From the NCBI GenBank assembly GCA_017451385.1, contig JAFSPS010000021.1, forward strand, positions 1 to 62,284: a stretch of 62,284 nt of DNA, written 5' to 3'. This document shows positions 1-62,284 of this stretch, in pieces (the first letter of the stretch is position 1; each line of letters starts with the position of its first letter). Position numbers and translations under genes: made by a program. The notes below the pieces were generated by a model. That model did no database searches. It saw nothing but the letters and a program-made list of their open reading frames with translations, and was not told the origin of the DNA. The DNA comes from Bacteroidales bacterium. Its GTDB lineage: Bacteria > Bacteroidota > Bacteroidia > Bacteroidales > P3.

Positions 1-1
1 C

Positions 2-100
2 ATCGTGTTTGTGATGTTCAGCGGCGCACGCCGGCTGGAACTGCGTCAGAACGCCGCCTACGGCAACGACCCCGAATATCAGGATAGAGTATCTCGTTGA
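2..100 (+). CDS. C-terminal fragment of a membrane protein, possibly DUF1295-like (5' end outside window, 3' end fused into repeat)
   Basis: An open plus-strand frame enters from the window edge and stops at TGA 98-100. Its residues (FSGARRLELRQ, then YGNDPEYQ) resemble the C-terminal end of DUF1295/steroid-reductase-like membrane proteins, which normally continue another ~20-30 residues after the PEYQ region. Here the frame runs into the repeat array of the opposite-strand gene and stops after four more codons. Bases 1-78 contain 48 G/C (about 61%), clearly higher than the adjoining repeat DNA. I see a truncated fragment; the family name is from memory and tentative. It could instead be chance coding-like sequence or an assembly join. 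Confidence 0.4.
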   Translation: MVFVMFSGARRLELRQNAAYGNDPEYQDRVSR

Positions 101-1944
101 ACGATGGTGTCGTAATGGTTGGTTACGTTATATAGAGTGTCGAAATGATTTGTGACGCTGTACAATGTATCGTAATGGTTGGTAATGTTGTATAACGTAT
201 CACGTTGAATGATGGTGTCGTAGTGGTTGGTTACGTTATACAACGTATCGTAATGATTGGTCACGCTGTACAATGTATCGTAGTGGTTGGTGATGTTGTA
301 TAGCGTATCTCGTTGAATGATGGTGTCGTAGTGGTTGGTTACGTTGTATAACGTATCATAATGATTGGTCACACTGTACAATGTATCATAGTGATTGGTG
401 ATGTTGTATAGAGTATCACGCTGAATAATTGTATCGTAATGGTTGGTCACGTTATACAATGTGTCGTAGTGATTTGTGACGCTGTACAATGAATCATAGT
501 GATTGGTTACGTTATATAACGTATCACGTTGAACGATGGTGTCGTAATGGTTTGTTACGTTATACAATGTGTCGTAGTGGTTTGTTACGCTGTATAATGT
601 GTCGTAATGGTTGGTTACATTATACAATGTATCGTAGTGGTTGGTGATGTTGTATAGAGTATCACGTTGAATGATGGTATCATAATGCGTGGTGATGTTG
701 TATAGAGTATCACGCTGAATGATTGTGTCGTAATGATTGGTCACGCTGAACAATGTATCATAATGATTTGTTACGCTGTACAATGTATCGTAATGGTTGG
801 TAATGTTATATAGCGTATCACGTTGAATGATGGTGTCGTAGTGGTTGGTTACGTTATACAATGTGTCGTAGTGGTTTGTTACGCTGTATAATGTGTCGTA
901 ATGGTTGGTTACATTATACAATGTATCGTAGTGGTTGGTGATGTTGTATAGAGTATCATGTTGAATGATGGTATCATAATGCGTGGTGATGTTGTATAGT
1001 GTATCACGTTGAATGATGGTGTCGTAGTGGTTGGTTACGTTATACAACGTATCATAGTGATTTGTCACACTGTACAATGTATCATAATGGTTGGTAATGT
1101 TATATAGCGTATCACGTTGAATGATGGTGTCGTAGTGGTTGGTTACGTTATATAGCGTATCACGTTGAATGATGGTGTCGTAATGGTTGGTCACGTTATA
1201 CAACGTATCATAGTGATTTGTCACACTGTACAATGTATCGTAATGGTTGGTAATGTTATATAACGTATCACGCTGAATGATGGTGTCGTAATGGTTGGTC
1301 ATGTTATACAACGTATCATAGTGATTTGTTACACTATACAATGTATCGTAGTGGTTGGTGATATTATATAGTGTGTCGAAGGAGAAAACGGTGTCGTTGT
1401 TGATGATAATAAGTGTGTCGCGATTCGTGATTATGCTATAAATTGTATCTGCTGTTGAATGAACGGAGTCAACAACGAAAATGGTATCTCTACTAATGCT
1501 ATATATGGTGTCAGAATGACTTGTATGTGGACAGTGTGCAGCATATTCGGCATATAAGGCGTATGGTACTGAAAGAATCTGTTGTGATGTTGTTATTGAA
1601 TAGTTGTTACCGCCCCACGGGTCTGTTTCGCTTACGGCATAGTAGGGGCCGTTTCCCCACTGTATATTAGCAAAGGAGCCATATTCAGGCTGTCCGGTGC
1701 CGATGCGAAGGGTGTAGAGTCCATTGGCATTAGTCGTGGCGGTATGGATTTCGGTATATATCGACGTTCCTGTGCTTGAGCCTTGCCGGATGCTCATCCG
1801 CACGCTAATGTTTCTGTTGGATACAAGAATCCCGTCACTATCTCGAAGAACCGCCTGATAGGTTACCGCCATAGGTGCTTGTGCACATACATCTGCCATG
1901 GCGGCAAATAGGAGGAAGAGAAGAAAATAAAAACGTTTTTTCAT
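79..1944 (-). CDS. Secreted tandem-repeat protein (DTLYNxTNHY repeats), possibly truncated at the C-terminus
   Basis: 621 residues. Residues 1-22 are a signal peptide (MKKR, hydrophobic stretch, VCAQ). Residues ~23-140 match the N-terminal module common in secreted Bacteroidales proteins (YQAVLRDSDG, NGLYTLRIGTG, ETDPWGG, LSVPYALYAEYA). Residues ~143-189 are irregular DT-rich sequence, and from residue 190 to the end the protein is only repeats: 35 decapeptides of the form DTLYNxTNHY and 13 hexapeptides DTI(I/V)Q(R/H). Short DT-hydrophobic-aromatic linkers are common in Bacteroidota surface proteins; this is an extreme expansion. The protein ends in mid-repeat (QRDTLS then stop) with no sorting domain, so the native C-terminus may be missing. 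Function unknown; a surface or extracellular filament-like segment is an inference. Confidence 0.75.
   Translation of the reverse strand: MKKRFYFLLFLLFAAMADVCAQAPMAVTYQAVLRDSDGILVSNRNISVRMSIRQGSSTGTSIYTEIHTATTNANGLYTLRIGTGQPEYGSFANIQWGNGPYYAVSETDPWGGNNYSITTSQQILSVPYALYAEYAAHCPHTSHSDTIYSISRDTIFVVDSVHSTADTIYSIITNRDTLIIINNDTVFSFDTLYNITNHYDTLYSVTNHYDTLYNMTNHYDTIIQRDTLYNITNHYDTLYSVTNHYDTLYNVTNHYDTIIQRDTLYNVTNHYDTIIQRDTLYNITNHYDTLYSVTNHYDTLYNVTNHYDTIIQRDTLYNITTHYDTIIQHDTLYNITNHYDTLYNVTNHYDTLYSVTNHYDTLYNVTNHYDTIIQRDTLYNITNHYDTLYSVTNHYDTLFSVTNHYDTIIQRDTLYNITTHYDTIIQRDTLYNITNHYDTLYNVTNHYDTLYSVTNHYDTLYNVTNHYDTIVQRDTLYNVTNHYDSLYSVTNHYDTLYNVTNHYDTIIQRDTLYNITNHYDTLYSVTNHYDTLYNVTNHYDTIIQRDTLYNITNHYDTLYSVTNHYDTLYNVTNHYDTIIQRDTLYNITNHYDTLYSVTNHFDTLYNVTNHYDTIVQRDTLS
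82..1377. repeat. Coding tandem repeat array, 30-bp and 18-bp units
   Basis: The DNA encoding residues 190-621 of the secreted repeat protein. The basic order is three 30-bp units followed by one 18-bp unit (a 108-bp higher-order block), with variants carrying one or four 30-bp units between 18-bp units. Units differ mainly at synonymous positions (gtatca/gtatcg, taatgg/tagtgg), so copies are not identical but remain recombinogenic. Arrays of this kind change length by slippage and also defeat short-read assembly. Confidence 0.9.
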
Positions 1945-2032
1945 AAGTATGTTTATTAGTTTATTCCGTTTTGTTCGATATATTATATATGGTCAACTGT
2001 TTTTCAGTGATAATAAGAGGCGGATTGTTTTG

Positions 2033-3034
2033 CTATAATACGTATGATGGTTTTCGCCTACGGTATTTTATGTTGGATGTTCTGAATGGATTGCCGCTTG
2101 AGATGCGTTTGCCAAATGTCATATTATAAGATATGCGAATACCCACATCCATGTAGCGTAGTGACGAGATGCTGTTGCTATGCAGATAGTTGTTTATCTC
2201 GTAGTCGCCGTTGGCGTAGTACACAAGGTCGTCACCGTCAATTTTGTTTTTGTTAAGGCCAATGTTCGCATAAAAGACAAAATTGATGATACTCTTAGCG
2301 TCTATTGCATAGCGGTAGCCTACAGCTATGGAGGCCGCTATGTTCATAAGGTTGGTTCCCCCCTGTTCGAAAGAGGAGGCGGTATATCTGCCAGACTGTT
2401 CATCGACAGATAATATCTCAATAGGGCGGCGAAGTGTCGTCCCTGTGCCGTCAATCTGCCTGCCAATGCCTATTGTCGTCGCGCCGTAATCGAAATGAGC
2501 CGCGGAGATTATTGGAAGCATGATTTGGAAGCCGACATTGGAATAGAAATGTCCAGACTGGAAGATGAAATAAGCTGGCAGGGTTATAAAGGCAAGGTCA
2601 TATCTTTCGTGCATACCATCTGTGGTTGCTGTGAAATGAGTGCTCCTAACCACGGTGCTCTCGTTGTCAAAAAATTCAATATTGCCAATACTCTCAGATT
2701 CAAACTTATCGAAACCAACGCCATTGTGAGCATAGGTCATGCCGAGACCAATCCGAAAGCCAGATAGTTTGTCCCATAAATAGCTGTAGGCGACATTCAT
2801 CTGGAATGATGCACCAGGGTAGATTGGAGCAAAAAAACGACCATCAGCTAATAATTGAGCACATCCTCCACCGAAAGAGAAATCGATATTTGACGAACGT
2901 TGCTTGCGTAGTAAAAACATCTGTCTGTATGGAGCATTTTGAGCAGGGGAAAGAGAGTATAGTCCAATACAAAGGAATAGACATAAGTGTATCTGTATGA
3001 TAATTTTCAGCATGTATGGGCTTCTTTGATTCAT
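2033..3034 (-). CDS. Outer-membrane beta-barrel-like protein (PorP/SprF-like appearance)
   Basis: 333 residues with a signal-like hydrophobic start; the codon at M8 (MLKIIIQ) could be the real start, as only it is followed directly by the hydrophobic core. The mature part is rich in alternating aromatic and glycine residues (SFGGGCAQLL, SYLWDKLSGFRIGLGM, IAASIAVGYRYAI, FVFYANIGLN, YMDVGIRISYNMTFG), typical of an outer-membrane barrel. PorP/SprF-type barrels often lie next to secreted T9SS cargo, and here a T9SS-sorted protein lies 36 bp upstream and the repeat protein downstream on the same strand. The exact family is not certain from sequence reading alone. Confidence 0.55.
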   Translation of the reverse strand: MNQRSPYMLKIIIQIHLCLFLCIGLYSLSPAQNAPYRQMFLLRKQRSSNIDFSFGGGCAQLLADGRFFAPIYPGASFQMNVAYSYLWDKLSGFRIGLGMTYAHNGVGFDKFESESIGNIEFFDNESTVVRSTHFTATTDGMHERYDLAFITLPAYFIFQSGHFYSNVGFQIMLPIISAAHFDYGATTIGIGRQIDGTGTTLRRPIEILSVDEQSGRYTASSFEQGGTNLMNIAASIAVGYRYAIDAKSIINFVFYANIGLNKNKIDGDDLVYYANGDYEINNYLHSNSISSLRYMDVGIRISYNMTFGKRISSGNPFRTSNIKYRRRKPSYVL

Positions 3035-3070
3035 GATATATTAGAATTCGGAGGGAAAAGTACTTTGGAA

Positions 3071-4138
3071 TTAGTGAACAATAATTTTCTTAACAATGGT
3101 ATTCTGTTGCCCTCGAAACACGACACTATAAGTCCCACTATTGTCAGGTGCTATGATATAGTTATCTCCGTTATGTGCCTGTTCCTTTTTTAGCAATCGG
3201 CCATGAATGTCGTATAGTTCCAGAGTATCATATTCGTCGATGTTGTTAAGTGTAATCGTGATTATATATTTTGGTGTTGTGGGATTGGGATGAATTAGCA
3301 TTGTGGCGGGTTCCGATGCTTGCTTGCCTGGCTCAATACATATTATGTTGCTCTTCACCCAGAAACCATTGCCGGCAGAGACCTCTACATAAAAGCATCC
3401 AGACAGATTTTGATGAACGCCATCAACGAATTCAACATAGAAATCGCTCGTCGCTGTTGCTATTAGTTGTCCATTGCGGAACCACCTATACGCCGTATAG
3501 TCGGCTCGTGGTCCTTCTTCACCCTCCGGATAGTGGTCAACAACTAAAAGACGGCGGTCGTGGCACCGTATATGAGGTATTGGTGCATCATTAAGCAGAG
3601 CGAGGTGCAGATGTAATATGCTGTCGCATCCAGAAGCCGCAACATCTCTTATCATATATGTATAGTTGCCGGATTGAGTGTAGTTTGACCCTTGCCAAAA
3701 GAAGTGTCTTGAGGCTTCTGCGCTGTCATACGAGTTTGCGGAATAGCGGATGTTCAGATTGAGAATGAATATACTATCACACTCGTTGTGTCCGATGGCT
3801 AAATGTTTATATGTTCCTGATGAGTTTAATATCCGTCCATGCCATACCATACTGTCGCATGTCGTTATTTCACTTTCTAAAAAAGTCGTGTCGCATTCAG
3901 TCGGCGGTTGCTCAATAAACGGTTGTTGCACGCCCTCGGAAACGCTTAGGGCTGTTGCACCTAAATCTTGTTCACAGAAAACCTGCCCTATGGTATATTC
4001 TATAACACCGGTGGTGGAGAAAAGGGAACTGCCTCCAGTTGTTACGATGTCGTTTTGGCAGTATAGGCTTTGACAGGCCATCATCAATATGGCTATGATA
4101 AAGATACTTTTTGATGTATGTACTGTATTAAGATACAT
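3071..4138 (-). CDS. T9SS type A sorting domain-containing secreted protein
   Basis: 355 residues from ATG 4138, chosen because GAGGATG sits ~8 nt upstream and the protein then begins with a signal peptide (KSIFIIAILMMACQSLYCQ). The open frame extends upstream to 4294 without signal-like sequence. The N-terminal mature region (GVIEYTIGQVF, SEGVQQPF) is a motif often seen at the start of T9SS cargo. Cysteine-containing modules (CDTTF, CDSMVWHG, GCDSILHL) resemble repeats in Bacteroidota adhesin-like proteins. The last ~75 residues form the sorting domain: HPNPT, LELYDIHGRLL, SGTYSVVF and a terminal KKIIVH. Predicted to be exported through the T9SS and attached to or released from the surface. 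Probably co-transcribed with the barrel-like gene 36 bp downstream. Confidence 0.8.
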   Translation of the reverse strand: MYLNTVHTSKSIFIIAILMMACQSLYCQNDIVTTGGSSLFSTTGVIEYTIGQVFCEQDLGATALSVSEGVQQPFIEQPPTECDTTFLESEITTCDSMVWHGRILNSSGTYKHLAIGHNECDSIFILNLNIRYSANSYDSAEASRHFFWQGSNYTQSGNYTYMIRDVAASGCDSILHLHLALLNDAPIPHIRCHDRRLLVVDHYPEGEEGPRADYTAYRWFRNGQLIATATSDFYVEFVDGVHQNLSGCFYVEVSAGNGFWVKSNIICIEPGKQASEPATMLIHPNPTTPKYIITITLNNIDEYDTLELYDIHGRLLKKEQAHNGDNYIIAPDNSGTYSVVFRGQQNTIVKKIIVH

Positions 4139-4647
4139 ATTATCATCCTCAAATGGCATGATTCCCAAATGCCATAGCAAAGCTATTTGTATTAGAGTAC
4201 ATAAAAGAAGCGCGGGAATCTCTACTTTGCTTATCCCATCTGTGAGGTTCTCGCATGGACCCGGTAAAGAAAGATAAGCAATGCCGAAGCCCACGCTGTT
4301 AGGATATTCAAAGTCAAAAAGCAGTAGAGATTAGCTACTACCATAGACCTACAAGCCAATCAATTGGCATAATAGTCCTAACCATGGACGCTGACATTTG
4401 CTATATCGTTGCTTTACCTGTTAAAATTTGCGAGATTTCACAGACAACGAATATAACGCTGTAGGCGTCTCCTTTTATGTTATAGTTCATCCTCTCCCGC
4501 CACATCCCTTGATGGCTTCGGCGTTTGAGAATGAGGTTGCAAAAATACGTTTTTTTTATTGAATGGGAATGTTTTATTTTTCCACCATAACACAAAAATA
4601 TGTGTGCAGGTGGTTCGAGGCAGTTTGCAATCGGTCTTATGCTATGC
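4139..4647. other. Intergenic region, no convincing gene
   Basis: 509 bases between ung and the T9SS-sorted protein. A minus-strand TAnnTTTG match (TATTTTTG, 4540-4547) could start a long leader for the secreted-protein cluster. A 64-codon minus-strand frame (4401-4595) has no signal, motif or convincing ribosome site and is not called. An imperfect palindrome GCCAATCAATTGGC lies near 4355-4368. Confidence 0.5.
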
Positions 4648-5328
4648 TTACCGTGCTATGGAGGCCCAGTCTATGGGGGTGAGGCCTTGTTGCAGCAGGA
4701 TGTTGTTGCATTGCGAGAAATGGCGGCAGCCGAAGAATCCTCTGTGTGCCGAGAGCGGCGAGGGATGTGGGGCTGTGAGCACGAAGTGTTTGGCGCGGTC
4801 TATGAGTGCCGCCTTGCGAATGGCATAGCTGCCCCACAGCAGGAAGACTATGCCTTGCCTGTAGAGTGACAGAGCGCTGATGGCGGCATCGGTGAATTGT
4901 TCCCATCCGTGGTTCTGATGTGCACCGGCTTGATGGGCACGCACGGTGAGGGTGGCGTTGAGCAGTAGCACGCCTTGGTCCGCCCAGCTGCCGAGATAGC
5001 CCTGTGTGGCAGGGATGGAGAGACCGAGGTCGCTGTTAATCTCTTTTATGATATTGACCAACGATGGCGGCACGCGTACTCCGTCGGGAACCGAGAAGCA
5101 AAGTCCCTGCGCCTGTCCGGGTTCGTGGTAGGGGTCTTGACCGAGGATGACGACTTTTACTTTGTCGAACGGTGTGCGGTCAAAGGCGGCGAAGATAAGG
5201 CTGCCGGGAGGGTAGCAGGTGTACTGCCTGCGCTCCTCAACAAGGAAGGCTTTGAGCTGTGCAAAGTATTCGGACTCGAACTGTGGGCGGAGGACAGCAA
5301 GCCACGAAGCATCTATCTTTGGTGTCAT
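4648..5328 (-). CDS. ung: Uracil-DNA glycosylase, family 1
   Basis: 226 residues, the usual length. Removes uracil from DNA as the first step of base-excision repair. The water-activating motif GQDPYH is at residues 63-68, the uracil-recognition region LLNATLTVR at ~121-130, and the DNA-intercalation/catalytic loop HPSPLSAHRGFFG at ~188-200 with catalytic His188. All family-defining residues are present. The gene lies 76 bp downstream of the MBL-fold hydrolase on the same strand and may be the last gene of a lysS-led unit. Confidence 0.97.
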   Translation of the reverse strand: MTPKIDASWLAVLRPQFESEYFAQLKAFLVEERRQYTCYPPGSLIFAAFDRTPFDKVKVVILGQDPYHEPGQAQGLCFSVPDGVRVPPSLVNIIKEINSDLGLSIPATQGYLGSWADQGVLLLNATLTVRAHQAGAHQNHGWEQFTDAAISALSLYRQGIVFLLWGSYAIRKAALIDRAKHFVLTAPHPSPLSAHRGFFGCRHFSQCNNILLQQGLTPIDWASIAR

Positions 5329-5404
5329 TGGTATTCGTTGGATTAGGAAGATTTATGAATAGTACCGCACTCGAAAGATTGGAACTGTGGGTTTGCTTGT
5401 CAGT

Positions 5405-6064
5405 TCAATCATATACAAGGAAACTATTGTATTTATTCTCCCTGCCTATGGTGCTCGCAATGCCGTGACCTGGCAGCACAGCATAGTCCGAAGGTAGTGT
5501 GAGCAGTTGCTCGCGTATCTTGTGTATCAGCAGACGGTGGTCGCCACCGGGAAGGTCGCTGCGCCCAACGCTGAAGTGGAACAATGTGTCGCCAGTGATG
5601 ACGCTGCGTTCGTCGTGCAGCACATAGCACATGCTGCCAGGGCAGTGGCCCGGTACGTAGCGCGCCTCAATCTGAATCGAGCCTACCTGCAGAGTGTCGC
5701 CATCGACTATCTCGTTGACAGGCAGCCGTTCCAGAGCATCGCCATCGACGGCAAAGCCCATCACGCCGCCATATACCATGGCGTGTTGTAGCAACTCGCG
5801 GCCCTCGCGGTGCATGGTGACGGGGAGGCTGAAACGCTCGCAGACCTGTTGCAGTCCCGCTATGTGGTCTATATGCGCATGCGTCAGTAGTATGAGGGTA
5901 GGGGAGAGCCCCTTGCCCTCAATGAACTGCATGAGCATGGCATCCTCGTATGATGCCTCGGCGGCAGGGTCTATGATGGCGCACTGGCGCGCCGCTTCGT
6001 CATAGACCACATAGCTATTCACCTGAAAGTGATTGAACTCAAATGTCTTTATCACAGGCTGCAA
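5405..6064 (-). CDS. MBL-fold metallo-hydrolase, glyoxalase II-like
   Basis: 219 residues. The metal-binding motif THAHIDH is at residues 61-67, followed by the other metallo-beta-lactamase-fold ligands: GHCPGS (~139-144), GDTLFHFSVGRSDLPGGD (~157-174) and LPGHG near the C-terminus. This arrangement is that of small glyoxalase II-like hydrolases, which split thioesters such as S-lactoyl conjugates; the real substrate cannot be read from sequence. Cytoplasmic, with no signal peptide. It begins 13 bp after lysS on the same strand, so the two are almost certainly co-transcribed. Confidence 0.88.
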   Translation of the reverse strand: MQPVIKTFEFNHFQVNSYVVYDEAARQCAIIDPAAEASYEDAMLMQFIEGKGLSPTLILLTHAHIDHIAGLQQVCERFSLPVTMHREGRELLQHAMVYGGVMGFAVDGDALERLPVNEIVDGDTLQVGSIQIEARYVPGHCPGSMCYVLHDERSVITGDTLFHFSVGRSDLPGGDHRLLIHKIREQLLTLPSDYAVLPGHGIASTIGRENKYNSFLVYD

Positions 6065-6077
6065 TTATTTTATTGTT

Positions 6078-7805
6078 TTATTCGTTTCCGCCTCTTATCC
6101 ACTGTTCTACAGCTTCTTTTTGGACGGGAGGGATGTCGAGTTTGTTCTTCTTGCGCAGGCCGTTGAGGTCGTTATATAGCTTATTGGGGTTGGCCTCTCG
6201 AAGCTGAGATAGAGTGCTTATGCCGGCTTTGCGAAGCATGGGTACCCACTCTGCCGCCACACCGTGTGCCTCAAATTCCTCGTCAGTGGTCACTGCGGCT
6301 TTCTTCTCCGGTTTCATCTGCGGGAAGAGCAGCACATCCTGTATGCTCTGTTCGCCGGTCATCATCATCACGAGGCGGTCGATGCCTATGCCCATACCGC
6401 TGGTGGGCGGCATGCCAAATTCGAGGGCGCGGACAAAGTCCATGTCGATAAACATGGCTTCGTCGTCGCCTTTCTCGCTGAGACGCAGTTGCTCTTGAAA
6501 TCTGCCGAGCTGGTCGATGGGGTCGTTGAGCTCGCTGTAAGCGTTGGCCAGCTCCTTGCCGTTGACGAAGAGCTCGAAGCGTTCGGTGAGGTTGGGGTTG
6601 TCGCGGTGGCGTTTGCAGAGAGGCGACATCTCGATGGGATAGTCAGTAACGAAGGTGGGCTGGATGAGTTTGCCTTCGCATCTCTCGCCGAAGATGGCGT
6701 CAATGAGCTTGCCTTTGCCCATGGTGGCGTCGGTCTCGATGCCGAGGGTCTTGCAGGTGTCGCGCAGTTCGTCCTCCGTCATGTCGGCCACATCGTAGCC
6801 CGTCTCCTCCTTGATGAGTTGGCACATGGGGGCACGTCGGAAGGGGGGCTTGAAGTCTATCTCGTTGCCCCACACATTGACCTTGGTGGTGCCGTGTAGC
6901 GTGAGGGCTATGCGCTCCAGCATGTTCTCGGTGAAGGACATCATCCAGTTGTAGTCCTTATAAGCCACGTATATCTCCATGGCGGTGAACTCGGGGTTGT
7001 GGGTGCGGTCCATGCCCTCGTTGCGGAAATTGCGACTGAACTCATATACGCCGGCGTAGCCGCCCACGATAAGCCGTTTCAGGTACAGCTCGTTGGCTAT
7101 GCGCAGATAGAGGTCTATGTCGAGCGCATTGTGATGGGTGATGAAGGGGCGTGCCGCCGCTCCGCCGGGGATGGATTGCAGCACGGGGGTATCCACCTCG
7201 AGGTAGCCCTGACCGTCGAAGTAGTCACGCATGGTGCGTATAATCTTGGCACGCTGCTCGAAGGTCTTGCGTACCTGCGGGTTGACTATCAAATCGACAT
7301 AGCGCATACGGTAGCGTTGCTCGGGGTCGCTGAAAGCGTCATAGACCACGCCGTCTTTCTCCTTGACGATAGGCAGAGGACGCAGGCTCTTGCTGAGCAC
7401 TGTCAGCGTCTTGACATGAATAGAAATCTCGCCCATCTGGGTGACGAAGACATAACCCGTAACGCCAATGATGTCGCCGATGTCGAGCAGACGTTTGAAC
7501 ACGGTGTTGTACATCGTCTTGTCTTCGCTGGGGCATATCTCGTCACGCTTCACATAGAGCTGGATGCGTCCGTAGCTATCCTGTAATTCTACGAAGCTGG
7601 CGGCACCCATAATGCGGCGGCTCATGATGCGGCCAGCGATGCTGACATTCTGAAAGAGGGTGTTGTCGGTAGGATACTTCTCAAGAATCTCGCTACTCTT
7701 AGCGTTGACTTCGTAGAGGGCGGCGGGATAGGGGTTGATGCCAAGATTTTTTAGTTCTTGCAATGAGTTGCGACGTATTTGTTCTTGTTCGGTTAGTTCT
7801 GCCAT
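6078..7805 (-). CDS. lysS: Lysyl-tRNA synthetase, class II
   Basis: 575 residues. Charges tRNA-Lys with lysine. An N-terminal OB-fold anticodon-binding domain ([20 protein letters not shown]) precedes the class II catalytic core: motif 1 region ([26 protein letters not shown]), motif 2 ([14 protein letters not shown]) and motif 3 ([12 protein letters not shown]). The last ~70 residues form an extension with a helix-hairpin-helix look ([24 protein letters not shown]), as I recall for LysRS of Bacteroidota. First gene of a minus-strand unit with the MBL-fold gene and probably ung. Confidence 0.98.
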
Positions 7806-7918
7806 TGTGGTTATGTTTTATTATCAATTATTGTATTTGTCAATGATGGGATGCAGATGACACTGCTTCATTCATCAGCGATGTAATTATCCTCGTGGAG
7901 TATTTTTTTCGTTTCAGC

Positions 7919-8854
7919 TTATTTTCTGCCACCAGTGCTGCGTTCAAAGAAGAAAAAGAGGCCTACAGTGACCAATACCATCACGCCGATGATAACCCAG
8001 AACGCCGTAGTGCTTGTTGTGAAAGGGAAATCCACGTTCATGCCGAAGAGTCCAGTTATCACCGTCAGCGGCAGCATGATAGTGCTGAAATAGGTAAGCA
8101 CGCGCATGATGTCGTTGGTGCGGTTGGCCTGCAACGAGTCGAATGTTTGCGACAGACCTTCAATCAATTCGCCGTAGTCCTCAATGGAGTCGAACATCTT
8201 TTGATATTGGTCTAAGATGTTGCCCCAGTAGTCTTCCATATCCAGCACTTCGGGGTCCACAAATCCTCGTATGCCGCCACTCTCGAACATGTGTAGCACG
8301 CGCAGCTGCGGCTTGAATGTGGTGTTGAGTAGGATGATGTTGCGCCTCGTAATGCTGATGAGTTCGATGATGGTGCGGGCGCGCTTGTTGAAAATGTCGT
8401 AGTTTATCAAGTCCACTTCTGCACCCACGCGCATGATGAGCGTATAGGTCTCTTTCATCAGCCGCTCAAGAATATGGTAGAGTAGCAAATCGCTTGACGA
8501 GAGCGAGTGTATGGTGTCCTCGTCCTCTTCAGCAAGGTCCTCTACCATCTCGTCAAAGAGCTGCTTCACCACCCAGTGGGAACGGTCGAGGGTGACGATG
8601 AAATCCCGCCCCCAGAATATTTTTACCTCTCGGATGCGGATGAATTTGTTGCCCTTGTCGAAATAGGGGAAATGGAGAATAATGAAATAGTAATCGTCAT
8701 ATTGGTCAATCTTGGGTCGCTGGTTGCTGCTGCGACAGTCCTCAATATCCAAAGGGTGTACCTTATATTCGTCCAATAGGTAGCGGTAATCTTCCTCGGT
8801 AGCGTTGGTGATATGTTTCCACTTCAAAGACTGGTACTGCAAAGTCTCTATCAT
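7919..8854 (-). CDS. corA: CorA-family magnesium/cobalt transporter
   Basis: 311 residues from ATG 8854, preferred over the upstream in-frame ATG at 8878 because GGGAGG lies 6-7 nt before it. Forms a pentameric inner-membrane Mg2+ channel. The long acidic and helical cytoplasmic part (EDEDTIHSLSS, NYDIFNKRARTIIEL) is followed by two C-terminal membrane helices. The GMN signature sits between them as FGMNVDFP, so the pore motif is intact. The protein ends with a short basic tail (FFFFERSTGGRK), as in the family. Transcribed alone, probably from the -7 element at 8931-8938. Confidence 0.92.
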   Translation of the reverse strand: MIETLQYQSLKWKHITNATEEDYRYLLDEYKVHPLDIEDCRSSNQRPKIDQYDDYYFIILHFPYFDKGNKFIRIREVKIFWGRDFIVTLDRSHWVVKQLFDEMVEDLAEEDEDTIHSLSSSDLLLYHILERLMKETYTLIMRVGAEVDLINYDIFNKRARTIIELISITRRNIILLNTTFKPQLRVLHMFESGGIRGFVDPEVLDMEDYWGNILDQYQKMFDSIEDYGELIEGLSQTFDSLQANRTNDIMRVLTYFSTIMLPLTVITGLFGMNVDFPFTTSTTAFWVIIGVMVLVTVGLFFFFERSTGGRK

Positions 8855-8930
8855 AGGAGCCTCCCTTCTTTTTAGCAATTACTATGGTGGTCAATATTCT
8901 ACATTCGAGTATTCTCTTTTTTTTCGCGTG

Positions 8931-8938
8931 CAAAATTA
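8931..8938 (-). promoter_or_regulatory. Bacteroides-type -7 element upstream of corA
   Basis: TAATTTTG on the minus strand matches TAnnTTTG. It would give a ~70-nt leader before corA. A clear -33 TTTG at the ideal spacing was not found (a TTTG lies ~24 nt upstream), so confidence is moderate. Confidence 0.4.
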
Positions 8939-9056
8939 GTTAAAAATCCTGATATATTGATGCAAATAATTGTAAAAAACGCTTTAATGGCTTTTGTGGC
9001 GTATATGGTTAATAAAAAGAAACAAATGATTTCAAAAAAAATGATAATTTTGCTTT

Positions 9057-9950
9057 GTGAAACGAGGATTGTCCGCCATATTTGTCCTTCTCTTTTCTGT
9101 GTCGCTATGTGCACAGTCTGCAACGTTGAAAATCAGCGAAGTGATGTACTGCCCGGCATCTGGCGGTGCAGAATATGTAGAGTTGTATAATGATGGTGGC
9201 GAGGCTGTTGATTTGAGTGGTGTTTGCTTGGCACGTATGCGTGGCGACAGCATCAATAGGCTTTACCCGCTTTCCTCGGAGCATCGTTGGATGGAAGGCT
9301 TCTCGTATTATGTTTTTACGAAGGATTCGGCTGATATAGTACATCGTTTTGCTGTCAAAAATCCGTCGCATATTGTCGTTCCTCCTTCTATGCCACCGCT
9401 TGTCAACAATGCCGGATTCGTGGTTCTCTGCAATGGCGACAGTAGCGTTATAGAGCATTTTGAGTATAGCGATGCGCTACATAACACGCTGTTGAGCAAT
9501 CTCTGCGGCGTAGCACTGGAGAGACGCGATTTCGGTATTCCTGTCAGTAGTGCAGATAACTGGTCGTCGGCTTCATCCTTGTCGGGATATGGCACACCGA
9601 CCTACGCCAACTCTGTCTGTCGTGACACCACTGCTGACGGCGATGATTTTTCTATCTCATCGCAGATTGTCTCGCCCGATGGGGACGGAGTGCATGACGA
9701 AGTGGAGATAACCTACAGCCTCGTCTCTGACAACCTGATGGCAAATATCACCATTGTCGATGCTCGCGGACACATCGTCCGCCACCTGCTGCGCAACGCC
9801 TCGCTCGGTGCGGCAGGAGTTATCCTGTGGGACGGCAAAGACAATGCTGGTGCATGCTGCCCAAGGGGCAACTACATCCTACTCATAGAGCCCTATGACA
9901 TGAAAGGGACGCGCAAGATGATAAAGCATGTGATTTCGGTAGTGTATTAA
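9057..9950 (+). CDS. Secreted lamin-tail-domain protein with a FlgD-like C-terminal domain
   Basis: 297 residues starting at GTG. Signal peptide at residues 1-20 (KRGLSAIFVLLFSVSLCAQS). A lamin-tail (LTD) domain follows: KISEVMYCP, GAEYVELYNDGGEAVDLSG and NAGFVVLC. The C-terminal ~90 residues (SPDGDGVHDEVEITY, ITIVDARGHIV, WDGKDNAG, RGNYILLIEP) have the pattern of the FlgD Ig-like / gliding-associated C-terminal fold found in exported Bacteroidota proteins. A TAATTTTG element at 9045-9052 lies only 5 nt before the GTG, so if it is the promoter the message would be nearly leaderless. Extracytoplasmic; specific role unknown. Confidence 0.75.
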   Translation: MKRGLSAIFVLLFSVSLCAQSATLKISEVMYCPASGGAEYVELYNDGGEAVDLSGVCLARMRGDSINRLYPLSSEHRWMEGFSYYVFTKDSADIVHRFAVKNPSHIVVPPSMPPLVNNAGFVVLCNGDSSVIEHFEYSDALHNTLLSNLCGVALERRDFGIPVSSADNWSSASSLSGYGTPTYANSVCRDTTADGDDFSISSQIVSPDGDGVHDEVEITYSLVSDNLMANITIVDARGHIVRHLLRNASLGAAGVILWDGKDNAGACCPRGNYILLIEPYDMKGTRKMIKHVISVVY

Positions 9951-10012
9951 ATATGGGTGACCGATTAAACTTCATTCAAATGACATCTGAACGTAATAAA
10001 AAAAATATAGAC

Positions 10013-11461
10013 ATGAAAGAACTTAACAATCTTAAACCTGCAAAAGTATGGCAGTTCTTCGGCGAGCTGACGCAGATTCCTCGTCCATCAAAACATGAAG
10101 AACGCGTGTCGGCTTTTCTTCAAAAATTTGGACATGACCGCGGCCTCGAAACACTCCATGATGAATTGGGCAACGTGTTGATACGCAAGCCTGCCACACC
10201 GGGCTATGAGAACGCTCCCAAGGTGTGCGTGCAGGCTCACATGGATATGGTTTGTGAGAAAAATGCCGACAAGCAGTTTGACTTTATGACTGACGCCATA
10301 CAGCCCATGCTTGATGGCGAATGGCTCACGGCCGATGGCACTACTCTCGGTGCCGATGATGGTATCGGCGTGGCTGCCGCCATGGCACTCCTTGATGCCG
10401 ACGACATAGAGCACGGGCCTCTCGAGGCATTGTTTACCGTAGATGAGGAGACGGGCCTCACGGGTGCCGCAGGCCTCAGCACCGAATGGCTGCAAAGCGA
10501 GATGTTACTTAATTTTGACGACGAGGATGAAGGCGAGTTCTGCATTGGCTGCGCTGGCGGTATCGACACCACGGTCGCCATACCTTACACAACTGTTAAG
10601 ACCGAAGGGGGCAAAGCCTTCTGCATTAAAGTTAGCGGCCTCAAAGGGGGTCACTCTGGCGACGACATCAACAAGGGATTAGGATGCGCCAACAAAATAT
10701 TGGCACGCCTACTCTATAACGCACAGCAGCAGTGCTCCATACGTCTCTCATCTATTGCTGGCGGCAACTTGCGCAATGCAATTGCTCGCGAGGCCTATGC
10801 TGTCGTCACGGTGCCGGACGCAAAGGCTGATGCCCTTGCCGCCCTCGTGGCAGACCTTGGCGAGAAGATTCGTTTTGAATTCCGTACCACAGAACCTTCA
10901 CTGTCCATAACCATTGAGCCTGCTCCGATGCCTGCATCGCTCATCGACACCACCACGCAGAACAACCTGCTCAATGTGTTGCTTGCCGTTGCTCACGGCG
11001 TATTGGCAATGAGCCGCGAGCTTCCCAACCTCGTAGAGACTTCCACCAACCTCGCATCTATCAAGATGGACGAACACGACATTCATATTGCCACCTCGCA
11101 ACGCAGCTCGGTAGAGAGTGCCAAGATGGCTGCAGCGCAGAAGATTGAGGCCACATTCAACCTCGTCGGAGCTAAGGTGACGCATGGCGATGGCTACCCG
11201 GGATGGACCCCTAACCCCGACAGCAGACTGCTCAAAGTGGCAGTGGAGACATACAAGGGGATGTTCCATCACGACCCCATTGTTCGTGCCATCCATGCTG
11301 GCCTCGAATGTGGTCTCATTGGAGAGAAATATCCCAAGATGCAGATGATTTCCTATGGCCCGACATTGCGTGGCGTGCACTCGCCAGACGAGCGTATAGA
11401 AATCAAGACGGTGCAGATGTTCTGGGACCTCACCCTTGCCATCCTGCGTTCATTGAAATAG
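10013..11461 (+). CDS. pepD: Aminoacyl-histidine dipeptidase (M20 family, PepD/carnosinase-like)
   Basis: 482 residues from ATG 10013 (MKELNNLKPAKVWQFF, the usual family start; the frame opens 60 bp upstream without family-like sequence). A cytosolic Zn-dependent dipeptidase splitting Xaa-His and other dipeptides. M20 metal and catalytic motifs are visible: QAHMDMVCEK (His and Asp), GTTLGADDGIGVAAAMA (bridging Asp), TVDEETGLTGA (catalytic Glu pair), LLNFDDEDEGEFCIGCAGG (Asp/Glu region), and the C-terminal HAGLECG (His/Glu). The inserted dimerization domain is present (KGGHSGDDINKG). Followed 87 bp later by an S46 dipeptidyl-peptidase, suggesting stepwise use of peptides. Confidence 0.95.
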   Translation: MKELNNLKPAKVWQFFGELTQIPRPSKHEERVSAFLQKFGHDRGLETLHDELGNVLIRKPATPGYENAPKVCVQAHMDMVCEKNADKQFDFMTDAIQPMLDGEWLTADGTTLGADDGIGVAAAMALLDADDIEHGPLEALFTVDEETGLTGAAGLSTEWLQSEMLLNFDDEDEGEFCIGCAGGIDTTVAIPYTTVKTEGGKAFCIKVSGLKGGHSGDDINKGLGCANKILARLLYNAQQQCSIRLSSIAGGNLRNAIAREAYAVVTVPDAKADALAALVADLGEKIRFEFRTTEPSLSITIEPAPMPASLIDTTTQNNLLNVLLAVAHGVLAMSRELPNLVETSTNLASIKMDEHDIHIATSQRSSVESAKMAAAQKIEATFNLVGAKVTHGDGYPGWTPNPDSRLLKVAVETYKGMFHHDPIVRAIHAGLECGLIGEKYPKMQMISYGPTLRGVHSPDERIEIKTVQMFWDLTLAILRSLK

Positions 11462-11548
11462 TATATCAAAAAATATCAGCCAGATAGTGGGGAAGAGTTG
11501 ATATTCATTATTTGACTGATAGGTGTTTTTTACATATTTATGTGTATT

Positions 11549-13690
11549 ATGAAAAAGATAACATTGTTTTTTGCTGTCATCATGCTGATGCCACTGATGC
11601 TGAGGGCTGACGAGGGGATGTGGATTCCCATGCTCCTGCACCGAAACGAAGCCGCCATGCAGCGTGCTGGCATGCACATCTCGGCAAGCGACATTTATGA
11701 TGTCAACCACGCCTGCTTAAAGGATGCCGTAGTTCTCTTTGGCGGCGGATGCACGGGCGAATTTGTCTCGTCACAAGGACTGCTTCTCACCAACCACCAC
11801 TGCGGCTATGGACAGATAGTTAAACATAGCACTGTGGACCATGACTATCTGACTAACGGTTTCTGGGCATCCAGTTGCAACGAGGAGCTGCCGTGCCCAG
11901 GACTGACGGTGGTGCGCCTTGTGCGCATGGAGGATGTGACCTTGGCTGTGCTGAAAGGTATTGACGATAATGTCAGCGAGGCAGACCGTGAGACCGCCAT
12001 TGCGCGTCGTATTGACAGCTTGTGCAACAAAGCCGTAGCAGGTACGCATTACAAGGCTATTATCAAGCCTTTCTACTATGGTAACCAGTATTTTATGTAT
12101 ATCAACGAGGAGTTTCGTGATGTGCGTCTCGTAGGTGCTCCCCCCAGCAATATAGGCAAGTTCGGTGGCGACACCGACAACTGGATGTGGCCACGCCACA
12201 CTGGCGACTTCTCCATGTTCCGCGTATATGTATCGCCTCAAGGCCTGCCAGCAGAGTACAGCAAAGACAATGTGGCGTACAAGCCTCTTAAACACCTTGA
12301 GATTTCCCTTAAAGGGGTGGACGAGGGCGATTTTACTTTCGTGTTTGGCTATCCGGGTACCACGCAACGCTATGTGACACACAATCAGGTGTCGCTTGCT
12401 GCCAATGTGGAAAATCCTATCCGCATAGCCTTGCGCGATATTCGCTTAAAGCATTACAATCAGGCCATGAATCAGTCGGCGGCACAGCGTCTCAAGTATG
12501 CCAACACTGTGGCAGGCATTGCCAACGGATGGAAAAAATGGCAGGGCGAGACCCTCGGCATCAACCGTCTCGCTGCGGTGGCTCAAAAGCAGGAACAGGA
12601 AGCAACTTTCCAGCGTTGGGCTGTTGAACATCGTCAGCAAGGGGGGGCAGACTACACCAATGTGCTGGCTGACATGGAGAAAGCCTATGACATTTTCCGC
12701 CCCATTGATGTCCAGTGGACCTATTTCAACGAGGCGGTACTTGCGAGCGACTTCATGTATCGTGCCTATCTAATGTACCTCCTCGCTCAGCGCCATAGTG
12801 CCGATAAGGAATCCGCCAATGCTGAGGCGCAGAAGCTTCTTGCCCGCAACGAGACATTCTTCAAAGATTTCGAACAGCACAGCCCCATAGATAAGGCTAT
12901 CTTTGTTGAGACAATGACCTACCTTTACCACTCTGGATTCGCCCCTTACCTTAAATATAAAGGAGAGGAGGACCTGATGGATGACCTGAACCGCATCTAT
13001 GAAAAGTCAATTCTCAACAATCAGAGCAAGATGAACAAATTGCTTAGAGGTTACTCTCCCTCCGATGCTCGCAAAGTGATGAAAGACCCTGCAGTACAAT
13101 TCTTTGCCAATGCCTTTGACTATGCTTATTCCACCGAAATGCGTACAGCCCACAACACAGCCAGTAACGACATAAAGCGTTTGATGCGTCTTTATGTGCG
13201 TGGTATGATGGAGCAATACCCCGACAGCAATTTCTTCCCCGACGCCAACCTTACATTGCGTGTGGCCTACGGTCATGTGCAGGGATTCCGTCCTCGTGAT
13301 GCAGTTTACTATACGCACTACAGTACTCTTGACGGCATCATGGAGAAGGAAAATCCTGACATATACGACTATGTTGTGGAGCCTCGCTTAAAGGAACTAT
13401 ATCGCACTAAGGAGTACGGACGCTATGCCAACAAGCAAGGAGAGCTGCCAGTCGGCTTTATTGCAACCAACCACACTACGGGAGGCAATAGTGGCAGCCC
13501 CGTACTCAACGCCGATGGACAACTTGTGGGCATCAATTTCGACCGTTGTTGGGAAGGCACAATGAGCGACTTGCTCTTCGACCCCAATTATTGCCGCAAT
13601 ATCAGTCTCGACATTCGTTATTGCCTTTTCTTGATAGAAAAATTTGCAGGTGCTAAACATCTGGTTGATGAGATGACCATCGTACAATAG
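11549..13690 (+). CDS. dpp11: S46 family dipeptidyl-peptidase, DPP11-type (Asp/Glu-specific predicted)
   Basis: 713 residues from ATG 11549 (MKKITLFF), giving a clean signal peptide ending near MLRADEG. S46 exopeptidases act in the periplasm of Bacteroidota, releasing dipeptides from oligopeptides. The catalytic His lies in LLTNHHCGYGQI, and the catalytic Ser in TTGGNSGSPV. The residue 18 positions after that Ser is Arg (INFDRCWEG). In the known pair, DPP7 has Gly here and DPP11 has Arg, which selects acidic P1 residues. Acidic P1 specificity is therefore an inference from one diagnostic position. A G7 run lies inside the gene near 12641. Confidence 0.88.
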   Translation: MKKITLFFAVIMLMPLMLRADEGMWIPMLLHRNEAAMQRAGMHISASDIYDVNHACLKDAVVLFGGGCTGEFVSSQGLLLTNHHCGYGQIVKHSTVDHDYLTNGFWASSCNEELPCPGLTVVRLVRMEDVTLAVLKGIDDNVSEADRETAIARRIDSLCNKAVAGTHYKAIIKPFYYGNQYFMYINEEFRDVRLVGAPPSNIGKFGGDTDNWMWPRHTGDFSMFRVYVSPQGLPAEYSKDNVAYKPLKHLEISLKGVDEGDFTFVFGYPGTTQRYVTHNQVSLAANVENPIRIALRDIRLKHYNQAMNQSAAQRLKYANTVAGIANGWKKWQGETLGINRLAAVAQKQEQEATFQRWAVEHRQQGGADYTNVLADMEKAYDIFRPIDVQWTYFNEAVLASDFMYRAYLMYLLAQRHSADKESANAEAQKLLARNETFFKDFEQHSPIDKAIFVETMTYLYHSGFAPYLKYKGEEDLMDDLNRIYEKSILNNQSKMNKLLRGYSPSDARKVMKDPAVQFFANAFDYAYSTEMRTAHNTASNDIKRLMRLYVRGMMEQYPDSNFFPDANLTLRVAYGHVQGFRPRDAVYYTHYSTLDGIMEKENPDIYDYVVEPRLKELYRTKEYGRYANKQGELPVGFIATNHTTGGNSGSPVLNADGQLVGINFDRCWEGTMSDLLFDPNYCRNISLDIRYCLFLIEKFAGAKHLVDEMTIVQ

Positions 13691-13836
13691 TCGTTTGTCA
13701 TATATGTCAGACGAAGAGTACCCAATTATGACAAAATGGCACACGATGGCGTTTGGCACGTTGGTAGATTGATTATTTAGTGTTGCTGAAAAGCAAAAAA
13801 GTGAAATAAAAAAATAAACAATAAAACATTACAATT

Positions 13837-14106
13837 ATGACTATTAAACCTTTAGCAGACAGAGTTCTCATCGAGCCAGCAGAGGCCGAACAGAAAACAG
13901 CCGCTGGCATCATCATCCCCGATACGGCAAAAGAGAAACCGCAACGTGGCAAGGTTGTTGCTATTGGCAACGGAACGAAAGACCATGAGATGACCGTCAA
14001 GGTTGGTGATATGGTTCTCTATGGCAAATACAGCGGCACCGAAGTCGAAATCGATGGTACCAAGTATATGATTATGAAAGAGAGCGATATCTACGCTATT
14101 ATCTAA
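13837..14106 (+). CDS. groES: Co-chaperonin GroES
   Basis: 89 residues, a full-length GroES cap subunit ([24 protein letters not shown]..., mobile loop [24 protein letters not shown]). It forms a heptameric lid on GroEL. groEL follows 109 bp later on the same strand. I found no CIRCE element (TTAGCACTC inverted repeat) in the 146-bp upstream gap, so HrcA control is not supported by the sequence. Confidence 0.98.
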
Positions 14107-14131
14107 TTACAGAAGTACGATTTGCTGATGA

Positions 14132-15853
<1,722 letters not shown>

Positions 15854-15912
15854 TACCTCTAAGAAACACTAAATCCAACTCCAAGTTTTTCATAATTTTT
15901 TTTGGTTGGTTG

Positions 15913-15950
15913 ACAGAGCGGCATCATTACGATGCCGTTCTGTTTTTTTG
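15913..15950 (+). terminator. Rho-independent terminator of groES-groEL
   Basis: Stem of about 13 bp, ACAGAGCGGCATC pairing with GATGCCGTTCTGT (one G-T pair), loop ATTAC, followed by a run of seven T residues. 60 bp after the groEL stop. Confidence 0.93.
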
Positions 15951-15980
15951 TTCACTTTAACATCATTTTTATAAACAATG

Positions 15981-16012
15981 TTGTGCTATATCAGTCAAAT
16001 GCTGTAAATTTG
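15981..16012 (+). promoter_or_regulatory. Bacteroides-type promoter upstream of the PepO-like gene
   Basis: TTGTG at 15981 and TAAATTTG at 16005-16012 match the -33/-7 pattern with about 20 nt between them. This predicts a leader of ~130 nt before ATG 16149. It lies just after the groEL terminator, consistent with a separate transcription unit. Confidence 0.55.
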
Positions 16013-16148
16013 CATTTTATTATAATGAATACATAATATATAAAATAATAGTTGACGAGAACATAATCCATTATGGCGAAAAGCGTCAGCCTTGTGTTGG
16101 ATTTTGTAACCTTATGTAACGCAAATTATTTTCACAATTTATTAAATA

Positions 16149-18194
16149 ATGAAAAAAATTCTTTTAACAATCATGTCAGTAGGTATTGTTGCTGCATGTA
16201 GCACCAAGCAGCAAGGTCCCACGTCGGGTATCGACCTCGACAATCTCGACACCACCGCTAATCCTGTGGAGGATTTCTATCAGTACGCTTGCGGCGGATG
16301 GATGAAAAACCACCCTCTCGATGCCGAACATAGCCGTTTCGGCTCGTTTGATGAACTGGGAGAGAACAATGTAGAACAACTCAAGGGCATTATTATGGAG
16401 GTCAGCGCCAAGCAGAACGACGCTGGCAGCAATGCCGACAAGGTAGCTACACTCTATAATATCGCTATGGACTCTGTCAAGTTGCAGCAGCAAGGAGCCG
16501 AGCCGATTCAGGGACTACTCAACGACATCAATGCTCTCAGTGGTAGAGACCAACTCGTGGCATATATCCCCACCCTTCACATGCAGGGCATAGGTTCTTT
16601 CTTCGGCCTTTTCAACGAAGCTAACCCCGATAACAGCAAGATGCAGATGGCATGGCTCTATCAGGGCGGCCTCGGCATGGGCGACCGCGAGTATTATCTC
16701 GAGCCCGGTGAGGATAACGATAAATATCGTGCAGGCTATAAGACAATGATGGCAAAGGAGTTTGCTCTGGCTGGCTATGACAAACTGTCGGGTATAGAGG
16801 CCAACCAGCTGACCGAGATGGTCTATAATCTCGAAATGCGTATTGCCAAGGCTCACTATGACAAGCTCACTAACCGCGACCCCTATAAGACAAAGCACAT
16901 CATGACGGTGGCTGATGCTGACAAGCTGGCACCTAATGTAAAGATTGCTGATTATTTTAAGGCTATGACGCTCGAAAGTCTTACAACTTTCAACCTCTGC
17001 CAGCCCGAATACCTCACTGAGGTCTCTAAAATCCTCGCATCAGAAAACGAGAATACCATCAAGGCATACTACGCTTGGAATGTAATCCGTACAGCAGCAT
17101 CCTATCTGAGCGACGATTTCGTCAACGCCAGCTTCGACTATTATGGTCGTCTGCGCTCTGGCAAAGAGCAGAATCGTCCTCGTTGGAAACGTGCTATCTC
17201 CACTGTGGAAGGAGTGCTTGGCGAAGTGCTTGGTCAGCTCTACTGTGAGAAATATTTCCCTCAGGAAAACAAGGACCGTATGGTTACCCTCGTAGAGAAC
17301 CTACGTGAAGCGCTCGGTCATCGCATTGAGAATGCCACATGGATGGATAAGGAGACCAAAGACAAGGCTCTTGACAAACTCAGCACTGTATATGTCAAAA
17401 TTGGTTACCCCGACAGATGGCGTGACTACAGCGGTCTCGAAATAAAAGATGATAGCTATTTCGCTAATGTTTTGCGTAGCAACGTGTTCGATATGAAATA
17501 TATGCTTAGCAAGATTGACAAGCCTACGGATATTACCGAGTGGCTTATGACTCCTCAAACTGTCAACGCCTATTATAATCCCTCCACCAACGAGATTTGT
17601 TTCCCTGCTGGTATTCTTCAGCCTCCTTTCTTTGACGTCAAAGCCGACGATGCTGCCAACTATGGTGCCATCGGTGTTGTCATTGGACATGAACTCACGC
17701 ATGGCTTCGATGACCAGGGTCGTCAGTATGACAAAGACGGCAACCTCTCCGACTGGTGGAAAGCTTCTGACGCCGAGAATTTTAAGGCTAACGCTAAAGT
17801 CCTTGCAGATTTCTTCAGCAGCATCAAGGTTCTTGACAATCCAGAGACCTATGCCAATGGCGAATATACGCTCGGTGAGAATATTGCCGACAATGGTGGT
17901 CTGCATATCAGCTTCCTCGCCATGCAGGATGCTATAAAGAAGGGGCAGGTTTCTACAGAGAAAATGGACGGCTTTACTGCCGAGCAGCGTTTCTTCCTCG
18001 CCTATGCAGCTGTTTGGGCTTCCAATATTCGTGACGAGGAGATTATCAATCGCACCAAAAATGATGTTCATGCTCTTGGTCGTTGGCGTGTCAATGGCAC
18101 ACTGCCTCATATCACAGAATTTGTTGATACATGGGGTGTTCAGGAGGGAAATGGCATGTATATCGCTCCAGAAAACAGAGTAACACTCTGGTAG
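16149..18194 (+). CDS. pepO: M13 family metallo-endopeptidase, lipoprotein (PepO/neprilysin-like)
   Basis: 681 residues with a lipoprotein signal (lipobox VAAC, Cys17), so it is anchored in the periplasm or on the outer membrane. The zinc motif HELTH is at ~514-518 within VVIGHELTHGFDDQG. The third ligand Glu and its Asp partner lie in GENIADNGG ~60 residues later, and the substrate-binding motif NAYYNPSTNEICFPAGIL precedes. All M13 hallmarks are intact. Cleaves oligopeptides. With PepD and the S46 peptidase nearby, it fits a peptide-degrading lifestyle. Own promoter at 15981-16012 and own terminator at 18214-18252. Confidence 0.96.
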   Translation: MKKILLTIMSVGIVAACSTKQQGPTSGIDLDNLDTTANPVEDFYQYACGGWMKNHPLDAEHSRFGSFDELGENNVEQLKGIIMEVSAKQNDAGSNADKVATLYNIAMDSVKLQQQGAEPIQGLLNDINALSGRDQLVAYIPTLHMQGIGSFFGLFNEANPDNSKMQMAWLYQGGLGMGDREYYLEPGEDNDKYRAGYKTMMAKEFALAGYDKLSGIEANQLTEMVYNLEMRIAKAHYDKLTNRDPYKTKHIMTVADADKLAPNVKIADYFKAMTLESLTTFNLCQPEYLTEVSKILASENENTIKAYYAWNVIRTAASYLSDDFVNASFDYYGRLRSGKEQNRPRWKRAISTVEGVLGEVLGQLYCEKYFPQENKDRMVTLVENLREALGHRIENATWMDKETKDKALDKLSTVYVKIGYPDRWRDYSGLEIKDDSYFANVLRSNVFDMKYMLSKIDKPTDITEWLMTPQTVNAYYNPSTNEICFPAGILQPPFFDVKADDAANYGAIGVVIGHELTHGFDDQGRQYDKDGNLSDWWKASDAENFKANAKVLADFFSSIKVLDNPETYANGEYTLGENIADNGGLHISFLAMQDAIKKGQVSTEKMDGFTAEQRFFLAYAAVWASNIRDEEIINRTKNDVHALGRWRVNGTLPHITEFVDTWGVQEGNGMYIAPENRVTLW

Positions 18195-18213
18195 TAATTA
18201 TATTATCTAAAAT

Positions 18214-18252
18214 AAGAAGAGGCAAATGTTTTTCGCTTGCCTCTTCTTTTTA
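18214..18252 (+). terminator. Rho-independent terminator after pepO
   Basis: AAGAAGAGGCAA pairs with TTGCCTCTTCTT around an AT-rich loop, followed by a T-rich tail. About 20 bp after the pepO stop. Confidence 0.85.
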
Positions 18253-18817
18253 TTATCCAAATCACCAAAGTAGGGAAGTGTTTTATGTGTTCCATCCTGT
18301 ATATGACTTCCGTCCTGTATATAACTTGATTACATAACGAGTGATGTTCATATTGCAATCAGACGGTTTTCTAACGTTTCAATAAAATGGAATAAGTGTT
18401 TCTAATCAATAAATATCTGATATAAAAAGGTATTGTTTGTATGATTTTATTCTGAATAAAAGTACCATTTTTTTATTATTTGTTTGAAATAAAAAAAATA
18501 TTGCCTCGTTTATTAAGTGTATAATGCTTTTGAATTATCTGTCAGTGATTTTCAAATTATATAACACATATTATATAATTAGCATTATACTGTTTATCGA
18601 TTCCAAATTATAACTTCTTAGAATTGGCGTTATGTTAAGTAGAGTGTTATGATATATCCACTATTCTATATTACGTTTTTTTTTATCGTGGATATTGGTA
18701 ATAAGCACACTTCAGTTTCATGTGGACACCATCTATCATTTTTATATGATATAAATTATTGATAGTATAATTGTTGTATTGTCTTAAGATGCATAACAAT
18801 ATTGAACAGTTGCTTAT
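18253..18817. other. AT-rich intergenic region with no gene seen
   Basis: 565 bases between two facing terminators (the ends of the pepO and TPR transcripts). Very A/T-rich with no coding-like frame. A short direct repeat, ATGACTTCCGTCCTGTATATAA next to TTCCATCCTGTATATGACTT (split copies of the TTCC(A/G)TCCTGTATAT core at ~18290-18326), is visible. Confidence 0.6.
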
Positions 18818-18860
18818 AAAAAAAAAAACGAGCCGCTACACAAAAAGTATGGCGGCTCGT
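18818..18860 (-). terminator. Rho-independent terminator of the TPR gene (minus strand)
   Basis: ACGAGCCGC (18828-18836) pairs with GCGGCTCGT (18852-18860), and the minus-strand transcript then enters a run of 11 U (A-run 18818-18828 on the plus strand). 24 bp after the TPR gene stop. Confidence 0.93.
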
Positions 18861-18884
18861 TGATATAATTTTTGTTTGTGACGA

Positions 18885-20111
18885 TTATTGCTGTGATTGG
18901 ATTTCAGCTATGCGAGCTTTGATTGGTTTTAGTTCTTCGTACATCTCAAGGCGTGAGTAAACTACTTGCAATGCGTTGAGGCAGTCGAAGAGGTTTTTAC
19001 GCTGCATGCGTTTCTGTTCGGGGTCAGTAATGTTGTCTATATGACGAATGGCGGCGTTGAAGTACTGAATGGACTGACGGAAGAAATCATTGGATTCTGC
19101 TGTGAGTTTTTCGTTGAGACCAGTTTCGTCGTCCAGTGGTACCTCATTGGCAGCGCTGAGTTTGTCAACACCACGGTTATAAATCATGTGTCCGAGTCCG
19201 AAGTTGGCGGCAAACTGGTCAGGGTCGAGTTTCAGTGACTCTTGGAATTTTTGTTCGGCTTCCTCATATCGCCCATAGTTTTCGAGGATGCTGGCAGCAG
19301 CACCAAGCATTTGGGTGTATTTATTGGGGTCTGTTTTCGATTGGTCAACAGCTTGATTGAGCATTTCGAGACCACGGTCGATATCGCCACGCAGGAGGTT
19401 GGCCTGAGCCATGGTGAGAGATGCGTTGTAGTCGTTGGGGCAATTTTTGAGGTAGTGGTTGGCGAGCTTCATTGCCTCCACGGTGTCAGACTGAGCCTTA
19501 TAGATGTTGAAGAGGGTGTTATAGACTTCGGTTTTGTCGGTTTTACGACGCACGAGGGGTTTGAAGTAGCTCATTACTGTCTCGTTGTCTTTCATGGCTT
19601 TGCCACAGAGGCCAGCGAGATAGTAGGCGTCGTCGGCAAATTTCTTGTCGCCGGAGTTGTTGAAGATTTTTATTGCTTTGTCGGCATCTTCAAGTGCTTT
19701 CTTATAGTCTTTCTCATCATTGAAAGAGGTTACGGCACGCGTGTAGTATTCATTACCCACATAGCGGAACACGCTGTTGTTTTTGTCGGCATACTCGTTG
19801 TCGGTGTCAAGTTCCTTACAGCGCAGTGCGGCGTTGTAGGCTTTTTCAAGCCAGTTAGCATCGAGGTTTTTGTATTTTGATTTTGCTTTAGTGGACTCTC
19901 CGCCAATTTGTCCGTAAATCATAGCTGCATAGCACCATGTTTTGGCATCGTTTTTGGTGCTTTCGTGTTCGCAAGCTTTGTCAATTTCCTCTTTTGCTTT
20001 ATTCAGATAACCTTTTTTGAGGTCCTGAATTGCACTCTGCACATTGAGGGTTTGTGCATTGATGCCGAGTGTTAGGGCTACGAGTGCTACGGTTAAAGTC
20101 AGTTTTTTCAT
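18885..20111 (-). CDS. Exported tetratricopeptide-repeat protein
   Basis: 408 residues with a signal peptide (MKKLTLTVALVALTLGINAQ). The rest is helical with TPR-like units, clearest at NDYNASLTMAQANLLRGDIDRG, ASILENYGRYEEAEQKFQES and LDPDQFAANFGLGHMIYN. Such periplasmic TPR proteins mediate protein-protein contacts; no catalytic motif is present and the partner is unknown. It lies 48 bp downstream of gyrA on the same strand and may share its transcript. Ends at the strong terminator 18818-18860. Confidence 0.85.
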   Translation of the reverse strand: MKKLTLTVALVALTLGINAQTLNVQSAIQDLKKGYLNKAKEEIDKACEHESTKNDAKTWCYAAMIYGQIGGESTKAKSKYKNLDANWLEKAYNAALRCKELDTDNEYADKNNSVFRYVGNEYYTRAVTSFNDEKDYKKALEDADKAIKIFNNSGDKKFADDAYYLAGLCGKAMKDNETVMSYFKPLVRRKTDKTEVYNTLFNIYKAQSDTVEAMKLANHYLKNCPNDYNASLTMAQANLLRGDIDRGLEMLNQAVDQSKTDPNKYTQMLGAAASILENYGRYEEAEQKFQESLKLDPDQFAANFGLGHMIYNRGVDKLSAANEVPLDDETGLNEKLTAESNDFFRQSIQYFNAAIRHIDNITDPEQKRMQRKNLFDCLNALQVVYSRLEMYEELKPIKARIAEIQSQQ

Positions 20112-20159
20112 AATATGTAGGTTATTGAATGTTATTCTTTATTTTGTAAATGGTTGTTT

Positions 20160-22712
20160 TTATTGATTAGTATCTGTTGTGGTCTGATTATTGTTTTCTG
20201 TTGTGGCATTAGTGGTGTTCTCTTCCCCACTCTCCCCTATTTGCTCGTTGTTTTCATCATCGTCATCGGATGCAGGAACAGGAGTTATGGAGGCTATGTA
20301 GTCTTTGCCGCGCAGGTTTATGAGTTTGACACCTTGCGTGTTGCGTCCCATCACGCGCAGGTCGGCGACTTTTAGTCGAATGGTGATGCCAGAGCGGTTG
20401 ATAATCATCAGGTCGTTCTCGTCATTTACCATAGCTATGGCGGAGAGGAGACCGGTTTTATCGGTTATTTGGAGTGTCTTAACGCCCTTGCCGCCACGGT
20501 GTGTTGTGCGGTAGCCTTCGAGGTCTGAGCGTTTGCCATAGCCATTGTCAGAGACAACGAGGACCTCATCCGTGCTGTTGTTGTTGACGCAGAGCATGCC
20601 AATCACTTCGTCGTCGTCGCCTTCGAGTGTAATGCCTTTCACACCACTTGCGCCGCGCCCCAGTGAGCGGAATTCGTCTTCGTAGCAGCGCATCAGCTTG
20701 CCTTTGCGTGTGGCAATGAGCATTTGGCTGTTGCCATCCGTAAGTCGGGCAGTGAGCAGTTCGTCGCCTTCGCGTATGCCTACGGCAATGATGCCGTTGG
20801 TGCGAGGACGAGAGTAGGCTTCGAGTGTTGTCTTTTTGATTATGCCATTCTTAGTGCACATAACGATGTAGTGGTTGCCCACATATTCGGAATCGCTTAG
20901 AGTGCTGACATTGACGTATGCTTTGATTTTGTCGTTGGGGTCGATGTTAATCATGTTGAGTACGGGGCGGCCTTTGGAGTTCTTTTCACCTTCGGGCACT
21001 TCGAAGGCGCGCATCCAGTAGCAACGTCCCATCTCGGTGAAGAGAAGCAGGTAGTTATGATTTGTGGCCATGAAGATATGCTCGACGAAGTCTTCGCTCC
21101 GTACAGATGACCCTTTAGCACCTACGCCGCCACGGCTTTGTGTGCGGTATTCGTCGAGGCGGGTACGTTTGATGTAGCCTTTATGGGATATGGTGATGAC
21201 CACCTCGTCATCGGGGATAGTGTCTTCAACACGGAAGTTGGCGGCCTCGTATTTGATTTGGGTACGACGTTCGTCACCGTATTTTTCACGTATCTCAATA
21301 AGCTCGTCCTTAATGACTTGCATCAGAACGTCGTGGTTGGAGAGAATCTGTTTGCAACGTTCGATGAATGCTATCTTGGTGTTATATTCTTCTTGCAGCG
21401 TTTGGCGTTCAAGGCCAGCCAGTTGGCGAAGGCGCATATCAACGATGGCTGTAGCTTGTTCTTCACTGAACTGCCAGCGAGCCATGAGTGTTTGGCGAGC
21501 TTCTTCACCAGATTTTGATTTTTTAATCATATCGATGATTTCATCGATGATGTCGATAGCTTTGAGCAGACCTTCGAGGATGTGAGCGCGTTTTGCCGCT
21601 TCGTCCATCTCGTACTTAGTACGACGGGTAACGACATCTTCGCGGTGTTCGACGAAGTATTTTATCAGGTCGCGTAGATTGAGTAGTTGCGGACGACCAT
21701 GCACAAGAGCAATGTTGTTGACGGCAAAAGAGGACTGTAGCTCAGAAAGCTGGAACAATTTGTTGAGCACCACGTTGGGCATGGCATCGTTGCGTAGCTG
21801 ATATACTACGCGTGTTCCCTCCTTGTCGGACTCGTCGCGGATGTCGCTGATGCCAGTTATCTTACCTTCTTTGACCAGCTCGGCCTGCCGTTTAATCATT
21901 TCCGACTTGTTGACACCGTAGGGAATGGAATGAGCAATGATAATGTTTCGGTCGTGGCTGTCGGTCTCAATGCTTGTCTCGGCACGCAGGACAATACTTC
22001 CGCGTCCGGTGGTGAATGCGTTGCGCACGCCGTTGTAGCCGTAGATGATGCCACCGTCAGGGAAGTCGGGGGCGGTAATGTATTTCATCAGCTCTTCGAT
22101 GCTGATGTCGGTATTGTCGATATAGGCGAGACAACCGTTAATACACTCCGTGAGGTTGTGGGTCGGCATATTGGTAGCCATACCCACGGCGATGCCGTTG
22201 GAGCCGTTGACCAGCAAGTTGGGTATGCGCGCCGGCAGAACGGTGGGTTCGTTGCGTTCGTTGTCGTAGGTGGGCATCATATCAACGGTGTTTTTATTGA
22301 TGTCAGCCATCATCTCGTTGGATATTTTCTGCATACGCACCTCTGTGTAACGCATAGCGGCAGGGCTGTCGCCGTCCACCGAGCCGAAATTTCCCTGTCC
22401 GTCAACAAGTGGGTAGCGCATATTCCATGGCTGCGCGAGACGGACGAGAGCACCATAGACCGAAGAGTCTCCATGAGGGTGGTATTTGCCGAGGACTTCA
22501 CCGACGACACTGGCAGACTTTTTGTAGGGAACGTTGTAGAACAGCTTCATGTCGTTCATGGCGAACAATATACGACGATGGACGGGTTTAAAGCCATCGC
22601 GTACATCGGGGAGGGCACGGGCGACGATGACAGACATCGCATAGTCGATATAGGCCGTCTTCATGGTAGTTTCGATGTCAACCCGCGTGATTTTTTCGTT
22701 GTCGGAAACCAT
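20160..22712 (-). CDS. gyrA: DNA gyrase subunit A
   Basis: 850 residues. The breakage-rejoining subunit that, with GyrB, introduces negative supercoils. Catalytic Tyr122 lies in [10 protein letters not shown]. The quinolone-determining region reads [14 protein letters not shown], so Ser83 (E. coli numbering, which coincides here) is present, but position 87 is Gly rather than the enterobacterial Asp. The C-terminal pinwheel domain has the expected blade repeats and a GyrA-box-like HRGGKGVK, which separates it from the ParC paralogue in this window. The C-terminus ends in an acidic/Asn-Thr-rich tail. Divergent from clpC across a 254-bp gap. Confidence 0.98.
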
Positions 22713-22795
22713 TTGTTATATTATTGTATTCTATAATTATTTACAACAATTTATTCTTGTGGCTTGCATGTGCAGAACCGCAAAAAATAGAAATA

Positions 22796-22803
22796 CAAAA
22801 GTA
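22796..22803 (-). promoter_or_regulatory. Bacteroides-type -7 element upstream of gyrA
   Basis: TACTTTTG on the minus strand matches TAnnTTTG and would give a leader of ~75 nt. No convincing -33 element at ideal spacing was found. Confidence 0.4.
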
Positions 22804-22910
22804 CAAAAAAATATTCGATTGGGAAAGCATATAAACCGCTTGTTTTGTCGTTTTTTATCAACAATTAAGGCATTAACAAAGATGTGTTGAAAAGAATGGT
22901 CTGCATAGTC

Positions 22911-22939
22911 TTTGAGAATAGATGTTTTTAGTAATTTTG
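22911..22939 (+). promoter_or_regulatory. Bacteroides-type promoter upstream of clpC
   Basis: TTTG (22911-22914) and TAATTTTG (22932-22939) with 17 nt between them; the predicted start lies ~20 nt before ATG 22967. Spacing is slightly shorter than typical. Confidence 0.5.
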
Positions 22940-22966
22940 CATATCTAATCATACATCACATACTTT

Positions 22967-25567
22967 ATGGAAGCTAAGTACAGTAATCACCTTAAGGAAG
23001 TGCTCGTGACAAGTCGCGACGAGGCTTTGCGGCTTAAGAATGGAGCTATCGGAGTAGAGCATTTTTTCCTTGCCCTCGTCCGCTCTACAGAGTGCAAAGG
23101 GCACCAATTGCTTGAGGAGATAGGTGTCAACATGAATGACATCAAGATACGGTTGGAGAATATGTACAGCAAATCGTCGAGCGATATTGTTTACAGTGAG
23201 GAGAGTGAGATACCGATTTTGCGTCAGGCGCATCAGATTTTGCGTATGGGCTATCTTGAGGCTATCAATCTGCGTGACAAGATAGAGCGTACGGAGCACC
23301 TCGTGTTGGCCATCCTCAAGGAGGGAGAGAACACGCCGGCGCAATTGCTTAAGGCTGCAGGCGTAACTTACGACGACTTCAAGAAGCTTGTGATAGACTC
23401 GTCAGATACGGTGGTTAATCCGGCTGACGATGACGTGCCAGACTTTACGCAGCAGACAAGTGATGACGATAACGATGATTCGCCCTACCCCGACCCTGCA
23501 GAGCGACCGTCGATGCCGTCGCATAAGAGCGACAGCAAGACTCCTGCGCTTGACAATTTCGGTAACGACTTGACGAAGGCAGCATCCGAAGGCAAGTTGG
23601 ACCCTGTTGTTGGACGCGCTCACGAGTTGGAACGCATAGCCCAAATATTGAGTCGTCGCAAGAAGAACAATCCAATCCTTATCGGAGAACCCGGCGTTGG
23701 CAAAAGCGCTATAGCCGAGGGGTTGGCGTTGCGCATTGTTGAAGGACGGGTGCCGCGCACGCTGTACAACAAACGCGTTATAGCTCTGGACCTTGCTTCG
23801 CTGGTGGCAGGGACAAAATACAGAGGACAGTTTGAGGAGCGCATGAAGGCTATCTTGAAGGAGTTGGAAAACAATCCCGATATTATTCTGTTTATTGACG
23901 AGATTCACACCATTGTCGGTGCTGGCAGTGCCAGCGGGTCGCTTGACGCATCCAATATGTTCAAACCTGCTTTGGCACGCGGTCAGGTGCAGTGCATAGG
24001 CACTACAACGCTCGATGAATATCGACAATATATAGAAAAGGATGGGGCTCTGGAACGTCGTTTTCAAAAGGTGCTGGTAGAGGCCACTACGCCGGAGGAG
24101 ACACTTACCATCCTACAGAATATCAAGAGTAAGTATGAGGACCATCATCTTGTAACCTATACCAATGAGGCGTTGAAGGCATGTATAGCATTGTCTGAAA
24201 GATATATCAGCGACCGACTTTTGCCAGACAAGGCTATCGATGTGTTGGATGAGGCTGGCTCACGCGTGCGTATCTCTAACGTGGAGATACCACAGGAGAT
24301 TATAACAATAGAGAACGAGTTGCAGAAGGTTGTCGGGCTTAAGAAGGAGGCATTGAGAGAGAAGCGTTATAATGAGGCTGCCATCTATCGCGACCAATCG
24401 CGCGATTTGGAGGGAAAACTTGCCGACATGAAAAAGCAGTGGCAGGAGGATGAGAAGAAAAACCGTGTCAAGGTTACGGAGCAGGACATTGCTGAGGTGG
24501 TTGCCATGATGACGGGGGTTCCCATCCAGCGTATTGCGGAGAATGAGAGCCAGCGACTGCTAAAGATGGAAGAGGAGTTGCAGGGTTCTGTCGTTGGGCA
24601 GGATGAAGCCATACGGCAGATAGCAAAAGCCATCAGGCGAAACCGTGCGGGTCTCAAGGACCCCAATCGTCCTATTGGCTCTTTCTTGTTCCTTGGCCCT
24701 ACGGGTGTTGGCAAGACGTATCTGACTAAAATCCTGTCTCGTTATCTCTTCGACAACGAGGCAGCCATGGTGCGTATAGATATGAGTGAGTATATGGAGA
24801 AGTTTGCCGTCAGTCGTCTCATTGGAGCACCTCCGGGCTATGTGGGCTACGAGGAGGGCGGCCAGCTCACAGAGCGTGTGCGTCGCAAGCCTTACAGCAT
24901 CATCTTGCTCGATGAGATAGAAAAGGCGCATCCCGATGTGTTCAATGTCTTGTTGCAGGTGCTTGATGATGGTCAGCTGACAGATGGCATGGGACGCAAG
25001 GTAGATTTCAAGAATACCATTATCATCATGACTTCAAATATCGGAAGTCGGCAGTTGAAAGATTTTGGCACCGGCGTGGGCTTTAGCACCCATGCTCGCG
25101 AAGCGGAGAAGCAGAAACTGCAACGCGATGTGATTGAGAAGTCGTTGAAAAAGACCTTCTCGCCCGAATTTCTAAACCGCATAGATGATATAGTTTATTT
25201 CAATTCGCTGACGCGAGAGGACATCCATAAGATTATTGATATTGAGTTGCGTGGTCTCTTCAAGCGTATCAAGGAGATGGGCTATGGCGTGGAGCTTGAT
25301 GAGAAGGCTAAGGATTTTATCCTTGCCAAAGGCTGGGACGAACAGTATGGAGCCCGCCCGCTGCGCAGGGCAATACAACGTTACGTTGAGGATGATTTGG
25401 CTGATGAGATTATTAAAGCCGTCATCCTGCCAGGCGACACTATAAAAATCAGCACGAGCGGTGACGGAGACGATGCCGCTATCACATTTGACATTGAAAA
25501 AGGTGAGACCTCACTGCAACTTGAACGCGCCACGGAGGAAAACCTTACAGTGAATAAGGATGAGTAG
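22967..25567 (+). CDS. clpC: AAA+ unfoldase ClpC (ATP-dependent Clp protease ATP-binding subunit)
   Basis: 866 residues. Unfolds proteins and feeds them to ClpP. Order: a two-repeat Clp N-domain (1-145), a linker rich in Asp/Ser/Pro (~150-195), AAA1 with Walker A GEPGVGKS (240-247), a short middle domain with a UVR-like coiled-coil segment (KRYNEAAIYRDQSRDLEGKL), then AAA2 with Walker A GPTGVGKT (~577-584). A VGF tripeptide (TGVGFST) in the expected position is the ClpP-docking loop, which separates ClpC from the disaggregase ClpB; the short middle domain agrees. Single-gene transcript ending at the hairpin 25612-25644. Confidence 0.95.
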   Translation: MEAKYSNHLKEVLVTSRDEALRLKNGAIGVEHFFLALVRSTECKGHQLLEEIGVNMNDIKIRLENMYSKSSSDIVYSEESEIPILRQAHQILRMGYLEAINLRDKIERTEHLVLAILKEGENTPAQLLKAAGVTYDDFKKLVIDSSDTVVNPADDDVPDFTQQTSDDDNDDSPYPDPAERPSMPSHKSDSKTPALDNFGNDLTKAASEGKLDPVVGRAHELERIAQILSRRKKNNPILIGEPGVGKSAIAEGLALRIVEGRVPRTLYNKRVIALDLASLVAGTKYRGQFEERMKAILKELENNPDIILFIDEIHTIVGAGSASGSLDASNMFKPALARGQVQCIGTTTLDEYRQYIEKDGALERRFQKVLVEATTPEETLTILQNIKSKYEDHHLVTYTNEALKACIALSERYISDRLLPDKAIDVLDEAGSRVRISNVEIPQEIITIENELQKVVGLKKEALREKRYNEAAIYRDQSRDLEGKLADMKKQWQEDEKKNRVKVTEQDIAEVVAMMTGVPIQRIAENESQRLLKMEEELQGSVVGQDEAIRQIAKAIRRNRAGLKDPNRPIGSFLFLGPTGVGKTYLTKILSRYLFDNEAAMVRIDMSEYMEKFAVSRLIGAPPGYVGYEEGGQLTERVRRKPYSIILLDEIEKAHPDVFNVLLQVLDDGQLTDGMGRKVDFKNTIIIMTSNIGSRQLKDFGTGVGFSTHAREAEKQKLQRDVIEKSLKKTFSPEFLNRIDDIVYFNSLTREDIHKIIDIELRGLFKRIKEMGYGVELDEKAKDFILAKGWDEQYGARPLRRAIQRYVEDDLADEIIKAVILPGDTIKISTSGDGDDAAITFDIEKGETSLQLERATEENLTVNKDE

Positions 25568-25611
25568 TTTCTGCTCTATCAGTTCTTCCCTACTCTTTGG
25601 ATTATTAATGG

Positions 25612-25644
25612 AACAGGGTGTCAAGCAAATGCTGACACCCTGTT
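25612..25644. terminator. Hairpin between convergent clpC and WecA-like genes
   Basis: A perfect 12-bp stem, AACAGGGTGTCA with TGACACCCTGTT, around a 9-nt loop, placed between two convergent genes. There is no long T-run on either side, so termination is inferred from position and stem strength. Confidence 0.65.
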
Positions 25645-25697
25645 ATGTTAATGAGATATAACCGCTGTTAGCGTGCTGAATGCAACTTATTTAATGG

Positions 25698-26909
25698 TTA
25701 TTTCTTTTTTTCCTTTTTAGTGTTTGCAGTACCACCGAGTTCCACAAAGGGGTATTCCTTATGGTCAATGATACACTGAAGGCGATAGTAGATGTAATGG
25801 ATGCGGCGGCGCCACATACGGGCATGCAGCACGCTTCGAGCATAGGTGCGTGATATTTTATTCCGTTGGTGGTCATAGTAGAGGTAGATGCCCCAGACAA
25901 GCATAGCCGATACACCCCCCATGACTATGGTCATGATAGTTACATCTTTAATGAAGAATGCAAGGACAAACCATATCGCCAAAAGAACGGTTGTGATGAT
26001 AAGAATGATGCTGGTAACCACAACATGAGGATAACCCATGGCGATGAACAAGTGGTGGAGGTGAGTCTTGTCGGGCAAGAAAGGAGAATGACCGCGCAAC
26101 ATACGGGCAACCATGACGCGTATGGTGTCGAACACTGGCACAGCATAGATGGTCAGCATGAGGCTGATGCTATAGAGGTCGGTGTTATAAATGATAGGTT
26201 GGTCGATGATACGGCAGGTGAACAGATATGCCAATGTGCCCAGTACGAGCGAGCCGGAATCGCCGATGAACATTTTGTATTTGCGGCTGAAGACATTGTA
26301 GGTGAAGAACGGAATCAGCGCTCCGACAAAAGAGAAAGCAAGAATGCTGTAGATAATATCACCGTGGAGAATGAAATTGACACCGATAACGGAGCCGGAG
26401 AGGATGCCAAGTCCCGAAGAGAGTCCGTCAACGCCATCAATGAGGTTCATGGCATTAATGAGACCTACACCGGCGAGGATTGAAAGAATCAGACTTGGAG
26501 CCATAGGTATGTTGTTGATACCCAATATGCCGTCGAGGTCGTCGAGTCGAAAACCAAGATACCAAAGAAAGAAAATGACGACAATCTGAAAGGCAAATTT
26601 TGTAACGAAAGAGATGCCTATCATATCATCGAAAAGACCAACAAAGAAAATAAAAAATAAGCAGAGCAGAGGGACATATAGCTCAGAAGTGTCGATAAAG
26701 AGATTAGAAATTAGCAACATTGCTGTAGCGGCGGCAAAAACGCTGATACCACCGATGACAGGGATAGGTCTATTCTGTAGTTTGCGAGCATTGGGATGGT
26801 CCAGAATACGTTTGCTGAAAGCCAATTTGACGAGTGGAGGATTCATGTAAGCTGCCAGCAGAGCTGCCATACAAAGGCATAAGAGAATAAGTAATAGGCT
26901 TTTATCCAT
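25698..26909 (-). CDS. Polyprenyl-phosphate sugar-1-phosphate transferase (WecA/MraY superfamily)
   Basis: 403 residues with about ten membrane helices in the first ~330. Transfers a sugar-1-phosphate from a UDP-sugar to undecaprenyl phosphate at the inner membrane, the first step of making lipid-linked glycans (O-antigen, capsule or similar). The acidic motifs are visible: FVGLFDDMIG (magnesium-binding DD), NAMNLIDGVDGLSSG and FIGDSGSLVLGTLA, plus the HLHH-type loop DKTHLHHLF. The ~70-residue basic cytoplasmic tail is longer than in typical WecA. Preceded by its own -7 element and a short upstream ORF with a G-tract. Confidence 0.9.
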   Translation of the reverse strand: MDKSLLLILLCLCMAALLAAYMNPPLVKLAFSKRILDHPNARKLQNRPIPVIGGISVFAAATAMLLISNLFIDTSELYVPLLCLFFIFFVGLFDDMIGISFVTKFAFQIVVIFFLWYLGFRLDDLDGILGINNIPMAPSLILSILAGVGLINAMNLIDGVDGLSSGLGILSGSVIGVNFILHGDIIYSILAFSFVGALIPFFTYNVFSRKYKMFIGDSGSLVLGTLAYLFTCRIIDQPIIYNTDLYSISLMLTIYAVPVFDTIRVMVARMLRGHSPFLPDKTHLHHLFIAMGYPHVVVTSIILIITTVLLAIWFVLAFFIKDVTIMTIVMGGVSAMLVWGIYLYYDHQRNKISRTYARSVLHARMWRRRIHYIYYRLQCIIDHKEYPFVELGGTANTKKEKKK

Positions 26910-26933
26910 AATATTATATTTTTCAAGATAATA

Positions 26934-26972
26934 TCATAACTTATTGCATATCAAACAATTACCCCCCCCCAT
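26934..26972 (-). other. Short upstream ORF containing a G9 homopolymer
   Basis: The minus strand reads ATG then eight further G before TAATTG; the frame encodes MGGGNCLICNKL and stops 24 nt before the transferase start. Gain or loss of one G changes both length and end of this ORF. Whether it is translated is unknown. Confidence 0.3.
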
Positions 26973-27004
26973 TAAGAAGAGCGTTATAAGATAGTTAAAC
27001 AATG

Positions 27005-27012
27005 CAAATATA
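27005..27012 (-). promoter_or_regulatory. Bacteroides-type -7 element upstream of the WecA-like gene
   Basis: TATATTTG on the minus strand, in a very A/T-rich stretch, matches TAnnTTTG and would give a ~90-nt leader that includes the G9 tract. No clear -33 TTTG. Confidence 0.4.
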
Positions 27013-27151
27013 TATAAAACTTTGTAAATATTGTTAGTATATTTTTTAGGAAATGAGGATAGCGACACTGTTAAGTAATTAGTGTGTGTGTCTTTTGCCT
27101 CTATCGGTTATATAATATCTGTTAGTATCAAATAGTTGAATATATTTTTTT

Positions 27152-28708
27152 TTATTTTGACTCGTGATAGTTTTTGTCGTTGTTTACGTTCCAGATGTTG
27201 CTCTTGTCCTTCTGTCCGCTGACGATGTTGTCCACAGCTTCCATAGCGGTGAGCATTGAATGGTCCATATTGTTATAGCGGTGTTGTCCGTTGCGACCAA
27301 TGCAATAGAGGTTGTCGAACTTGTCGAGGAAAAGTCGAACAGCGTCAATCTCGTTGTATGTGCCGAAATAGGCTGGATAGGCTTTTTTAATTTTAACTTG
27401 TGTGGCGTCCAGTACGTCGCCAGCCTCAACAACATCGATTTTTACGAGTTCGTCAATAGCCATCTTGATGAAGTCTTTTTCCGGCATAGCCCAAAGGTTG
27501 TCACCCTCGTTGCAGAAATACTCCATACCGATAAACATAGTACCCTGATAGTCGTTGACCATATATGGAGACCAGTTGTTAAAGATTTGCAGACGCCCCA
27601 CTTTGACATCACGTTCTTGGACATAAATCCAAGTGTCAGGCACGCGATGGTCGTAGGTTACCATCTTTGTCTCATTGCGTATCTTCAGTTTCTTGACGAG
27701 AAGCCCCACGGTGATGAAGTCGCGGTAAGGCAGCTGGGTGGCGATGCGATGAACATCGTTAGGCACCTCCACGCCATGCAGGCCGCGCACGAGGTCGGCA
27801 AGAGGCATGCTTGAGAAAAGCAAGTCGCACGGAATGGAGGACTCTTCCCCACCCTTGTTAACGACTACGGAGACGACTTTGTCGTTCTCGATGTTGATTC
27901 CAACCACTTCGGTCTGCATCATTATCTCGCCACCCAATTTTTTTACGCGTTCGGCAGCCAGTGTCCACAGTTGGCCGGGGCCGTATTTAGGATAGATATA
28001 CTGTTCTATCAGAGAGGTCTCGACATTTTTTTGACCTATAGCTTTCTTGCGGAAAGGGCGTGAGATAATGTCCTTGATGAGAGCGGTTATAGAAAGTCCC
28101 TTGACGCGCTGGGCACCCCAGTCGGCACCTATCTTGCTTGGGTGAACGCCCCAAACCTTTTCGGTATAGTCCTCGAAGAACATCTCGTAGAGGGGGCGAC
28201 CGAAACGGTTGATATAGAAGTTCTCCAGCGAGTCCTCTGGCAACTTGTGAAGCGTAGCCATAAAGTAGCCCCATACGGCGCGGATGGTGTTCTTCAATCC
28301 CATGCCGACAAACGTTGCCATCTTGACGGAGATAGGATAGTCAAAGAAATGGCGAAGGAAGAATATGCGCGAGACGCGTTTGCGCACGAGCATAACAACA
28401 TCTTCTTTTTCTGGGTCTGGGCCGCCCTTTTCGAGTGTCGATTCGCGGCCGAGCAGCTTATCGTCTTTGGATGCTTCGCCCTGCATAGGCATGAGGTCGC
28501 GCCACCAGTCCATCACTTTGTCGTCTTTGGAGAAGAAGCGGTGTCCGCCAATGTCCATGCGGTTGCCTTTGTAGTTGACGGTCTGCGATATGCCGCCAAT
28601 CTGTGCTGTCGCCTCGATGACAACGGGATGGATGTCGGTATTGCGCAGTAGTTCGGTAGCTGCCGTAAGGCCGGCAGGACCGGCACCAATGATTATAGCT
28701 GTTTTCAT
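27152..28708 (-). CDS. FAD-dependent oxidoreductase (amine-oxidase/protoporphyrinogen-oxidase-like fold)
   Basis: 518 residues. The N-terminus carries the dinucleotide motif [13 protein letters not shown] (residues 5-17) and the second FAD-contact motif [25 protein letters not shown]-terminal FAD-binding segment reads [26 protein letters not shown]. This pattern is that of NAD(P)/FAD-dependent oxidoreductases related to UDP-galactopyranose mutase and HemY, often found in surface-glycan loci. Its start overlaps the gtrA stop (ATGA), so the two are translationally coupled, supporting a role in glycan or lipid-sugar metabolism. The substrate cannot be inferred. Confidence 0.85.
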
Positions 28709-29160
28709 TTCTTGATTTCTTTTTTGGTATTAGAGAATAGGGCTATTTTGCGTGCAAAGAAATTCCAGCAGAAAACCAATACAGTGGAAATTAGCTTTGC
28801 TATTTTATAGTCAATAAGAAGTTTGGCAGTGCAGATATACATTATCAGCTCGTTGAGCCCAAGACCGATGACACCGATGATGGCAAAGATAATGAATTCT
28901 GCCCAACGATTTTTCAGATTATGGGCTGAGAAGACGATGAGGTTGCTAAGCAGGTAATTGACAGTTAGTCCGGCGATGAAGGATATGGCTGCTGACCAGA
29001 GAGGATTGATGCCGAACAACTCTGTCAGAAGAATCATTATTCCGTAGTCCACTACGAACGATACTCCGCCGACGAAGCCGTAGCGTATAAACTGGAAAAA
29101 AGTCTCTTGAGAATGAAGAGTATTATCAATAAGGCTTTTTATAGTAAACTTCTGTGTCAT
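28705..29160 (-). CDS. GtrA-family small membrane protein
   Basis: 151 residues with four predicted membrane helices, beginning [22 protein letters not shown], the typical GtrA start. GtrA-like proteins are thought to help flip or position polyprenyl-linked sugars at the inner membrane. Overlaps the downstream FAD oxidoreductase by four bases and lies 33 bp after hflX. The C-terminal [16 protein letters not shown] segment also fits the family. Confidence 0.88.
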
Positions 29161-29193
29161 AGTATTATGCTATCTTGCGGCTAAATTTATGCT

Positions 29194-30504
29194 TTAATAG
29201 AGAAAATTGTTGTACGGATAGCGTATGGCGTGTATGCGGCTTACCTCGTCATAAAGAATGTCGCGTAGAGCATCGATGTTTTCCTTCTTTGTTGCTGAAA
29301 TAAAAATGCTTTTCTTTTCGCCCAGTTTAGAGAGGTAGGATTGGCGAAGAGTTTCGATGGGCCAGTTGGCTTTTGTGGCGGGAGTGAGGTCGTCTTCTTC
29401 TTTTTCAATGTATGTGTAAGCATCTACCTTATTGAACACCATGATGGTAGGTTTGTCGGCAGCACCAATCTCGGCAAGGGTTTTGTTCACGGCCTCTATT
29501 TGGTTTTCGTGGTCGGGATGCGAGATGTCCACAACGTGCAGCAACAGGTCGGCCTCGCATACTTCGTCGAGGGTAGATTTGAACGACTCAACCAGTCCAT
29601 GCGGCAGCTTGCGGATAAAGCCCACAGTGTCGGTAAGAAGGAATGGCAGGTTGCCAATGACCATCTTGCGCACGGTGGTATCAAGAGTTGCGAAGAGCTT
29701 GTTTTCGGCGAAGACATCGCTTTTGCTCAGCAGGTTCATCAGAGTTGACTTACCCAAATTGGTATAGCCCACCAAAGCCACACGCACCAGCGACTCGCGG
29801 TTTTTGCGTTGTTGTGTTTTTTGTTTCTCAATCGAAGCCAGTCGCTCTTTTAGCAGCGTGATTTTCTCTGTAATGAGGCGTCTGTCGGTTTCAATCTGTG
29901 ATTCTCCGGGGCCGCGCATACCGATGCCTCCGCGCTGTCGTTCGAGATGGGTCCATAGGCGGGTGAGGCGTGGCAGCATATATTGCAGTTGAGCCAGCTC
30001 TACCTGCGTTTTAGCAACGCTAGTGCGTGCTCGTTTTGCGAAGATGTCGAGGATGAGTGTCGTGCGGTCGAGGATGCGGCATTGCAGTTCGCGTTCGAGG
30101 TTGCGCAGCTGCGCGGGAGAGAGTTCGTCGTCAAACACAACAAAGTCAGCCTCCAATGCGTCTTTGTACTCTTTCAGTTCTTCGAGTTTGCCACTGCCTA
30201 TGTAGGTGCGGGTGTCTGGGCATTCCAGTTTTTGTATGACCGTTTTCAGAGCTATGCCGCCGGCGGTTTCTAAAAGGAAAGCCAGCTCTTCCAGACATTC
30301 TTCGGTGCGCTGCATAGTAGTATTGGCAGCACATACTGACACGAGGATAGCCTTTTCCGGCACTATCTCTGTCGAGAAGGTGTTGCGTTCCTGAGGCGTT
30401 GGACGTGTTTTCTTACCCTCGGCGGATGGTTGGTTTTCAGCATCCCATGAGCCGATGTTTTTTTCCCATTTGCCCTTATCGGTCTTCCACGACGACTTCT
30501 TCAC
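29194..30504 (-). CDS. hflX: Ribosome-associated GTPase HflX
   Basis: 436 residues. Splits or rescues stalled ribosomes. The HflX N-terminal domain contains YIGSGKLEELK and VVFDDELSPAQLRNLE, then the RTRLWTHLERQRGGIGMRGPGESQIETDRR linker region, then the G domain: G1 GYTNLGKST (Leu where Ala is common), G3 TDTVGFIRKLPH and G4 NKVD. A charged N-terminal extension of about 45 residues (KKSSWKTDKGKWEK, GKKTRPTPQERN) precedes the conserved core. Lies 47 bp after the glycosyltransferase on the same strand. Confidence 0.96.
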   Translation of the reverse strand: MKKSSWKTDKGKWEKNIGSWDAENQPSAEGKKTRPTPQERNTFSTEIVPEKAILVSVCAANTTMQRTEECLEELAFLLETAGGIALKTVIQKLECPDTRTYIGSGKLEELKEYKDALEADFVVFDDELSPAQLRNLERELQCRILDRTTLILDIFAKRARTSVAKTQVELAQLQYMLPRLTRLWTHLERQRGGIGMRGPGESQIETDRRLITEKITLLKERLASIEKQKTQQRKNRESLVRVALVGYTNLGKSTLMNLLSKSDVFAENKLFATLDTTVRKMVIGNLPFLLTDTVGFIRKLPHGLVESFKSTLDEVCEADLLLHVVDISHPDHENQIEAVNKTLAEIGAADKPTIMVFNKVDAYTYIEKEEDDLTPATKANWPIETLRQSYLSKLGEKKSIFISATKKENIDALRDILYDEVSRIHAIRYPYNNFLY

Positions 30505-30551
30505 AGTGCAGTAGCGATATAGGTTGTTGCGTTGTTATGATGTCTGATGGT

Positions 30552-31742
30552 TTATTGCAGACGTGGCGATTGGTCGGCGGCAGCTTCTTTGAGGATGCCT
30601 TCAAGTTTTGCTACAGCCTTCTCCCATTCAAAGTGTTGATGCACAAAATCGTATGCCGAAAGGCTGAGTGTCTCGCAGAGTGCATCGTTATCTAACAGAG
30701 AGAGGATATGGTTGGCAAAAGTCTCAGGAGTGTCGCCAATGAGGATGTCTTTGCCCGGTGTGGCATGGAGCGAGTCGTTGGCGATGGAGGTGGTAACGCA
30801 GGGTATGCGCATAGACATGGCTTCGAGCAGCTTGTTCTGCAAGCCGGAGCCGTTCTGCATGGGTGCTGCGAGTATTTTTGCCGAAGCGTAGCAGTCGCGT
30901 ATGTCGCTGACGCTGGGCATGATAACCACATGGTCAGACTCGTATTTCATAACACTCTGCTTGGGGTAGGCGCCAGCGATGAGCACACGTGCGTCGGGAC
31001 GTTGCTGCCAAACGATGGGCATCACTTTTTCAATCAGATACTGAGTGGCGCGGATGTTGGGTTCGTAGCTCATATTGCCACAGAACGCAATGTCGTACTC
31101 TTTTTCGCGTTCCATAGGATGGAAAAACTCGAAATCCACGCCGTTAGGCACCACGTTGATTTCACTGTTCTTGCGATGTGGGATGGCATCGCTGTCCACA
31201 TCGGAGATGATTGTGAGGGCATCGAAAATCTTGAAGGCGTTGTATTCCGTAGAGCGCAGCATTTTGAATTCAAAATGCAGCATATAGCGCCAAAGACCCC
31301 GAGCGTGTTCCATGCGACGTTCGGTGTTCATGGACAGCGCGTCTTGGAAGTCCATCACCTTCGGACGGCGGGAGCGGCTGACGAGAGGCATGGTGCGCAC
31401 CATCTGGCTGTAAATCACATCTGGCTGCACGTTGTTTTCAAACTGCCTGTACTGCTTGCGGGCCAGCTTGGAGTCCCAGAAGCCAATTTGTAGCGATTTG
31501 GCACGGAAGAAGTTTCGCGCCACGTTGAGATAGTTGGCTACGCGCGGTGAGCGTACTATGCAGATGTCTTTGCAGAATGGTTTTAACTGCTCTATGCACT
31601 CCTCGGGCACGGGGATGTGGCTTACACAGAAGAGGTACACCTCGTTGTTGCGTGCGAGATATTTTATTTGGTTGTAAGCACGTAGTTTGTCGCCTTTTTC
31701 CAAAGGATAGGGGAAACGTGGTAGAACAACAAGTATTTTCAT
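30552..31742 (-). CDS. Glycosyltransferase family 4-type (GT-B fold)
   Basis: 396 residues from ATG 31742 (MKILVVLPRFPYPLEKGDKLR); the frame extends upstream into the parC gene but without family similarity. The N-terminal Rossmann domain has the glycine/lysine donor-side start. The C-terminal domain carries VVPNGVDFEFF, FCGNMSYEPNI, VLIAGAYP and the nucleotide-sugar-binding motif APMQNGSGLQNKLLEAMSMRIPCVTT with its EX7E-like glutamate. The sequence is close in style to the TIGR03087 exosortase-associated transferases. The gene begins 13 bp after parC ends. Acts on a cell-surface glycan, acceptor unknown. Confidence 0.88.
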   Translation of the reverse strand: MKILVVLPRFPYPLEKGDKLRAYNQIKYLARNNEVYLFCVSHIPVPEECIEQLKPFCKDICIVRSPRVANYLNVARNFFRAKSLQIGFWDSKLARKQYRQFENNVQPDVIYSQMVRTMPLVSRSRRPKVMDFQDALSMNTERRMEHARGLWRYMLHFEFKMLRSTEYNAFKIFDALTIISDVDSDAIPHRKNSEINVVPNGVDFEFFHPMEREKEYDIAFCGNMSYEPNIRATQYLIEKVMPIVWQQRPDARVLIAGAYPKQSVMKYESDHVVIMPSVSDIRDCYASAKILAAPMQNGSGLQNKLLEAMSMRIPCVTTSIANDSLHATPGKDILIGDTPETFANHILSLLDNDALCETLSLSAYDFVHQHFEWEKAVAKLEGILKEAAADQSPRLQ

Positions 31743-31755
31743 GTTTAATGTGTTT

Positions 31756-34482
31756 TTATTCAAAAAGGTTGTATTGAGTGCCCTCGACGTATGTGGTGTC
31801 GTCGTCTGGGCGTTCTGTGCTTGAAGATGGTGAGGGCTCTGCTGCCGAGATGGGGACTTCGTCAGCAACATCAGTCCCATTGACGTCAGGGGCATCAACC
31901 TGCTCCTCGTCCGGCTCTACCTCGGGTTCAGGCAATGGGTCTAACCATTTGAATTCAGACACTTCGAAGGTGGTGAGAATCTTGCCTTTGGCAGTGTAGC
32001 CCTTGATTCCGATGAAGTCATACACTTCAAAAATCTCCTGACTAATTTTCTTGCCGCTGTCTTCGGCATAAATCACTTCAAGACGCGGGAAGGTGTCAAA
32101 GGAGAATGACGTCAGTGTGTCGCCAGCGGTGTCATCAATGAACTGAGTGCGTTTGTCGTATTCGTCGCATTGGAAGCGTTTGATATAGTATGTGCCGTCT
32201 TTTTTGCGATAAATGACAGAAAGAATAGCGCGACGGTTAAGTTTGCGAATATCAATCATGTCATCGTCAAAATGGGTCGAAAGGTCGTAGCCCACAGTGC
32301 GCATGGCACCAGATTGTGTGAGGCACAATATCTTGTCGGCGGCAACAAACTCGCCTAAATAGCGGCCAGCCTCGTTCACATTAAGTCGTTTGACGCTTTC
32401 GTCAAACCATATCTTGCGTGCCGAGAGCGTGGAGACGCCAGCACCTTTGAGGGTGATGTTGCGAACGGCGTTGCGTGTGAGGATGTTGCCGGCAGCCTGA
32501 CGTCCTTTGATTGCCAAGGTGGAGAAATCGAAGTCGAAGCTTGTTTTCTTCAGCTTTGGTTTTGACACATGGTGGATAGTGATAGTCTCTGCTTCGCCGT
32601 TGGCGTTGGCGGTGAAATAAAGCACCTTGGTGCCCTTGGTGTGCTTGGTGAGGTCGTATTCGGTGTCGCGAGTAACGCTCGTTACAGAAAAACGTTTCAC
32701 CATGGTGTAGCCGAAGGCACCATCACGATAGACCATGTTATATACCGTTCGGTCATCGCGTTTGCGGAACACTCCGATATGTATTATTTCGGTGCAGTCT
32801 TTGCTGCCTACAAAGCCTTTTTCTTGGATTTTGGTTACCATCATCGTGCCGTCGCGTCGGAATACTATGATGTCGTCCATGCGCGAACATTCGCAAACGG
32901 CTTCGACGCCGTCGTCGCGTTTGAGGTTGTATCCGGCGAATCCCGTGGTGCGGTTAACGTAGAGTTTCTCGGTGGCGGCAGCCACGCTGACGGCCTGAAT
33001 GTCCTCGAAGTTGCGTATCTCGGTGCGGCGTTCGCGGCCTTTGCCATAGGTGTCGAGGATGTGCTTGAAGTAATTGATGGCGTAGTCTGTGAGGTGATCC
33101 AGCTCGTGTTTTGTTTTTTCTATCTGAGCATCAATGTCTGCAATTTCTTCTTCGGCTTTTTTTATGTCGAATTTAGAAATCTTGCGTACCGGTCGTTCGC
33201 AGAGTTTCAGCACGTCGTCGCGCACTATCTCGCGGCGGAATAGTTTTCGATAGGGGTCAAAGGCGCGTTCGATGCCTGTCACCTGCTCGTCCCATGTGTC
33301 GAAGTCTTTCTTTTCGAGAACCTTGTATATTCCTTTCTCGAAGAATATTTTTTCCAGCGAGACCCAATGCCAGCGTTCTTGCAGTTCGTCGAGCTTAATC
33401 AACAGCTCTTGGCGCAGGAGGTCCTTGGTGCGCATGGTGGAATGGCGCAAGATGTCTGACGCTGTGGTGAAAACGGGCTTATTGTCTATCACTACGCAGG
33501 TCTGCGGGGAGAAGCTTATCTGGCAGCTTGTGAAGGCGTAAAGGGCGTCGATGGTCTGGTCTGGCGATACGCCGGAAGGCAGGTAAACGACAATCTCGGC
33601 GTTGGATGCCGTATAGTCATCGACTTTTTTAATCTTTATCTTGTTCTTTTCGAAGGCTTTTGCGATGCTCTCTTTAAGGTCGCCAGTTGTGACGGTGTAT
33701 GGCACCTCGGTGATGACGATGGCTTTGCGTTTGTCGTCATAGTGCATTTTGGCGCGTATGCGCAGACGACCGCCGAGAGCGGCATCGTTGTAGCGCGACA
33801 CATCAATCATACCGCCTGTCGGGAAGTCTGGGAAAATCTCGAAAGGTTCGTCTTTGAGTATTTTGATGCTTGCTTCGATAAGTTCTATGAAGTTGTAGGG
33901 CATGATGACGGAGGTGAGCGTCACGGCGATGCCCTTGGTGCCTTGAGCGAGGAGGAGCGGAAATTTGATTGGAAGCGTTACGGGTTCGTTCTTACGGCCG
34001 TCGTAGGATGGTTTCCATTCCGTCGTTTTGGCATTAAAGCATACTTCTTTGGCGAATTTTGAAAGACGTGCCTCTATATAACGTCCGGCAGCTGCGTCGT
34101 CGCCCGTCAGGATGTTGCCCCAGCTACCTTGGCAGTCGATAAGCAGGTCTTTTTGTCCCATATTGACGAGTGCATCCTTGATGCTGGCATCGCCGTGAGG
34201 GTGATACTGCATAGTGTTGCCTACGATGTTAGCGACTTTAGTGTATCGTCCATCGTCTATTTCGTTCATGGCATGCAGTATTCTGCGCTGCACTGGTTTC
34301 AGTCCGTCGTCAATATGCGGCACGGAGCGGTCAAGGATAACATCGGAAGCATAGTCAATCCAATATTCGCGAAACATATTGTCAAGCGAAATGGTCTGCC
34401 CGTTGTTTGTCCTCTCGTTGTCTGTTTGTTGAGGCTGTGTTGTCAGTCCGTCTTCTTCGTGCTTATTTTCTTCGTCAGACAT
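31756..34482 (-). CDS. parC: DNA topoisomerase IV subunit A
   Basis: 908 residues, longer than enterobacterial ParC but normal for Bacteroidota. Decatenates daughter chromosomes with ParE. Catalytic Tyr135 lies in AAGRYIEARL, and the QRDR-equivalent reads HPHGDASIKDALVN. The C-terminal domain shows degenerate blade repeats but no GyrA box (Q/H-RGGKG), unlike the gyrA gene in this window, hence the ParC call. A coiled-coil hairpin (KKAEEEIADIDAQIEKTKHEL) is the primary dimerization region. The tail after ~845 is acidic and low-complexity (PEPEVEPDEEQVD, PSPSSSTERPDDD). No parE lies nearby. Confidence 0.94.
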   Translation of the reverse strand: MSDEENKHEEDGLTTQPQQTDNERTNNGQTISLDNMFREYWIDYASDVILDRSVPHIDDGLKPVQRRILHAMNEIDDGRYTKVANIVGNTMQYHPHGDASIKDALVNMGQKDLLIDCQGSWGNILTGDDAAAGRYIEARLSKFAKEVCFNAKTTEWKPSYDGRKNEPVTLPIKFPLLLAQGTKGIAVTLTSVIMPYNFIELIEASIKILKDEPFEIFPDFPTGGMIDVSRYNDAALGGRLRIRAKMHYDDKRKAIVITEVPYTVTTGDLKESIAKAFEKNKIKIKKVDDYTASNAEIVVYLPSGVSPDQTIDALYAFTSCQISFSPQTCVVIDNKPVFTTASDILRHSTMRTKDLLRQELLIKLDELQERWHWVSLEKIFFEKGIYKVLEKKDFDTWDEQVTGIERAFDPYRKLFRREIVRDDVLKLCERPVRKISKFDIKKAEEEIADIDAQIEKTKHELDHLTDYAINYFKHILDTYGKGRERRTEIRNFEDIQAVSVAAATEKLYVNRTTGFAGYNLKRDDGVEAVCECSRMDDIIVFRRDGTMMVTKIQEKGFVGSKDCTEIIHIGVFRKRDDRTVYNMVYRDGAFGYTMVKRFSVTSVTRDTEYDLTKHTKGTKVLYFTANANGEAETITIHHVSKPKLKKTSFDFDFSTLAIKGRQAAGNILTRNAVRNITLKGAGVSTLSARKIWFDESVKRLNVNEAGRYLGEFVAADKILCLTQSGAMRTVGYDLSTHFDDDMIDIRKLNRRAILSVIYRKKDGTYYIKRFQCDEYDKRTQFIDDTAGDTLTSFSFDTFPRLEVIYAEDSGKKISQEIFEVYDFIGIKGYTAKGKILTTFEVSEFKWLDPLPEPEVEPDEEQVDAPDVNGTDVADEVPISAAEPSPSSSTERPDDDTTYVEGTQYNLFE

Positions 34483-34580
34483 ATAGTAGTGTTAAGAATT
34501 TGCAAAGATACAAAAAAAATGTTAAACAGATGCTGTTATATTCCCAGTAGCCTCTTATTCGGTTTCTATAAAAAAAAGAA

Positions 34581-34615
34581 AAACTCGCCTTTTCTTTTTC
34601 GGCGAGTTTTTTTTT
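34581..34615. terminator. Bidirectional hairpin terminator downstream of the Spy-like gene
   Basis: AAACTCGCC (34581-34589) pairs with GGCGAGTTT (34601-34609). A T-run follows on the plus strand and an A-run precedes it, giving a U-tail to minus-strand transcripts. It would end the ECF sigma operon, whose last gene stops at 34642. Confidence 0.85.
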
Positions 34616-34641
34616 GTGTGTGTTCTTATGCAGAATGTGGC

Positions 34642-35094
34642 CTATTGGTCTTTCCTTTTCCTGAACAACGTTTTTTTGTTCTTGTTGTCTTTTTCTTTTT
34701 TCTCTTTGAAGTATTTTCTAACCTGTGCATTTTGTTCATCAGTAAGGACCTCTTCTATATGCAGGCGTGTGGCATACATCTGTTTGGAGATAGCTGCTTG
34801 CAGGGAGCTTTCGCGGTCAAAGAGCGGATTGAGTTGTGTCGTGTGGTCGCCTGACATTTCAATATAAGTTTGGATACTGTCGCGTACCGTCTTTTGCTCG
34901 TTGCGTAGTTTTTCAATAGCCTTGTGGTCCTCGTCGTAGATGGTGTTGAGACGTTTTTTTTGCGAGGCGGAAAGGTCACTGACAATATTTTCAATACGGA
35001 AATGTTCTTTGTGTTTGCTTTTGTCGGATGGGCGTTGTGCTACGGCGCTTGAGACAAGCAGTACGAGCATTACGACAAAAATAATGTTTTTCAT
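34642..35094 (-). CDS. Periplasmic Spy/CpxP-like protein
   Basis: 150 residues with a signal peptide (MKNIIFVVMLVLLVSSAVAQ). The mature part is helical and highly charged, with two LTxxQ-like motifs (LSASQKKRLNTIY and LTDEQNAQVRKYF), as in the Spy/CpxP family of envelope-stress chaperones and metal-resistance proteins. The C-terminus is a strongly basic Lys-rich tail (KEKKEKDNKNKK). Third gene of a sigma factor / membrane regulator / Spy-like unit, an arrangement frequent in Bacteroidota. Likely induced by envelope stress via the sigma factor (inference). Confidence 0.75.
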   Translation of the reverse strand: MKNIIFVVMLVLLVSSAVAQRPSDKSKHKEHFRIENIVSDLSASQKKRLNTIYDEDHKAIEKLRNEQKTVRDSIQTYIEMSGDHTTQLNPLFDRESSLQAAISKQMYATRLHIEEVLTDEQNAQVRKYFKEKKEKDNKNKKTLFRKRKDQ

Positions 35095-35120
35095 GGTTTT
35101 ATGTGTTGTTTTCGGAATTT

Positions 35121-35450
35121 TTATTCGCTGTCTGCAATGAGTGCAAGGTAAGACATATCGCTTTCTTCGCTGTCAGCGTATGGGTTGTAGTCGTAAACGG
35201 ATGCAATCATGCTACATAGCTGAGGCTCTTTATAGTCTTTGTTGAAGTAAAGGAATACATTGACGGCGACCGCCAGAGCAATTGCTGCTGCTGCGCTGTA
35301 GGCGATACGTCGTACCCATAGGCTGCGATTCGGCAGTGGTTGAGGCTGTGGTAGTAGCTCTATGCGCTTCATCACGCTGTCCACTATATCAACGTCGTTG
35401 GTATAGCGTCTTTTTTTTACATCTTCTATAAGTTTGTCTATATCGGTCAT
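35121..35450 (-). CDS. Small single-pass membrane protein, probable regulator of the ECF sigma factor
   Basis: 109 residues: a charged cytoplasmic N-terminus (MTDIDKLIEDVKKRRYTNDVDIVDSVMKRIEL), one membrane helix at ~48-69 (RIAYSAAAAIALAVAVNVFLYF) and a short acidic outer tail. Its start overlaps the sigma-factor stop by four bases (ATGA), the standard arrangement for a sigma/anti-sigma pair. I do not recognise a named anti-sigma domain, so the role comes from context. Confidence 0.65.
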   Translation of the reverse strand: MTDIDKLIEDVKKRRYTNDVDIVDSVMKRIELLPQPQPLPNRSLWVRRIAYSAAAAIALAVAVNVFLYFNKDYKEPQLCSMIASVYDYNPYADSEESDMSYLALIADSE

Positions 35451-35974
35451 GCGTCAATTATTTTGCGTAGGTTCTTTTTAGCTCTGAAAATAAGTGCTTC
35501 TACTTTTGTCAGACTGCATTGCATCACGTCGGCTATCTGTTGGTAACTAAAATCGTTGAACGTATATAGTACCAGTGCTGTACGTTGCTCGTATTTAAGT
35601 TTTCCTATAGCGTCATGCAGTCGTTCTATTTGTTCGTTGTAAATTATTTCTTGTTCTATATTGCGATTTTCGGAGGCCCTGATGGGTGTATTGTCGCCTT
35701 CTATGATGATGTTTTTCTGTCTTTTGAATTCTCTAATCCGAGTGTAGCAGGTTATGCTGTAGATGAAAGTTGATAGTTTAGAGTTGAATTTGAATCGTGG
35801 CAGAGCTTTGTATAGTTCAACAAACACTGTTTGTGCTATCTCTTCGGCATCGTTCTGGCTCAGTTTCTCTCTATAGCAGATGTTCAAGACCATAGCCTGA
35901 TAGCGTTTCACTATTTCGGCAAAAAGTTCTTTTTTTCCTGCAAGGACTTCTTTTATGATTTCTTCGTCTGTCAC
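35447..35974 (-). CDS. ECF-type RNA polymerase sigma factor (sigma-70 family)
   Basis: 175 residues. Region 2 (FAEIVKRYQAMVLNICYREKL, then DAEEIAQTVFVELYKAL and STFIYSITCYTRIREFKR) and region 4 (LKYEQRTALVLYTFNDFSYQQIADVMQCSLTKVEALIFRAKKNLRK) are both intact, and region 3 is absent as in ECF factors. First gene of a unit with the membrane protein (overlap) and the Spy-like protein. The -35/-10 sites it reads are not evident here. Confidence 0.94.
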   Translation of the reverse strand: MTDEEIIKEVLAGKKELFAEIVKRYQAMVLNICYREKLSQNDAEEIAQTVFVELYKALPRFKFNSKLSTFIYSITCYTRIREFKRQKNIIIEGDNTPIRASENRNIEQEIIYNEQIERLHDAIGKLKYEQRTALVLYTFNDFSYQQIADVMQCSLTKVEALIFRAKKNLRKIIDA

Positions 35975-36043
35975 TCAATTCTATTTTTATGTACTGTTAG
36001 AAAAAGATTTATTGCAAAACAATTTTATTTTTTTTGCAAAACT

Positions 36044-36427
36044 TTACTTGTATTTGAACTCTTCAATCTCGCGGCGGTCTCTTTTTGTAGGGCGTCCGGT
36101 GCCGTGGTCTCGTTTTTCAAAGGCGTATTGACGCGCCATCTGAATACGTTCGTATTCTTCTTTTGGTGTTAGGTCGGTGATGTAATTGTCCACCAGTTTG
36201 GCTCCCACGCGGTTAGAAAGAAGAGCCTTGACCTCTATCTGTTTGTGCAGTTGTTCGATAGAGATGTTGTACACTTCACCAACTTTGACTTCGTGCGATG
36301 GTTTGAGGGGTTGGTCGCCCATAGTGATTCGGCCGTTACGGCAAGCATCGGTGGCGAGGGTGCGTGTCTTGTAGAGGCGCACAGCCCAAAGGAATTTGTC
36401 TATCCTAATTGGTTCTGCTGAAGACAT
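36044..36427 (-). CDS. S4-domain RNA-binding protein (Hsp15/HslR-like)
   Basis: 127 residues. An S4 RNA-binding domain covers residues ~6-65 (IRIDKFLWAVRLYKTRTLA, then GRITMGDQPLKPSHEVKVGE), followed by a basic tail (RDHGTGRPTKRDRREIEEF) like Hsp15, which binds 50S subunits carrying stranded peptidyl-tRNA. Overlaps the end of the TonB gene by 23 bp on the same strand, so the two share a transcript. Confidence 0.88.
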   Translation of the reverse strand: MSSAEPIRIDKFLWAVRLYKTRTLATDACRNGRITMGDQPLKPSHEVKVGEVYNISIEQLHKQIEVKALLSNRVGAKLVDNYITDLTPKEEYERIQMARQYAFEKRDHGTGRPTKRDRREIEEFKYK

Positions 36428-37202
36428 AGGTTATCGTTCCTTTCTGCTTTTCAACGGCTGTCTCGGAAGCGTTAAACTGAGTTTTTTTTGCCGCGATGAT
36501 GCATTGATTGATTAGTTGCTGGTCGTTGATGTTAGTGCCGCGGCTATTTTCGGCGGAGACAACTTTGCCATTGCGGTCAACGAGAATAGTAATCACTACT
36601 TTGCCTTGTGCCTGCGAAGAGTATTTGGGTTCAGGAAGACCGAGAGCTTTACGTCCAACGAGAGAATACCCTATGCCGTTGCCATTAGCCCCATTACCAC
36701 CGTTGCCGTTAAATCCTGTTGCATTAGGATTGCCATTATCCTTACCCATTGCTCCTTCGCCAGTTGTGTTGCCCTTGCTGCCGCCATCGCTGTTATTAGT
36801 GTTATTGCGTTTCTTGAAGAGTGCGTTGTTATTTATCTCTGGTTCTTTGGGTTGCTCTTTTTCTGCAGGCTTTGCTTTCTCTTGTTCTTGCTGTTGCTTG
36901 TTTGACGGTGTCTTAGAGACTTTACTTGGCATAGAGAGCGATTGCTCGGTGTTTTGTGTGGCATACTCGTTATTGGCGGCAGCCGGCTGAGGAGCCGGAG
37001 CTGCCGAAGCGGGTTGCATATCGGGCGTCTCGGCATCGCCGAAGCCCATGTCGCTATTGCCGAGGCTCACCTCCACGCCCGATTCAGGGATAGGCGGGTC
37101 GGGAGGCATGTATCCGAACGCCATGCACAAAAGCAGTGCAATGAGTATGATGATGGCGGTAAGAATGCCCGACACTATTTTTCGTGCTGTTTCAGAAAGC
37201 AT
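36405..37202 (-). CDS. TonB-like energy transducer
   Basis: 265 residues: one N-terminal membrane helix (~9-29, IVSGILTAIIILIALLLCMAF), a long periplasmic linker rich in Pro, Gln, Asn and Gly (KPAEKEQPKEPE; NGNGGNGANGNG), and a C-terminal TonB-type domain (KVVITILVDRNGKVVSAE ... GTITYVF). It couples the ExbB-ExbD motor to outer-membrane transport. Lies 12 bp downstream of exbD and 23 bp overlaps the S4 gene. The Asn/Gly-rich linker is more unusual than the classic EP/KP linker. Confidence 0.85.
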   Translation of the reverse strand: MLSETARKIVSGILTAIIILIALLLCMAFGYMPPDPPIPESGVEVSLGNSDMGFGDAETPDMQPASAAPAPQPAAANNEYATQNTEQSLSMPSKVSKTPSNKQQQEQEKAKPAEKEQPKEPEINNNALFKKRNNTNNSDGGSKGNTTGEGAMGKDNGNPNATGFNGNGGNGANGNGIGYSLVGRKALGLPEPKYSSQAQGKVVITILVDRNGKVVSAENSRGTNINDQQLINQCIIAAKKTQFNASETAVEKQKGTITYVFSRTN

Positions 37203-37214
37203 GATGATTGCGTT

Positions 37215-37628
37215 TTATTGTTTTGGCGATGTGGCAAGGATGACTTTATGTTTTACCGACTGTTTCTCGTTGATGCTATTGACGGCATCAATGACATTGA
37301 CAACATATTGCACTGGTACGGTCTTGTCGGCGCGCAGCACAACGCAGGCGTCTTCTATACCGCTTTCTATGCCTGCGGCGATAAGCGTCTCGAGGTCTTC
37401 GGGTGCGGCAGGCGTGTCGCCAACGTAGAATGTGTTGTTCTCATCGATGTAAACAGTGACGTTCTGTTTTGCCATAGTCTTGCTGTTGCTTTCTGGAAGC
37501 AACAGTTTGACGGCGTTGGGGCTGATGAGCGTCGATGTTATCATGAAAAAGATGAGCAGAAGGAACACAAGGTCGGACATTGTTGACGATGAGCTCTCTA
37601 TCTTTATCTGATTGTGACTTTGAATCAT
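37215..37628 (-). CDS. exbD: Biopolymer transport protein ExbD/TolR family
   Basis: 137 residues. A short cytoplasmic start, one membrane helix (SDLVFLLLIFFMITSTLI) with the proton-path Asp19 (MSDLVF), then a periplasmic domain (VTVYIDENNTFYVGDT; VVLRADKTVPVQYVVNVIDAV). Forms the proton-driven motor with ExbB to energise TonB. No purine-rich ribosome site precedes the ATG. 143 bp after exbB, 12 bp before tonB. Confidence 0.92.
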   Translation of the reverse strand: MIQSHNQIKIESSSSTMSDLVFLLLIFFMITSTLISPNAVKLLLPESNSKTMAKQNVTVYIDENNTFYVGDTPAAPEDLETLIAAGIESGIEDACVVLRADKTVPVQYVVNVIDAVNSINEKQSVKHKVILATSPKQ

Positions 37629-37771
37629 GGCAAGTGGAGGAATTGCTAATTATGAAATATGAATTATGGACTGTATGATATTGGTAAGTTGCTTTATAGT
37701 AGCTCTTTGCTATGTAATAGTAAATGCAATGCTTTAGATAAATACAATCAACCGTTATAATCCACTATTCA

Positions 37772-38476
37772 TTATGCTGGCTCATGGAGCAGGTCCATAA
37801 ACTCTGTGGCGCGTGATTCGAGGGTGTTGACAACCTTGTTGATGCGCGTCACCAGAACGTTGTAAAGGAAGTAGGCTATGATGCCGACGATAAGTCCGCC
37901 CACTGTGGTTACCATAGCTTCGTAGATGCCTGTGGCGAGGAGGCTAATTTCGATATTGTTGCCAGCATGTGCCATGTCTTGGAATGCCGTGACCATTCCC
38001 GTTACGGTGCCGAGGAAGCCGAGCATAGGTCCGAGAGACGCCACAGTGGCTACGAGCGATACGCCCTTTTCCAGACGTGCCACTTCCAGTTTGCCGACAT
38101 TCTCGATGGCGGTCTGTATGTCGGGCAGCGGACGACCGAGACGCGAGATACCTTTCTCTATCATGCGCGCTATGGGGCTATCGGTGCTTTTGGCAAGGCG
38201 GTGAGCCTCTTCGATTTTGCCGCTATGGATATATTGGCGTATGTCGTTCATGAATGCGTTGTCGCTATCGGCGCGGAGAGCGTTGTGCAGGGCGAGGTAG
38301 CGTTCGATGAAGATGTAGAGCGCGAGGATGAGCGCGAGGACAAGGACGAGCATTATCCAGCCGCCTTTCAGTGCCATGTCGAAGAGGGTTATTTTCTCTA
38401 CAGAGGAGGCAGCGCTCTCGGCTACGGCCTCAACACCTTGCACGTCGGATTGGATTAGAAGTAACGTTTTGAACAT
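37772..38476 (-). CDS. exbB: MotA/TolQ/ExbB proton channel family protein
   Basis: 234 residues with three membrane helices: ~36-55 (WIMLVLVLALILALYIFI), then two C-terminal helices spanning the conserved segment VATVASLGPMLGFLGTVTGMVTAF and TTVGGLIVGIIAYFLYNVLV. It carries the conserved cytoplasmic loop (IARMIEKGISRLGRPLPDIQTAIENVGKLEVARLEKG). Energises TonB with ExbD. An N-terminal extension of ~30 residues precedes helix 1. 46 bp downstream of the DUF5683 gene. Confidence 0.92.
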   Translation of the reverse strand: MFKTLLLIQSDVQGVEAVAESAASSVEKITLFDMALKGGWIMLVLVLALILALYIFIERYLALHNALRADSDNAFMNDIRQYIHSGKIEEAHRLAKSTDSPIARMIEKGISRLGRPLPDIQTAIENVGKLEVARLEKGVSLVATVASLGPMLGFLGTVTGMVTAFQDMAHAGNNIEISLLATGIYEAMVTTVGGLIVGIIAYFLYNVLVTRINKVVNTLESRATEFMDLLHEPA

Positions 38477-38522
38477 GGTTGTTTGATTATGTATTGTGTT
38501 GTTGTAAATTTATTTTTTTGTT

Positions 38523-39194
38523 TTAGAAGCTGAGAGAGACTGCCATTGTAGGAGACAGTGTCGTTGTGGTGGCGGAGCAAGGCATGAGCGAAGGTCTGAC
38601 GGAGAGCGAAAGGTCGTTGTCTATCTGGAAATCAAAAAGGTGGCCATAGACATAGGCATCAAGCAGGTTGAGGCCATAGGTGAGAACGGTAAGCACTATG
38701 CCCAGTTGGAAGTATTGGTTGTTAGAAACATAGAGATTGTAGATGCTGGCATCAGGATAGTTCTCGTAGCCTTCCATCTGCGGTTCGCCGCCATTGACGC
38801 GCAGCAGGTATTCTTCGCGGAAGTCGCGCATTTTGCCATAGCTGGAGTATGACCAATAACTGAGGCCCCCTATGAGTCCATAGATGATTGGGACCTTCCA
38901 TGCCTGATGGTTGTAGATTTGACCTCCTCCGGGGATAAAGGAGAGGTAGAGTGCTTTGGATGGAGAATGAGTGGGGGCGATGATGCCTTCGTTGTTTTGC
39001 ACGACAACAGTCATAGGAATGCTATCATTGGTGATGACTGTTGGTGTGGTGTTCGCATTGCGCTGCATCAAAGAAGACGTTGCTGCTTCTTTGACGTGCA
39101 TTTTCTTAGGCGTTGCGCCGTCAACCGTTTGTGTCCAAACTGTCGTGGGTAGGCATAGACAGACAAGGACTATGACCCAGACAAGATGTTTCAC
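38523..39194 (-). CDS. DUF5683 domain-containing membrane protein
   Basis: 223 residues with a signal-like N-terminus (MKHLVWVIVLVCLCLPTTVWTQ). The DUF5683 core is clear: SPSKALYLSFIPGGGQIYN, KVPIIYGLIGGLSYWSY, and LGIVLTVLTYGLNLLDAYVYGHLFDF. Such proteins are widespread beside parAB in Bacteroidota but lack a defined role. Its start overlaps the parB stop by four bases. Confidence 0.85.
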   Translation of the reverse strand: MKHLVWVIVLVCLCLPTTVWTQTVDGATPKKMHVKEAATSSLMQRNANTTPTVITNDSIPMTVVVQNNEGIIAPTHSPSKALYLSFIPGGGQIYNHQAWKVPIIYGLIGGLSYWSYSSYGKMRDFREEYLLRVNGGEPQMEGYENYPDASIYNLYVSNNQYFQLGIVLTVLTYGLNLLDAYVYGHLFDFQIDNDLSLSVRPSLMPCSATTTTLSPTMAVSLSF

Positions 39195-40075
39195 TGGTTG
39201 ATGATTTTCATTATTCTTTCGAAATCGCTGTCGTTGTTGAAATGGATGGTGAGAGTGCCTTTGCCTCGTTTAGAGCGTCGTATCTCAATCTCTGACTGCA
39301 GTCGCTCGTGCAGTCTGTCTTTCTGTTGCGAGTAGCTTTCGGGAAGGGACTTGTTGGCGGCAGATGTTTTCTTGGCGGGGCTTTTTTTAGCATTCTGCAC
39401 CAATTTTTCTGTGTCGCGAACCGACAACTGCCTGCTGACAATCTCGTGCAAAATCATGAGATGGCTATCCATGTCGTCGATGCTGGCGAGTGCGCGAGCG
39501 TGCGCCATACTAATCTGGTCGGTGCTTAGAGCGAGCTGCGTCTCGGCAGGCAGGGCAAGGAGTCGCAGGTAGTTGGTGATGGTGGAGCGGTTTTTGCCTA
39601 CGCGCTCGCTGAGTTGCTCGTGTGTGAGGTGACACTCATCGATGAGTGCGTTGTAGGAGAAAGCAATCTCCATGGCGTTGAGGTTCTCGCGCTGGATGTT
39701 TTCAACGAGAGCCATTTCCATCATCTGAGCGTTGGTGGCGATGCGGATGTAGGCTGGTATTTCGGTAAGTCCCACGCGTTGTGAGGCGCGGAAACGTCGT
39801 TCGCCAGCTATGAGTTGGTAGCGTCCGTCGTCAGTAGCGCGCACCGTGATAGGCGAAATGATGCCTTGCTGACGAATAGACTGAGCGAGCTCGTCGAGAG
39901 CCTCTTCGTCAAACTCTTTGCGAGGCTGGAAGGGGTTGGTGTCGATGAGGTTGAGAGGAATGTTGGAGATGGCGGCGGTAATGTTTGCCGACGATTGGAT
40001 TTCGTGAGCCACCTGGGCATCGGAGAGGATAGACCCCAGTCCGCGTCCCAGCCCTGTAGTTTTTTTAGCTGCCAT
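39191..40075 (-). CDS. parB: Chromosome-partitioning protein ParB (CTP-dependent clamp)
   Basis: 294 residues. N-terminal GLGRGLGSIL (ParA-stimulating peptide), then the ParB/Srx nucleotide-binding domain with the GERR box (residues 91-94, IAGERRFRAS), a helix-turn-helix (LTHEQLSERVGKNRSTITNYLRLL) and a Lys-rich C-terminal dimerization part. Binds parS and slides as a clamp to load SMC. I could not find a convincing parS palindrome (TGTTTCACGTGAAACA-like) in this window. Follows parA by 7 bp. Confidence 0.97.
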   Translation of the reverse strand: MAAKKTTGLGRGLGSILSDAQVAHEIQSSANITAAISNIPLNLIDTNPFQPRKEFDEEALDELAQSIRQQGIISPITVRATDDGRYQLIAGERRFRASQRVGLTEIPAYIRIATNAQMMEMALVENIQRENLNAMEIAFSYNALIDECHLTHEQLSERVGKNRSTITNYLRLLALPAETQLALSTDQISMAHARALASIDDMDSHLMILHEIVSRQLSVRDTEKLVQNAKKSPAKKTSAANKSLPESYSQQKDRLHERLQSEIEIRRSKRGKGTLTIHFNNDSDFERIMKIINQ

Positions 40076-40082
40076 GGTTTAT

Positions 40083-40856
40083 TTATTTCTTCATTTTGTT
40101 GCGTTTTAGCAACTCGCTGGCCAAGTTGAGATAGTTGACAGCCCCTTGACAGGTAGCGTCGTGCATGATAATGGGGAGTCCGAAGCTGGGAGCTTCGGCG
40201 AGGCGCGTGTTGCGATAGATGAGGGTGTCGAAAACGAGATGGTTGAAATGTTTTCGCACATCCTCCACCACTTGGCGAGCCAGTTTGAGACGTCCGTCGT
40301 ACATAGTGATGAGCAGGCCCTCGATGGAGAGGTTGCGGTTGAGGCGTGTCTGCACGATACGGACGGTGTTGAGGAGTTTACCAAGCCCTTCGAGAGCGAA
40401 ATATTCGCTTTGTATAGGTATAAGGACCGAGTTAGCTGCCGTGAGGGCATTGACGGTGATGAGGCCCAGCGAGGGGGAGCAGTCAATGAAAATGAAATCA
40501 TATTCGTCGCGCACAGGCTCTATGGCGCGAGAGAGGAAGTATTCGCGGTTTTCCTGCTCTACGAGTTCGAGTTCGGCACCTACGAGGTCAATACGCGTGG
40601 GCAGCAGCCACAGGTTGGGCGTTGTCGTTTCGACGATACAGTCATGCGCATCGGCCTGACCGAGCAGACACTCATAGGCACTTTTCTCTAACCCGTCGGG
40701 GTCCACGCCGAGTCCCGAAGTGGCGTTAGCCTGAGGGTCGGCATCGACGAGGAGCACCTTATACTCCATAACAGCAAGGGCGGCACTGAGGTTGGTTGCC
40801 GTGGTGGTCTTCCCTACTCCGCCCTTTTGGTTGGCGATGGCAATGATTTTACCCAT
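40083..40856 (-). CDS. parA: Chromosome-partitioning ATPase ParA (Soj)
   Basis: 257 residues. Deviant Walker A KGGVGKTTTA (residues 11-20), the VDADPQANATSGLG motif and the Walker B segment FIFIDCSPSLGLITVNAL. With ParB it segregates the origin region. Ends 7 bp before parB and begins 1 bp after the DUF3276 stop, so all three share a transcript. Confidence 0.97.
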   Translation of the reverse strand: MGKIIAIANQKGGVGKTTTATNLSAALAVMEYKVLLVDADPQANATSGLGVDPDGLEKSAYECLLGQADAHDCIVETTTPNLWLLPTRIDLVGAELELVEQENREYFLSRAIEPVRDEYDFIFIDCSPSLGLITVNALTAANSVLIPIQSEYFALEGLGKLLNTVRIVQTRLNRNLSIEGLLITMYDGRLKLARQVVEDVRKHFNHLVFDTLIYRNTRLAEAPSFGLPIIMHDATCQGAVNYLNLASELLKRNKMKK

Positions 40857-40857
40857 A

Positions 40858-41223
40858 TTAGAAATTAACGTTGATGTCGTCTAACGAAGAAGAACCTTCA
40901 AGGTTGAAGTCAGAGGTGCGGTACATCTCGGGGGAGTCTTGGTTTTCGACCACGACAGGAGGCGGTTCGATGCCGGTCTCGATAAAAGAGAAGGCGTTCG
41001 CCAGACCCTGTTGGAATTTCTCAAAATCCTCTTTGTAGAGGAACAACTTGTTCTTATCGAAATGGAAGTCGCCAGTATTGTTGTCGAAAATCTTGCGGCT
41101 TTCGGTGATGGTGACGAATTTGTCGCCGCCGCGAGTCTCTTTGACATCGAAGAAATAGCGACGTTTGCCGGCAGGGATGACCTGCGAATACAGCTCTTCT
41201 TTTTTGTTTTCTCTGTTCTCCAT
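40858..41223 (-). CDS. DUF3276 / PUR-family nucleic-acid-binding protein
   Basis: 121 residues. The core (KRRYFFDVKETRGGDKFVTITESRK and FHFDKNKLFLYKEDFEKFQQGL) matches the Bacteroidota DUF3276 family, whose members have a PUR-alpha-like fold and bind single-stranded nucleic acid. The C-terminal ~35 residues are acidic and variable. First gene of the parA-parB unit, downstream of the -7 element at 41249-41256. Confidence 0.85.
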   Translation of the reverse strand: MENRENKKEELYSQVIPAGKRRYFFDVKETRGGDKFVTITESRKIFDNNTGDFHFDKNKLFLYKEDFEKFQQGLANAFSFIETGIEPPPVVVENQDSPEMYRTSDFNLEGSSSLDDINVNF

Positions 41224-41248
41224 GTGATAATACTTTTATAATCGGGTA

Positions 41249-41256
41249 CAAAAGTA
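41249..41256 (-). promoter_or_regulatory. Bacteroides-type -7 element for the DUF3276-parA-parB operon
   Basis: TACTTTTG on the minus strand; predicted start ~20 nt before the DUF3276 ATG. The -33 region is only a weak TTTCC match. Confidence 0.5.
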
Positions 41257-41470
41257 GCAGTTTTTTTTTAGTTGGAAATAAAGCCCCATCAAAAGTTATT
41301 AACACACAAGATGTGATAACAGAAACGGAGACTATATAATATAATTATGAATAGTGAATTTTGAATTTTGAAAAATGGGAATGGCGAATTTTGAAAATAC
41401 AACAAGACACTGTCGCAACGACACACTTCGATCTGTTGAGATATTTTTATTTGAGAAAAAAAATATTCGT

Positions 41471-41503
41471 TTTTTTGCTACTTCGTTTTTTTTGCTACCT
41501 TTG
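41471..41503 (+). promoter_or_regulatory. Bacteroides-type promoter of the island leader RNA
   Basis: TTTTTTG (41471-41477) and TACCTTTG (41496-41503) with 18 nt between them. Transcription would begin near 41510, ~16 nt before the leader ORF. One of the best promoter matches in the window. Confidence 0.6.
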
Positions 41504-41525
41504 TATTCTCAAATCACCAGCAATC

Positions 41526-41567
41526 ATGAATACGGTTAAGATGATAAGACATATTAGGGGGGGGTAA
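41526..41567 (+). CDS. 13-codon leader peptide ORF ending in a G8 tract
   Basis: ATG to TAA encodes MNTVKMIRHIRGG; the last codons (AGG GGG GGG TAA) are a run of eight G. It sits right after a good promoter and 35 bp before a strong terminator-like hairpin, the classic layout of an attenuation leader or of a stand-alone small transcript. A run of one extra G would open the frame through the hairpin for ~40 more codons. Translation is not proven. Confidence 0.4.
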   Translation: MNTVKMIRHIRGG

Positions 41568-41601
41568 AGTATTATAATTTAGCGAGTTACGAAAATTTCA
41601 C

Positions 41602-41646
41602 AAAACTCATATTAGGACTATCGGATAGTCTTAATATGAGTTTTTT
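41602..41646 (+). terminator. Strong terminator hairpin in the island leader, possible attenuator
   Basis: The arms 41602-41620 and 41626-41644 pair over 19 bp with a single G-T pair, loop TCGGA, and end in six T (41641-41646). The 5' arm contains CATATTAGG (41608-41616), and the same nine bases occur at 41550-41558 inside the leader ORF, so the 3' arm could pair with either copy. Confidence 0.88.
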
Positions 41647-41833
41647 CTATGTTCATATAATTCACGGAATTGGATAGACGTGTATTGGGTCGTAGGTTAA
41701 AGTTCCAAAAGCGACAGGTTATAGATACTAATGGATATGCGTCAAAAACATAATCGTCACCACAAATGGGATGTAAGTGAAGAGATTGAGAATAAAATAG
41801 ATAAATAGGCTGGATGCAAATGGGTCAAAATGG

Positions 41834-41866
41834 ATTTTTCTATGTGTAAGCATATAGATACATTTG
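41834..41866 (+). promoter_or_regulatory. Second candidate promoter upstream of the first island gene
   Basis: ATTTTTC (41834-41840) and TACATTTG (41859-41866), 18 nt apart. Predicted start near 41873, giving a ~120-nt leader to ATG 41992. The -33 match is weak. Confidence 0.4.
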
Positions 41867-41940
41867 CAGTATGAGAAAAAAGACATGGTCTTTTAGATAA
41901 AACGATAGAACTATTACAACTTGAAACCATAAGGGAGAAA

Positions 41941-41966
41941 GCCGAAAATCCTTGAAAAGAGTAGGC
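41941..41966 (+). promoter_or_regulatory. Conserved leader element, copy 1
   Basis: A 26-nt segment of the form GCC-(G/A)AAAATCC-...-AGAGTA-GGC, 25 nt before the start of the first paralogue. A second copy lies at 46109-46133, 22 nt before the fifth paralogue. The outer GCC/GGC could close a small stem. Confidence 0.45.
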
Positions 41967-41991
41967 GAAAATAATAAAAAACCAAACAATT

Positions 41992-42297
41992 ATGGCAAAA
42001 GAATTGAAAGTTAGCGGCCGTATGACGGTCAAGACCTTGAAGAGCCAGTTCAAGGAGAATTATGGTAGCACGCTCCGCGTCTATAACGGCATCAAGTTTG
42101 CCGACGAGGGCGCAACGCTTGCATCTATCCGCACCGGCGACGCCAAGGGTGGCGAACTCACGGTGGGCGGCAACATGAAAGTTGGCAACTTCGAGGACAA
42201 GATGAAGGAAATCTTCGGCATCAAGGTACAGGTCGCCAATGCCGACGACAGTGCCCTTGCCGACAACGGCATCACCCTCGTGGCTGCTGGCAAATAA
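41992..42297 (+). CDS. Small two-domain repeat protein, island paralogue 1
   Basis: 101 residues with two copies of one domain. Copy A (~4-50) begins ELKVSGRMTVKTLKSQFKE; copy B (~54-100) begins ELTVGGNMKVGNFEDKMKE and continues IFGIKVQV. The shared pattern is E-L-x-V-x-G-x-M-x-V-x5-7-F/M-K-E-x-F/Y-G, then a beta segment and a TL motif (ATLASIR; ITLVAAG). I know this pattern from uncharacterised Bacteroidota proteins but no function. No signal peptide or membrane segment. First of five paralogues in this island. Confidence 0.8.
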   Translation: MAKELKVSGRMTVKTLKSQFKENYGSTLRVYNGIKFADEGATLASIRTGDAKGGELTVGGNMKVGNFEDKMKEIFGIKVQVANADDSALADNGITLVAAGK

Positions 42298-42344
42298 AAC
42301 GCTTTTTCTTGTGGAAAAACCACGCAAAGTCAAACCAAAATTCA

Positions 42345-42381
42345 GGGCAGGGCTGGCCTGACCGCCTCCCTGCTCACAAAA
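42345..42381 (+). repeat. 37-nt structured intergenic repeat, copy 1
   Basis: Begins GGGCAGGGCTGGCCTGACC and ends CTGCTCACAAAA. The ends GCAGGG/CCCTGC can pair. A second copy at 43178-43214 differs at one base. G/C-rich, unlike the A/T-rich gaps around it. 81 nt before the start of paralogue 2. Confidence 0.85.
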
Positions 42382-42462
42382 TTAAACGTTTTCGATAAGC
42401 CGAGAGCATATGCCGAGGCAGGGAAACAGATAAATAAAGTTAAACCAATAAAAAAAAACATT

Positions 42463-42858
42463 ATGGCAGAAGGAATCAGTGTTACCGGCAACAAAAAAGT
42501 AGAGACGCTGGTAAAAGAATTCAACGAGAAGTACCCGTTCATCCGTTTAGGCATCTTCCCCATGTCGGCAAAAAAACTCGTAGCCGAAGGCAAGAGCATC
42601 ACGCAGGTGGACTATAGTCAAACAATTGCGTCGGTACGCAGCAAGGTGGCCCCTGGCGATATCACCATTACGGGGCACAAACTGGTGAAGACCCTCGAAC
42701 ACGAGTTTGAGGAGATCTTTGGCCTCTATGCGCAGGTATGCTACACCACTAAGGAAGGCAAACGCTACTACACCAGTGGAGCCAACGACAGCCTCACCCT
42801 TTCCGCCTTCAACAAGAAGTGCGAAGCCGAGGGCTGCAAGAAAGACGTGTGGAAATAA
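42463..42858 (+). CDS. Small two-domain repeat protein, island paralogue 2
   Basis: 131 residues. Copy A starts ISVTGNKKVETLVKEFNEKYPFIRLGIF and extends to about residue 65; copy B starts ITITGHKLVKTLEHEFEEIFGLYAQV. This member shows the fullest form of the domain: a G-N/H-K-x-V-x-T-L strand-helix, an F-x-x-x-F-P/G turn and an aromatic beta strand, ending in a TLSAFNKKCEAEGC helix. That form resembles a family of unnamed ~120-residue Bacteroidota proteins (from memory). Cytoplasmic. Start ATG 42463 follows AAAAACATT, as in several island genes. Confidence 0.82.
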   Translation: MAEGISVTGNKKVETLVKEFNEKYPFIRLGIFPMSAKKLVAEGKSITQVDYSQTIASVRSKVAPGDITITGHKLVKTLEHEFEEIFGLYAQVCYTTKEGKRYYTSGANDSLTLSAFNKKCEAEGCKKDVWK

Positions 42859-42893
42859 TAAATCATAGTTTCTAACAATTAACATTAACAATC

Positions 42894-43157
42894 ATGTCAT
42901 ATTCAAAATTAGTAATCCGATATCATGAATTTTCCAATGAGGCGCAAAAGAAAAAAACAATCTTATTGAACAAAAAAGTAAAAGACTTTGGAGACAAGAA
43001 TGGGTATCATAACCTTGTGGTCGGCAGTCTTTGTTATAATATAAGGATTTTTGGTTATAGTAGTTATGATCTCAAGAATCTACTTATGGAAAAGGATATT
43101 AATAGCGGAAGCTTAGAGTTTATTTCTTCTATTGATTCCTATGAATGGCGAAACTAA
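42894..43157 (+). CDS. Hypothetical island protein, 87 residues
   Basis: I do not recognise it. The sequence (SYSKLVIRYHEFSNEAQKKKTILLNKKV ... YDLKNLLMEKD) is rich in Lys, Tyr and Ser, has no signal peptide or membrane helix, and does not carry the paired domain of its neighbours. It starts 35 bp after paralogue 2 in the same leader style (ATTAACAATCATG), and its stop lies 20 bp before the second 37-nt repeat. Its lower G/C content than paralogue 2 suggests a different origin. Confidence 0.6.
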   Translation: MSYSKLVIRYHEFSNEAQKKKTILLNKKVKDFGDKNGYHNLVVGSLCYNIRIFGYSSYDLKNLLMEKDINSGSLEFISSIDSYEWRN

Positions 43158-43177
43158 TACGCCAAATCATCTATTTG

Positions 43178-43214
43178 GGGCAGGGCTGGCCTGACCGCCT
43201 TCCTGCTCACAAAA
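43178..43214 (+). repeat. 37-nt structured intergenic repeat, copy 2
   Basis: Same as copy 1 at 42345-42381 except one C to T change (CCTTCCTGC for CCTCCCTGC). Located 20 nt before the start of the GIY-YIG gene. I saw no third copy in the window. Confidence 0.85.
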
Positions 43215-43234
43215 ACAACCTAATAATAAACGCT

Positions 43235-44215
43235 ATGAACGATACATTAAACCTGAGTTTTCAACAACTTTTAGAGATACAGCATCCAGACTCAGATGTT
43301 GTAAAATCAAAGAAAGTACTATTTTGCTATCTTCTCCCATTAGAAAAATACATCAAGACGTTGGGGGAAGATTATGTTGCCGTAATGTCGAAAAAGGATC
43401 CGAAATGGTTTTACGAGTATATCTCTTGCTGGAGCATCAGAGAAGGCAGCAACCGCAACATTTCCACTCTCAAAAGTAAAAAATATGAGTATATCATGTT
43501 TTTTGCAAAAGAACAAAAAGCCACTTCTTATGCACGCTTCGTGGGTTGCTACAAAAACGGTGGCGTTGCCGAAGAAGAATGCATTATAGAAGGCGAAAAG
43601 TGTGTGCGTTTCGCTTTCGAGAAGGTTCTTGATTTTGACGATTTAGACGGCCATGTTGTAATCAAATGGCCGGAGTCCGACCGCTCGATACTTGAATATT
43701 GGTGCAAAGGTGGTGATACAAAGAATGGTGCAGTGCAGCACAAATATATCTATCGAATCAATGATTTGGCGATACCCAAAAAAGACTTCACACGATATGA
43801 GGATGTCATCTTATCTTTCTCAGAATTGAAAGAGATAATAGATGCTGGTAAAATTACGGAAACCGAATGGAGAAAAAGACTATCCATCGTGAAGGGCATA
43901 TACTGCATAGTGGACAAAACCGACGGGAAGATGTATGTTGGTGCAGCATATGGCGAAGAAGGCATTTGGGGACGATGGCAGCAGTATGTCGAGACAGATG
44001 GGCATGGCGACAATGTCAAGATGAAAGAAATACTGATGGAAGACGTGCAGAATAACAACGAGATGCTCAAGATTGACGAAGCAAGACGCGACAATCTCCA
44101 ATGGTCTATCCTTGAGATTTTCTCACAATCAAAGTCCAACGAAACAGTCCTATCGCGTGAAAAGTTTTACAAAGATAAGTTCTGCACAATAAAAATCCAA
44201 CTCAACGACAACTAA
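43235..44215 (+). CDS. GIY-YIG nuclease-domain protein with a novel N-terminal region
   Basis: 326 residues from ATG 43235 (the frame extends upstream through the 37-nt repeat, which is not coding-like). Residues ~217-320 form a GIY-YIG domain: GIY at 221-223, YVG at 234-236, a conserved GRW (246-248) supplying the catalytic Arg, and Glu309 in SREKFYKDKF as the metal ligand. Residues 1-210 are unrecognised, acidic and aromatic (FQQLLEIQHPDSDVV; KWFYEYISCWSIREGSNRN). GIY-YIG enzymes cut DNA in repair, homing, restriction and defence. All key residues are present, so catalysis is plausible. The domain call is firm; the role is inferred from the island context. Confidence 0.82.
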   Translation: MNDTLNLSFQQLLEIQHPDSDVVKSKKVLFCYLLPLEKYIKTLGEDYVAVMSKKDPKWFYEYISCWSIREGSNRNISTLKSKKYEYIMFFAKEQKATSYARFVGCYKNGGVAEEECIIEGEKCVRFAFEKVLDFDDLDGHVVIKWPESDRSILEYWCKGGDTKNGAVQHKYIYRINDLAIPKKDFTRYEDVILSFSELKEIIDAGKITETEWRKRLSIVKGIYCIVDKTDGKMYVGAAYGEEGIWGRWQQYVETDGHGDNVKMKEILMEDVQNNNEMLKIDEARRDNLQWSILEIFSQSKSNETVLSREKFYKDKFCTIKIQLNDN

Positions 44216-44262
44216 ACATTTGCTTATATAAATGAAACAATAATAACAAATCATCTATACCC

Positions 44263-44685
44263 ATGGCAAAAGAAATGAATAACGCTGCCGACTCGCAGGA
44301 GAAGACGGCAAAAGCGGTCTATCGTTTCAAGGGGACCGACTACAAGAAAAAGACCGACTTGGTGCAGGCTGTGGTGCGCGACTATATCGACACGCACGAC
44401 ATTATGACCATCGAGGAACTGAAGGCGGTGTTCGACATCCGCGTTAAAAAAGGCGTGCCTATGGTGCTGAGCCTTGACGATGCCATGAAGACAAAGGATT
44501 CGGCAGGGACGGCTGGCGGCAACTTCGCCACAAAGGAGGAGATGCAGATATCCATGAAGAAGAAAGGCTTCCTCGGCATCAAGACGGGCGTGAAGGTGGT
44601 GGTGTGGAACTACTGGCCTGCAGATTTCTTCAGCCGCTTCCTCGACCTCGCCAAACGTATAGGCTATAAGATTGAGGAAGTGTGA
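44263..44685 (+). CDS. Hypothetical protein with a winged-helix-like accessory domain
   Basis: 140 residues. The segment VYRFKGTDYKKKTDLVQAVV, then DYIDTHDIMTIEELKAVF, and the ending GYKIEEV resemble a domain I recall at the C-termini of diverse Bacteroidota accessory proteins (general form: [F/Y]-x-G-x-x-Y-x-K-x2-L-V-x-A-V-V, then T-x-E-E-L-K-x-x-F, then a G-Y-x-I-E end); no function is known to me. No signal peptide or membrane helix. Lies 47 bp after the GIY-YIG gene. Confidence 0.6.
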   Translation: MAKEMNNAADSQEKTAKAVYRFKGTDYKKKTDLVQAVVRDYIDTHDIMTIEELKAVFDIRVKKGVPMVLSLDDAMKTKDSAGTAGGNFATKEEMQISMKKKGFLGIKTGVKVVVWNYWPADFFSRFLDLAKRIGYKIEEV

Positions 44686-44688
44686 ATC

Positions 44689-44775
44689 GAATTTTGAATT
44701 TTGAAAGTTGAATTTTGAAAGTTGAAACCACATGAAAACTTCTTTCGAATTTTGAAAGTTGATTATTGAAAGTCA
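44689..44775. repeat. Short tandem/interspersed GAATTTTGAAAGTTG repeats
   Basis: Three near-perfect GAATTTTGAAAGTTG units and degenerate relatives fill the gap after the 140-residue gene. Related copies lie at 41356-41393 near the left end of the island. Non-coding. Confidence 0.8.
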
Positions 44776-44809
44776 AAAATTATATATCATTACACAAAAT
44801 CAAAACATT

Positions 44810-45124
44810 ATGGTAGTTATTGCATGGCTTATTAACCTTGTCGCCCCTGTGATTTTCATCTTAGGATTCCTTGTCCTCACCCTCGGCAATGAACTGATAG
44901 ACACATGGCTGTGGATAGTGTGCTGCATATCGGCAGTGATAGGGATGATTTGGGGCATAGTATCGTGGAATGTCGGCGTGCCACCCCGCTGGTTTTGGGC
45001 CAAGTCGAGTATGTTCCTCTTCAACAATTTGGTGTGGTCCGCCATCAGTACGGGATTCCTCTTTTTCCTGCTGCCGCTTGCCATCTGGCTCCTTGTCGTT
45101 GGCAGAGAAGGACTGGGGGTATGA
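44810..45124 (+). CDS. Small integral membrane protein, about three membrane helices
   Basis: 104 residues from ATG 44810 (the frame opens 51 bp upstream, but this ATG follows AAAACATT, the local start style). Hydrophobic segments at ~3-26 (VVIAWLINLVAPVIFILGFLVL), ~33-54 (WLWIVCCISAVIGMIWGIV) and ~74-98 (LVWSAISTGFLFFLLPLAIWLLV). No family recognised. As the only small membrane protein among the soluble paralogues it could anchor or sense at the membrane (inference). Confidence 0.65.
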   Translation: MVVIAWLINLVAPVIFILGFLVLTLGNELIDTWLWIVCCISAVIGMIWGIVSWNVGVPPRWFWAKSSMFLFNNLVWSAISTGFLFFLLPLAIWLLVVGREGLGV

Positions 45125-45208
45125 TGAAATAATCTTTTTCTTCAACACAACTTAGGCTGTAAATAAACAATAATCAAATCAATTATAAACAAACAAAAAC
45201 AAACAATC

Positions 45209-45577
45209 ATGGGACTATTAAACAACATTAAAGACCACTTTGTGAACGCTGAGTTCACAGTGGCACCGCAGAAGAAGGTCAAGACCATCTGCAAGGATTT
45301 CAAAGAGGCGTTCGGCTGCACGCTGGCAATATACAAGGGCACGCAACTGGCAGACCCCGACCTGACGCTGGCAGCACTCAACAAGAGGACCACCAAAGAT
45401 GTGAAGACCGGCAGCAACGAAGAGTTGAAAATCAAAGCCTCAATGAAAGTAGGCGATGTGGAGAAGATGTTCGACAAGGCTTATGGCCTTACGGTACAGA
45501 TAAAAGACCCCGCAGGCACGACGTGCGTGGACAACAAACTGACCATCGGACAGGCCGCCCGCGGTGAGGTGAAGTAA
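45209..45577 (+). CDS. Small two-domain repeat protein, island paralogue 3
   Basis: 122 residues. A 12-residue N-terminal helix (MGLLNNIKDHFV) precedes copy A (EFTVAPQKKVKTICKDFKEAFGCTLAIYKG ... LTLAALN) and copy B (ELKIKASMKVGDVEKMFDKAYGLTVQIKDPAG ... LTIGQAARG). The next gene is an almost identical tandem copy. Both copies keep the TL/LTI motif after an acidic stretch (ADPDLTLAAL; DNKLTIGQA). No signal or membrane helix. Soluble; function unknown. Confidence 0.82.
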   Translation: MGLLNNIKDHFVNAEFTVAPQKKVKTICKDFKEAFGCTLAIYKGTQLADPDLTLAALNKRTTKDVKTGSNEELKIKASMKVGDVEKMFDKAYGLTVQIKDPAGTTCVDNKLTIGQAARGEVK

Positions 45578-45640
45578 GTGACCTGTAAATGGTACTTGTA
45601 AAACAAAAATTCAATTACAAACCAATTAAAACAAACGACC

Positions 45641-46006
45641 ATAGGACTATTAAACAACATTAAAGACCACTTTGTGAACTCTGAGTTCACCATAGCACCG
45701 CAGAAAAAAGTCAAGACTATCTGCAAGGATTTCAAAGAGGCGTTCGGCTGCACGCTGGCAATATACAAGGGCACGCAACTGGCAGACCCCGACCTGACGC
45801 TGGCGGCACTCAACAAGAGGACCACCAAAGATGTGAAGACCGGCAGCAACGAAGAGTTGAAAATCAAAGCCTCGATGAAAGTCGGCGATGTGGAAAAGAT
45901 GTTCGACAAGGCTTATGGCCTTACGGTACAGATAAAAGACCCCGCAGGCAAGGCATGCGTGGACAACAAACTGACCATCGGACAAGCCGCCCGCGGAGAA
46001 AAATAA
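45641..46006 (+). CDS. Island paralogue 4: tandem copy of paralogue 3 with ATG changed to ATA
   Basis: Frame-for-frame duplicate of the preceding gene with only a few changes (such as NAEFTVAPQ to NSEFTIAPQ, and a C-terminal GEK for GEVK). The position matching the start codon reads ATA (45641-45643), followed by the same GGACTATTAAACAACATT. Translation would need ATA as start or the GTG at 45674, which would remove the first 11 residues but keep both domains. The rest is open and intact, so it is either a working gene with a weak start or the first step of decay. Confidence 0.65.
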   Translation: MGLLNNIKDHFVNSEFTIAPQKKVKTICKDFKEAFGCTLAIYKGTQLADPDLTLAALNKRTTKDVKTGSNEELKIKASMKVGDVEKMFDKAYGLTVQIKDPAGKACVDNKLTIGQAARGEK

Positions 46007-46108
46007 GAGGGTTGCGAGGGGCTATGATGTCTCAAAAAAAAGCATAACGCATTGAGCATTGGCATAATCAATGCAGAAATCATTGCCCCCCCCAAAAAAA
46101 AGGAGGAT

Positions 46109-46133
46109 GCCAAAAATCCGTAAGAGAGTAGGC
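46109..46133 (+). promoter_or_regulatory. Conserved leader element, copy 2
   Basis: GCC-AAAAATCC-GTAAGAGAGTA-GGC, 25 nt, closely matching 41941-41966 and lying at the same distance from the next start (22 versus 25 nt). Just upstream lies a C8-A8 run (46086-46101) and an AGGAGG. Confidence 0.45.
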
Positions 46134-46155
46134 TCAATAAACAATAAATAAAATT

Positions 46156-46662
46156 ATGGCAGTAACAAAGAAGCCCGCAGCAAAGAAGCCTGCAGCAAAG
46201 AAACCCGCAGCGAAGAAACCTGCAGCACCTGCACCCAAAATAGGTGGCGAGATTACCGTGAATGGTAACAAATTGATGAAGACTTTGCAAAAGGAGTTTT
46301 CAAAGAAATTTCAGTACTTGACTTTATGCTTCATTATTAGTGCCGACCGAGGCAAGTCTGTGAATGTGAAAGGCATTAACACCGACAAACGTCTATCGGA
46401 TGTACGCAAAAAGTTCTCTAATGCAGAAATTTCACTCCACGGTCGCACAAAAGTGAAGAACATTGAGAACTATTTCTGGGATGAACTCGGCATAGCCGTA
46501 CAGATTGGAATTTGCAACTATTCTGGGCATAAACATTATTTCCCTATCGGGTCGTTCAATGGACTGACACTTACCGCCGCCAACGACTGGGCCAAAAGCG
46601 TAGGTTGCAAAAAGGTGGGAGAGCAGGAGATTAATGAAATATGCCGAGGCATGATCTTTTAA
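46156..46662 (+). CDS. Island paralogue 5 with a histone-like Lys/Pro/Ala tail
   Basis: 168 residues. Residues 6-28 are four KKPAA units and a PAPK end, like the basic tails of histone-H1-like and some HU proteins, pointing to nucleic-acid binding (inference). Copy A then starts EITVNGNKLMKTLQKEFSKKFQYLTLCF and copy B AEISLHGRTKVKNIENYFWDELGIAVQIG, giving the same two-domain plan as its neighbours. The C-terminus (ANDWAKSVGCKKVGEQE) resembles that of paralogue 2 (CEAEGCKKD). Preceded by leader element copy 2. Confidence 0.8.
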   Translation: MAVTKKPAAKKPAAKKPAAKKPAAPAPKIGGEITVNGNKLMKTLQKEFSKKFQYLTLCFIISADRGKSVNVKGINTDKRLSDVRKKFSNAEISLHGRTKVKNIENYFWDELGIAVQIGICNYSGHKHYFPIGSFNGLTLTAANDWAKSVGCKKVGEQEINEICRGMIF

Positions 46663-46768
46663 TTAATGTTGAATTAAAATATAACAAATGGTTTTGCGGT
46701 CATTATATCATTGTATAGTAAGAACCGCATTACTAAACAAATTATTATCAACAAAAAACGCAAACATT

Positions 46769-47203
46769 ATGACATTTACCGAACAATATGTGGCTCTTAT
46801 GATGGCCATACTGAATGCCGATGGCAAACAGGAGCCCGAAGAAATAGCGAAGGTGCGCGAGATGGCCGCCGATTTGGGTCTCGACATGGCAGAGGTGGAA
46901 CGCCTTATTACTGCCGAGACAGAAAAACCTCACAAATTAGAGGCAGCAGCACGCTCTGTGCAGAAGAAAGGCGATGCCGAACAACTTATGGAGGCTTGCA
47001 CCCTCGTTGCCTTGAGCGACAAATATCTTGACCATCGCGAAGTGGAGATGCTGCTCGACATTGCAGGCTGGATGAAATTAAAACCAACCAAAGCCGTGCT
47101 CACCATCGCCGCCATTGCGCAGAACGACCGCAGCATACTCATAGAAGGCAATGCCGCCCTGCACGATGAAGACACCATTGAAGAAGAAATAGACGGAGAA
47201 TAA
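46769..47203 (+). CDS. TerB-like tellurite-resistance-family protein
   Basis: 144 residues from ATG 46769 (MTFTEQYVALMMAILNADGK; the frame extends upstream without similarity). All-helical with the acidic metal-binding pattern of the TerB fold: ILNADGKQEPEE near the N-terminus and VALSDKYLDHREVEMLL in the second half. TerB proteins occur in stress and phage-response (ter) loci together with ATP-grasp enzymes and DNA-processing proteins. That association is repeated here, since an ATP-grasp gene lies 292 bp downstream. No other ter genes (terD, terC) are seen in the window. Confidence 0.78.
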   Translation: MTFTEQYVALMMAILNADGKQEPEEIAKVREMAADLGLDMAEVERLITAETEKPHKLEAAARSVQKKGDAEQLMEACTLVALSDKYLDHREVEMLLDIAGWMKLKPTKAVLTIAAIAQNDRSILIEGNAALHDEDTIEEEIDGE

Positions 47204-47223
47204 CCATTAAAACCACAAAGACA

Positions 47224-47469
47224 ATGCAAACATATACATATAGCAATAGCGGCAACCAAGTATTGCCCTTGATGATGAACTTCACTCGTCCTACGCCTAT
47301 AAGCGAATACGACATCGAGCCACTCACCTACAACGACCAGACGCAGGTTTCCTACGAGATGCGCATTGTGGGAACACGCAGTCTTAAACAATCGTCGACT
47401 CATGTCCGTACTGGAGGATACAAGTCTGACAAAAAGAACGAGATAGACGACTCGAAGAGTGTGAGATAA
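47224..47469 (+). CDS. Candidate ATP-grasp-modified RiPP (graspetide) precursor peptide
   Basis: 81 residues, 20 bp after the TerB-like gene and 26 bp before the ATP-grasp ligase. The middle (LPLMMNFTRP; YDIEPLTYNDQTQVSYE) recalls the GRASP-targeted precursor pattern of a P-rich motif followed by Y-D/N-x-x-T-Q-V. The C-terminal third is rich in nucleophiles and then acids: GTRSLKQSSTHVRTGG followed by YKSDKKNEIDDSKSVR, as expected for a core joined by Ser/Thr/Lys to Asp/Glu side-chain links. A GG at residues 64-65 could be a leader cleavage point. Precursor status rests on position plus composition and is not certain. Confidence 0.55.
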   Translation: MQTYTYSNSGNQVLPLMMNFTRPTPISEYDIEPLTYNDQTQVSYEMRIVGTRSLKQSSTHVRTGGYKSDKKNEIDDSKSVR

Positions 47470-47495
47470 TCGTTTAGTGAATTTCACGATTCACA

Positions 47496-48509
47496 ATGAT
47501 ACTGATTTTCAGCAACAAAGAAGACATCCATCCTAACAACGTCATCGGTTATCTGCGGCAGTGGGGCGTAGAGGTGTTCCGTCTCAACACGGAGTGCCTG
47601 CTGACGGACTACCGCTTCTGCTGGTGGTTGGACTCAGATGGTATCGACTTTGAGATAGAAAATGTAAAGAACGGATTGAAACTGACGGGAAGCCAAGTAA
47701 CGGCGGTCTGGGACCGCCGTGCTTCGGCGCCGTCGGAGTTGCCGATGCCAAGCAGCAACGACTCCGTCAACGATTTTATGCGTCGCGAGGGCTATGTATT
47801 CCTCAGTTACCTGCGCCATTGGATGAAGGACATCTACTCGATAGGCGACATCGAGGAGGACTGGCCTGCCGAATCAAAAATGCTGCAACTGACGGTGGCA
47901 CGCGAGTTGGGCATGGCGGTGCCAGACACCTGCTTTGCCAACTATCGCGAACCTATAGTCCGCTTGGCGGAACGCTACGAGACGCTGTCGCTCAAATCGT
48001 TCGATGGCAGCAGCGTCCTCGACGGCGAGAACGACCGCGAATACGTCCTCTACGCACAGCGGGCGAAGAGTGCCGACGTGGTGGCGCAGCCGGAGGAGGC
48101 GTTCTGCCAGACAGCCAATTTCGTGCAGAACTATATAGAAAAGGCATACGAACTGAGGGTAACGGTGGTGTGCGACGATGTGGTGGCATGCAAGATAGAC
48201 TCGCAGGCTATGGCCGACGATGAAGGCAAAACGGACTGGCGGCAAGGCTACGAGCATGGGATGCGGCTCGAAATAGTGGAACTACCTGACAAGATAGCCG
48301 ACTTCTGCCGACGTTATCTGCGGCGCATGAAACTGAATTTCGGCTGTTTCGACTTTATCGTAACACCCAACGGCCGATATGTGTTCCTCGAATGTAACCC
48401 CAACGGTCAATGGCTATGGATAGAACTGCTCACAGGCTACGACTTGTCGAAGATAGTGGCACGACATCTGTGCCGCTATGAGGAGGGGGCGCAAGGAGAC
48501 ATGATGTAA
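47496..48509 (+). CDS. ATP-grasp ribosomal-peptide ligase, MvdD-like (graspetide maturase)
   Basis: 337 residues. ATP-dependent carboxylate-amine/alcohol ligase forming side-chain esters or amides in a peptide. Visible: N-terminal pre-ATP domain (ILIFSNKEDIHPNNVIGYLRQ, DRRASAP), ESKMLQLTVARELGMAVPDT (126-145), the ATP-lysine in LSLKSF (Lys167), QNYIEKAYELRVTVV (211-225) and the metal-binding end FGCFDFIVTPNGRYVFLECNPNGQW (282-306) with Asp286, Glu299 and Asn301. The WLWIELLTG ending is characteristic of the microviridin/graspetide ligase group. Immediately follows the candidate precursor. No methyltransferase or transporter of a typical cluster lies beside it. Confidence 0.85.
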   Translation: MILIFSNKEDIHPNNVIGYLRQWGVEVFRLNTECLLTDYRFCWWLDSDGIDFEIENVKNGLKLTGSQVTAVWDRRASAPSELPMPSSNDSVNDFMRREGYVFLSYLRHWMKDIYSIGDIEEDWPAESKMLQLTVARELGMAVPDTCFANYREPIVRLAERYETLSLKSFDGSSVLDGENDREYVLYAQRAKSADVVAQPEEAFCQTANFVQNYIEKAYELRVTVVCDDVVACKIDSQAMADDEGKTDWRQGYEHGMRLEIVELPDKIADFCRRYLRRMKLNFGCFDFIVTPNGRYVFLECNPNGQWLWIELLTGYDLSKIVARHLCRYEEGAQGDMM

Positions 48510-48610
48510 CAGATTGCTATAGTCTGAGAATCAGTATAGCGAGAATCATATATCTAAGCACATCTTAACAAATCAAAACAAAAAGAATGCCAAATTACGG
48601 ATAAATCATG

Positions 48611-48618
48611 TAATTTTG
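48611..48618 (+). promoter_or_regulatory. Bacteroides-type -7 element upstream of the first channel gene
   Basis: TAATTTTG in the 205-bp gap after the ATP-grasp gene; predicted start ~90 nt before ATG 48715. No clear -33 element. Confidence 0.35.
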
Positions 48619-48714
48619 CTCTCTATTAGTTGAAGACAGAACGCAGCAAATCAAATTTGACTGATTATATTTATAATCAATGTCATACAAATATAGGTTT
48701 GAGCCATCTAAGCA

Positions 48715-50433
48715 ATGACTACACAAGCAAAAGAACCAACAATCAAGCAGGAACTGGCGCGGGTGTTTGACGACAACCTGCACACCAAACAATGGCACAA
48801 CTTGGTGGACTACACCATCATCGGACTTATCGTGCTTTCTACCCTTGAGGTATTCCTATCAACATACGACGGCATCGTGGAACACTACGGCGTATGGCTC
48901 AAGGTGGTGGACTACTTCACCACGGCAGTGTTTACCATCGAGGTGTCGCTGCGCATCTGGTGTGCCGACCAGATAGACGAACGCTACCGCGGTTTCCGCG
49001 GTCGTCTGCGCTACTGCTTCTCGTTCTATGGACTGATAGACATTCTCTCGACCTATCCGTTTTATGTGAGCCTCATTACGCCCCTACCCTACACTGCACT
49101 AAAGACATTGCGAATCCTGCGACTGTTGCGCATATTCCGCTACATCAAGGCTTTCAATATATTATCGCGCGCTGTGAAAAGCAAGCGGCGGGAGTTGGTG
49201 GTGTCGCTTGAGTTCCTTGTCATTGTGACGCTGCTGCTGTCGTTTGTGCTCTACTTTGTCGAACACGAGGTACAACCTGAGGTGTATGACAACGGATGGA
49301 TTTCGGTGGTATGGGCGTTTGCGCAATACATAGGCGACCCGGGCGGTTTTGCCGACACGCCACCCATCACTACCATAGGGCATCTTGTGGCCGTGCTGGT
49401 AGGTCTGCTGGGAATTGCCATCTTTGCCGTACCCGCGGGTCTGATTGGGTCCGGTTTTTCGGAGGTGATGGAGGAAGATGCGGCAGAGGCAGAACTGAAA
49501 GAGACACAGAATAGAATAATAAAGGCATTCCGCTTTGTAAAAGACATGCACCATACGGGGTTGTTCTTCGTGCCGCGCTATCTGTCGATGACGACCATAT
49601 CGACAAAAAAACTTATAACAGAAGAGCAAATCTTCCGTGCCGTAGAGAAGTCGGACTGTCTGCATCTATGCAACACCGCACTGTCAATAAACAAGATAGA
49701 CAATCCGACAGACCAGATTGTGCTGGTAAACTTCTACAAAAACACCGACTACGGATGCTGTATAGACAGAGGGTCGCGCATCACAATAGTAAACACGTCG
49801 GGCGACACAGAACCTATGTCGAGTTGGTTTGCGTTCCATGTGGCGAAGTTGGGCGGATTCAACTATGTGGCTAAAGATATAGCGACTGACCCCGACAAAC
49901 CGGCATCATACTATACCGGTCTCAATAATCCTTGCCCCAACTACCCAGTTTTCATAAATGACATCAACGGCATGGCGCATCGCGGCGATACTTGGGCGAT
50001 AATGATGCTAAGCACCAATGCTCCGCGAAGCCGCCCGACGCAACTGCACTTCTGCTACAATAGCAAGAAGGGCGATGACTCGTATAACGACCCCGACAGC
50101 CGCATAAAAGACTACGACACTTTCGACCGAATGTATAGTTCGATGTCGAAGACGATGGACGACCAGTTTGGACTAAAGTGCGACCGCAACCAGTGGTACG
50201 GCGTATCTAATGAAAACATAGCCCACAAATTGGAGGCTGACAATGTGTTTACTTTACGGGTGGCGGGCTTTATGCTGGTAAATGACGACAGACTGTGCGC
50301 CATAGTGAAGCAGATTGCAGACTGCTTGCGCCAAAGCATTGAGCCAGAACGCAGCGAGCCCTTGATACCAGAAATGAGGAAACGCAATGTAGGCCACGAC
50401 TTTGGAATGGCTGACTATGTAGAGGAATATTGA
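48715..50433 (+). CDS. Voltage-sensor ion channel with a large unknown cytoplasmic domain, copy 1
   Basis: 572 residues. Residues ~30-250 are a six-helix voltage-gated channel module: S1 (DYTIIGLIVLSTLEVFL), S2/S3, and an S4 with basic residues every third position (Arg133, 136, 139, 142, Lys145 in LRILRLLRIFRYIK). The pore follows, with S6 at LVAVLVGLLGIAIFAVPAGLIG. The expected TxGYG filter is not there; the loop reads AQYIGDPGGFADTP (202-215). Residues ~262-572 form a soluble part with no family I recognise (NFYKNTDYGCCIDRG; PNYPVFINDINGMAHRG; THLHFCYN-like QLHFCYN). Ion selectivity therefore cannot be assumed to be K+. Followed by a near-identical copy. Confidence 0.82.
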   Translation: MTTQAKEPTIKQELARVFDDNLHTKQWHNLVDYTIIGLIVLSTLEVFLSTYDGIVEHYGVWLKVVDYFTTAVFTIEVSLRIWCADQIDERYRGFRGRLRYCFSFYGLIDILSTYPFYVSLITPLPYTALKTLRILRLLRIFRYIKAFNILSRAVKSKRRELVVSLEFLVIVTLLLSFVLYFVEHEVQPEVYDNGWISVVWAFAQYIGDPGGFADTPPITTIGHLVAVLVGLLGIAIFAVPAGLIGSGFSEVMEEDAAEAELKETQNRIIKAFRFVKDMHHTGLFFVPRYLSMTTISTKKLITEEQIFRAVEKSDCLHLCNTALSINKIDNPTDQIVLVNFYKNTDYGCCIDRGSRITIVNTSGDTEPMSSWFAFHVAKLGGFNYVAKDIATDPDKPASYYTGLNNPCPNYPVFINDINGMAHRGDTWAIMMLSTNAPRSRPTQLHFCYNSKKGDDSYNDPDSRIKDYDTFDRMYSSMSKTMDDQFGLKCDRNQWYGVSNENIAHKLEADNVFTLRVAGFMLVNDDRLCAIVKQIADCLRQSIEPERSEPLIPEMRKRNVGHDFGMADYVEEY

Positions 50434-50657
50434 CGTGCGAAATATAACGATTGACGAATGGCACATAAGTAAATAGTTTCATTTATTTTTAATCTATTGT
50501 GTTATTCTTCCTCTGCCCTCACCTATCTTAGTTTGGGAGGGAGTGCTACAGTTTTATGCCTATTATTTTAGCACATATTAAATATTTTAACAACATAATA
50601 AACAAAAATGGGTGCATCAGATCTTACAATGATGATGTTTATCCGTGATTCAAACCT

Positions 50658-52367
50658 ATGACTACACAATCAACAATCAAGCAGAAATTGGCGCGGGTGT
50701 TTGACGACGACCTGCACACCAAACAATGGCACAACTTGGTGGACTACACCATCATCGGGCTTATCGTGCTGTCCACCATTGAGGTATTCCTATCAACATA
50801 CGACGGCATCGTGGAACACTACGGCGTATGGCTCAAGGTGGTGGACTACTTTACCACGGCAGTGTTCACTGTTGAGGTGTCGCTGCGCATCTGGTGTGCC
50901 GACCAGATAGACGAACGCTTTCGTGGTTTCCGCGGACGTCTGCGCTACTGCTTCTCGTTCTATGGGCTGATAGACATTCTCTCGACCTATCCGTTCTATG
51001 TGAGCCTCATTACGCCCCTACCCTACACTGCATTAAAGACATTGCGAATCCTGCGACTGCTGCGCGTGTTCCGCTACATCAAGGCTTTCAATATATTGTC
51101 GCGTACAGTGAAAAGCAAGCGGCAGGAGTTAATGGTGTCGCTTGAGTTCCTTGTTATTGTAACGCTGCTGCTGTCGTTTGTGCTATACTTTGTCGAACAC
51201 GAGGCACAGCCTGAGGTGTATGACAACGGATGGATTTCGGTGGTATGGGCGTTTGCTCAATACATAGGCGACCCGGGCGGTTTTGCCGACACGCCGCCCA
51301 TCACTACCATAGGACATCTTGTGGCCGTGCTGGTAGGTCTGCTGGGAATTGCCATCTTTGCCGTGCCCGCGGGTCTGATAGGGTCAGGATTTTCGGAAGT
51401 GATGGAGGAAGATGCGGCAGAGGCAGAACTGAAAGAGACGCAGGATAGAATAATAAAGGCATTCCGCTTTGTAAAAGACCAGCACCATACGGGGCTGTTC
51501 TTCGTGCCGCGCTATCTGTCGATGACGACCATATCGACAAGGAAACTGATAACGGAAGAGCAAATATTCCGTGCCGTAGAGAAGTCGGACTGTCTGCACC
51601 TATACAATACTGCACTGACATTAAACAAGATAGACAAACCGATAGACCAGATTGTGCTGGTAAACTTCTACAAAAACACTGCTTACGGCTGCTGTATAGA
51701 CAGAGGGTCGCGCATTACGATAGTAAGCACGTCGGGCGACACCGAGCCTCTGGCGGGATGGTTTGCGTTCCATGTGGCGAAGTTGGGCGGATTCAACTAT
51801 GTGGCTAAAGATGTGGTATCCGACCCCGACAGACTGGCATCATACTATAATGGTCTCGATAATCCATGTCCCAACTACCCAGTTTTCATAAATGACATCA
51901 ACGGCATGGCGCATCGCGGCAATACTTGGGCGATTATGATTGTTGGCACCGAGGCACCGCGAAGCCGCCCAACGCAACTGCACTTCTGCTACAACACCAA
52001 GAAGGGCGATGACTCGTACAACGACCCCGACAGCCGCATAAAAGACTACGACACCTTCGACCGAATGTATAGTTCGATGTCGCAGGCGATGGACGAGCAG
52101 TTTGGACTAAAGAGCGACCGCAACCAGTGGTATGTCGCCTCGAAAAATAACATAGCCCACAATTTGGAGGCTGACAATGCGTTTACTTTACGGGTGGCGG
52201 GATTTACGCTGGTAAATGACGACAGACTGTGTGCCATAGCCAAGCAGATGGCAGACTGCTTGCGCCAAACCATTGAACCAGAGCGCAGCGAGCCGTTTAT
52301 TCCAGAAATGAAAAAACGTAATATAGGCAACGACTTTGGCATGACTGACTATGTAGAAAATTGTTAA
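50658..52367 (+). CDS. Voltage-sensor ion channel with a large unknown cytoplasmic domain, copy 2
   Basis: 569 residues, nearly identical to the preceding gene along its whole length, with scattered conservative changes (RIFRY to RVFRY, HEVQPE to HEAQPE, MSSWFAF to LAGWFAF) and most differences in the C-terminal domain. It lacks three residues near the start. The unusual filter segment YIGDPGGF is unchanged between the copies, as are the S4 charges, so these features are conserved rather than errors. The 224-bp gap before it is A/T-rich and not a copy of the region before gene 1. Subunits could form homo- or heterotetramers (inference). Confidence 0.82.
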   Translation: MTTQSTIKQKLARVFDDDLHTKQWHNLVDYTIIGLIVLSTIEVFLSTYDGIVEHYGVWLKVVDYFTTAVFTVEVSLRIWCADQIDERFRGFRGRLRYCFSFYGLIDILSTYPFYVSLITPLPYTALKTLRILRLLRVFRYIKAFNILSRTVKSKRQELMVSLEFLVIVTLLLSFVLYFVEHEAQPEVYDNGWISVVWAFAQYIGDPGGFADTPPITTIGHLVAVLVGLLGIAIFAVPAGLIGSGFSEVMEEDAAEAELKETQDRIIKAFRFVKDQHHTGLFFVPRYLSMTTISTRKLITEEQIFRAVEKSDCLHLYNTALTLNKIDKPIDQIVLVNFYKNTAYGCCIDRGSRITIVSTSGDTEPLAGWFAFHVAKLGGFNYVAKDVVSDPDRLASYYNGLDNPCPNYPVFINDINGMAHRGNTWAIMIVGTEAPRSRPTQLHFCYNTKKGDDSYNDPDSRIKDYDTFDRMYSSMSQAMDEQFGLKSDRNQWYVASKNNIAHNLEADNAFTLRVAGFTLVNDDRLCAIAKQMADCLRQTIEPERSEPFIPEMKKRNIGNDFGMTDYVENC

Positions 52368-52392
52368 TGTGTGAATTATAACGACTAATGAT

Positions 52393-53115
52393 ATGAATTT
52401 ATTATCCAAATTATACACAATAAACTGCAAATCGGAACACGAAGAAGAGATGACGGCTTTTATTCTTCTGCAGTTGGAAAAAATTGAACATGAAGGTGGT
52501 TTTTCGCTGGAAATCGAGAGCGACGCAATGGGAAATCTTTTTATCACCAAAGGCGAAAGCGACAGTTATCCGTGCGTAGTAGCTCACACAGATGAGGTTC
52601 ACATACAACGGCGGCGCAACGTATGCCGACGCGATGGGATGATATACACCACTAATGAGGCTGGCGAACAGGTGGGCTGCGGCGCCGACGATAAGAACGG
52701 AATCTGGATTGCCCTACGCATGCTGGAACGTGTGCCGTCGTTGAAGGTGGCTCTGTTTGTGCAAGAAGAGACAGGGTGCCACGGGTCTAAAGGGTGCGAT
52801 ATGTCCTTCTTTGCCGACTGTCGTTATCTACTGCAGTGCGACCGCAAAGGAGCGTCGGACTTGGTGGTATGCGGAAAGGGAGTGCCTCTATGCGATGACG
52901 ATTTCATTCCTGCACATCTCTTGGAGCAATATGGCTATTCGCCTGTGGAAGGGGGACGTACCGACGTGGTGGCACTCAAAGAGAAGGGACTCCGCCAACC
53001 GTGTTGCAACATAAGTTGCGGATATTACAATGCCCATCACGACGACGAGTATACCATAGAGGCAAAGTTGGAGAATGCGCTGGAGTTTGTGTATAGCATA
53101 GTTACCGCTATGTGA
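52393..53115 (+). CDS. Compact M20/M42-like zinc peptidase
   Basis: 240 residues, 25 bp after the second channel gene. Metal-site motifs of the M20/M28/M42 clan in order: VVAHTDEVH (His65, Asp67), GCGADDKNGIW (Asp99), FVQEETGCHGSKG (Glu125, Glu126), LLQCDRKGASD (Asp150) and a C-terminal GYYNAHHDDEY (His215/216). No inserted dimerization domain, so it is smaller than typical carboxypeptidases or PepT. No signal peptide. Could trim the modified peptide or act in general peptide turnover; the island position favours the first but this is inference. Confidence 0.78.
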   Translation: MNLLSKLYTINCKSEHEEEMTAFILLQLEKIEHEGGFSLEIESDAMGNLFITKGESDSYPCVVAHTDEVHIQRRRNVCRRDGMIYTTNEAGEQVGCGADDKNGIWIALRMLERVPSLKVALFVQEETGCHGSKGCDMSFFADCRYLLQCDRKGASDLVVCGKGVPLCDDDFIPAHLLEQYGYSPVEGGRTDVVALKEKGLRQPCCNISCGYYNAHHDDEYTIEAKLENALEFVYSIVTAM

Positions 53116-53126
53116 CATTGAGGACT

Positions 53127-53155
53127 ACGGGCGGACACATAGGTCCGTCCCTACA
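53127..53155. repeat. Palindromic interspersed-type repeat
   Basis: GGGCGGAC pairs with GTCCGTCC around ACATAG, flanked by a CTACAT end. Palindromic G/C-rich elements of this form are scattered in many Bacteroidota genomes; only one copy is in this window. Marks the right edge of the island. Confidence 0.5.
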
Positions 53156-53193
53156 TGTTCGGGTCTATGCACCATTATTTTTTACCACATAAT

Positions 53194-53242
53194 AAAACAG
53201 ACAACGCCATGAGGTTGTGACCAAATGACGTTGTTTGTTTTT
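53194..53242 (+). terminator. Hairpin terminator at the right end of the island
   Basis: AAAACAGACAACG pairs with CGTTGTTTGTTTT across a 22-nt internal loop, and a run of T follows. Lies ~80 bp after the peptidase gene and before the convergent DHS-like gene. Confidence 0.7.
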
Positions 53243-53360
53243 CAGAACGATTTTCTGCTATGTTCAGCATTTAACTGATTTCTCGTCTCGGCATACGAGC
53301 GAGTTTGACTGCTCACGCCTTATCGAGGGCACAGTTATATGCACATTATCTTTTGAATAC

Positions 53361-54398
53361 TTATTTAGCGAAAATCTTTTGCCAGTTTTTGTATTCGCGG
53401 TCTTTCCAAGCGTTGTTGTGATAGACGTAGGAAGCGATAGCGGGGATGACGGTAGTGCCTTCGGCATAGACCATCTGCTGCAGTTTGTCATCTACCTTGC
53501 CCCAGCTGCCAGCTTCGAGCAGTGTGGAGCTTGAGCAGGCGCCGTCGCGCACGTCGGCAACAGTGATTTGGATGGCGTATTTGTGCATAGGCACCTCGTG
53601 TCCGAGGATTTCGGCGCATACGACGGTGTCTTGAGCGAAGTTCTTAGGCGTGCCGCCGCCCACCATGAAGAGGCCTGTCTGCGGTGCAGCCATTTTTATC
53701 TTGGTGAGTTCGATGAAGTCAGCCACAGAGTCGATGCTGAGGTATTTCTCGCCTTTGAGGGAGCGCTCCCACTGATGTTTGCCGATGCCAAATCCTGCGC
53801 TGCAGTCGCTGAAAGCGGGTACGAAGATAGGCACGCCGCACTCATAGCATGTCTGGATGAGGCTGTCTTTCTTGACGGCACGACCATTGTGGAGCCATTT
53901 GCCGAGTTCGTAGATAAATTCGCGGCTGCTATAGGGACGAGCCTCCAACATGTTGGCGAGTTCGAAGGTGGCGTTGTCGCAAGCCTGCAGCTCTTCCTCG
54001 TCAATGAAGGTGTCGTAAATACGGTCGATATAGAGTTCGCGGAGAGTGGTGTCGGGGACGACGTTCTCCTTAGTACCCACATAGTGCTTGAATCCGAGAG
54101 CCTCGAAGAGGTCCATGTCGATGATGGAGGCTCCCGTGGAGACGACGACGTCAATCATTTTGTTGCGTACCATATCAACATAAACCTGCATGCAACCTGC
54201 CGCGCTGGTGGAGCCGGCGAGGGTGAGGATGTTGGTGCACTCTTTTTCGCGGCACATCATGGTTAGGATGTCGGCGGCGCGAGCGGTGTCGCGGCTGGTG
54301 AATGACATGCCACGCATGGCGTCAATGAGCTGGGTGGAGTCGTACTTTTTGATGTCGATGTGCTGGATGGTTTCTTTCAGCAGGTCTTTCTTTTCCAT
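53361..54398 (-). CDS. Deoxyhypusine-synthase-family protein
   Basis: 345 residues. Deoxyhypusine synthase transfers aminobutyl from spermidine to a lysine of eIF5A. Bacteria lack eIF5A, and bacterial members are thought to act on small polyamines instead. Family motifs: NILTLAGSTSAAGCMQ, VVVSTGASIIDMDLFEALG, GVPIFVPAFSDCSAGFG, FMVGGGTPKNF and GSWGKVDD, where the Lys of SWGK matches the catalytic lysine. All are intact, so an active enzyme is likely, substrate unknown. Single-gene unit facing the island. Confidence 0.9.
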   Translation of the reverse strand: MEKKDLLKETIQHIDIKKYDSTQLIDAMRGMSFTSRDTARAADILTMMCREKECTNILTLAGSTSAAGCMQVYVDMVRNKMIDVVVSTGASIIDMDLFEALGFKHYVGTKENVVPDTTLRELYIDRIYDTFIDEEELQACDNATFELANMLEARPYSSREFIYELGKWLHNGRAVKKDSLIQTCYECGVPIFVPAFSDCSAGFGIGKHQWERSLKGEKYLSIDSVADFIELTKIKMAAPQTGLFMVGGGTPKNFAQDTVVCAEILGHEVPMHKYAIQITVADVRDGACSSSTLLEAGSWGKVDDKLQQMVYAEGTTVIPAIASYVYHNNAWKDREYKNWQKIFAK

Positions 54399-54548
54399 AG
54401 CTATATTTGTTTTGAGGATTAAAATTTGACGTTTTTGTAAATGGCAATCGGAAAGATTGTTTATGTAATGAAGTTTTTTTACCGTGTGATTAAATAATGT
54501 TTAATCGGTAGTTAAATGGTGTTTGAATAGTGTTAATTGTGAGTATGG

Positions 54549-56123
54549 TTAGAATGGCGCATCTTCATCTTCGTGAATATCGAAATTAGGGGTATTATTG
54601 TCAGACATCTGTGGTGGAGGTAGGCTTGGAATACTGGTATTGTCGTCGAAGGAAGTATTAGACTGAATGGAGTAAGCATACTCTACATTGTTGAGATTGC
54701 TTTCTACATTTGTGAATTTAACGAACTTGCTCTTAAATCTTACGCGTGCAGAGCCCGTGCTACCGCTACGATGCTTGGCAATGACGATGTCAGCCATGCC
54801 GGCTGTCGAGGTGCCGTCGGGGAATTCATTTATGTTGTAGTATTCAGGGCGATAGACGAAGAGGACGATGTCGGCATCCTGTTCGATAGAGCCAGATTCG
54901 CGCAGGTCGCTCAGTTGTGGCACTTTCTCTCCGCCGCGAGTCTCGACGGCGCGGCTGAGCTGCGAGAGAGCAAGGATTGGGATGTTCAGCTCCTTGGCAA
55001 GGGCTTTAAGTTGACGCGAGATAGTTGCAATCTCCTGCTCGCGGTTGCCGTTGCGACTGTTGTCGCCGCCGCCACTCATGAGTTGCAGGTAGTCGATGAA
55101 AACCATCTGGATGTCGTGGCTCTGCTTGAGACGACGGCATTTGGCGCGAAGCTCGAAGATAGTGAGCTGCGAGGTGGCGTCTATATACATCGGGGCGTTG
55201 GCGAGAATCTGCGATTTGGTGGATAGTTCTTGTTTTTTATGTCCGGGAATCTCTTTGCCTTTTTTCAGTATTTCGCTCTCAATCTCTGCCTCGCCGGAGA
55301 TGAGACGCATGGCGAGTTCTTCGCCAGGCATTTCGAGGGAGAAGAAGGCTACAGGTTTTTTGAAATCGACAGCGATATTGCGTGCCATGCTGAGAGCGAG
55401 AGCCGTTTTGCCCATAGCGGGGCGGCCGGCGAGGATGATGAGTGTGCCGGGCTGGAAGCCTGCCGTTTCGGCATCGAGGGAGTCGAGGCCGCAAAGCACA
55501 CCTGTGCCGCCGCCTTTCTCGGGATTTAGAGCCGCTTCGCGCGCGTTAGCAATCTGGTCGTTTGCCAGTTTCACATAGTTGCTCAGAGGCAACATGTCGC
55601 GGCGGAAGTTTTTGTCGTTGATGTCCATGAGACGCTGTTCGGTCTTGTCGAGCAGGTCAACGACATCTGTCGTTTCGTCGTAGGCGGAGGTGAGGCTTTC
55701 GGTGGAGACGCGTATAATCTCGCGCTGGATGAATTTCTCATTGAGGATGCGCACATGGTATTCGATATGTGCAGCACTGACAACGTTGTTGGTGAGTTCG
55801 GAGACATAGTAGGCACCGCCTGCCGCTTGCAGTTCGCCGTCGAAGCGCAGCTGGTTGACAACAGTGACAAGGTCAACGGGCTTGCTGATATCGAACAATT
55901 TACGGATGGCGCGAAATATGGCCTGATGCTCAGGGCTATAGAAGCAGCCTTCGTGTAGTATTTCAATAGTGTTGGAAAGAGCGTCTTGGTCGAGCATGAG
56001 AGCACCCAGCACCGACTTCTCGACATCGAGTGCCTGTGGTGGCGTTTTCCCGTTGAGGTCGAATGCCTTGCTGTAAGTCATTCGTTCTCTTGTTCTTGGT
56101 GTATTGATGGTGCTTGTTGCCAT
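54549..56123 (-). CDS. dnaB: Replicative DNA helicase DnaB
   Basis: 524 residues from ATG 56123. Unwinds DNA at the fork. N-terminal domain (PQALDVEKSVLGALMLDQDAL), linker, then a RecA-like domain with Walker A GRPAMGKTA and Walker B VFIDYLQLM, and DnaB motif 4 (RESGSIEQDADIVLFVYRPEYY). A long Asn/Asp/Pro-rich tail follows (SSFDDNTSIPSLPPPQ). The promoter match at 56129-56136 lies so close that the in-frame ATG at 56081 (MTYSKAF) may be the true start. Divergent from the TPR gene. Confidence 0.96.
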   Translation of the reverse strand: MATSTINTPRTRERMTYSKAFDLNGKTPPQALDVEKSVLGALMLDQDALSNTIEILHEGCFYSPEHQAIFRAIRKLFDISKPVDLVTVVNQLRFDGELQAAGGAYYVSELTNNVVSAAHIEYHVRILNEKFIQREIIRVSTESLTSAYDETTDVVDLLDKTEQRLMDINDKNFRRDMLPLSNYVKLANDQIANAREAALNPEKGGGTGVLCGLDSLDAETAGFQPGTLIILAGRPAMGKTALALSMARNIAVDFKKPVAFFSLEMPGEELAMRLISGEAEIESEILKKGKEIPGHKKQELSTKSQILANAPMYIDATSQLTIFELRAKCRRLKQSHDIQMVFIDYLQLMSGGGDNSRNGNREQEIATISRQLKALAKELNIPILALSQLSRAVETRGGEKVPQLSDLRESGSIEQDADIVLFVYRPEYYNINEFPDGTSTAGMADIVIAKHRSGSTGSARVRFKSKFVKFTNVESNLNNVEYAYSIQSNTSFDDNTSIPSLPPPQMSDNNTPNFDIHEDEDAPF

Positions 56124-56128
56124 AAATG

Positions 56129-56136
56129 CAAATGTA
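56129..56136 (-). promoter_or_regulatory. Bacteroides-type -7 element of dnaB
   Basis: TACATTTG on the minus strand, 5 nt before ATG 56123, so translation from that ATG would be nearly leaderless. Confidence 0.45.
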
Positions 56137-56157
56137 CATAGTTTTTATATTTTTTCT

Positions 56158-56165
56158 TAACTTTG
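56158..56165 (+). promoter_or_regulatory. Bacteroides-type -7 element of the TPR gene
   Basis: TAACTTTG on the plus strand, predicted start near 56172. The -33 region is a T-run. Overlaps the upstream part of the dnaB promoter, so the two divergent promoters share ~40 bp. Confidence 0.5.
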
Positions 56166-56191
56166 CTTGATAAATGTTTTTCAACAGCAGG

Positions 56192-57313
56192 ATGAATGTA
56201 CGCTATATACATTTGATAATCGCCATACTATGTATGATGGCGTCTTATTCAGCGTCGTCGCAGGAATGTAGCGAAGTGCTTGCCAAAGGAGTTTCTGCCC
56301 AAGAGAAGGGGCTTGACGAGCTGGCAAAGAAATACTTTCGTCAGATATTGGATGGCGACAGCTGCGATGCCACCTCGGAGGCTGCTCTTCGGCTTGGCAT
56401 GATGCTGGAGCGTGATGAGCTCTATGAGGATGCCATTGGTCTGCTGCGTCTGTCGGCGACGCGCGAAGGCTATGAGCATCTGGCGCAGTGCCATGCCGAG
56501 CTGAAGCAATGGGATGCCGCTCGCACGGCGGCAGAGAAGGCTATGGAGATAGAAGAGGGTGCTTCGGCTATGAGCACGCTGGCACTGTGCGAGAGTGCCG
56601 AGGGCAGACAGGTCAACGCCATGTCGTGGGCAAAGAAAGCATACAAACTGCAACCCAAAGATGCGCGAGTGCTCAACGTTATGGGCATAATAAGCTTTCG
56701 CAAAGGGATGGACAACGAGGCGATGCAGTATTTCCGCAAGGCTATAGCTGCCGACAGCACCAATGTGGATGCCTACAACAATCTCGGCACGGTCTATTGT
56801 GCGCGAGGCAACAGCGAGATGGCCATAGTGAATCTGAAGAAGGGGCTGCGCCAACAACCTAAATCCATTAAGTTGCTTTTCTGTCTCGGGCGAGCCTATG
56901 CGCTACGAGGAGACAACAATAGAGCCGTTGCCTGCTATCAGCGCATACTGCAGAACGACAGCATCAACGTGACGGCCTTGATACGTATAGGCAATGCGTT
57001 GTGCGATAACGGAGAGTGGGAGAAGGCGCATGCTTTTTTCCGTCGTGCCGTGCAGGTGGCACCGGAGTCCGCCGAAGGTCATAAAGGCGAAGGGCGTACC
57101 TACACTGCCGAGGGGGAATACAAGAAAGCCGTACAGGCCTACATACGTGCCACGCAGACTGACAACAGCGATGGCGAGACCTACCTGATGATGGCAGACC
57201 TATACAACAAGCAGGGCAACGCACAGAAAGAGAAGAACTGCTACAAGAAGTCCGCCAAGCTGGGCAACAAGATAGCGCAGCAATGGTGCATAAAGAATGG
57301 CACGGCGTGGTGA
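56192..57313 (+). CDS. Exported TPR protein
   Basis: 373 residues from ATG 56192, chosen because the predicted transcript begins near 56172, leaving no leader for the upstream in-frame ATG at 56174. Signal peptide ends near SASSQE. The mature protein is a run of about nine TPR units, clear at AVACYQRILQNDSINVTALIRIGNAL, EWEKAHAFFRRAVQVAPESAEGHKG and YKKAVQAYIRATQTDNSDGE. Scaffold or assembly function in the envelope; partner unknown. Confidence 0.85.
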   Translation: MNVRYIHLIIAILCMMASYSASSQECSEVLAKGVSAQEKGLDELAKKYFRQILDGDSCDATSEAALRLGMMLERDELYEDAIGLLRLSATREGYEHLAQCHAELKQWDAARTAAEKAMEIEEGASAMSTLALCESAEGRQVNAMSWAKKAYKLQPKDARVLNVMGIISFRKGMDNEAMQYFRKAIAADSTNVDAYNNLGTVYCARGNSEMAIVNLKKGLRQQPKSIKLLFCLGRAYALRGDNNRAVACYQRILQNDSINVTALIRIGNALCDNGEWEKAHAFFRRAVQVAPESAEGHKGEGRTYTAEGEYKKAVQAYIRATQTDNSDGETYLMMADLYNKQGNAQKEKNCYKKSAKLGNKIAQQWCIKNGTAW

Positions 57314-57365
57314 TAGGCTTGCTTGGTGGCGATGGAGGGTGTTGTAGGCGACTGGCGAAATAAAT

Positions 57366-60300
57366 ATGACCGTTTCACATAGAAGAATGAAAAAACAAAT
57401 GGCAGAAACAGATAACGAGAGGGCGGAATATTTTTTTGAACTGCTATTGCAGGCGGCAGCATCGGACACAGCCGCCCAATGCTATTCGAGGATGTCGCAG
57501 GCATACAGCCTGGTGCTTCAACGTGCCACGGAGCATGCGCAAGCACAGCTGATAGGTCCGTTTGCCAAGACCGACTATCTGCTGAAAAACAATGGAGCCT
57601 CTCCCCGACTGCGCTATCAGGTGAACACGGCGCGTGTGCACCTGCGGCATGCTGGCGACATGACGATGACCGCGGAGGAGATGGAGGCCCTCTGGAGTAA
57701 GGACTATGAAGCGTTGTGCCGCTTTGTGGCGCTGGTCTTTCACAGCGAGGTGGATTCGCGTTGCGTGGCGTATTTCGATAATGAGCAAGAGGAGGTGCAC
57801 GAGGAGCGTCGCGAGCGGGTGGCCGATTATCTGCGCGTGATAGTCAACAGGTGGGATGCAGAACGAATATATGCCGACTGTCCGGAGATGACAGATGAAG
57901 AGATAACGATAAGGTATGCAGGCAGAGACCTAAACAGCTTTCACTACGACTGGTCGGCACTGCAGCCATTGCTGGAGGTGGGTTGCCAGCTGAACATAGT
58001 GCATCCTGTGCGTCAGGGCGACGAGATATATCCGGAGCTCATCATCTACGAGCCCGATTATCTGGTAGATATTACCTCGGTGGCCAACTGTTTTGAGGAA
58101 TATGGTCCGACAGAGCTCATACACCTAATGAAAAAGATAAGTCCCATGCAGTGCACATCGGCAATTCTTTTGGGTAACCTGATGGGCGAGCTGCTTGACG
58201 CTGAGATGTATGACGACGACAATACGAATGCCTATAACGACACGGTGCGACGGTTCTACAAGAAAAATGTGGCGAACCTGCTTTCGACAGAGACGGATGC
58301 GGATTTCCACGACAAGGCGAAGCGTCAGATGATGAATATACGGCAGGCGGTGAACGTGAAACTGCCACACGACATAGAGCGATACAAGAAAAGCGAGGTG
58401 ATGTTGGAGCCCTCTTTTTTCTCCGAGATGCTTGGGTTGCAAGGGCGTATGGACTTTCTGCAGCTGGACCACGAGGTGCTGATAGAGCAGAAATCGGGCA
58501 AATGCGGATTCCCGCAGCGTAGCCCGCAGGTGCCGGAGAAGAAAGAGACGCACTATGTGCAGACCTTGCTATATATGGCACTGCTGCGCTACAACTACAG
58601 TGAGCAGTACTTGCGCAACAACCGCGAGGGGCGCGGATTGCAGGCATATATAATGTATTCTAACTACGAGGAGAGCCTCTACAGTGCCGCCTACGCTCCC
58701 GACATGGTCTTTGCGGCACTGATGATACGCAACCGGATAGTGTGGCGCGAGAAGCGATATGCCGAGGGCGGCTTCGATATACTCACGCGTTTGGAGGCTG
58801 ACAGCCTGAATGTAGGTGGCACTACGAGCCGTCTGTGGCAGGGCTTTCAGCGTCCGCAGATTGAGGCGCTGCTGCTCCCCGTGAAGCTAAGCACTCCGTT
58901 GGAGCGAGCCTACTATATGCGCATGATGACCTTTGTCGCAAAAGAGCATCTGCTGTCGAAGGTGGGTAACCGCCGCAAGATGTGCTCTGGTTTTGCAGCC
59001 ACATGGAACGAGCCTCTAAAGGATAAGCTGGCGGCGGGCAATATCTACTATAACCTGTCGCTTGTCAGCCCTGCGATGGGCGACGAAGGGACTGTGGATG
59101 ATGTCGTCCTGCACTACAGTGACGACGAAGCCTATGATATGGCCAATTTCCGCAAGGGCGACATCGTTATCCTCTACCCTTACAACGTCGGCGAGGTGCC
59201 CGATGCGCGGCGCACGATGGTGTTTCGTGGCACGTTGCGGAGTGTTGACGATGGCAAGATAAGCATACATCTGCGTGCCACACAGGGCAGCACCATGCCG
59301 CTACTAAAATATGCCAGCCATCCGTGGGCTATGGAGCACGATTTTCTGGAGTCGTCCTACTCGGGGCTATACAGAGGGCTGCAAGAATTCCTGACGGCAC
59401 CCAAGCATCGGCGCGACCTGCTGCTGATGCAACGTGAGCCTTGTTGTGACGAAAGCCGTGCGCTAAAGGGCGACTATGGTACATTCAACGAGTTGGCACT
59501 GAGGGTGAAGCAGGCTAAGGACTTTTTCCTTATCATCGGTCCTCCGGGTACTGGCAAGACCACGCACGGCATGGTGAGTACGCTCAGGGAGGAGCTGATA
59601 AGCAACGCCGAGGGCAACATCCTGCTGATGGCATACACTAACCGTGCTGTGGATGAGATATGTGACAAACTGATAGAGCAAGGGCTTGATTTTGTGCGTC
59701 TGGGCAATGAGCTGTCGTGTAGTCCGCAGTCGGTCCCCTACCTTCTTGACCGCATGGTGGAGAGCTGCGACAACAAGAAATCACTGACAGAGGCGTTTGC
59801 AAAGAAACGGATTGTTGTCAGCACAACGACCTCGATGACGAGCAACACCTCGCTTTTCACGATAAAGCACTTTTCGCTTGCCATCATTGACGAGGCCTCG
59901 CAGCTGCTTGAGCCCCATCTGCTGCCGATACTCTCGGCCCATACCTATGAGCAGGTGGCGATAGAAAAGTTTGTCATGATAGGCGACCACAAGCAGCTCC
60001 CCGCTGTCGTTCAACAAGGCATAGACGAGTCGATGGTGAAAGAGCCTTTGCTTAAAGGCATAGGACTCACCAACTGCCGGCTGTCGCTCTTCGAGCGTCT
60101 GCTGCGGCGTTATCAGGACAATCCGCACATCGTCTATATGCTGAGCCATCAGGGGCGTATGCACAGCGAGGTGGCTGACTTCCCGAACAGGGTGTTCTAT
60201 GGAGGGCATCTTTCCGCCGTGCCGCTGAATCATCAAACGCAGCCTATTACAACCGTTGCAACGGGCGATAATCTGTCGGACTTCGTGATGAACCATCGTT

Positions 60301-60797
60301 TCTCGTTTGTCGATGTGCTGCCGTATGATGATGTTGTCAGCGAGCAAGTCAATCAGCACGAGGCCGAGGTGATAGCGCATATCGCTGTTGCTATCTATCG
60401 TTTAGAGTCTTCATCCTTCGAAAGCGATAGGACATTGGGCATCATCGTTCCTTATAGGAACCAGATAGCCACTATACGCAAACTGCTGAACGAGACAAGA
60501 ATACACGCTTTGAACGATATTACTATAGACACCGTAGAACGTTATCAGGGCAGTCAGCGCGACTGGATTATCTATGGACTCACGGTGCAACGCAGGCATC
60601 AGCTGCACTTTCTCACCGAGACCGCTTTTGAAGAAGACTCCGCCGTGATAGACCGCAAACTGAACGTGGCGCTAACACGTGCGCGTCTGCATCAGATAGT
60701 GGTAGGCAACGCCAAGCTGGTATCAAAGGACAAGGTGTATAATCAACTGATAGACTACTGCAAAGAGCACTCGTCTTATATGAGTGTCGCGGAATAA
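57366..60797 (+). CDS. Dna2-like nuclease-helicase (superfamily I helicase with a PD-(D/E)XK nuclease)
   Basis: 1143 residues from the first ATG of the frame; starts at 57387 or 57399 (MAETDNERAEYF) are equally possible. The N-terminal half contains a PD-(D/E)XK nuclease signature, LQLDHEVLIEQKSGK (~365-380), and the following HYVQTLLYMALL (the QxxxY helix). The C-terminal half is an SF1 helicase: Walker A GPPGTGKTT (~724), DEASQLLEPHLLP, GDHKQLPAVVQQ, TVERYQGSQRDWIIY and LNVALTRARLHQIVVG. The fusion is that of Dna2/AddB-like enzymes that process DNA ends or flaps. Converges end to end with the serpin gene. Confidence 0.88.
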   Translation: MTVSHRRMKKQMAETDNERAEYFFELLLQAAASDTAAQCYSRMSQAYSLVLQRATEHAQAQLIGPFAKTDYLLKNNGASPRLRYQVNTARVHLRHAGDMTMTAEEMEALWSKDYEALCRFVALVFHSEVDSRCVAYFDNEQEEVHEERRERVADYLRVIVNRWDAERIYADCPEMTDEEITIRYAGRDLNSFHYDWSALQPLLEVGCQLNIVHPVRQGDEIYPELIIYEPDYLVDITSVANCFEEYGPTELIHLMKKISPMQCTSAILLGNLMGELLDAEMYDDDNTNAYNDTVRRFYKKNVANLLSTETDADFHDKAKRQMMNIRQAVNVKLPHDIERYKKSEVMLEPSFFSEMLGLQGRMDFLQLDHEVLIEQKSGKCGFPQRSPQVPEKKETHYVQTLLYMALLRYNYSEQYLRNNREGRGLQAYIMYSNYEESLYSAAYAPDMVFAALMIRNRIVWREKRYAEGGFDILTRLEADSLNVGGTTSRLWQGFQRPQIEALLLPVKLSTPLERAYYMRMMTFVAKEHLLSKVGNRRKMCSGFAATWNEPLKDKLAAGNIYYNLSLVSPAMGDEGTVDDVVLHYSDDEAYDMANFRKGDIVILYPYNVGEVPDARRTMVFRGTLRSVDDGKISIHLRATQGSTMPLLKYASHPWAMEHDFLESSYSGLYRGLQEFLTAPKHRRDLLLMQREPCCDESRALKGDYGTFNELALRVKQAKDFFLIIGPPGTGKTTHGMVSTLREELISNAEGNILLMAYTNRAVDEICDKLIEQGLDFVRLGNELSCSPQSVPYLLDRMVESCDNKKSLTEAFAKKRIVVSTTTSMTSNTSLFTIKHFSLAIIDEASQLLEPHLLPILSAHTYEQVAIEKFVMIGDHKQLPAVVQQGIDESMVKEPLLKGIGLTNCRLSLFERLLRRYQDNPHIVYMLSHQGRMHSEVADFPNRVFYGGHLSAVPLNHQTQPITTVATGDNLSDFVMNHRFSFVDVLPYDDVVSEQVNQHEAEVIAHIAVAIYRLESSSFESDRTLGIIVPYRNQIATIRKLLNETRIHALNDITIDTVERYQGSQRDWIIYGLTVQRRHQLHFLTETAFEEDSAVIDRKLNVALTRARLHQIVVGNAKLVSKDKVYNQLIDYCKEHSSYMSVAE

Positions 60798-62033
60798 TCA
60801 CTTTCCAGTATATCTACCCACAAAGAGTATTGCATTGGTCGATGCTTCGCGGATGATATATACGAATGGGCGATTGGCATAGAATAATACAGGTTCTTCC
60901 GGCATTGGTGCACACGAAGACTCTGCAATTCCTACAATAGTTACTGCAGCGGCTTCCGCCCCCTCTTCATTAACCATAATACGGGCATCTTGCTTCATCA
61001 TGCCTATATATACATTTCGGTCGCACATATTTGGAACGTCGGACAAGTCTTTGTCAAAAACATATCGTATGCCCATGTTTTGCATAATGTCTATTAGGTA
61101 CCCCTCGGTTGATGATTTTGTTTCAAAACGTGGCAGTTTGAGGTCAACACTTCTTTCCCGTAATGTATCAAGAAAAGCAAGGTGCTCTTTGGATAAGAAA
61201 TCGATAACATCGCTGACATCCTTTCCTTCTTCCGGCAGAACCACGGTCATACTCCATTGTCCGTTTCCGTATGGAATATCCACAGCCGCAAACAGTTGGT
61301 TCTGCACATAACTATACCTATTGTGTTGGTGCATCAAAGGCAGCATGACGTACCCGTCAGCCGTATAGAATGTGTCGGTTTCGGTATCGCTTTCTTCAAA
61401 CGGTTCTGCCCATTCGGCTTTGAAATAGACAGCATTAAGCAGATACGAGACAAAGTCAGGATTCGTCTCATCAATAATGCTGGGTATCAAGCCATTGGTT
61501 TGCTTTTTGCACCATTTGTTGATGCTACTGGCAGCAGAGCGAGACGAGAAATCGAGAGATTCTGCATCTGCGCTATAATATTTATTCAGATTCTGAAGGA
61601 ATTGTTTTTTCAAAGTGTAATTCTTATTAACAAAAACAGCGTTAGCTATTTGGAGCTGTATGTTACGGTCAGCCATAGGCAGGCTGTCTATCAATATCTT
61701 GCAGAAGTCATTTATCTTGCTTTTTTCCACGATGCCAAAGCCCAGCGTGTTCTGCATTTCCATACTGGTGATACCTTCGGCGGCATCATTAACCATGCTG
61801 AGAACGTATGTGATGCTCAATGGTGAATATACAAAACTCTTGCCGTTTATGTCCCAATCGTCCATCTCTTTTAAGAAGCTGAGCGAAAAAGAATTATTAC
61901 CATCGACAAACTGCCTCTGTTCGTCATTGAGAGTGATAGGGCAAGGCTCTGCCTTTTCCGTCTTTTTCTGTTTGCAAGAAGAAACACCGCCAATCATTGC
62001 GATGGCACATAATAATAGGAAAAACTTTTTCAT
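60798..62033 (-). CDS. Serpin family protease inhibitor, lipoprotein
   Basis: 411 residues. Lipoprotein signal with Cys20 (VSSC), so it is anchored on the envelope. Serpin core motifs: NSFSLSFLKEM, VYSPLSITYVLSMVNDAAEG, VNKNYTLKKQF, INKWCKKQTNGLIPSIID, NAVYFKAEW, and the C-terminal FYANRPFVYIIRE. The reactive-centre hinge is EEGAEAAAVT; counting from it puts P1-P1' at about Ser-Ser (AESSCAP). Bacterial serpins block host or competitor serine proteases. The target cannot be set from P1 alone. Its stop abuts the stop of the convergent helicase gene. Confidence 0.92.
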   Translation of the reverse strand: MKKFFLLLCAIAMIGGVSSCKQKKTEKAEPCPITLNDEQRQFVDGNNSFSLSFLKEMDDWDINGKSFVYSPLSITYVLSMVNDAAEGITSMEMQNTLGFGIVEKSKINDFCKILIDSLPMADRNIQLQIANAVFVNKNYTLKKQFLQNLNKYYSADAESLDFSSRSAASSINKWCKKQTNGLIPSIIDETNPDFVSYLLNAVYFKAEWAEPFEESDTETDTFYTADGYVMLPLMHQHNRYSYVQNQLFAAVDIPYGNGQWSMTVVLPEEGKDVSDVIDFLSKEHLAFLDTLRERSVDLKLPRFETKSSTEGYLIDIMQNMGIRYVFDKDLSDVPNMCDRNVYIGMMKQDARIMVNEEGAEAAAVTIVGIAESSCAPMPEEPVLFYANRPFVYIIREASTNAILFVGRYTGK

Positions 62034-62149
62034 AATGAAGCATTTGAAATTATACTATTAATAACGTTGTTGCCTTAATTTTCTTATATGCACAATCTTT
62101 AGTCTGCCCTATAGCATACCCACTGGTCAAGCCAGTAATCATATGCCCC

Positions 62150-62278
62150 AAATACATCCAGAACTATCTCAGCGAGTACTGCTGGAAATTCAACAGAAGA
62201 TACTTCGGCGACAAACTCTTCGAGAGACTGATTATTACATCCATAAATTATAAGAACGAATTTAGGTATAACATTTAG
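62150..62278 (+). pseudogene. 3' remnant of an IS1595-family transposase
   Basis: An open frame ending at TAG 62276-62278 encodes YIQNYLSEYCWKFNRRYFGDK followed by LFERLI. This matches the C-terminal end of IS1595/ISXO2-type DDE transposases (YLxEYCWKFNRRYF). Upstream of 62150 the frame remains open but the similarity ends, so only ~43 codons survive here and the catalytic region is missing. Marks a degraded insertion element near the right window edge. Confidence 0.7.
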
Positions 62279-62284
62279 TAATCA

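Follow-up and report, generated by a model that had tools for sequence, protein, structure and literature searches.

A gap between the DUF3276-parA-parB genes and the deoxyhypusine synthase gene of a Bacteroidales bacterium holds 15 plus-strand ORFs (41992 to 53115), which raises the question of whether they make up one functional unit and what such a unit would do. The window, i.e. the whole stretch of DNA that was analysed, was 62,284 nucleotides long. A preliminary description had counted about 14 same-strand genes and read them as a single module that makes a modified peptide and couples it to membrane potential and nucleic acids. The same-strand run was confirmed, although with 15 ORFs. 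Based on all comparisons, we proposed that the island is one member of a patchy modular conflict-island family in Bacteroidales, most likely acting in anti-phage or anti-competitor defence; the probability of this reading was put at about one half.

Layout and site of the island

The left border was formed by DUF3276-parA-parB on the minus strand (DUF3276 being PF11680, E 2e-31) and the right border by the deoxyhypusine synthase gene, also on the minus strand (PF01916, E 1e-83). The borders drawn earlier, with a palindromic repeat and a terminator-like hairpin on the right, were all present. SD denotes a small domain treated below.

41474..41503, +, candidate Bacteroidales-type promoter TTTG-N18-TACCTTTG (pattern scan)
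41602..41644, +, 20-bp hairpin with T-run in the leader (terminator or attenuator)
41932..41967, +, first DUF805b RNA element (RF02914), 46.2 bits, gathering cut-off 35.6, ending 24 nt before g01
41992..42297, +, g01, SD type A, 101 aa (alignments, tree)
42340..42381, +, g04 remnant, 42 nt, 93% like the 5' part of g04 (repeat comparison)
42463..42858, +, g02, SD type C, 131 aa (alignments, tree)
42894..43157, +, g03, 87-aa ORF, no family
43145..44215, +, g04, GIY-YIG protein with UzuA-like C-terminal part (110-356) (PF01541, PADLOC UzuA)
44263..44685, +, g05, 140-aa stand-alone domain copy
44810..45124, +, g06, 104-aa membrane-type protein (cluster c11)
45209..45577, +, g07, SD type B, 122 aa (falls in an 18-row clade, support 100/98)
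45674..46006, +, g08, copy of g07 from a recent duplication (94% DNA and 96% protein identity)
46100..46134, +, second DUF805b RNA element, 36.5 bits, gathering cut-off 35.6, ending 21 nt before g09
46156..46662, +, g09, SD with Lys/Ala/Pro-rich N-terminal tail, 168 aa (alignments)
46769..47203, +, g10, TerB-domain protein, first cassette gene (PF05099, 7.5e-11)
47224..47469, +, g11, putative graspetide precursor, 81 aa (alignment of 56 precursors)
47496..48509, +, g12, ATP-grasp ligase of MvdC/MvdD type
48715..50433, +, g13, channel protein with altered filter (IGDPGG) and C-terminal domain (PF00520, 8.7e-22)
50658..52367, +, g14, second channel copy (PF00520, 2.4e-22; 90% identical to g13)
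52393..53115, +, g15, M20-like protein, 240 aa (PF01546, 1.4e-4, under the Pfam cut-off; PHROG peptidase, 4e-49)
53129-53151, palindromic repeat right of the island, single copy in the window
about 53195-53245, hairpin with T-run right of the island (read by eye)

The Bacteroidales promoter consensus is TTTG-N~19-TAnnTTTG. The pattern was matched twice in the whole window, both strands being scanned, and the match at 41474 coincides with the start (41471) given to the island in the preliminary description. Terminator-like sites overall were not enriched in the window (13 versus a mean of 12 in shuffles). In g08, ATA stands at the codon matching the ATG of g07; the first possible start codon (ATG, GTG or TTG) is a GTG inside the gene.

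The position of the island is occupied in five relatives by one conserved gene of ~428 aa (65-91% identical). This gene is missing in the window and in the nearest relative, G013, where a bare junction with nothing inserted was found. Cargo of a phage or plasmid was rejected, as a search with g01 drew no hit from 72,556 plasmid and 50,697 phage records; two pattern scans of viral contigs gave 37 and 17 stretches, none of which was confirmed as a relative of SD or the channel. Integration anchored at a tRNA was likewise rejected, the window having zero tRNA genes.

The ORF claimed as a small peptidase exists (g15), but its match is M20-like only and lies under the Pfam cut-off. Its homologues among the checked loci were limited to L065 and G362, and a g15-type peptidase was found in 1 of 32 SD-found islands by tblastn and six-frame HMM. 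The g15 protein is probably a bystander.

The small domain, the channel and their partners

The five small paralogues proved to be real: by alignment, the five ORFs share one domain of ~100 aa without a name, which consists of a duplicated beta-alpha-beta unit and has no Pfam match above cut-off. The placement of g09 in the tree was unsure owing to a long branch. A structure model of SD weakly resembled ubiquitin/ISG15, and Foldseek listed ubiquitin-like chains; the model thereby hints weakly at ubiquitin-like features. A ferredoxin-like fold was considered as the alternative from the order of the two beta-alpha-beta units. None of the E1, E2 or JAB enzymes of Bil, Bub and CBASS II systems was found by Pfam among the 15 island proteins, and a 43-residue E1-E2 match of g02 (0.001) was located within SD itself. 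In other islands, SD was found fused to TerB-like, TPR or LRR parts.

The two channel copies were also borne out (Ion_trans, 9e-22 and 2e-22). An Arg-rich S4 was seen in 18 of 18 channel proteins, while an IGDP motif replaces the TVGYG-type selectivity filter in 17 of the 18. The best match among solved structures was KCNQ3 (2.6e-26). The island channel is thus like KCNQ/Kv-type voltage-gated potassium channels in its Ion_trans domain and Arg-rich S4, but it differs from them by the missing GYG filter and by an extra large C-terminal domain, for which no Pfam match was found. Across relatives the channel part is well conserved, whereas the C-terminal part diverges, and this fast-changing domain was taken to be a sensing or gating part.

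The SD genes are patchily distributed, occurring in 26 of 148 relatives and in 13 of 295 genomes of the order, the own genome included. Channels of this type, defined by E below 1e-100, were present in 14 of the 148 genomes; SD was found in 12 of these 14 versus 14 of the 134 others (Fisher p 4.9e-9). It had been suggested that a real system should show linked genes at variable sites, and SD and the channel, C-terminal domain included, do recur together elsewhere, in sets with TerB proteins and varied nucleases that span other genera and families. The small protein c2 and a pair of a kinase and the putative regulator c3 also co-locate with SD in several families. The kinase and c3 genes, often divergent, occur in many islands and are missing from that of the window.

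The marker genes were compared between 38 SD loci and 75 ATP-grasp loci without SD. The comparison took window genes at 38-57 kb only, excluded L170 and L171 (both found through the channel) and counted the contig fragments of G042, G100, G325 and G362 as one row each. The channel was found at 15 versus 0 loci, c2 at 22 versus 1, c5 at 12 versus 0, nuclease clusters at 14 versus 1, GIY/KAP/g05 at 11 versus 1 and the kinase at 14 versus 4; the absences are lower bounds, because the home-made ORF caller missed or shortened some genes (initially g03 and g11), and of the 75 control loci chosen for carrying the ligase it picked up this gene in just 47, and SD in 36 of the 38 SD loci. The key counts were therefore redone for the 32 SD-found rows, as distinct from the 75 control loci, with tblastn and a six-frame HMM search, resulting in 32 for SD, 24 for c2 and 0 for the ligase. 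Eight order-wide loci outside the model building, from which the earlier-fetched genomes G074, G093, G129 and G143 were excluded, contained the channel in 3 cases, c2 in 5, TerB in 4 and the kinase with c3 in 2. The gene order c3-kinase-c2-SD-UzuA-like-SD-channel was observed in another family (L247).

These data bear on the view that there is no functional unit and that a hot spot near parAB/dnaB has gathered unrelated accessory genes. The gene content does vary between islands, the window shows two recent duplications and one gene remnant, and in G122 the SD island lies on the opposite side of parAB. However, in the stretches fetched for 32 other islands, parAB or DUF3276 was present in G122 alone, the set of partners recurs in other families, and domains are fused inside islands. 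The order of genes is also partly kept: counting control loci too, 7 of 21 cases have c2 immediately 5' of the channel, and 17 of 19 have the kinase at most 2 genes from c3. The hot spot was hence regarded as quite improbable.

The GIY-YIG protein g04, which had been named earlier, was confirmed as real (PF01541, E 3e-4, 21.6 bits versus a cut-off of 22.6). Its residues 110-356 match positions 54-278 of the 278-position UzuA model PDLC03973 (PADLOC, E 8.9e-54), so this part appears homologous to UzuA of Uzume; unlike the model, g04 has ~110 further N-terminal residues and neighbours SD and channel genes. Elsewhere the domain of g05 occurs in fusions with a KAP NTPase, with GIY-YIG and with a part judged TerB-like by eye. 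Relatives of g06 sit directly 3' of channels in L153, L154 and L157, and its homologues occur in 7 of 32 SD-found islands. The matches to defence libraries were UzuA, PD-T4-3, PDC-S20/PifA and mREase_II.

The predicted graspetide cassette

The TerB-like protein and the precursor/ATP-grasp pair of the preliminary description were found as stated. The g12 protein matched RimK (1.6e-5) as well as TIGR04187 (1.5e-52), TIGR04185 (3.5e-42) and TIGR04184 (1.7e-41), all three TIGR matches being under curated cut-offs; its solved relatives were 5ig9 (1.6e-27) and 7m4s (1.5e-26). An adjoining precursor ORF with conserved leader and core was present in the window and in 55 of 81 loci, with the L024 row shortened and the L058 core not fitting. 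No Pfam or NCBIfam match above cut-off was obtained for five tested precursors. In g11, the leader reads LPLMMNFTRP and the core GTRSL..T....D.KNEIDD.K. The P-h-h motif is given for graspetide leaders in PMC8939145, and the cassette resembles the MvdC/MvdD-type clusters treated there in the ligase with adjoining precursor, in the leader motif and in a core with Thr/Ser plus Asp/Glu/Lys. It differs from them in the TerB gene in front and in its place inside an SD/channel island; the main text of PMC8939145 mentions neither TerB nor a channel.

Judged by sequence, g10-g12 form a predicted graspetide cassette of a kind that mostly resides outside SD islands. Most precursor-ATP-grasp pairs, whether or not TerB is present, lack SD, which was found at 5 of 80 ATP-grasp loci, and a TerB gene in the g10-like position was seen at 11 of the 80. 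The rescan found the ligase in 0 of 32 SD-found islands and a g04-type protein in 1 of 32, an SD/channel island of another family. Hence the cassette and the GIY-YIG protein did not hold up as fixed parts, and the notion of a fixed peptide-plus-channel module was only partly right: SD and channel recur together, but the cassette is optional. No evidence was found for a coupling of the peptide to membrane potential.

A single module could still be imagined in which the graspetide of g11/g12 is the key and TerB, channel, nuclease and SD aid its production, export, immunity or response. In the window and at six loci (L019, L020, L041, L044, L050 and L171), SD or channel genes do lie close to the cassette, and the seven ligases concerned are scattered over the ligase tree. 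The association changes 5 times on that tree, at least 4 changes (gains or losses) being forced, and the cassette was therefore considered optional cargo. A DUF805b-type leader RNA is shared by SD genes here and by cassette TerB or precursor genes in L015, L018, L038 and L058 (pattern match). Of the 4 DUF805b elements in the genome of the window (3 over the cut-off), 2 are followed by SD genes and a third by a TerB-like gene (by eye). However, the element occurs in 138 of 295 genomes ahead of many kinds of genes, and it was for this reason rejected as specific evidence of a private regulon. Together with the counts of 5 of 80 and 0 of 32, this leaves the single module quite unlikely.

Related systems and a proposed mechanism

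An island for stress response or surface signalling, Ter-like, under kinase regulation, equipped with OmpA/LRR/FGE proteins and unrelated to phages, would account for the TerB domains, the kinase with LRR and the OmpA and FGE proteins in islands of relatives, and for the M20-like g15. TerB is present in the window (g10), but no TerC or TerD family member was found by Pfam among the 15 proteins, and a Ter system was rejected on that ground. The nuclease-type, KAP NTPase, SIR2 and restriction-like genes of relatives and the very patchy distribution also speak against this explanation, which we consider rather unlikely.

The conflict-island reading was compared with described systems. The EAD conflict systems of Kaur et al. 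2020 (PMC7159879) and 2021 (PMC8195603) likewise carry multiple copies per locus of small domains without enzymatic activity, alone or joined to variable effectors, and both SD and the g05 domain occur stand-alone and effector-fused in island loci. By analogy, these two domains may act as adaptors. As differences, SD is alpha+beta and is assigned to no named EAD, and a channel is its frequent partner, the term 'ion channel' being absent from both main texts. A scan of the 15 proteins of the window's island plus 20 relatives, which together make up less than half of all island proteins, showed no MoxR-vWA or GTPase core; in the kinase of L150, TCAD9, the ternary complex associated domain, was matched at 0.003, under the cut-off. 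As far as outlined in PMC13373217, CapK/CapS-regulated immune operons similarly place a kinase and a putative DNA-binding partner beside variable immune-type genes; that c3 binds DNA is our guess. In contrast to the anti-sigma-kinase-like CapK, the island kinase matches Pkinase, with LRR in L150, and the pair is absent from the island of the window. No description of the SD/channel/graspetide combination was found among the listed open-licence PMC titles and abstracts, and SD has no published name.

We proposed that the g05 domain and SD, whether stand-alone or in fusions, would serve as non-enzymatic adaptors joining sensors to effectors, which would be exchanged between islands: the channel, KAP NTPases, and nucleases of the GIY-YIG and other types. 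The Ser/Thr kinase and c3 would control the gene set in many islands. The channel, with its voltage-sensor-like part, altered pore filter and putative sensing or gating domain, would upon triggering collapse or alter the membrane potential; a triggered nuclease would cut nucleic acid, and the phage or the cell would be stopped. The TerB-precursor-ATP-grasp cassette of the window would be inserted graspetide cargo, possibly under shared leader-RNA control. A bolder version, held only tentatively, is an undescribed class of immune islands with tandem unconjugated mini-ubiquitin-like adaptors, variable effectors, a repurposed voltage-gated channel (altered filter) as a frequent membrane effector, and repeated graspetide pickup, which would put RiPP chemistry under shared control.

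The island family spans gut and rumen bacteria, recurring but patchy. Should the proposed reading hold, the Bacteroidales of gut and rumen would possess a modular system for immunity or competition, built around a small domain without a Pfam family, with a channel component that has abandoned the potassium filter. SD and c2 would then be handles for finding further effectors, and the graspetide cassettes in some islands would offer a testable case of RiPPs in immunity.

Site of the island

The window corresponded to contig C50 of a 2.57-Mb genome, the named relatives of which were Bacteroidales. The accessory island observed in the preliminary description was confirmed as 15 plus-strand ORFs (g01-g15) filling the interval from DUF3276-parA-parB to the deoxyhypusine synthase gene. 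The gene order in five same-genus genomes was parB-parA-DUF3276-(425-429-aa gene)-deoxyhypusine synthase, and the 425-429-aa genes, 65-91% identical, made up a single family that matched nothing in the window or G013. Judged by DUF3276 and deoxyhypusine synthase, G013 was the closest relative, and there these two genes were ~100 bp apart. Since the island was found where the relatives have the 425-429-aa gene, or G013 nothing, it was read as a putative acquisition or replacement at the DUF3276/synthase junction. No integrase or transposase families were detected among the 17 proteins scanned, and no tRNA was found in the window.

In another genome (L164, G122:C66), an island with SD, the ~100-aa small domain encoded by g01, g02, g07, g08 and g09, was located on the opposite side of the same operon, hence the region may be a hot spot within the genus. 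In the g01-g02 gap, a 42-nt stretch (42340-42381) shared 93% identity with a 5' segment (43173-43214) of g04, the GIY-YIG gene, and appears to be a remnant of another g04 copy. The g08 gene was a recent copy of g07 in which, within 45645-45674, the position of the g07 ATG was occupied by ATA, so that g08 may be silenced or start internally.

Recurrence and partners of the small domain

SD was recorded in 26 of 148 genomes with g01 as the query and in 13 of 295 order-wide genomes by profile search, the window's genome included in both counts. Channels of the g13/g14 type (E below 1e-100, leaving out the weaker matches common at 98/148 genomes) occurred in 14 of the 148; SD was present in 12 of these 14, compared with 14 among the remaining 134 genomes (p 4.9e-9).

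Further, fetched loci were annotated with models built from their own protein clusters, and 38 SD loci were compared with 75 ATP-grasp loci lacking SD. The respective counts were 15 and 0 for the channel, 22 and 1 for c2 (an 80-90-aa protein, coiled coil by eye), 12 and 0 for cluster c5, 11 and 1 for c4, 15 and 7 for c3, 14 and 9 for TerB, 14 and 4 for the kinase, 11 and 1 for GIY/KAP/g05, and 14 and 1 for nuclease clusters. The ligase was found in 6 versus 47, five of those six SD loci having come in via the ligase scan. As the marker models were derived from L149-L180 and the window, eight order-wide loci fetched later provided a fairer test: the channel was found in 3, c2 in 5, TerB in 4 and the kinase with c3 in 2, while two (G343 and G208) had no marker. 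A re-scan of the 32 SD-found loci by tblastn and six-frame HMM detected SD in 32, g07-type SD in 27, c2 in 24, membrane-type g06 in 7, the g05 domain in 3, and g04 and the M20-like g15 in one each. A locus from another family (L247) had the order c3, kinase, c2, SD, UzuA-like GIY-YIG, SD, channel; its GIY-YIG protein was 37% identical to g04 across 259 columns and retained the GIY...YVG region. As units of co-occurrence, the SD islands are real.

The kinase lay at most two genes from c3 in 17 of 19 cases, 11 of them divergent, among all annotated loci, control loci included; the window's genome had such a pair elsewhere, on C32, without SD. CapK/CapS (PMC13373217) is a parallel to this pair rather than a demonstrated relative. 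In G000:C22 (L297), a kinase gene, a 1000-aa FtsK-like gene and several small genes of WXG100-like type were neighbours (by eye), resembling a type VII-like secretion locus; G000:C17 (L296), with two FHA-PP2C-kinase-like sets (by eye), resembles a phospho-signalling locus.

Graspetide cassette and leader elements

The g10-g11-g12 genes encoded TerB, a precursor and an MvdC/MvdD-type ATP-grasp ligase, with gaps of 20 and 26 nt. Precursors that match each other, with a leader of the PLLM type and the core GT(R/K)SL...T...D.KNEIDD.K, came from 55 of 81 loci as well as from the window; of the five precursors tested, none matched an NCBIfam model above cut-off. In 11 of 80 loci the precursor followed TerB, and 9 of these lacked SD. 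The preliminary description had proposed a single module that couples a modified peptide to membrane potential and nucleic acids. A fixed peptide-plus-channel mechanism was not supported as stated: SD accompanied the ligase in 5 of 80 ATP-grasp loci, and tblastn and six-frame HMM found no ligase in the 32 SD-found islands. A ligase was also present in a channel island of G101. On a ligase tree built by a quick method, the seven island copies needed five gains or losses, at least four being forced by well-supported branches. The cassette is optional cargo, its link to the islands having arisen or disappeared more than once, several times over on this tree.

Upstream of g01, a promoter-like motif at 41474 was followed by a long hairpin and by a DUF805b RNA (RF02914); a second DUF805b element preceded g09. 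Rfam DUF805b was also found in L149 and L155 (2/7 loci scanned) and in L159 and L247 (2/13). By pattern match, the element ended ~20-26 nt upstream of SD genes (L149, L155, L247, L253), the cassette TerB gene (L015, L018) or the precursor (L038, L058). DUF805b occurred in 138 of 295 genomes upstream of many kinds of genes, and so as a possible mark of shared control of SD genes and cassettes it gives weak support. In L263, L282 and L289 it preceded short peptides resembling GG-leader RiPP precursors (by eye), hence it may mark RiPP genes more widely. A 140-aa protein of YKGDSTSYSN repeats had a DUF805b-type pattern upstream in two loci, one found with a channel and one with SD:

L170, about 13222-13690, minus strand, YKGDSTSYSN-repeat protein, DUF805b-type pattern upstream
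L172, about 5536-6005, plus strand, YKGDSTSYSN-repeat protein, DUF805b-type pattern upstream

Channel, putative adaptors and effectors

The channel copies g13 and g14 were 90% identical, with residues ~25-270 matching KCNQ-type channels (E 2.6e-26), an Arg-rich S4 and the filter QYIGDPGGFAD; IGDP was retained in 17 of 18 channel proteins. In more distant relatives the channel part was 53-72% identical to g13, whereas segments past residue 265 were mostly below 40%, L149 and L150 retaining more. We infer from this divergence a fixed channel with a changing, putatively sensory tail. A pyroglutamyl-peptidase-like gene (c22, by eye) adjoined the channel in L019, L151, L152, L165 and L251; the window's channel also has a peptidase neighbour, from a different family.

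SD occurred alone, in tandem, or fused to TPR, BspA-type LRR or TerB-like parts, the last called by eye and a DUF533 match below cut-off. In L149, three proteins (GIY-YIG, TerB-like and KAP NTPase) carried at their C-terminus the g05 domain, which is stand-alone in the window; KAP proteins from L041, L050, L152 and L155 matched it more weakly. The pattern is the same as that of EADs, described as one adaptor with many effectors (PMC7159879, PMC8195603). Relatives also held a DUF2779 protein, SIR2, a DUF4143 ATPase, an OmpA protein and an FGE protein. The defence-library match of g04 was UzuA; ten relatives chosen as defence-like yielded PD-T4-3, PDC-S20/PifA and mREase_II, and four of them, the SIR2 protein included, had no match at 0.001. 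Most likely, the island is modular and would serve defence or competition, combining putative adaptor domains with variable effectors.
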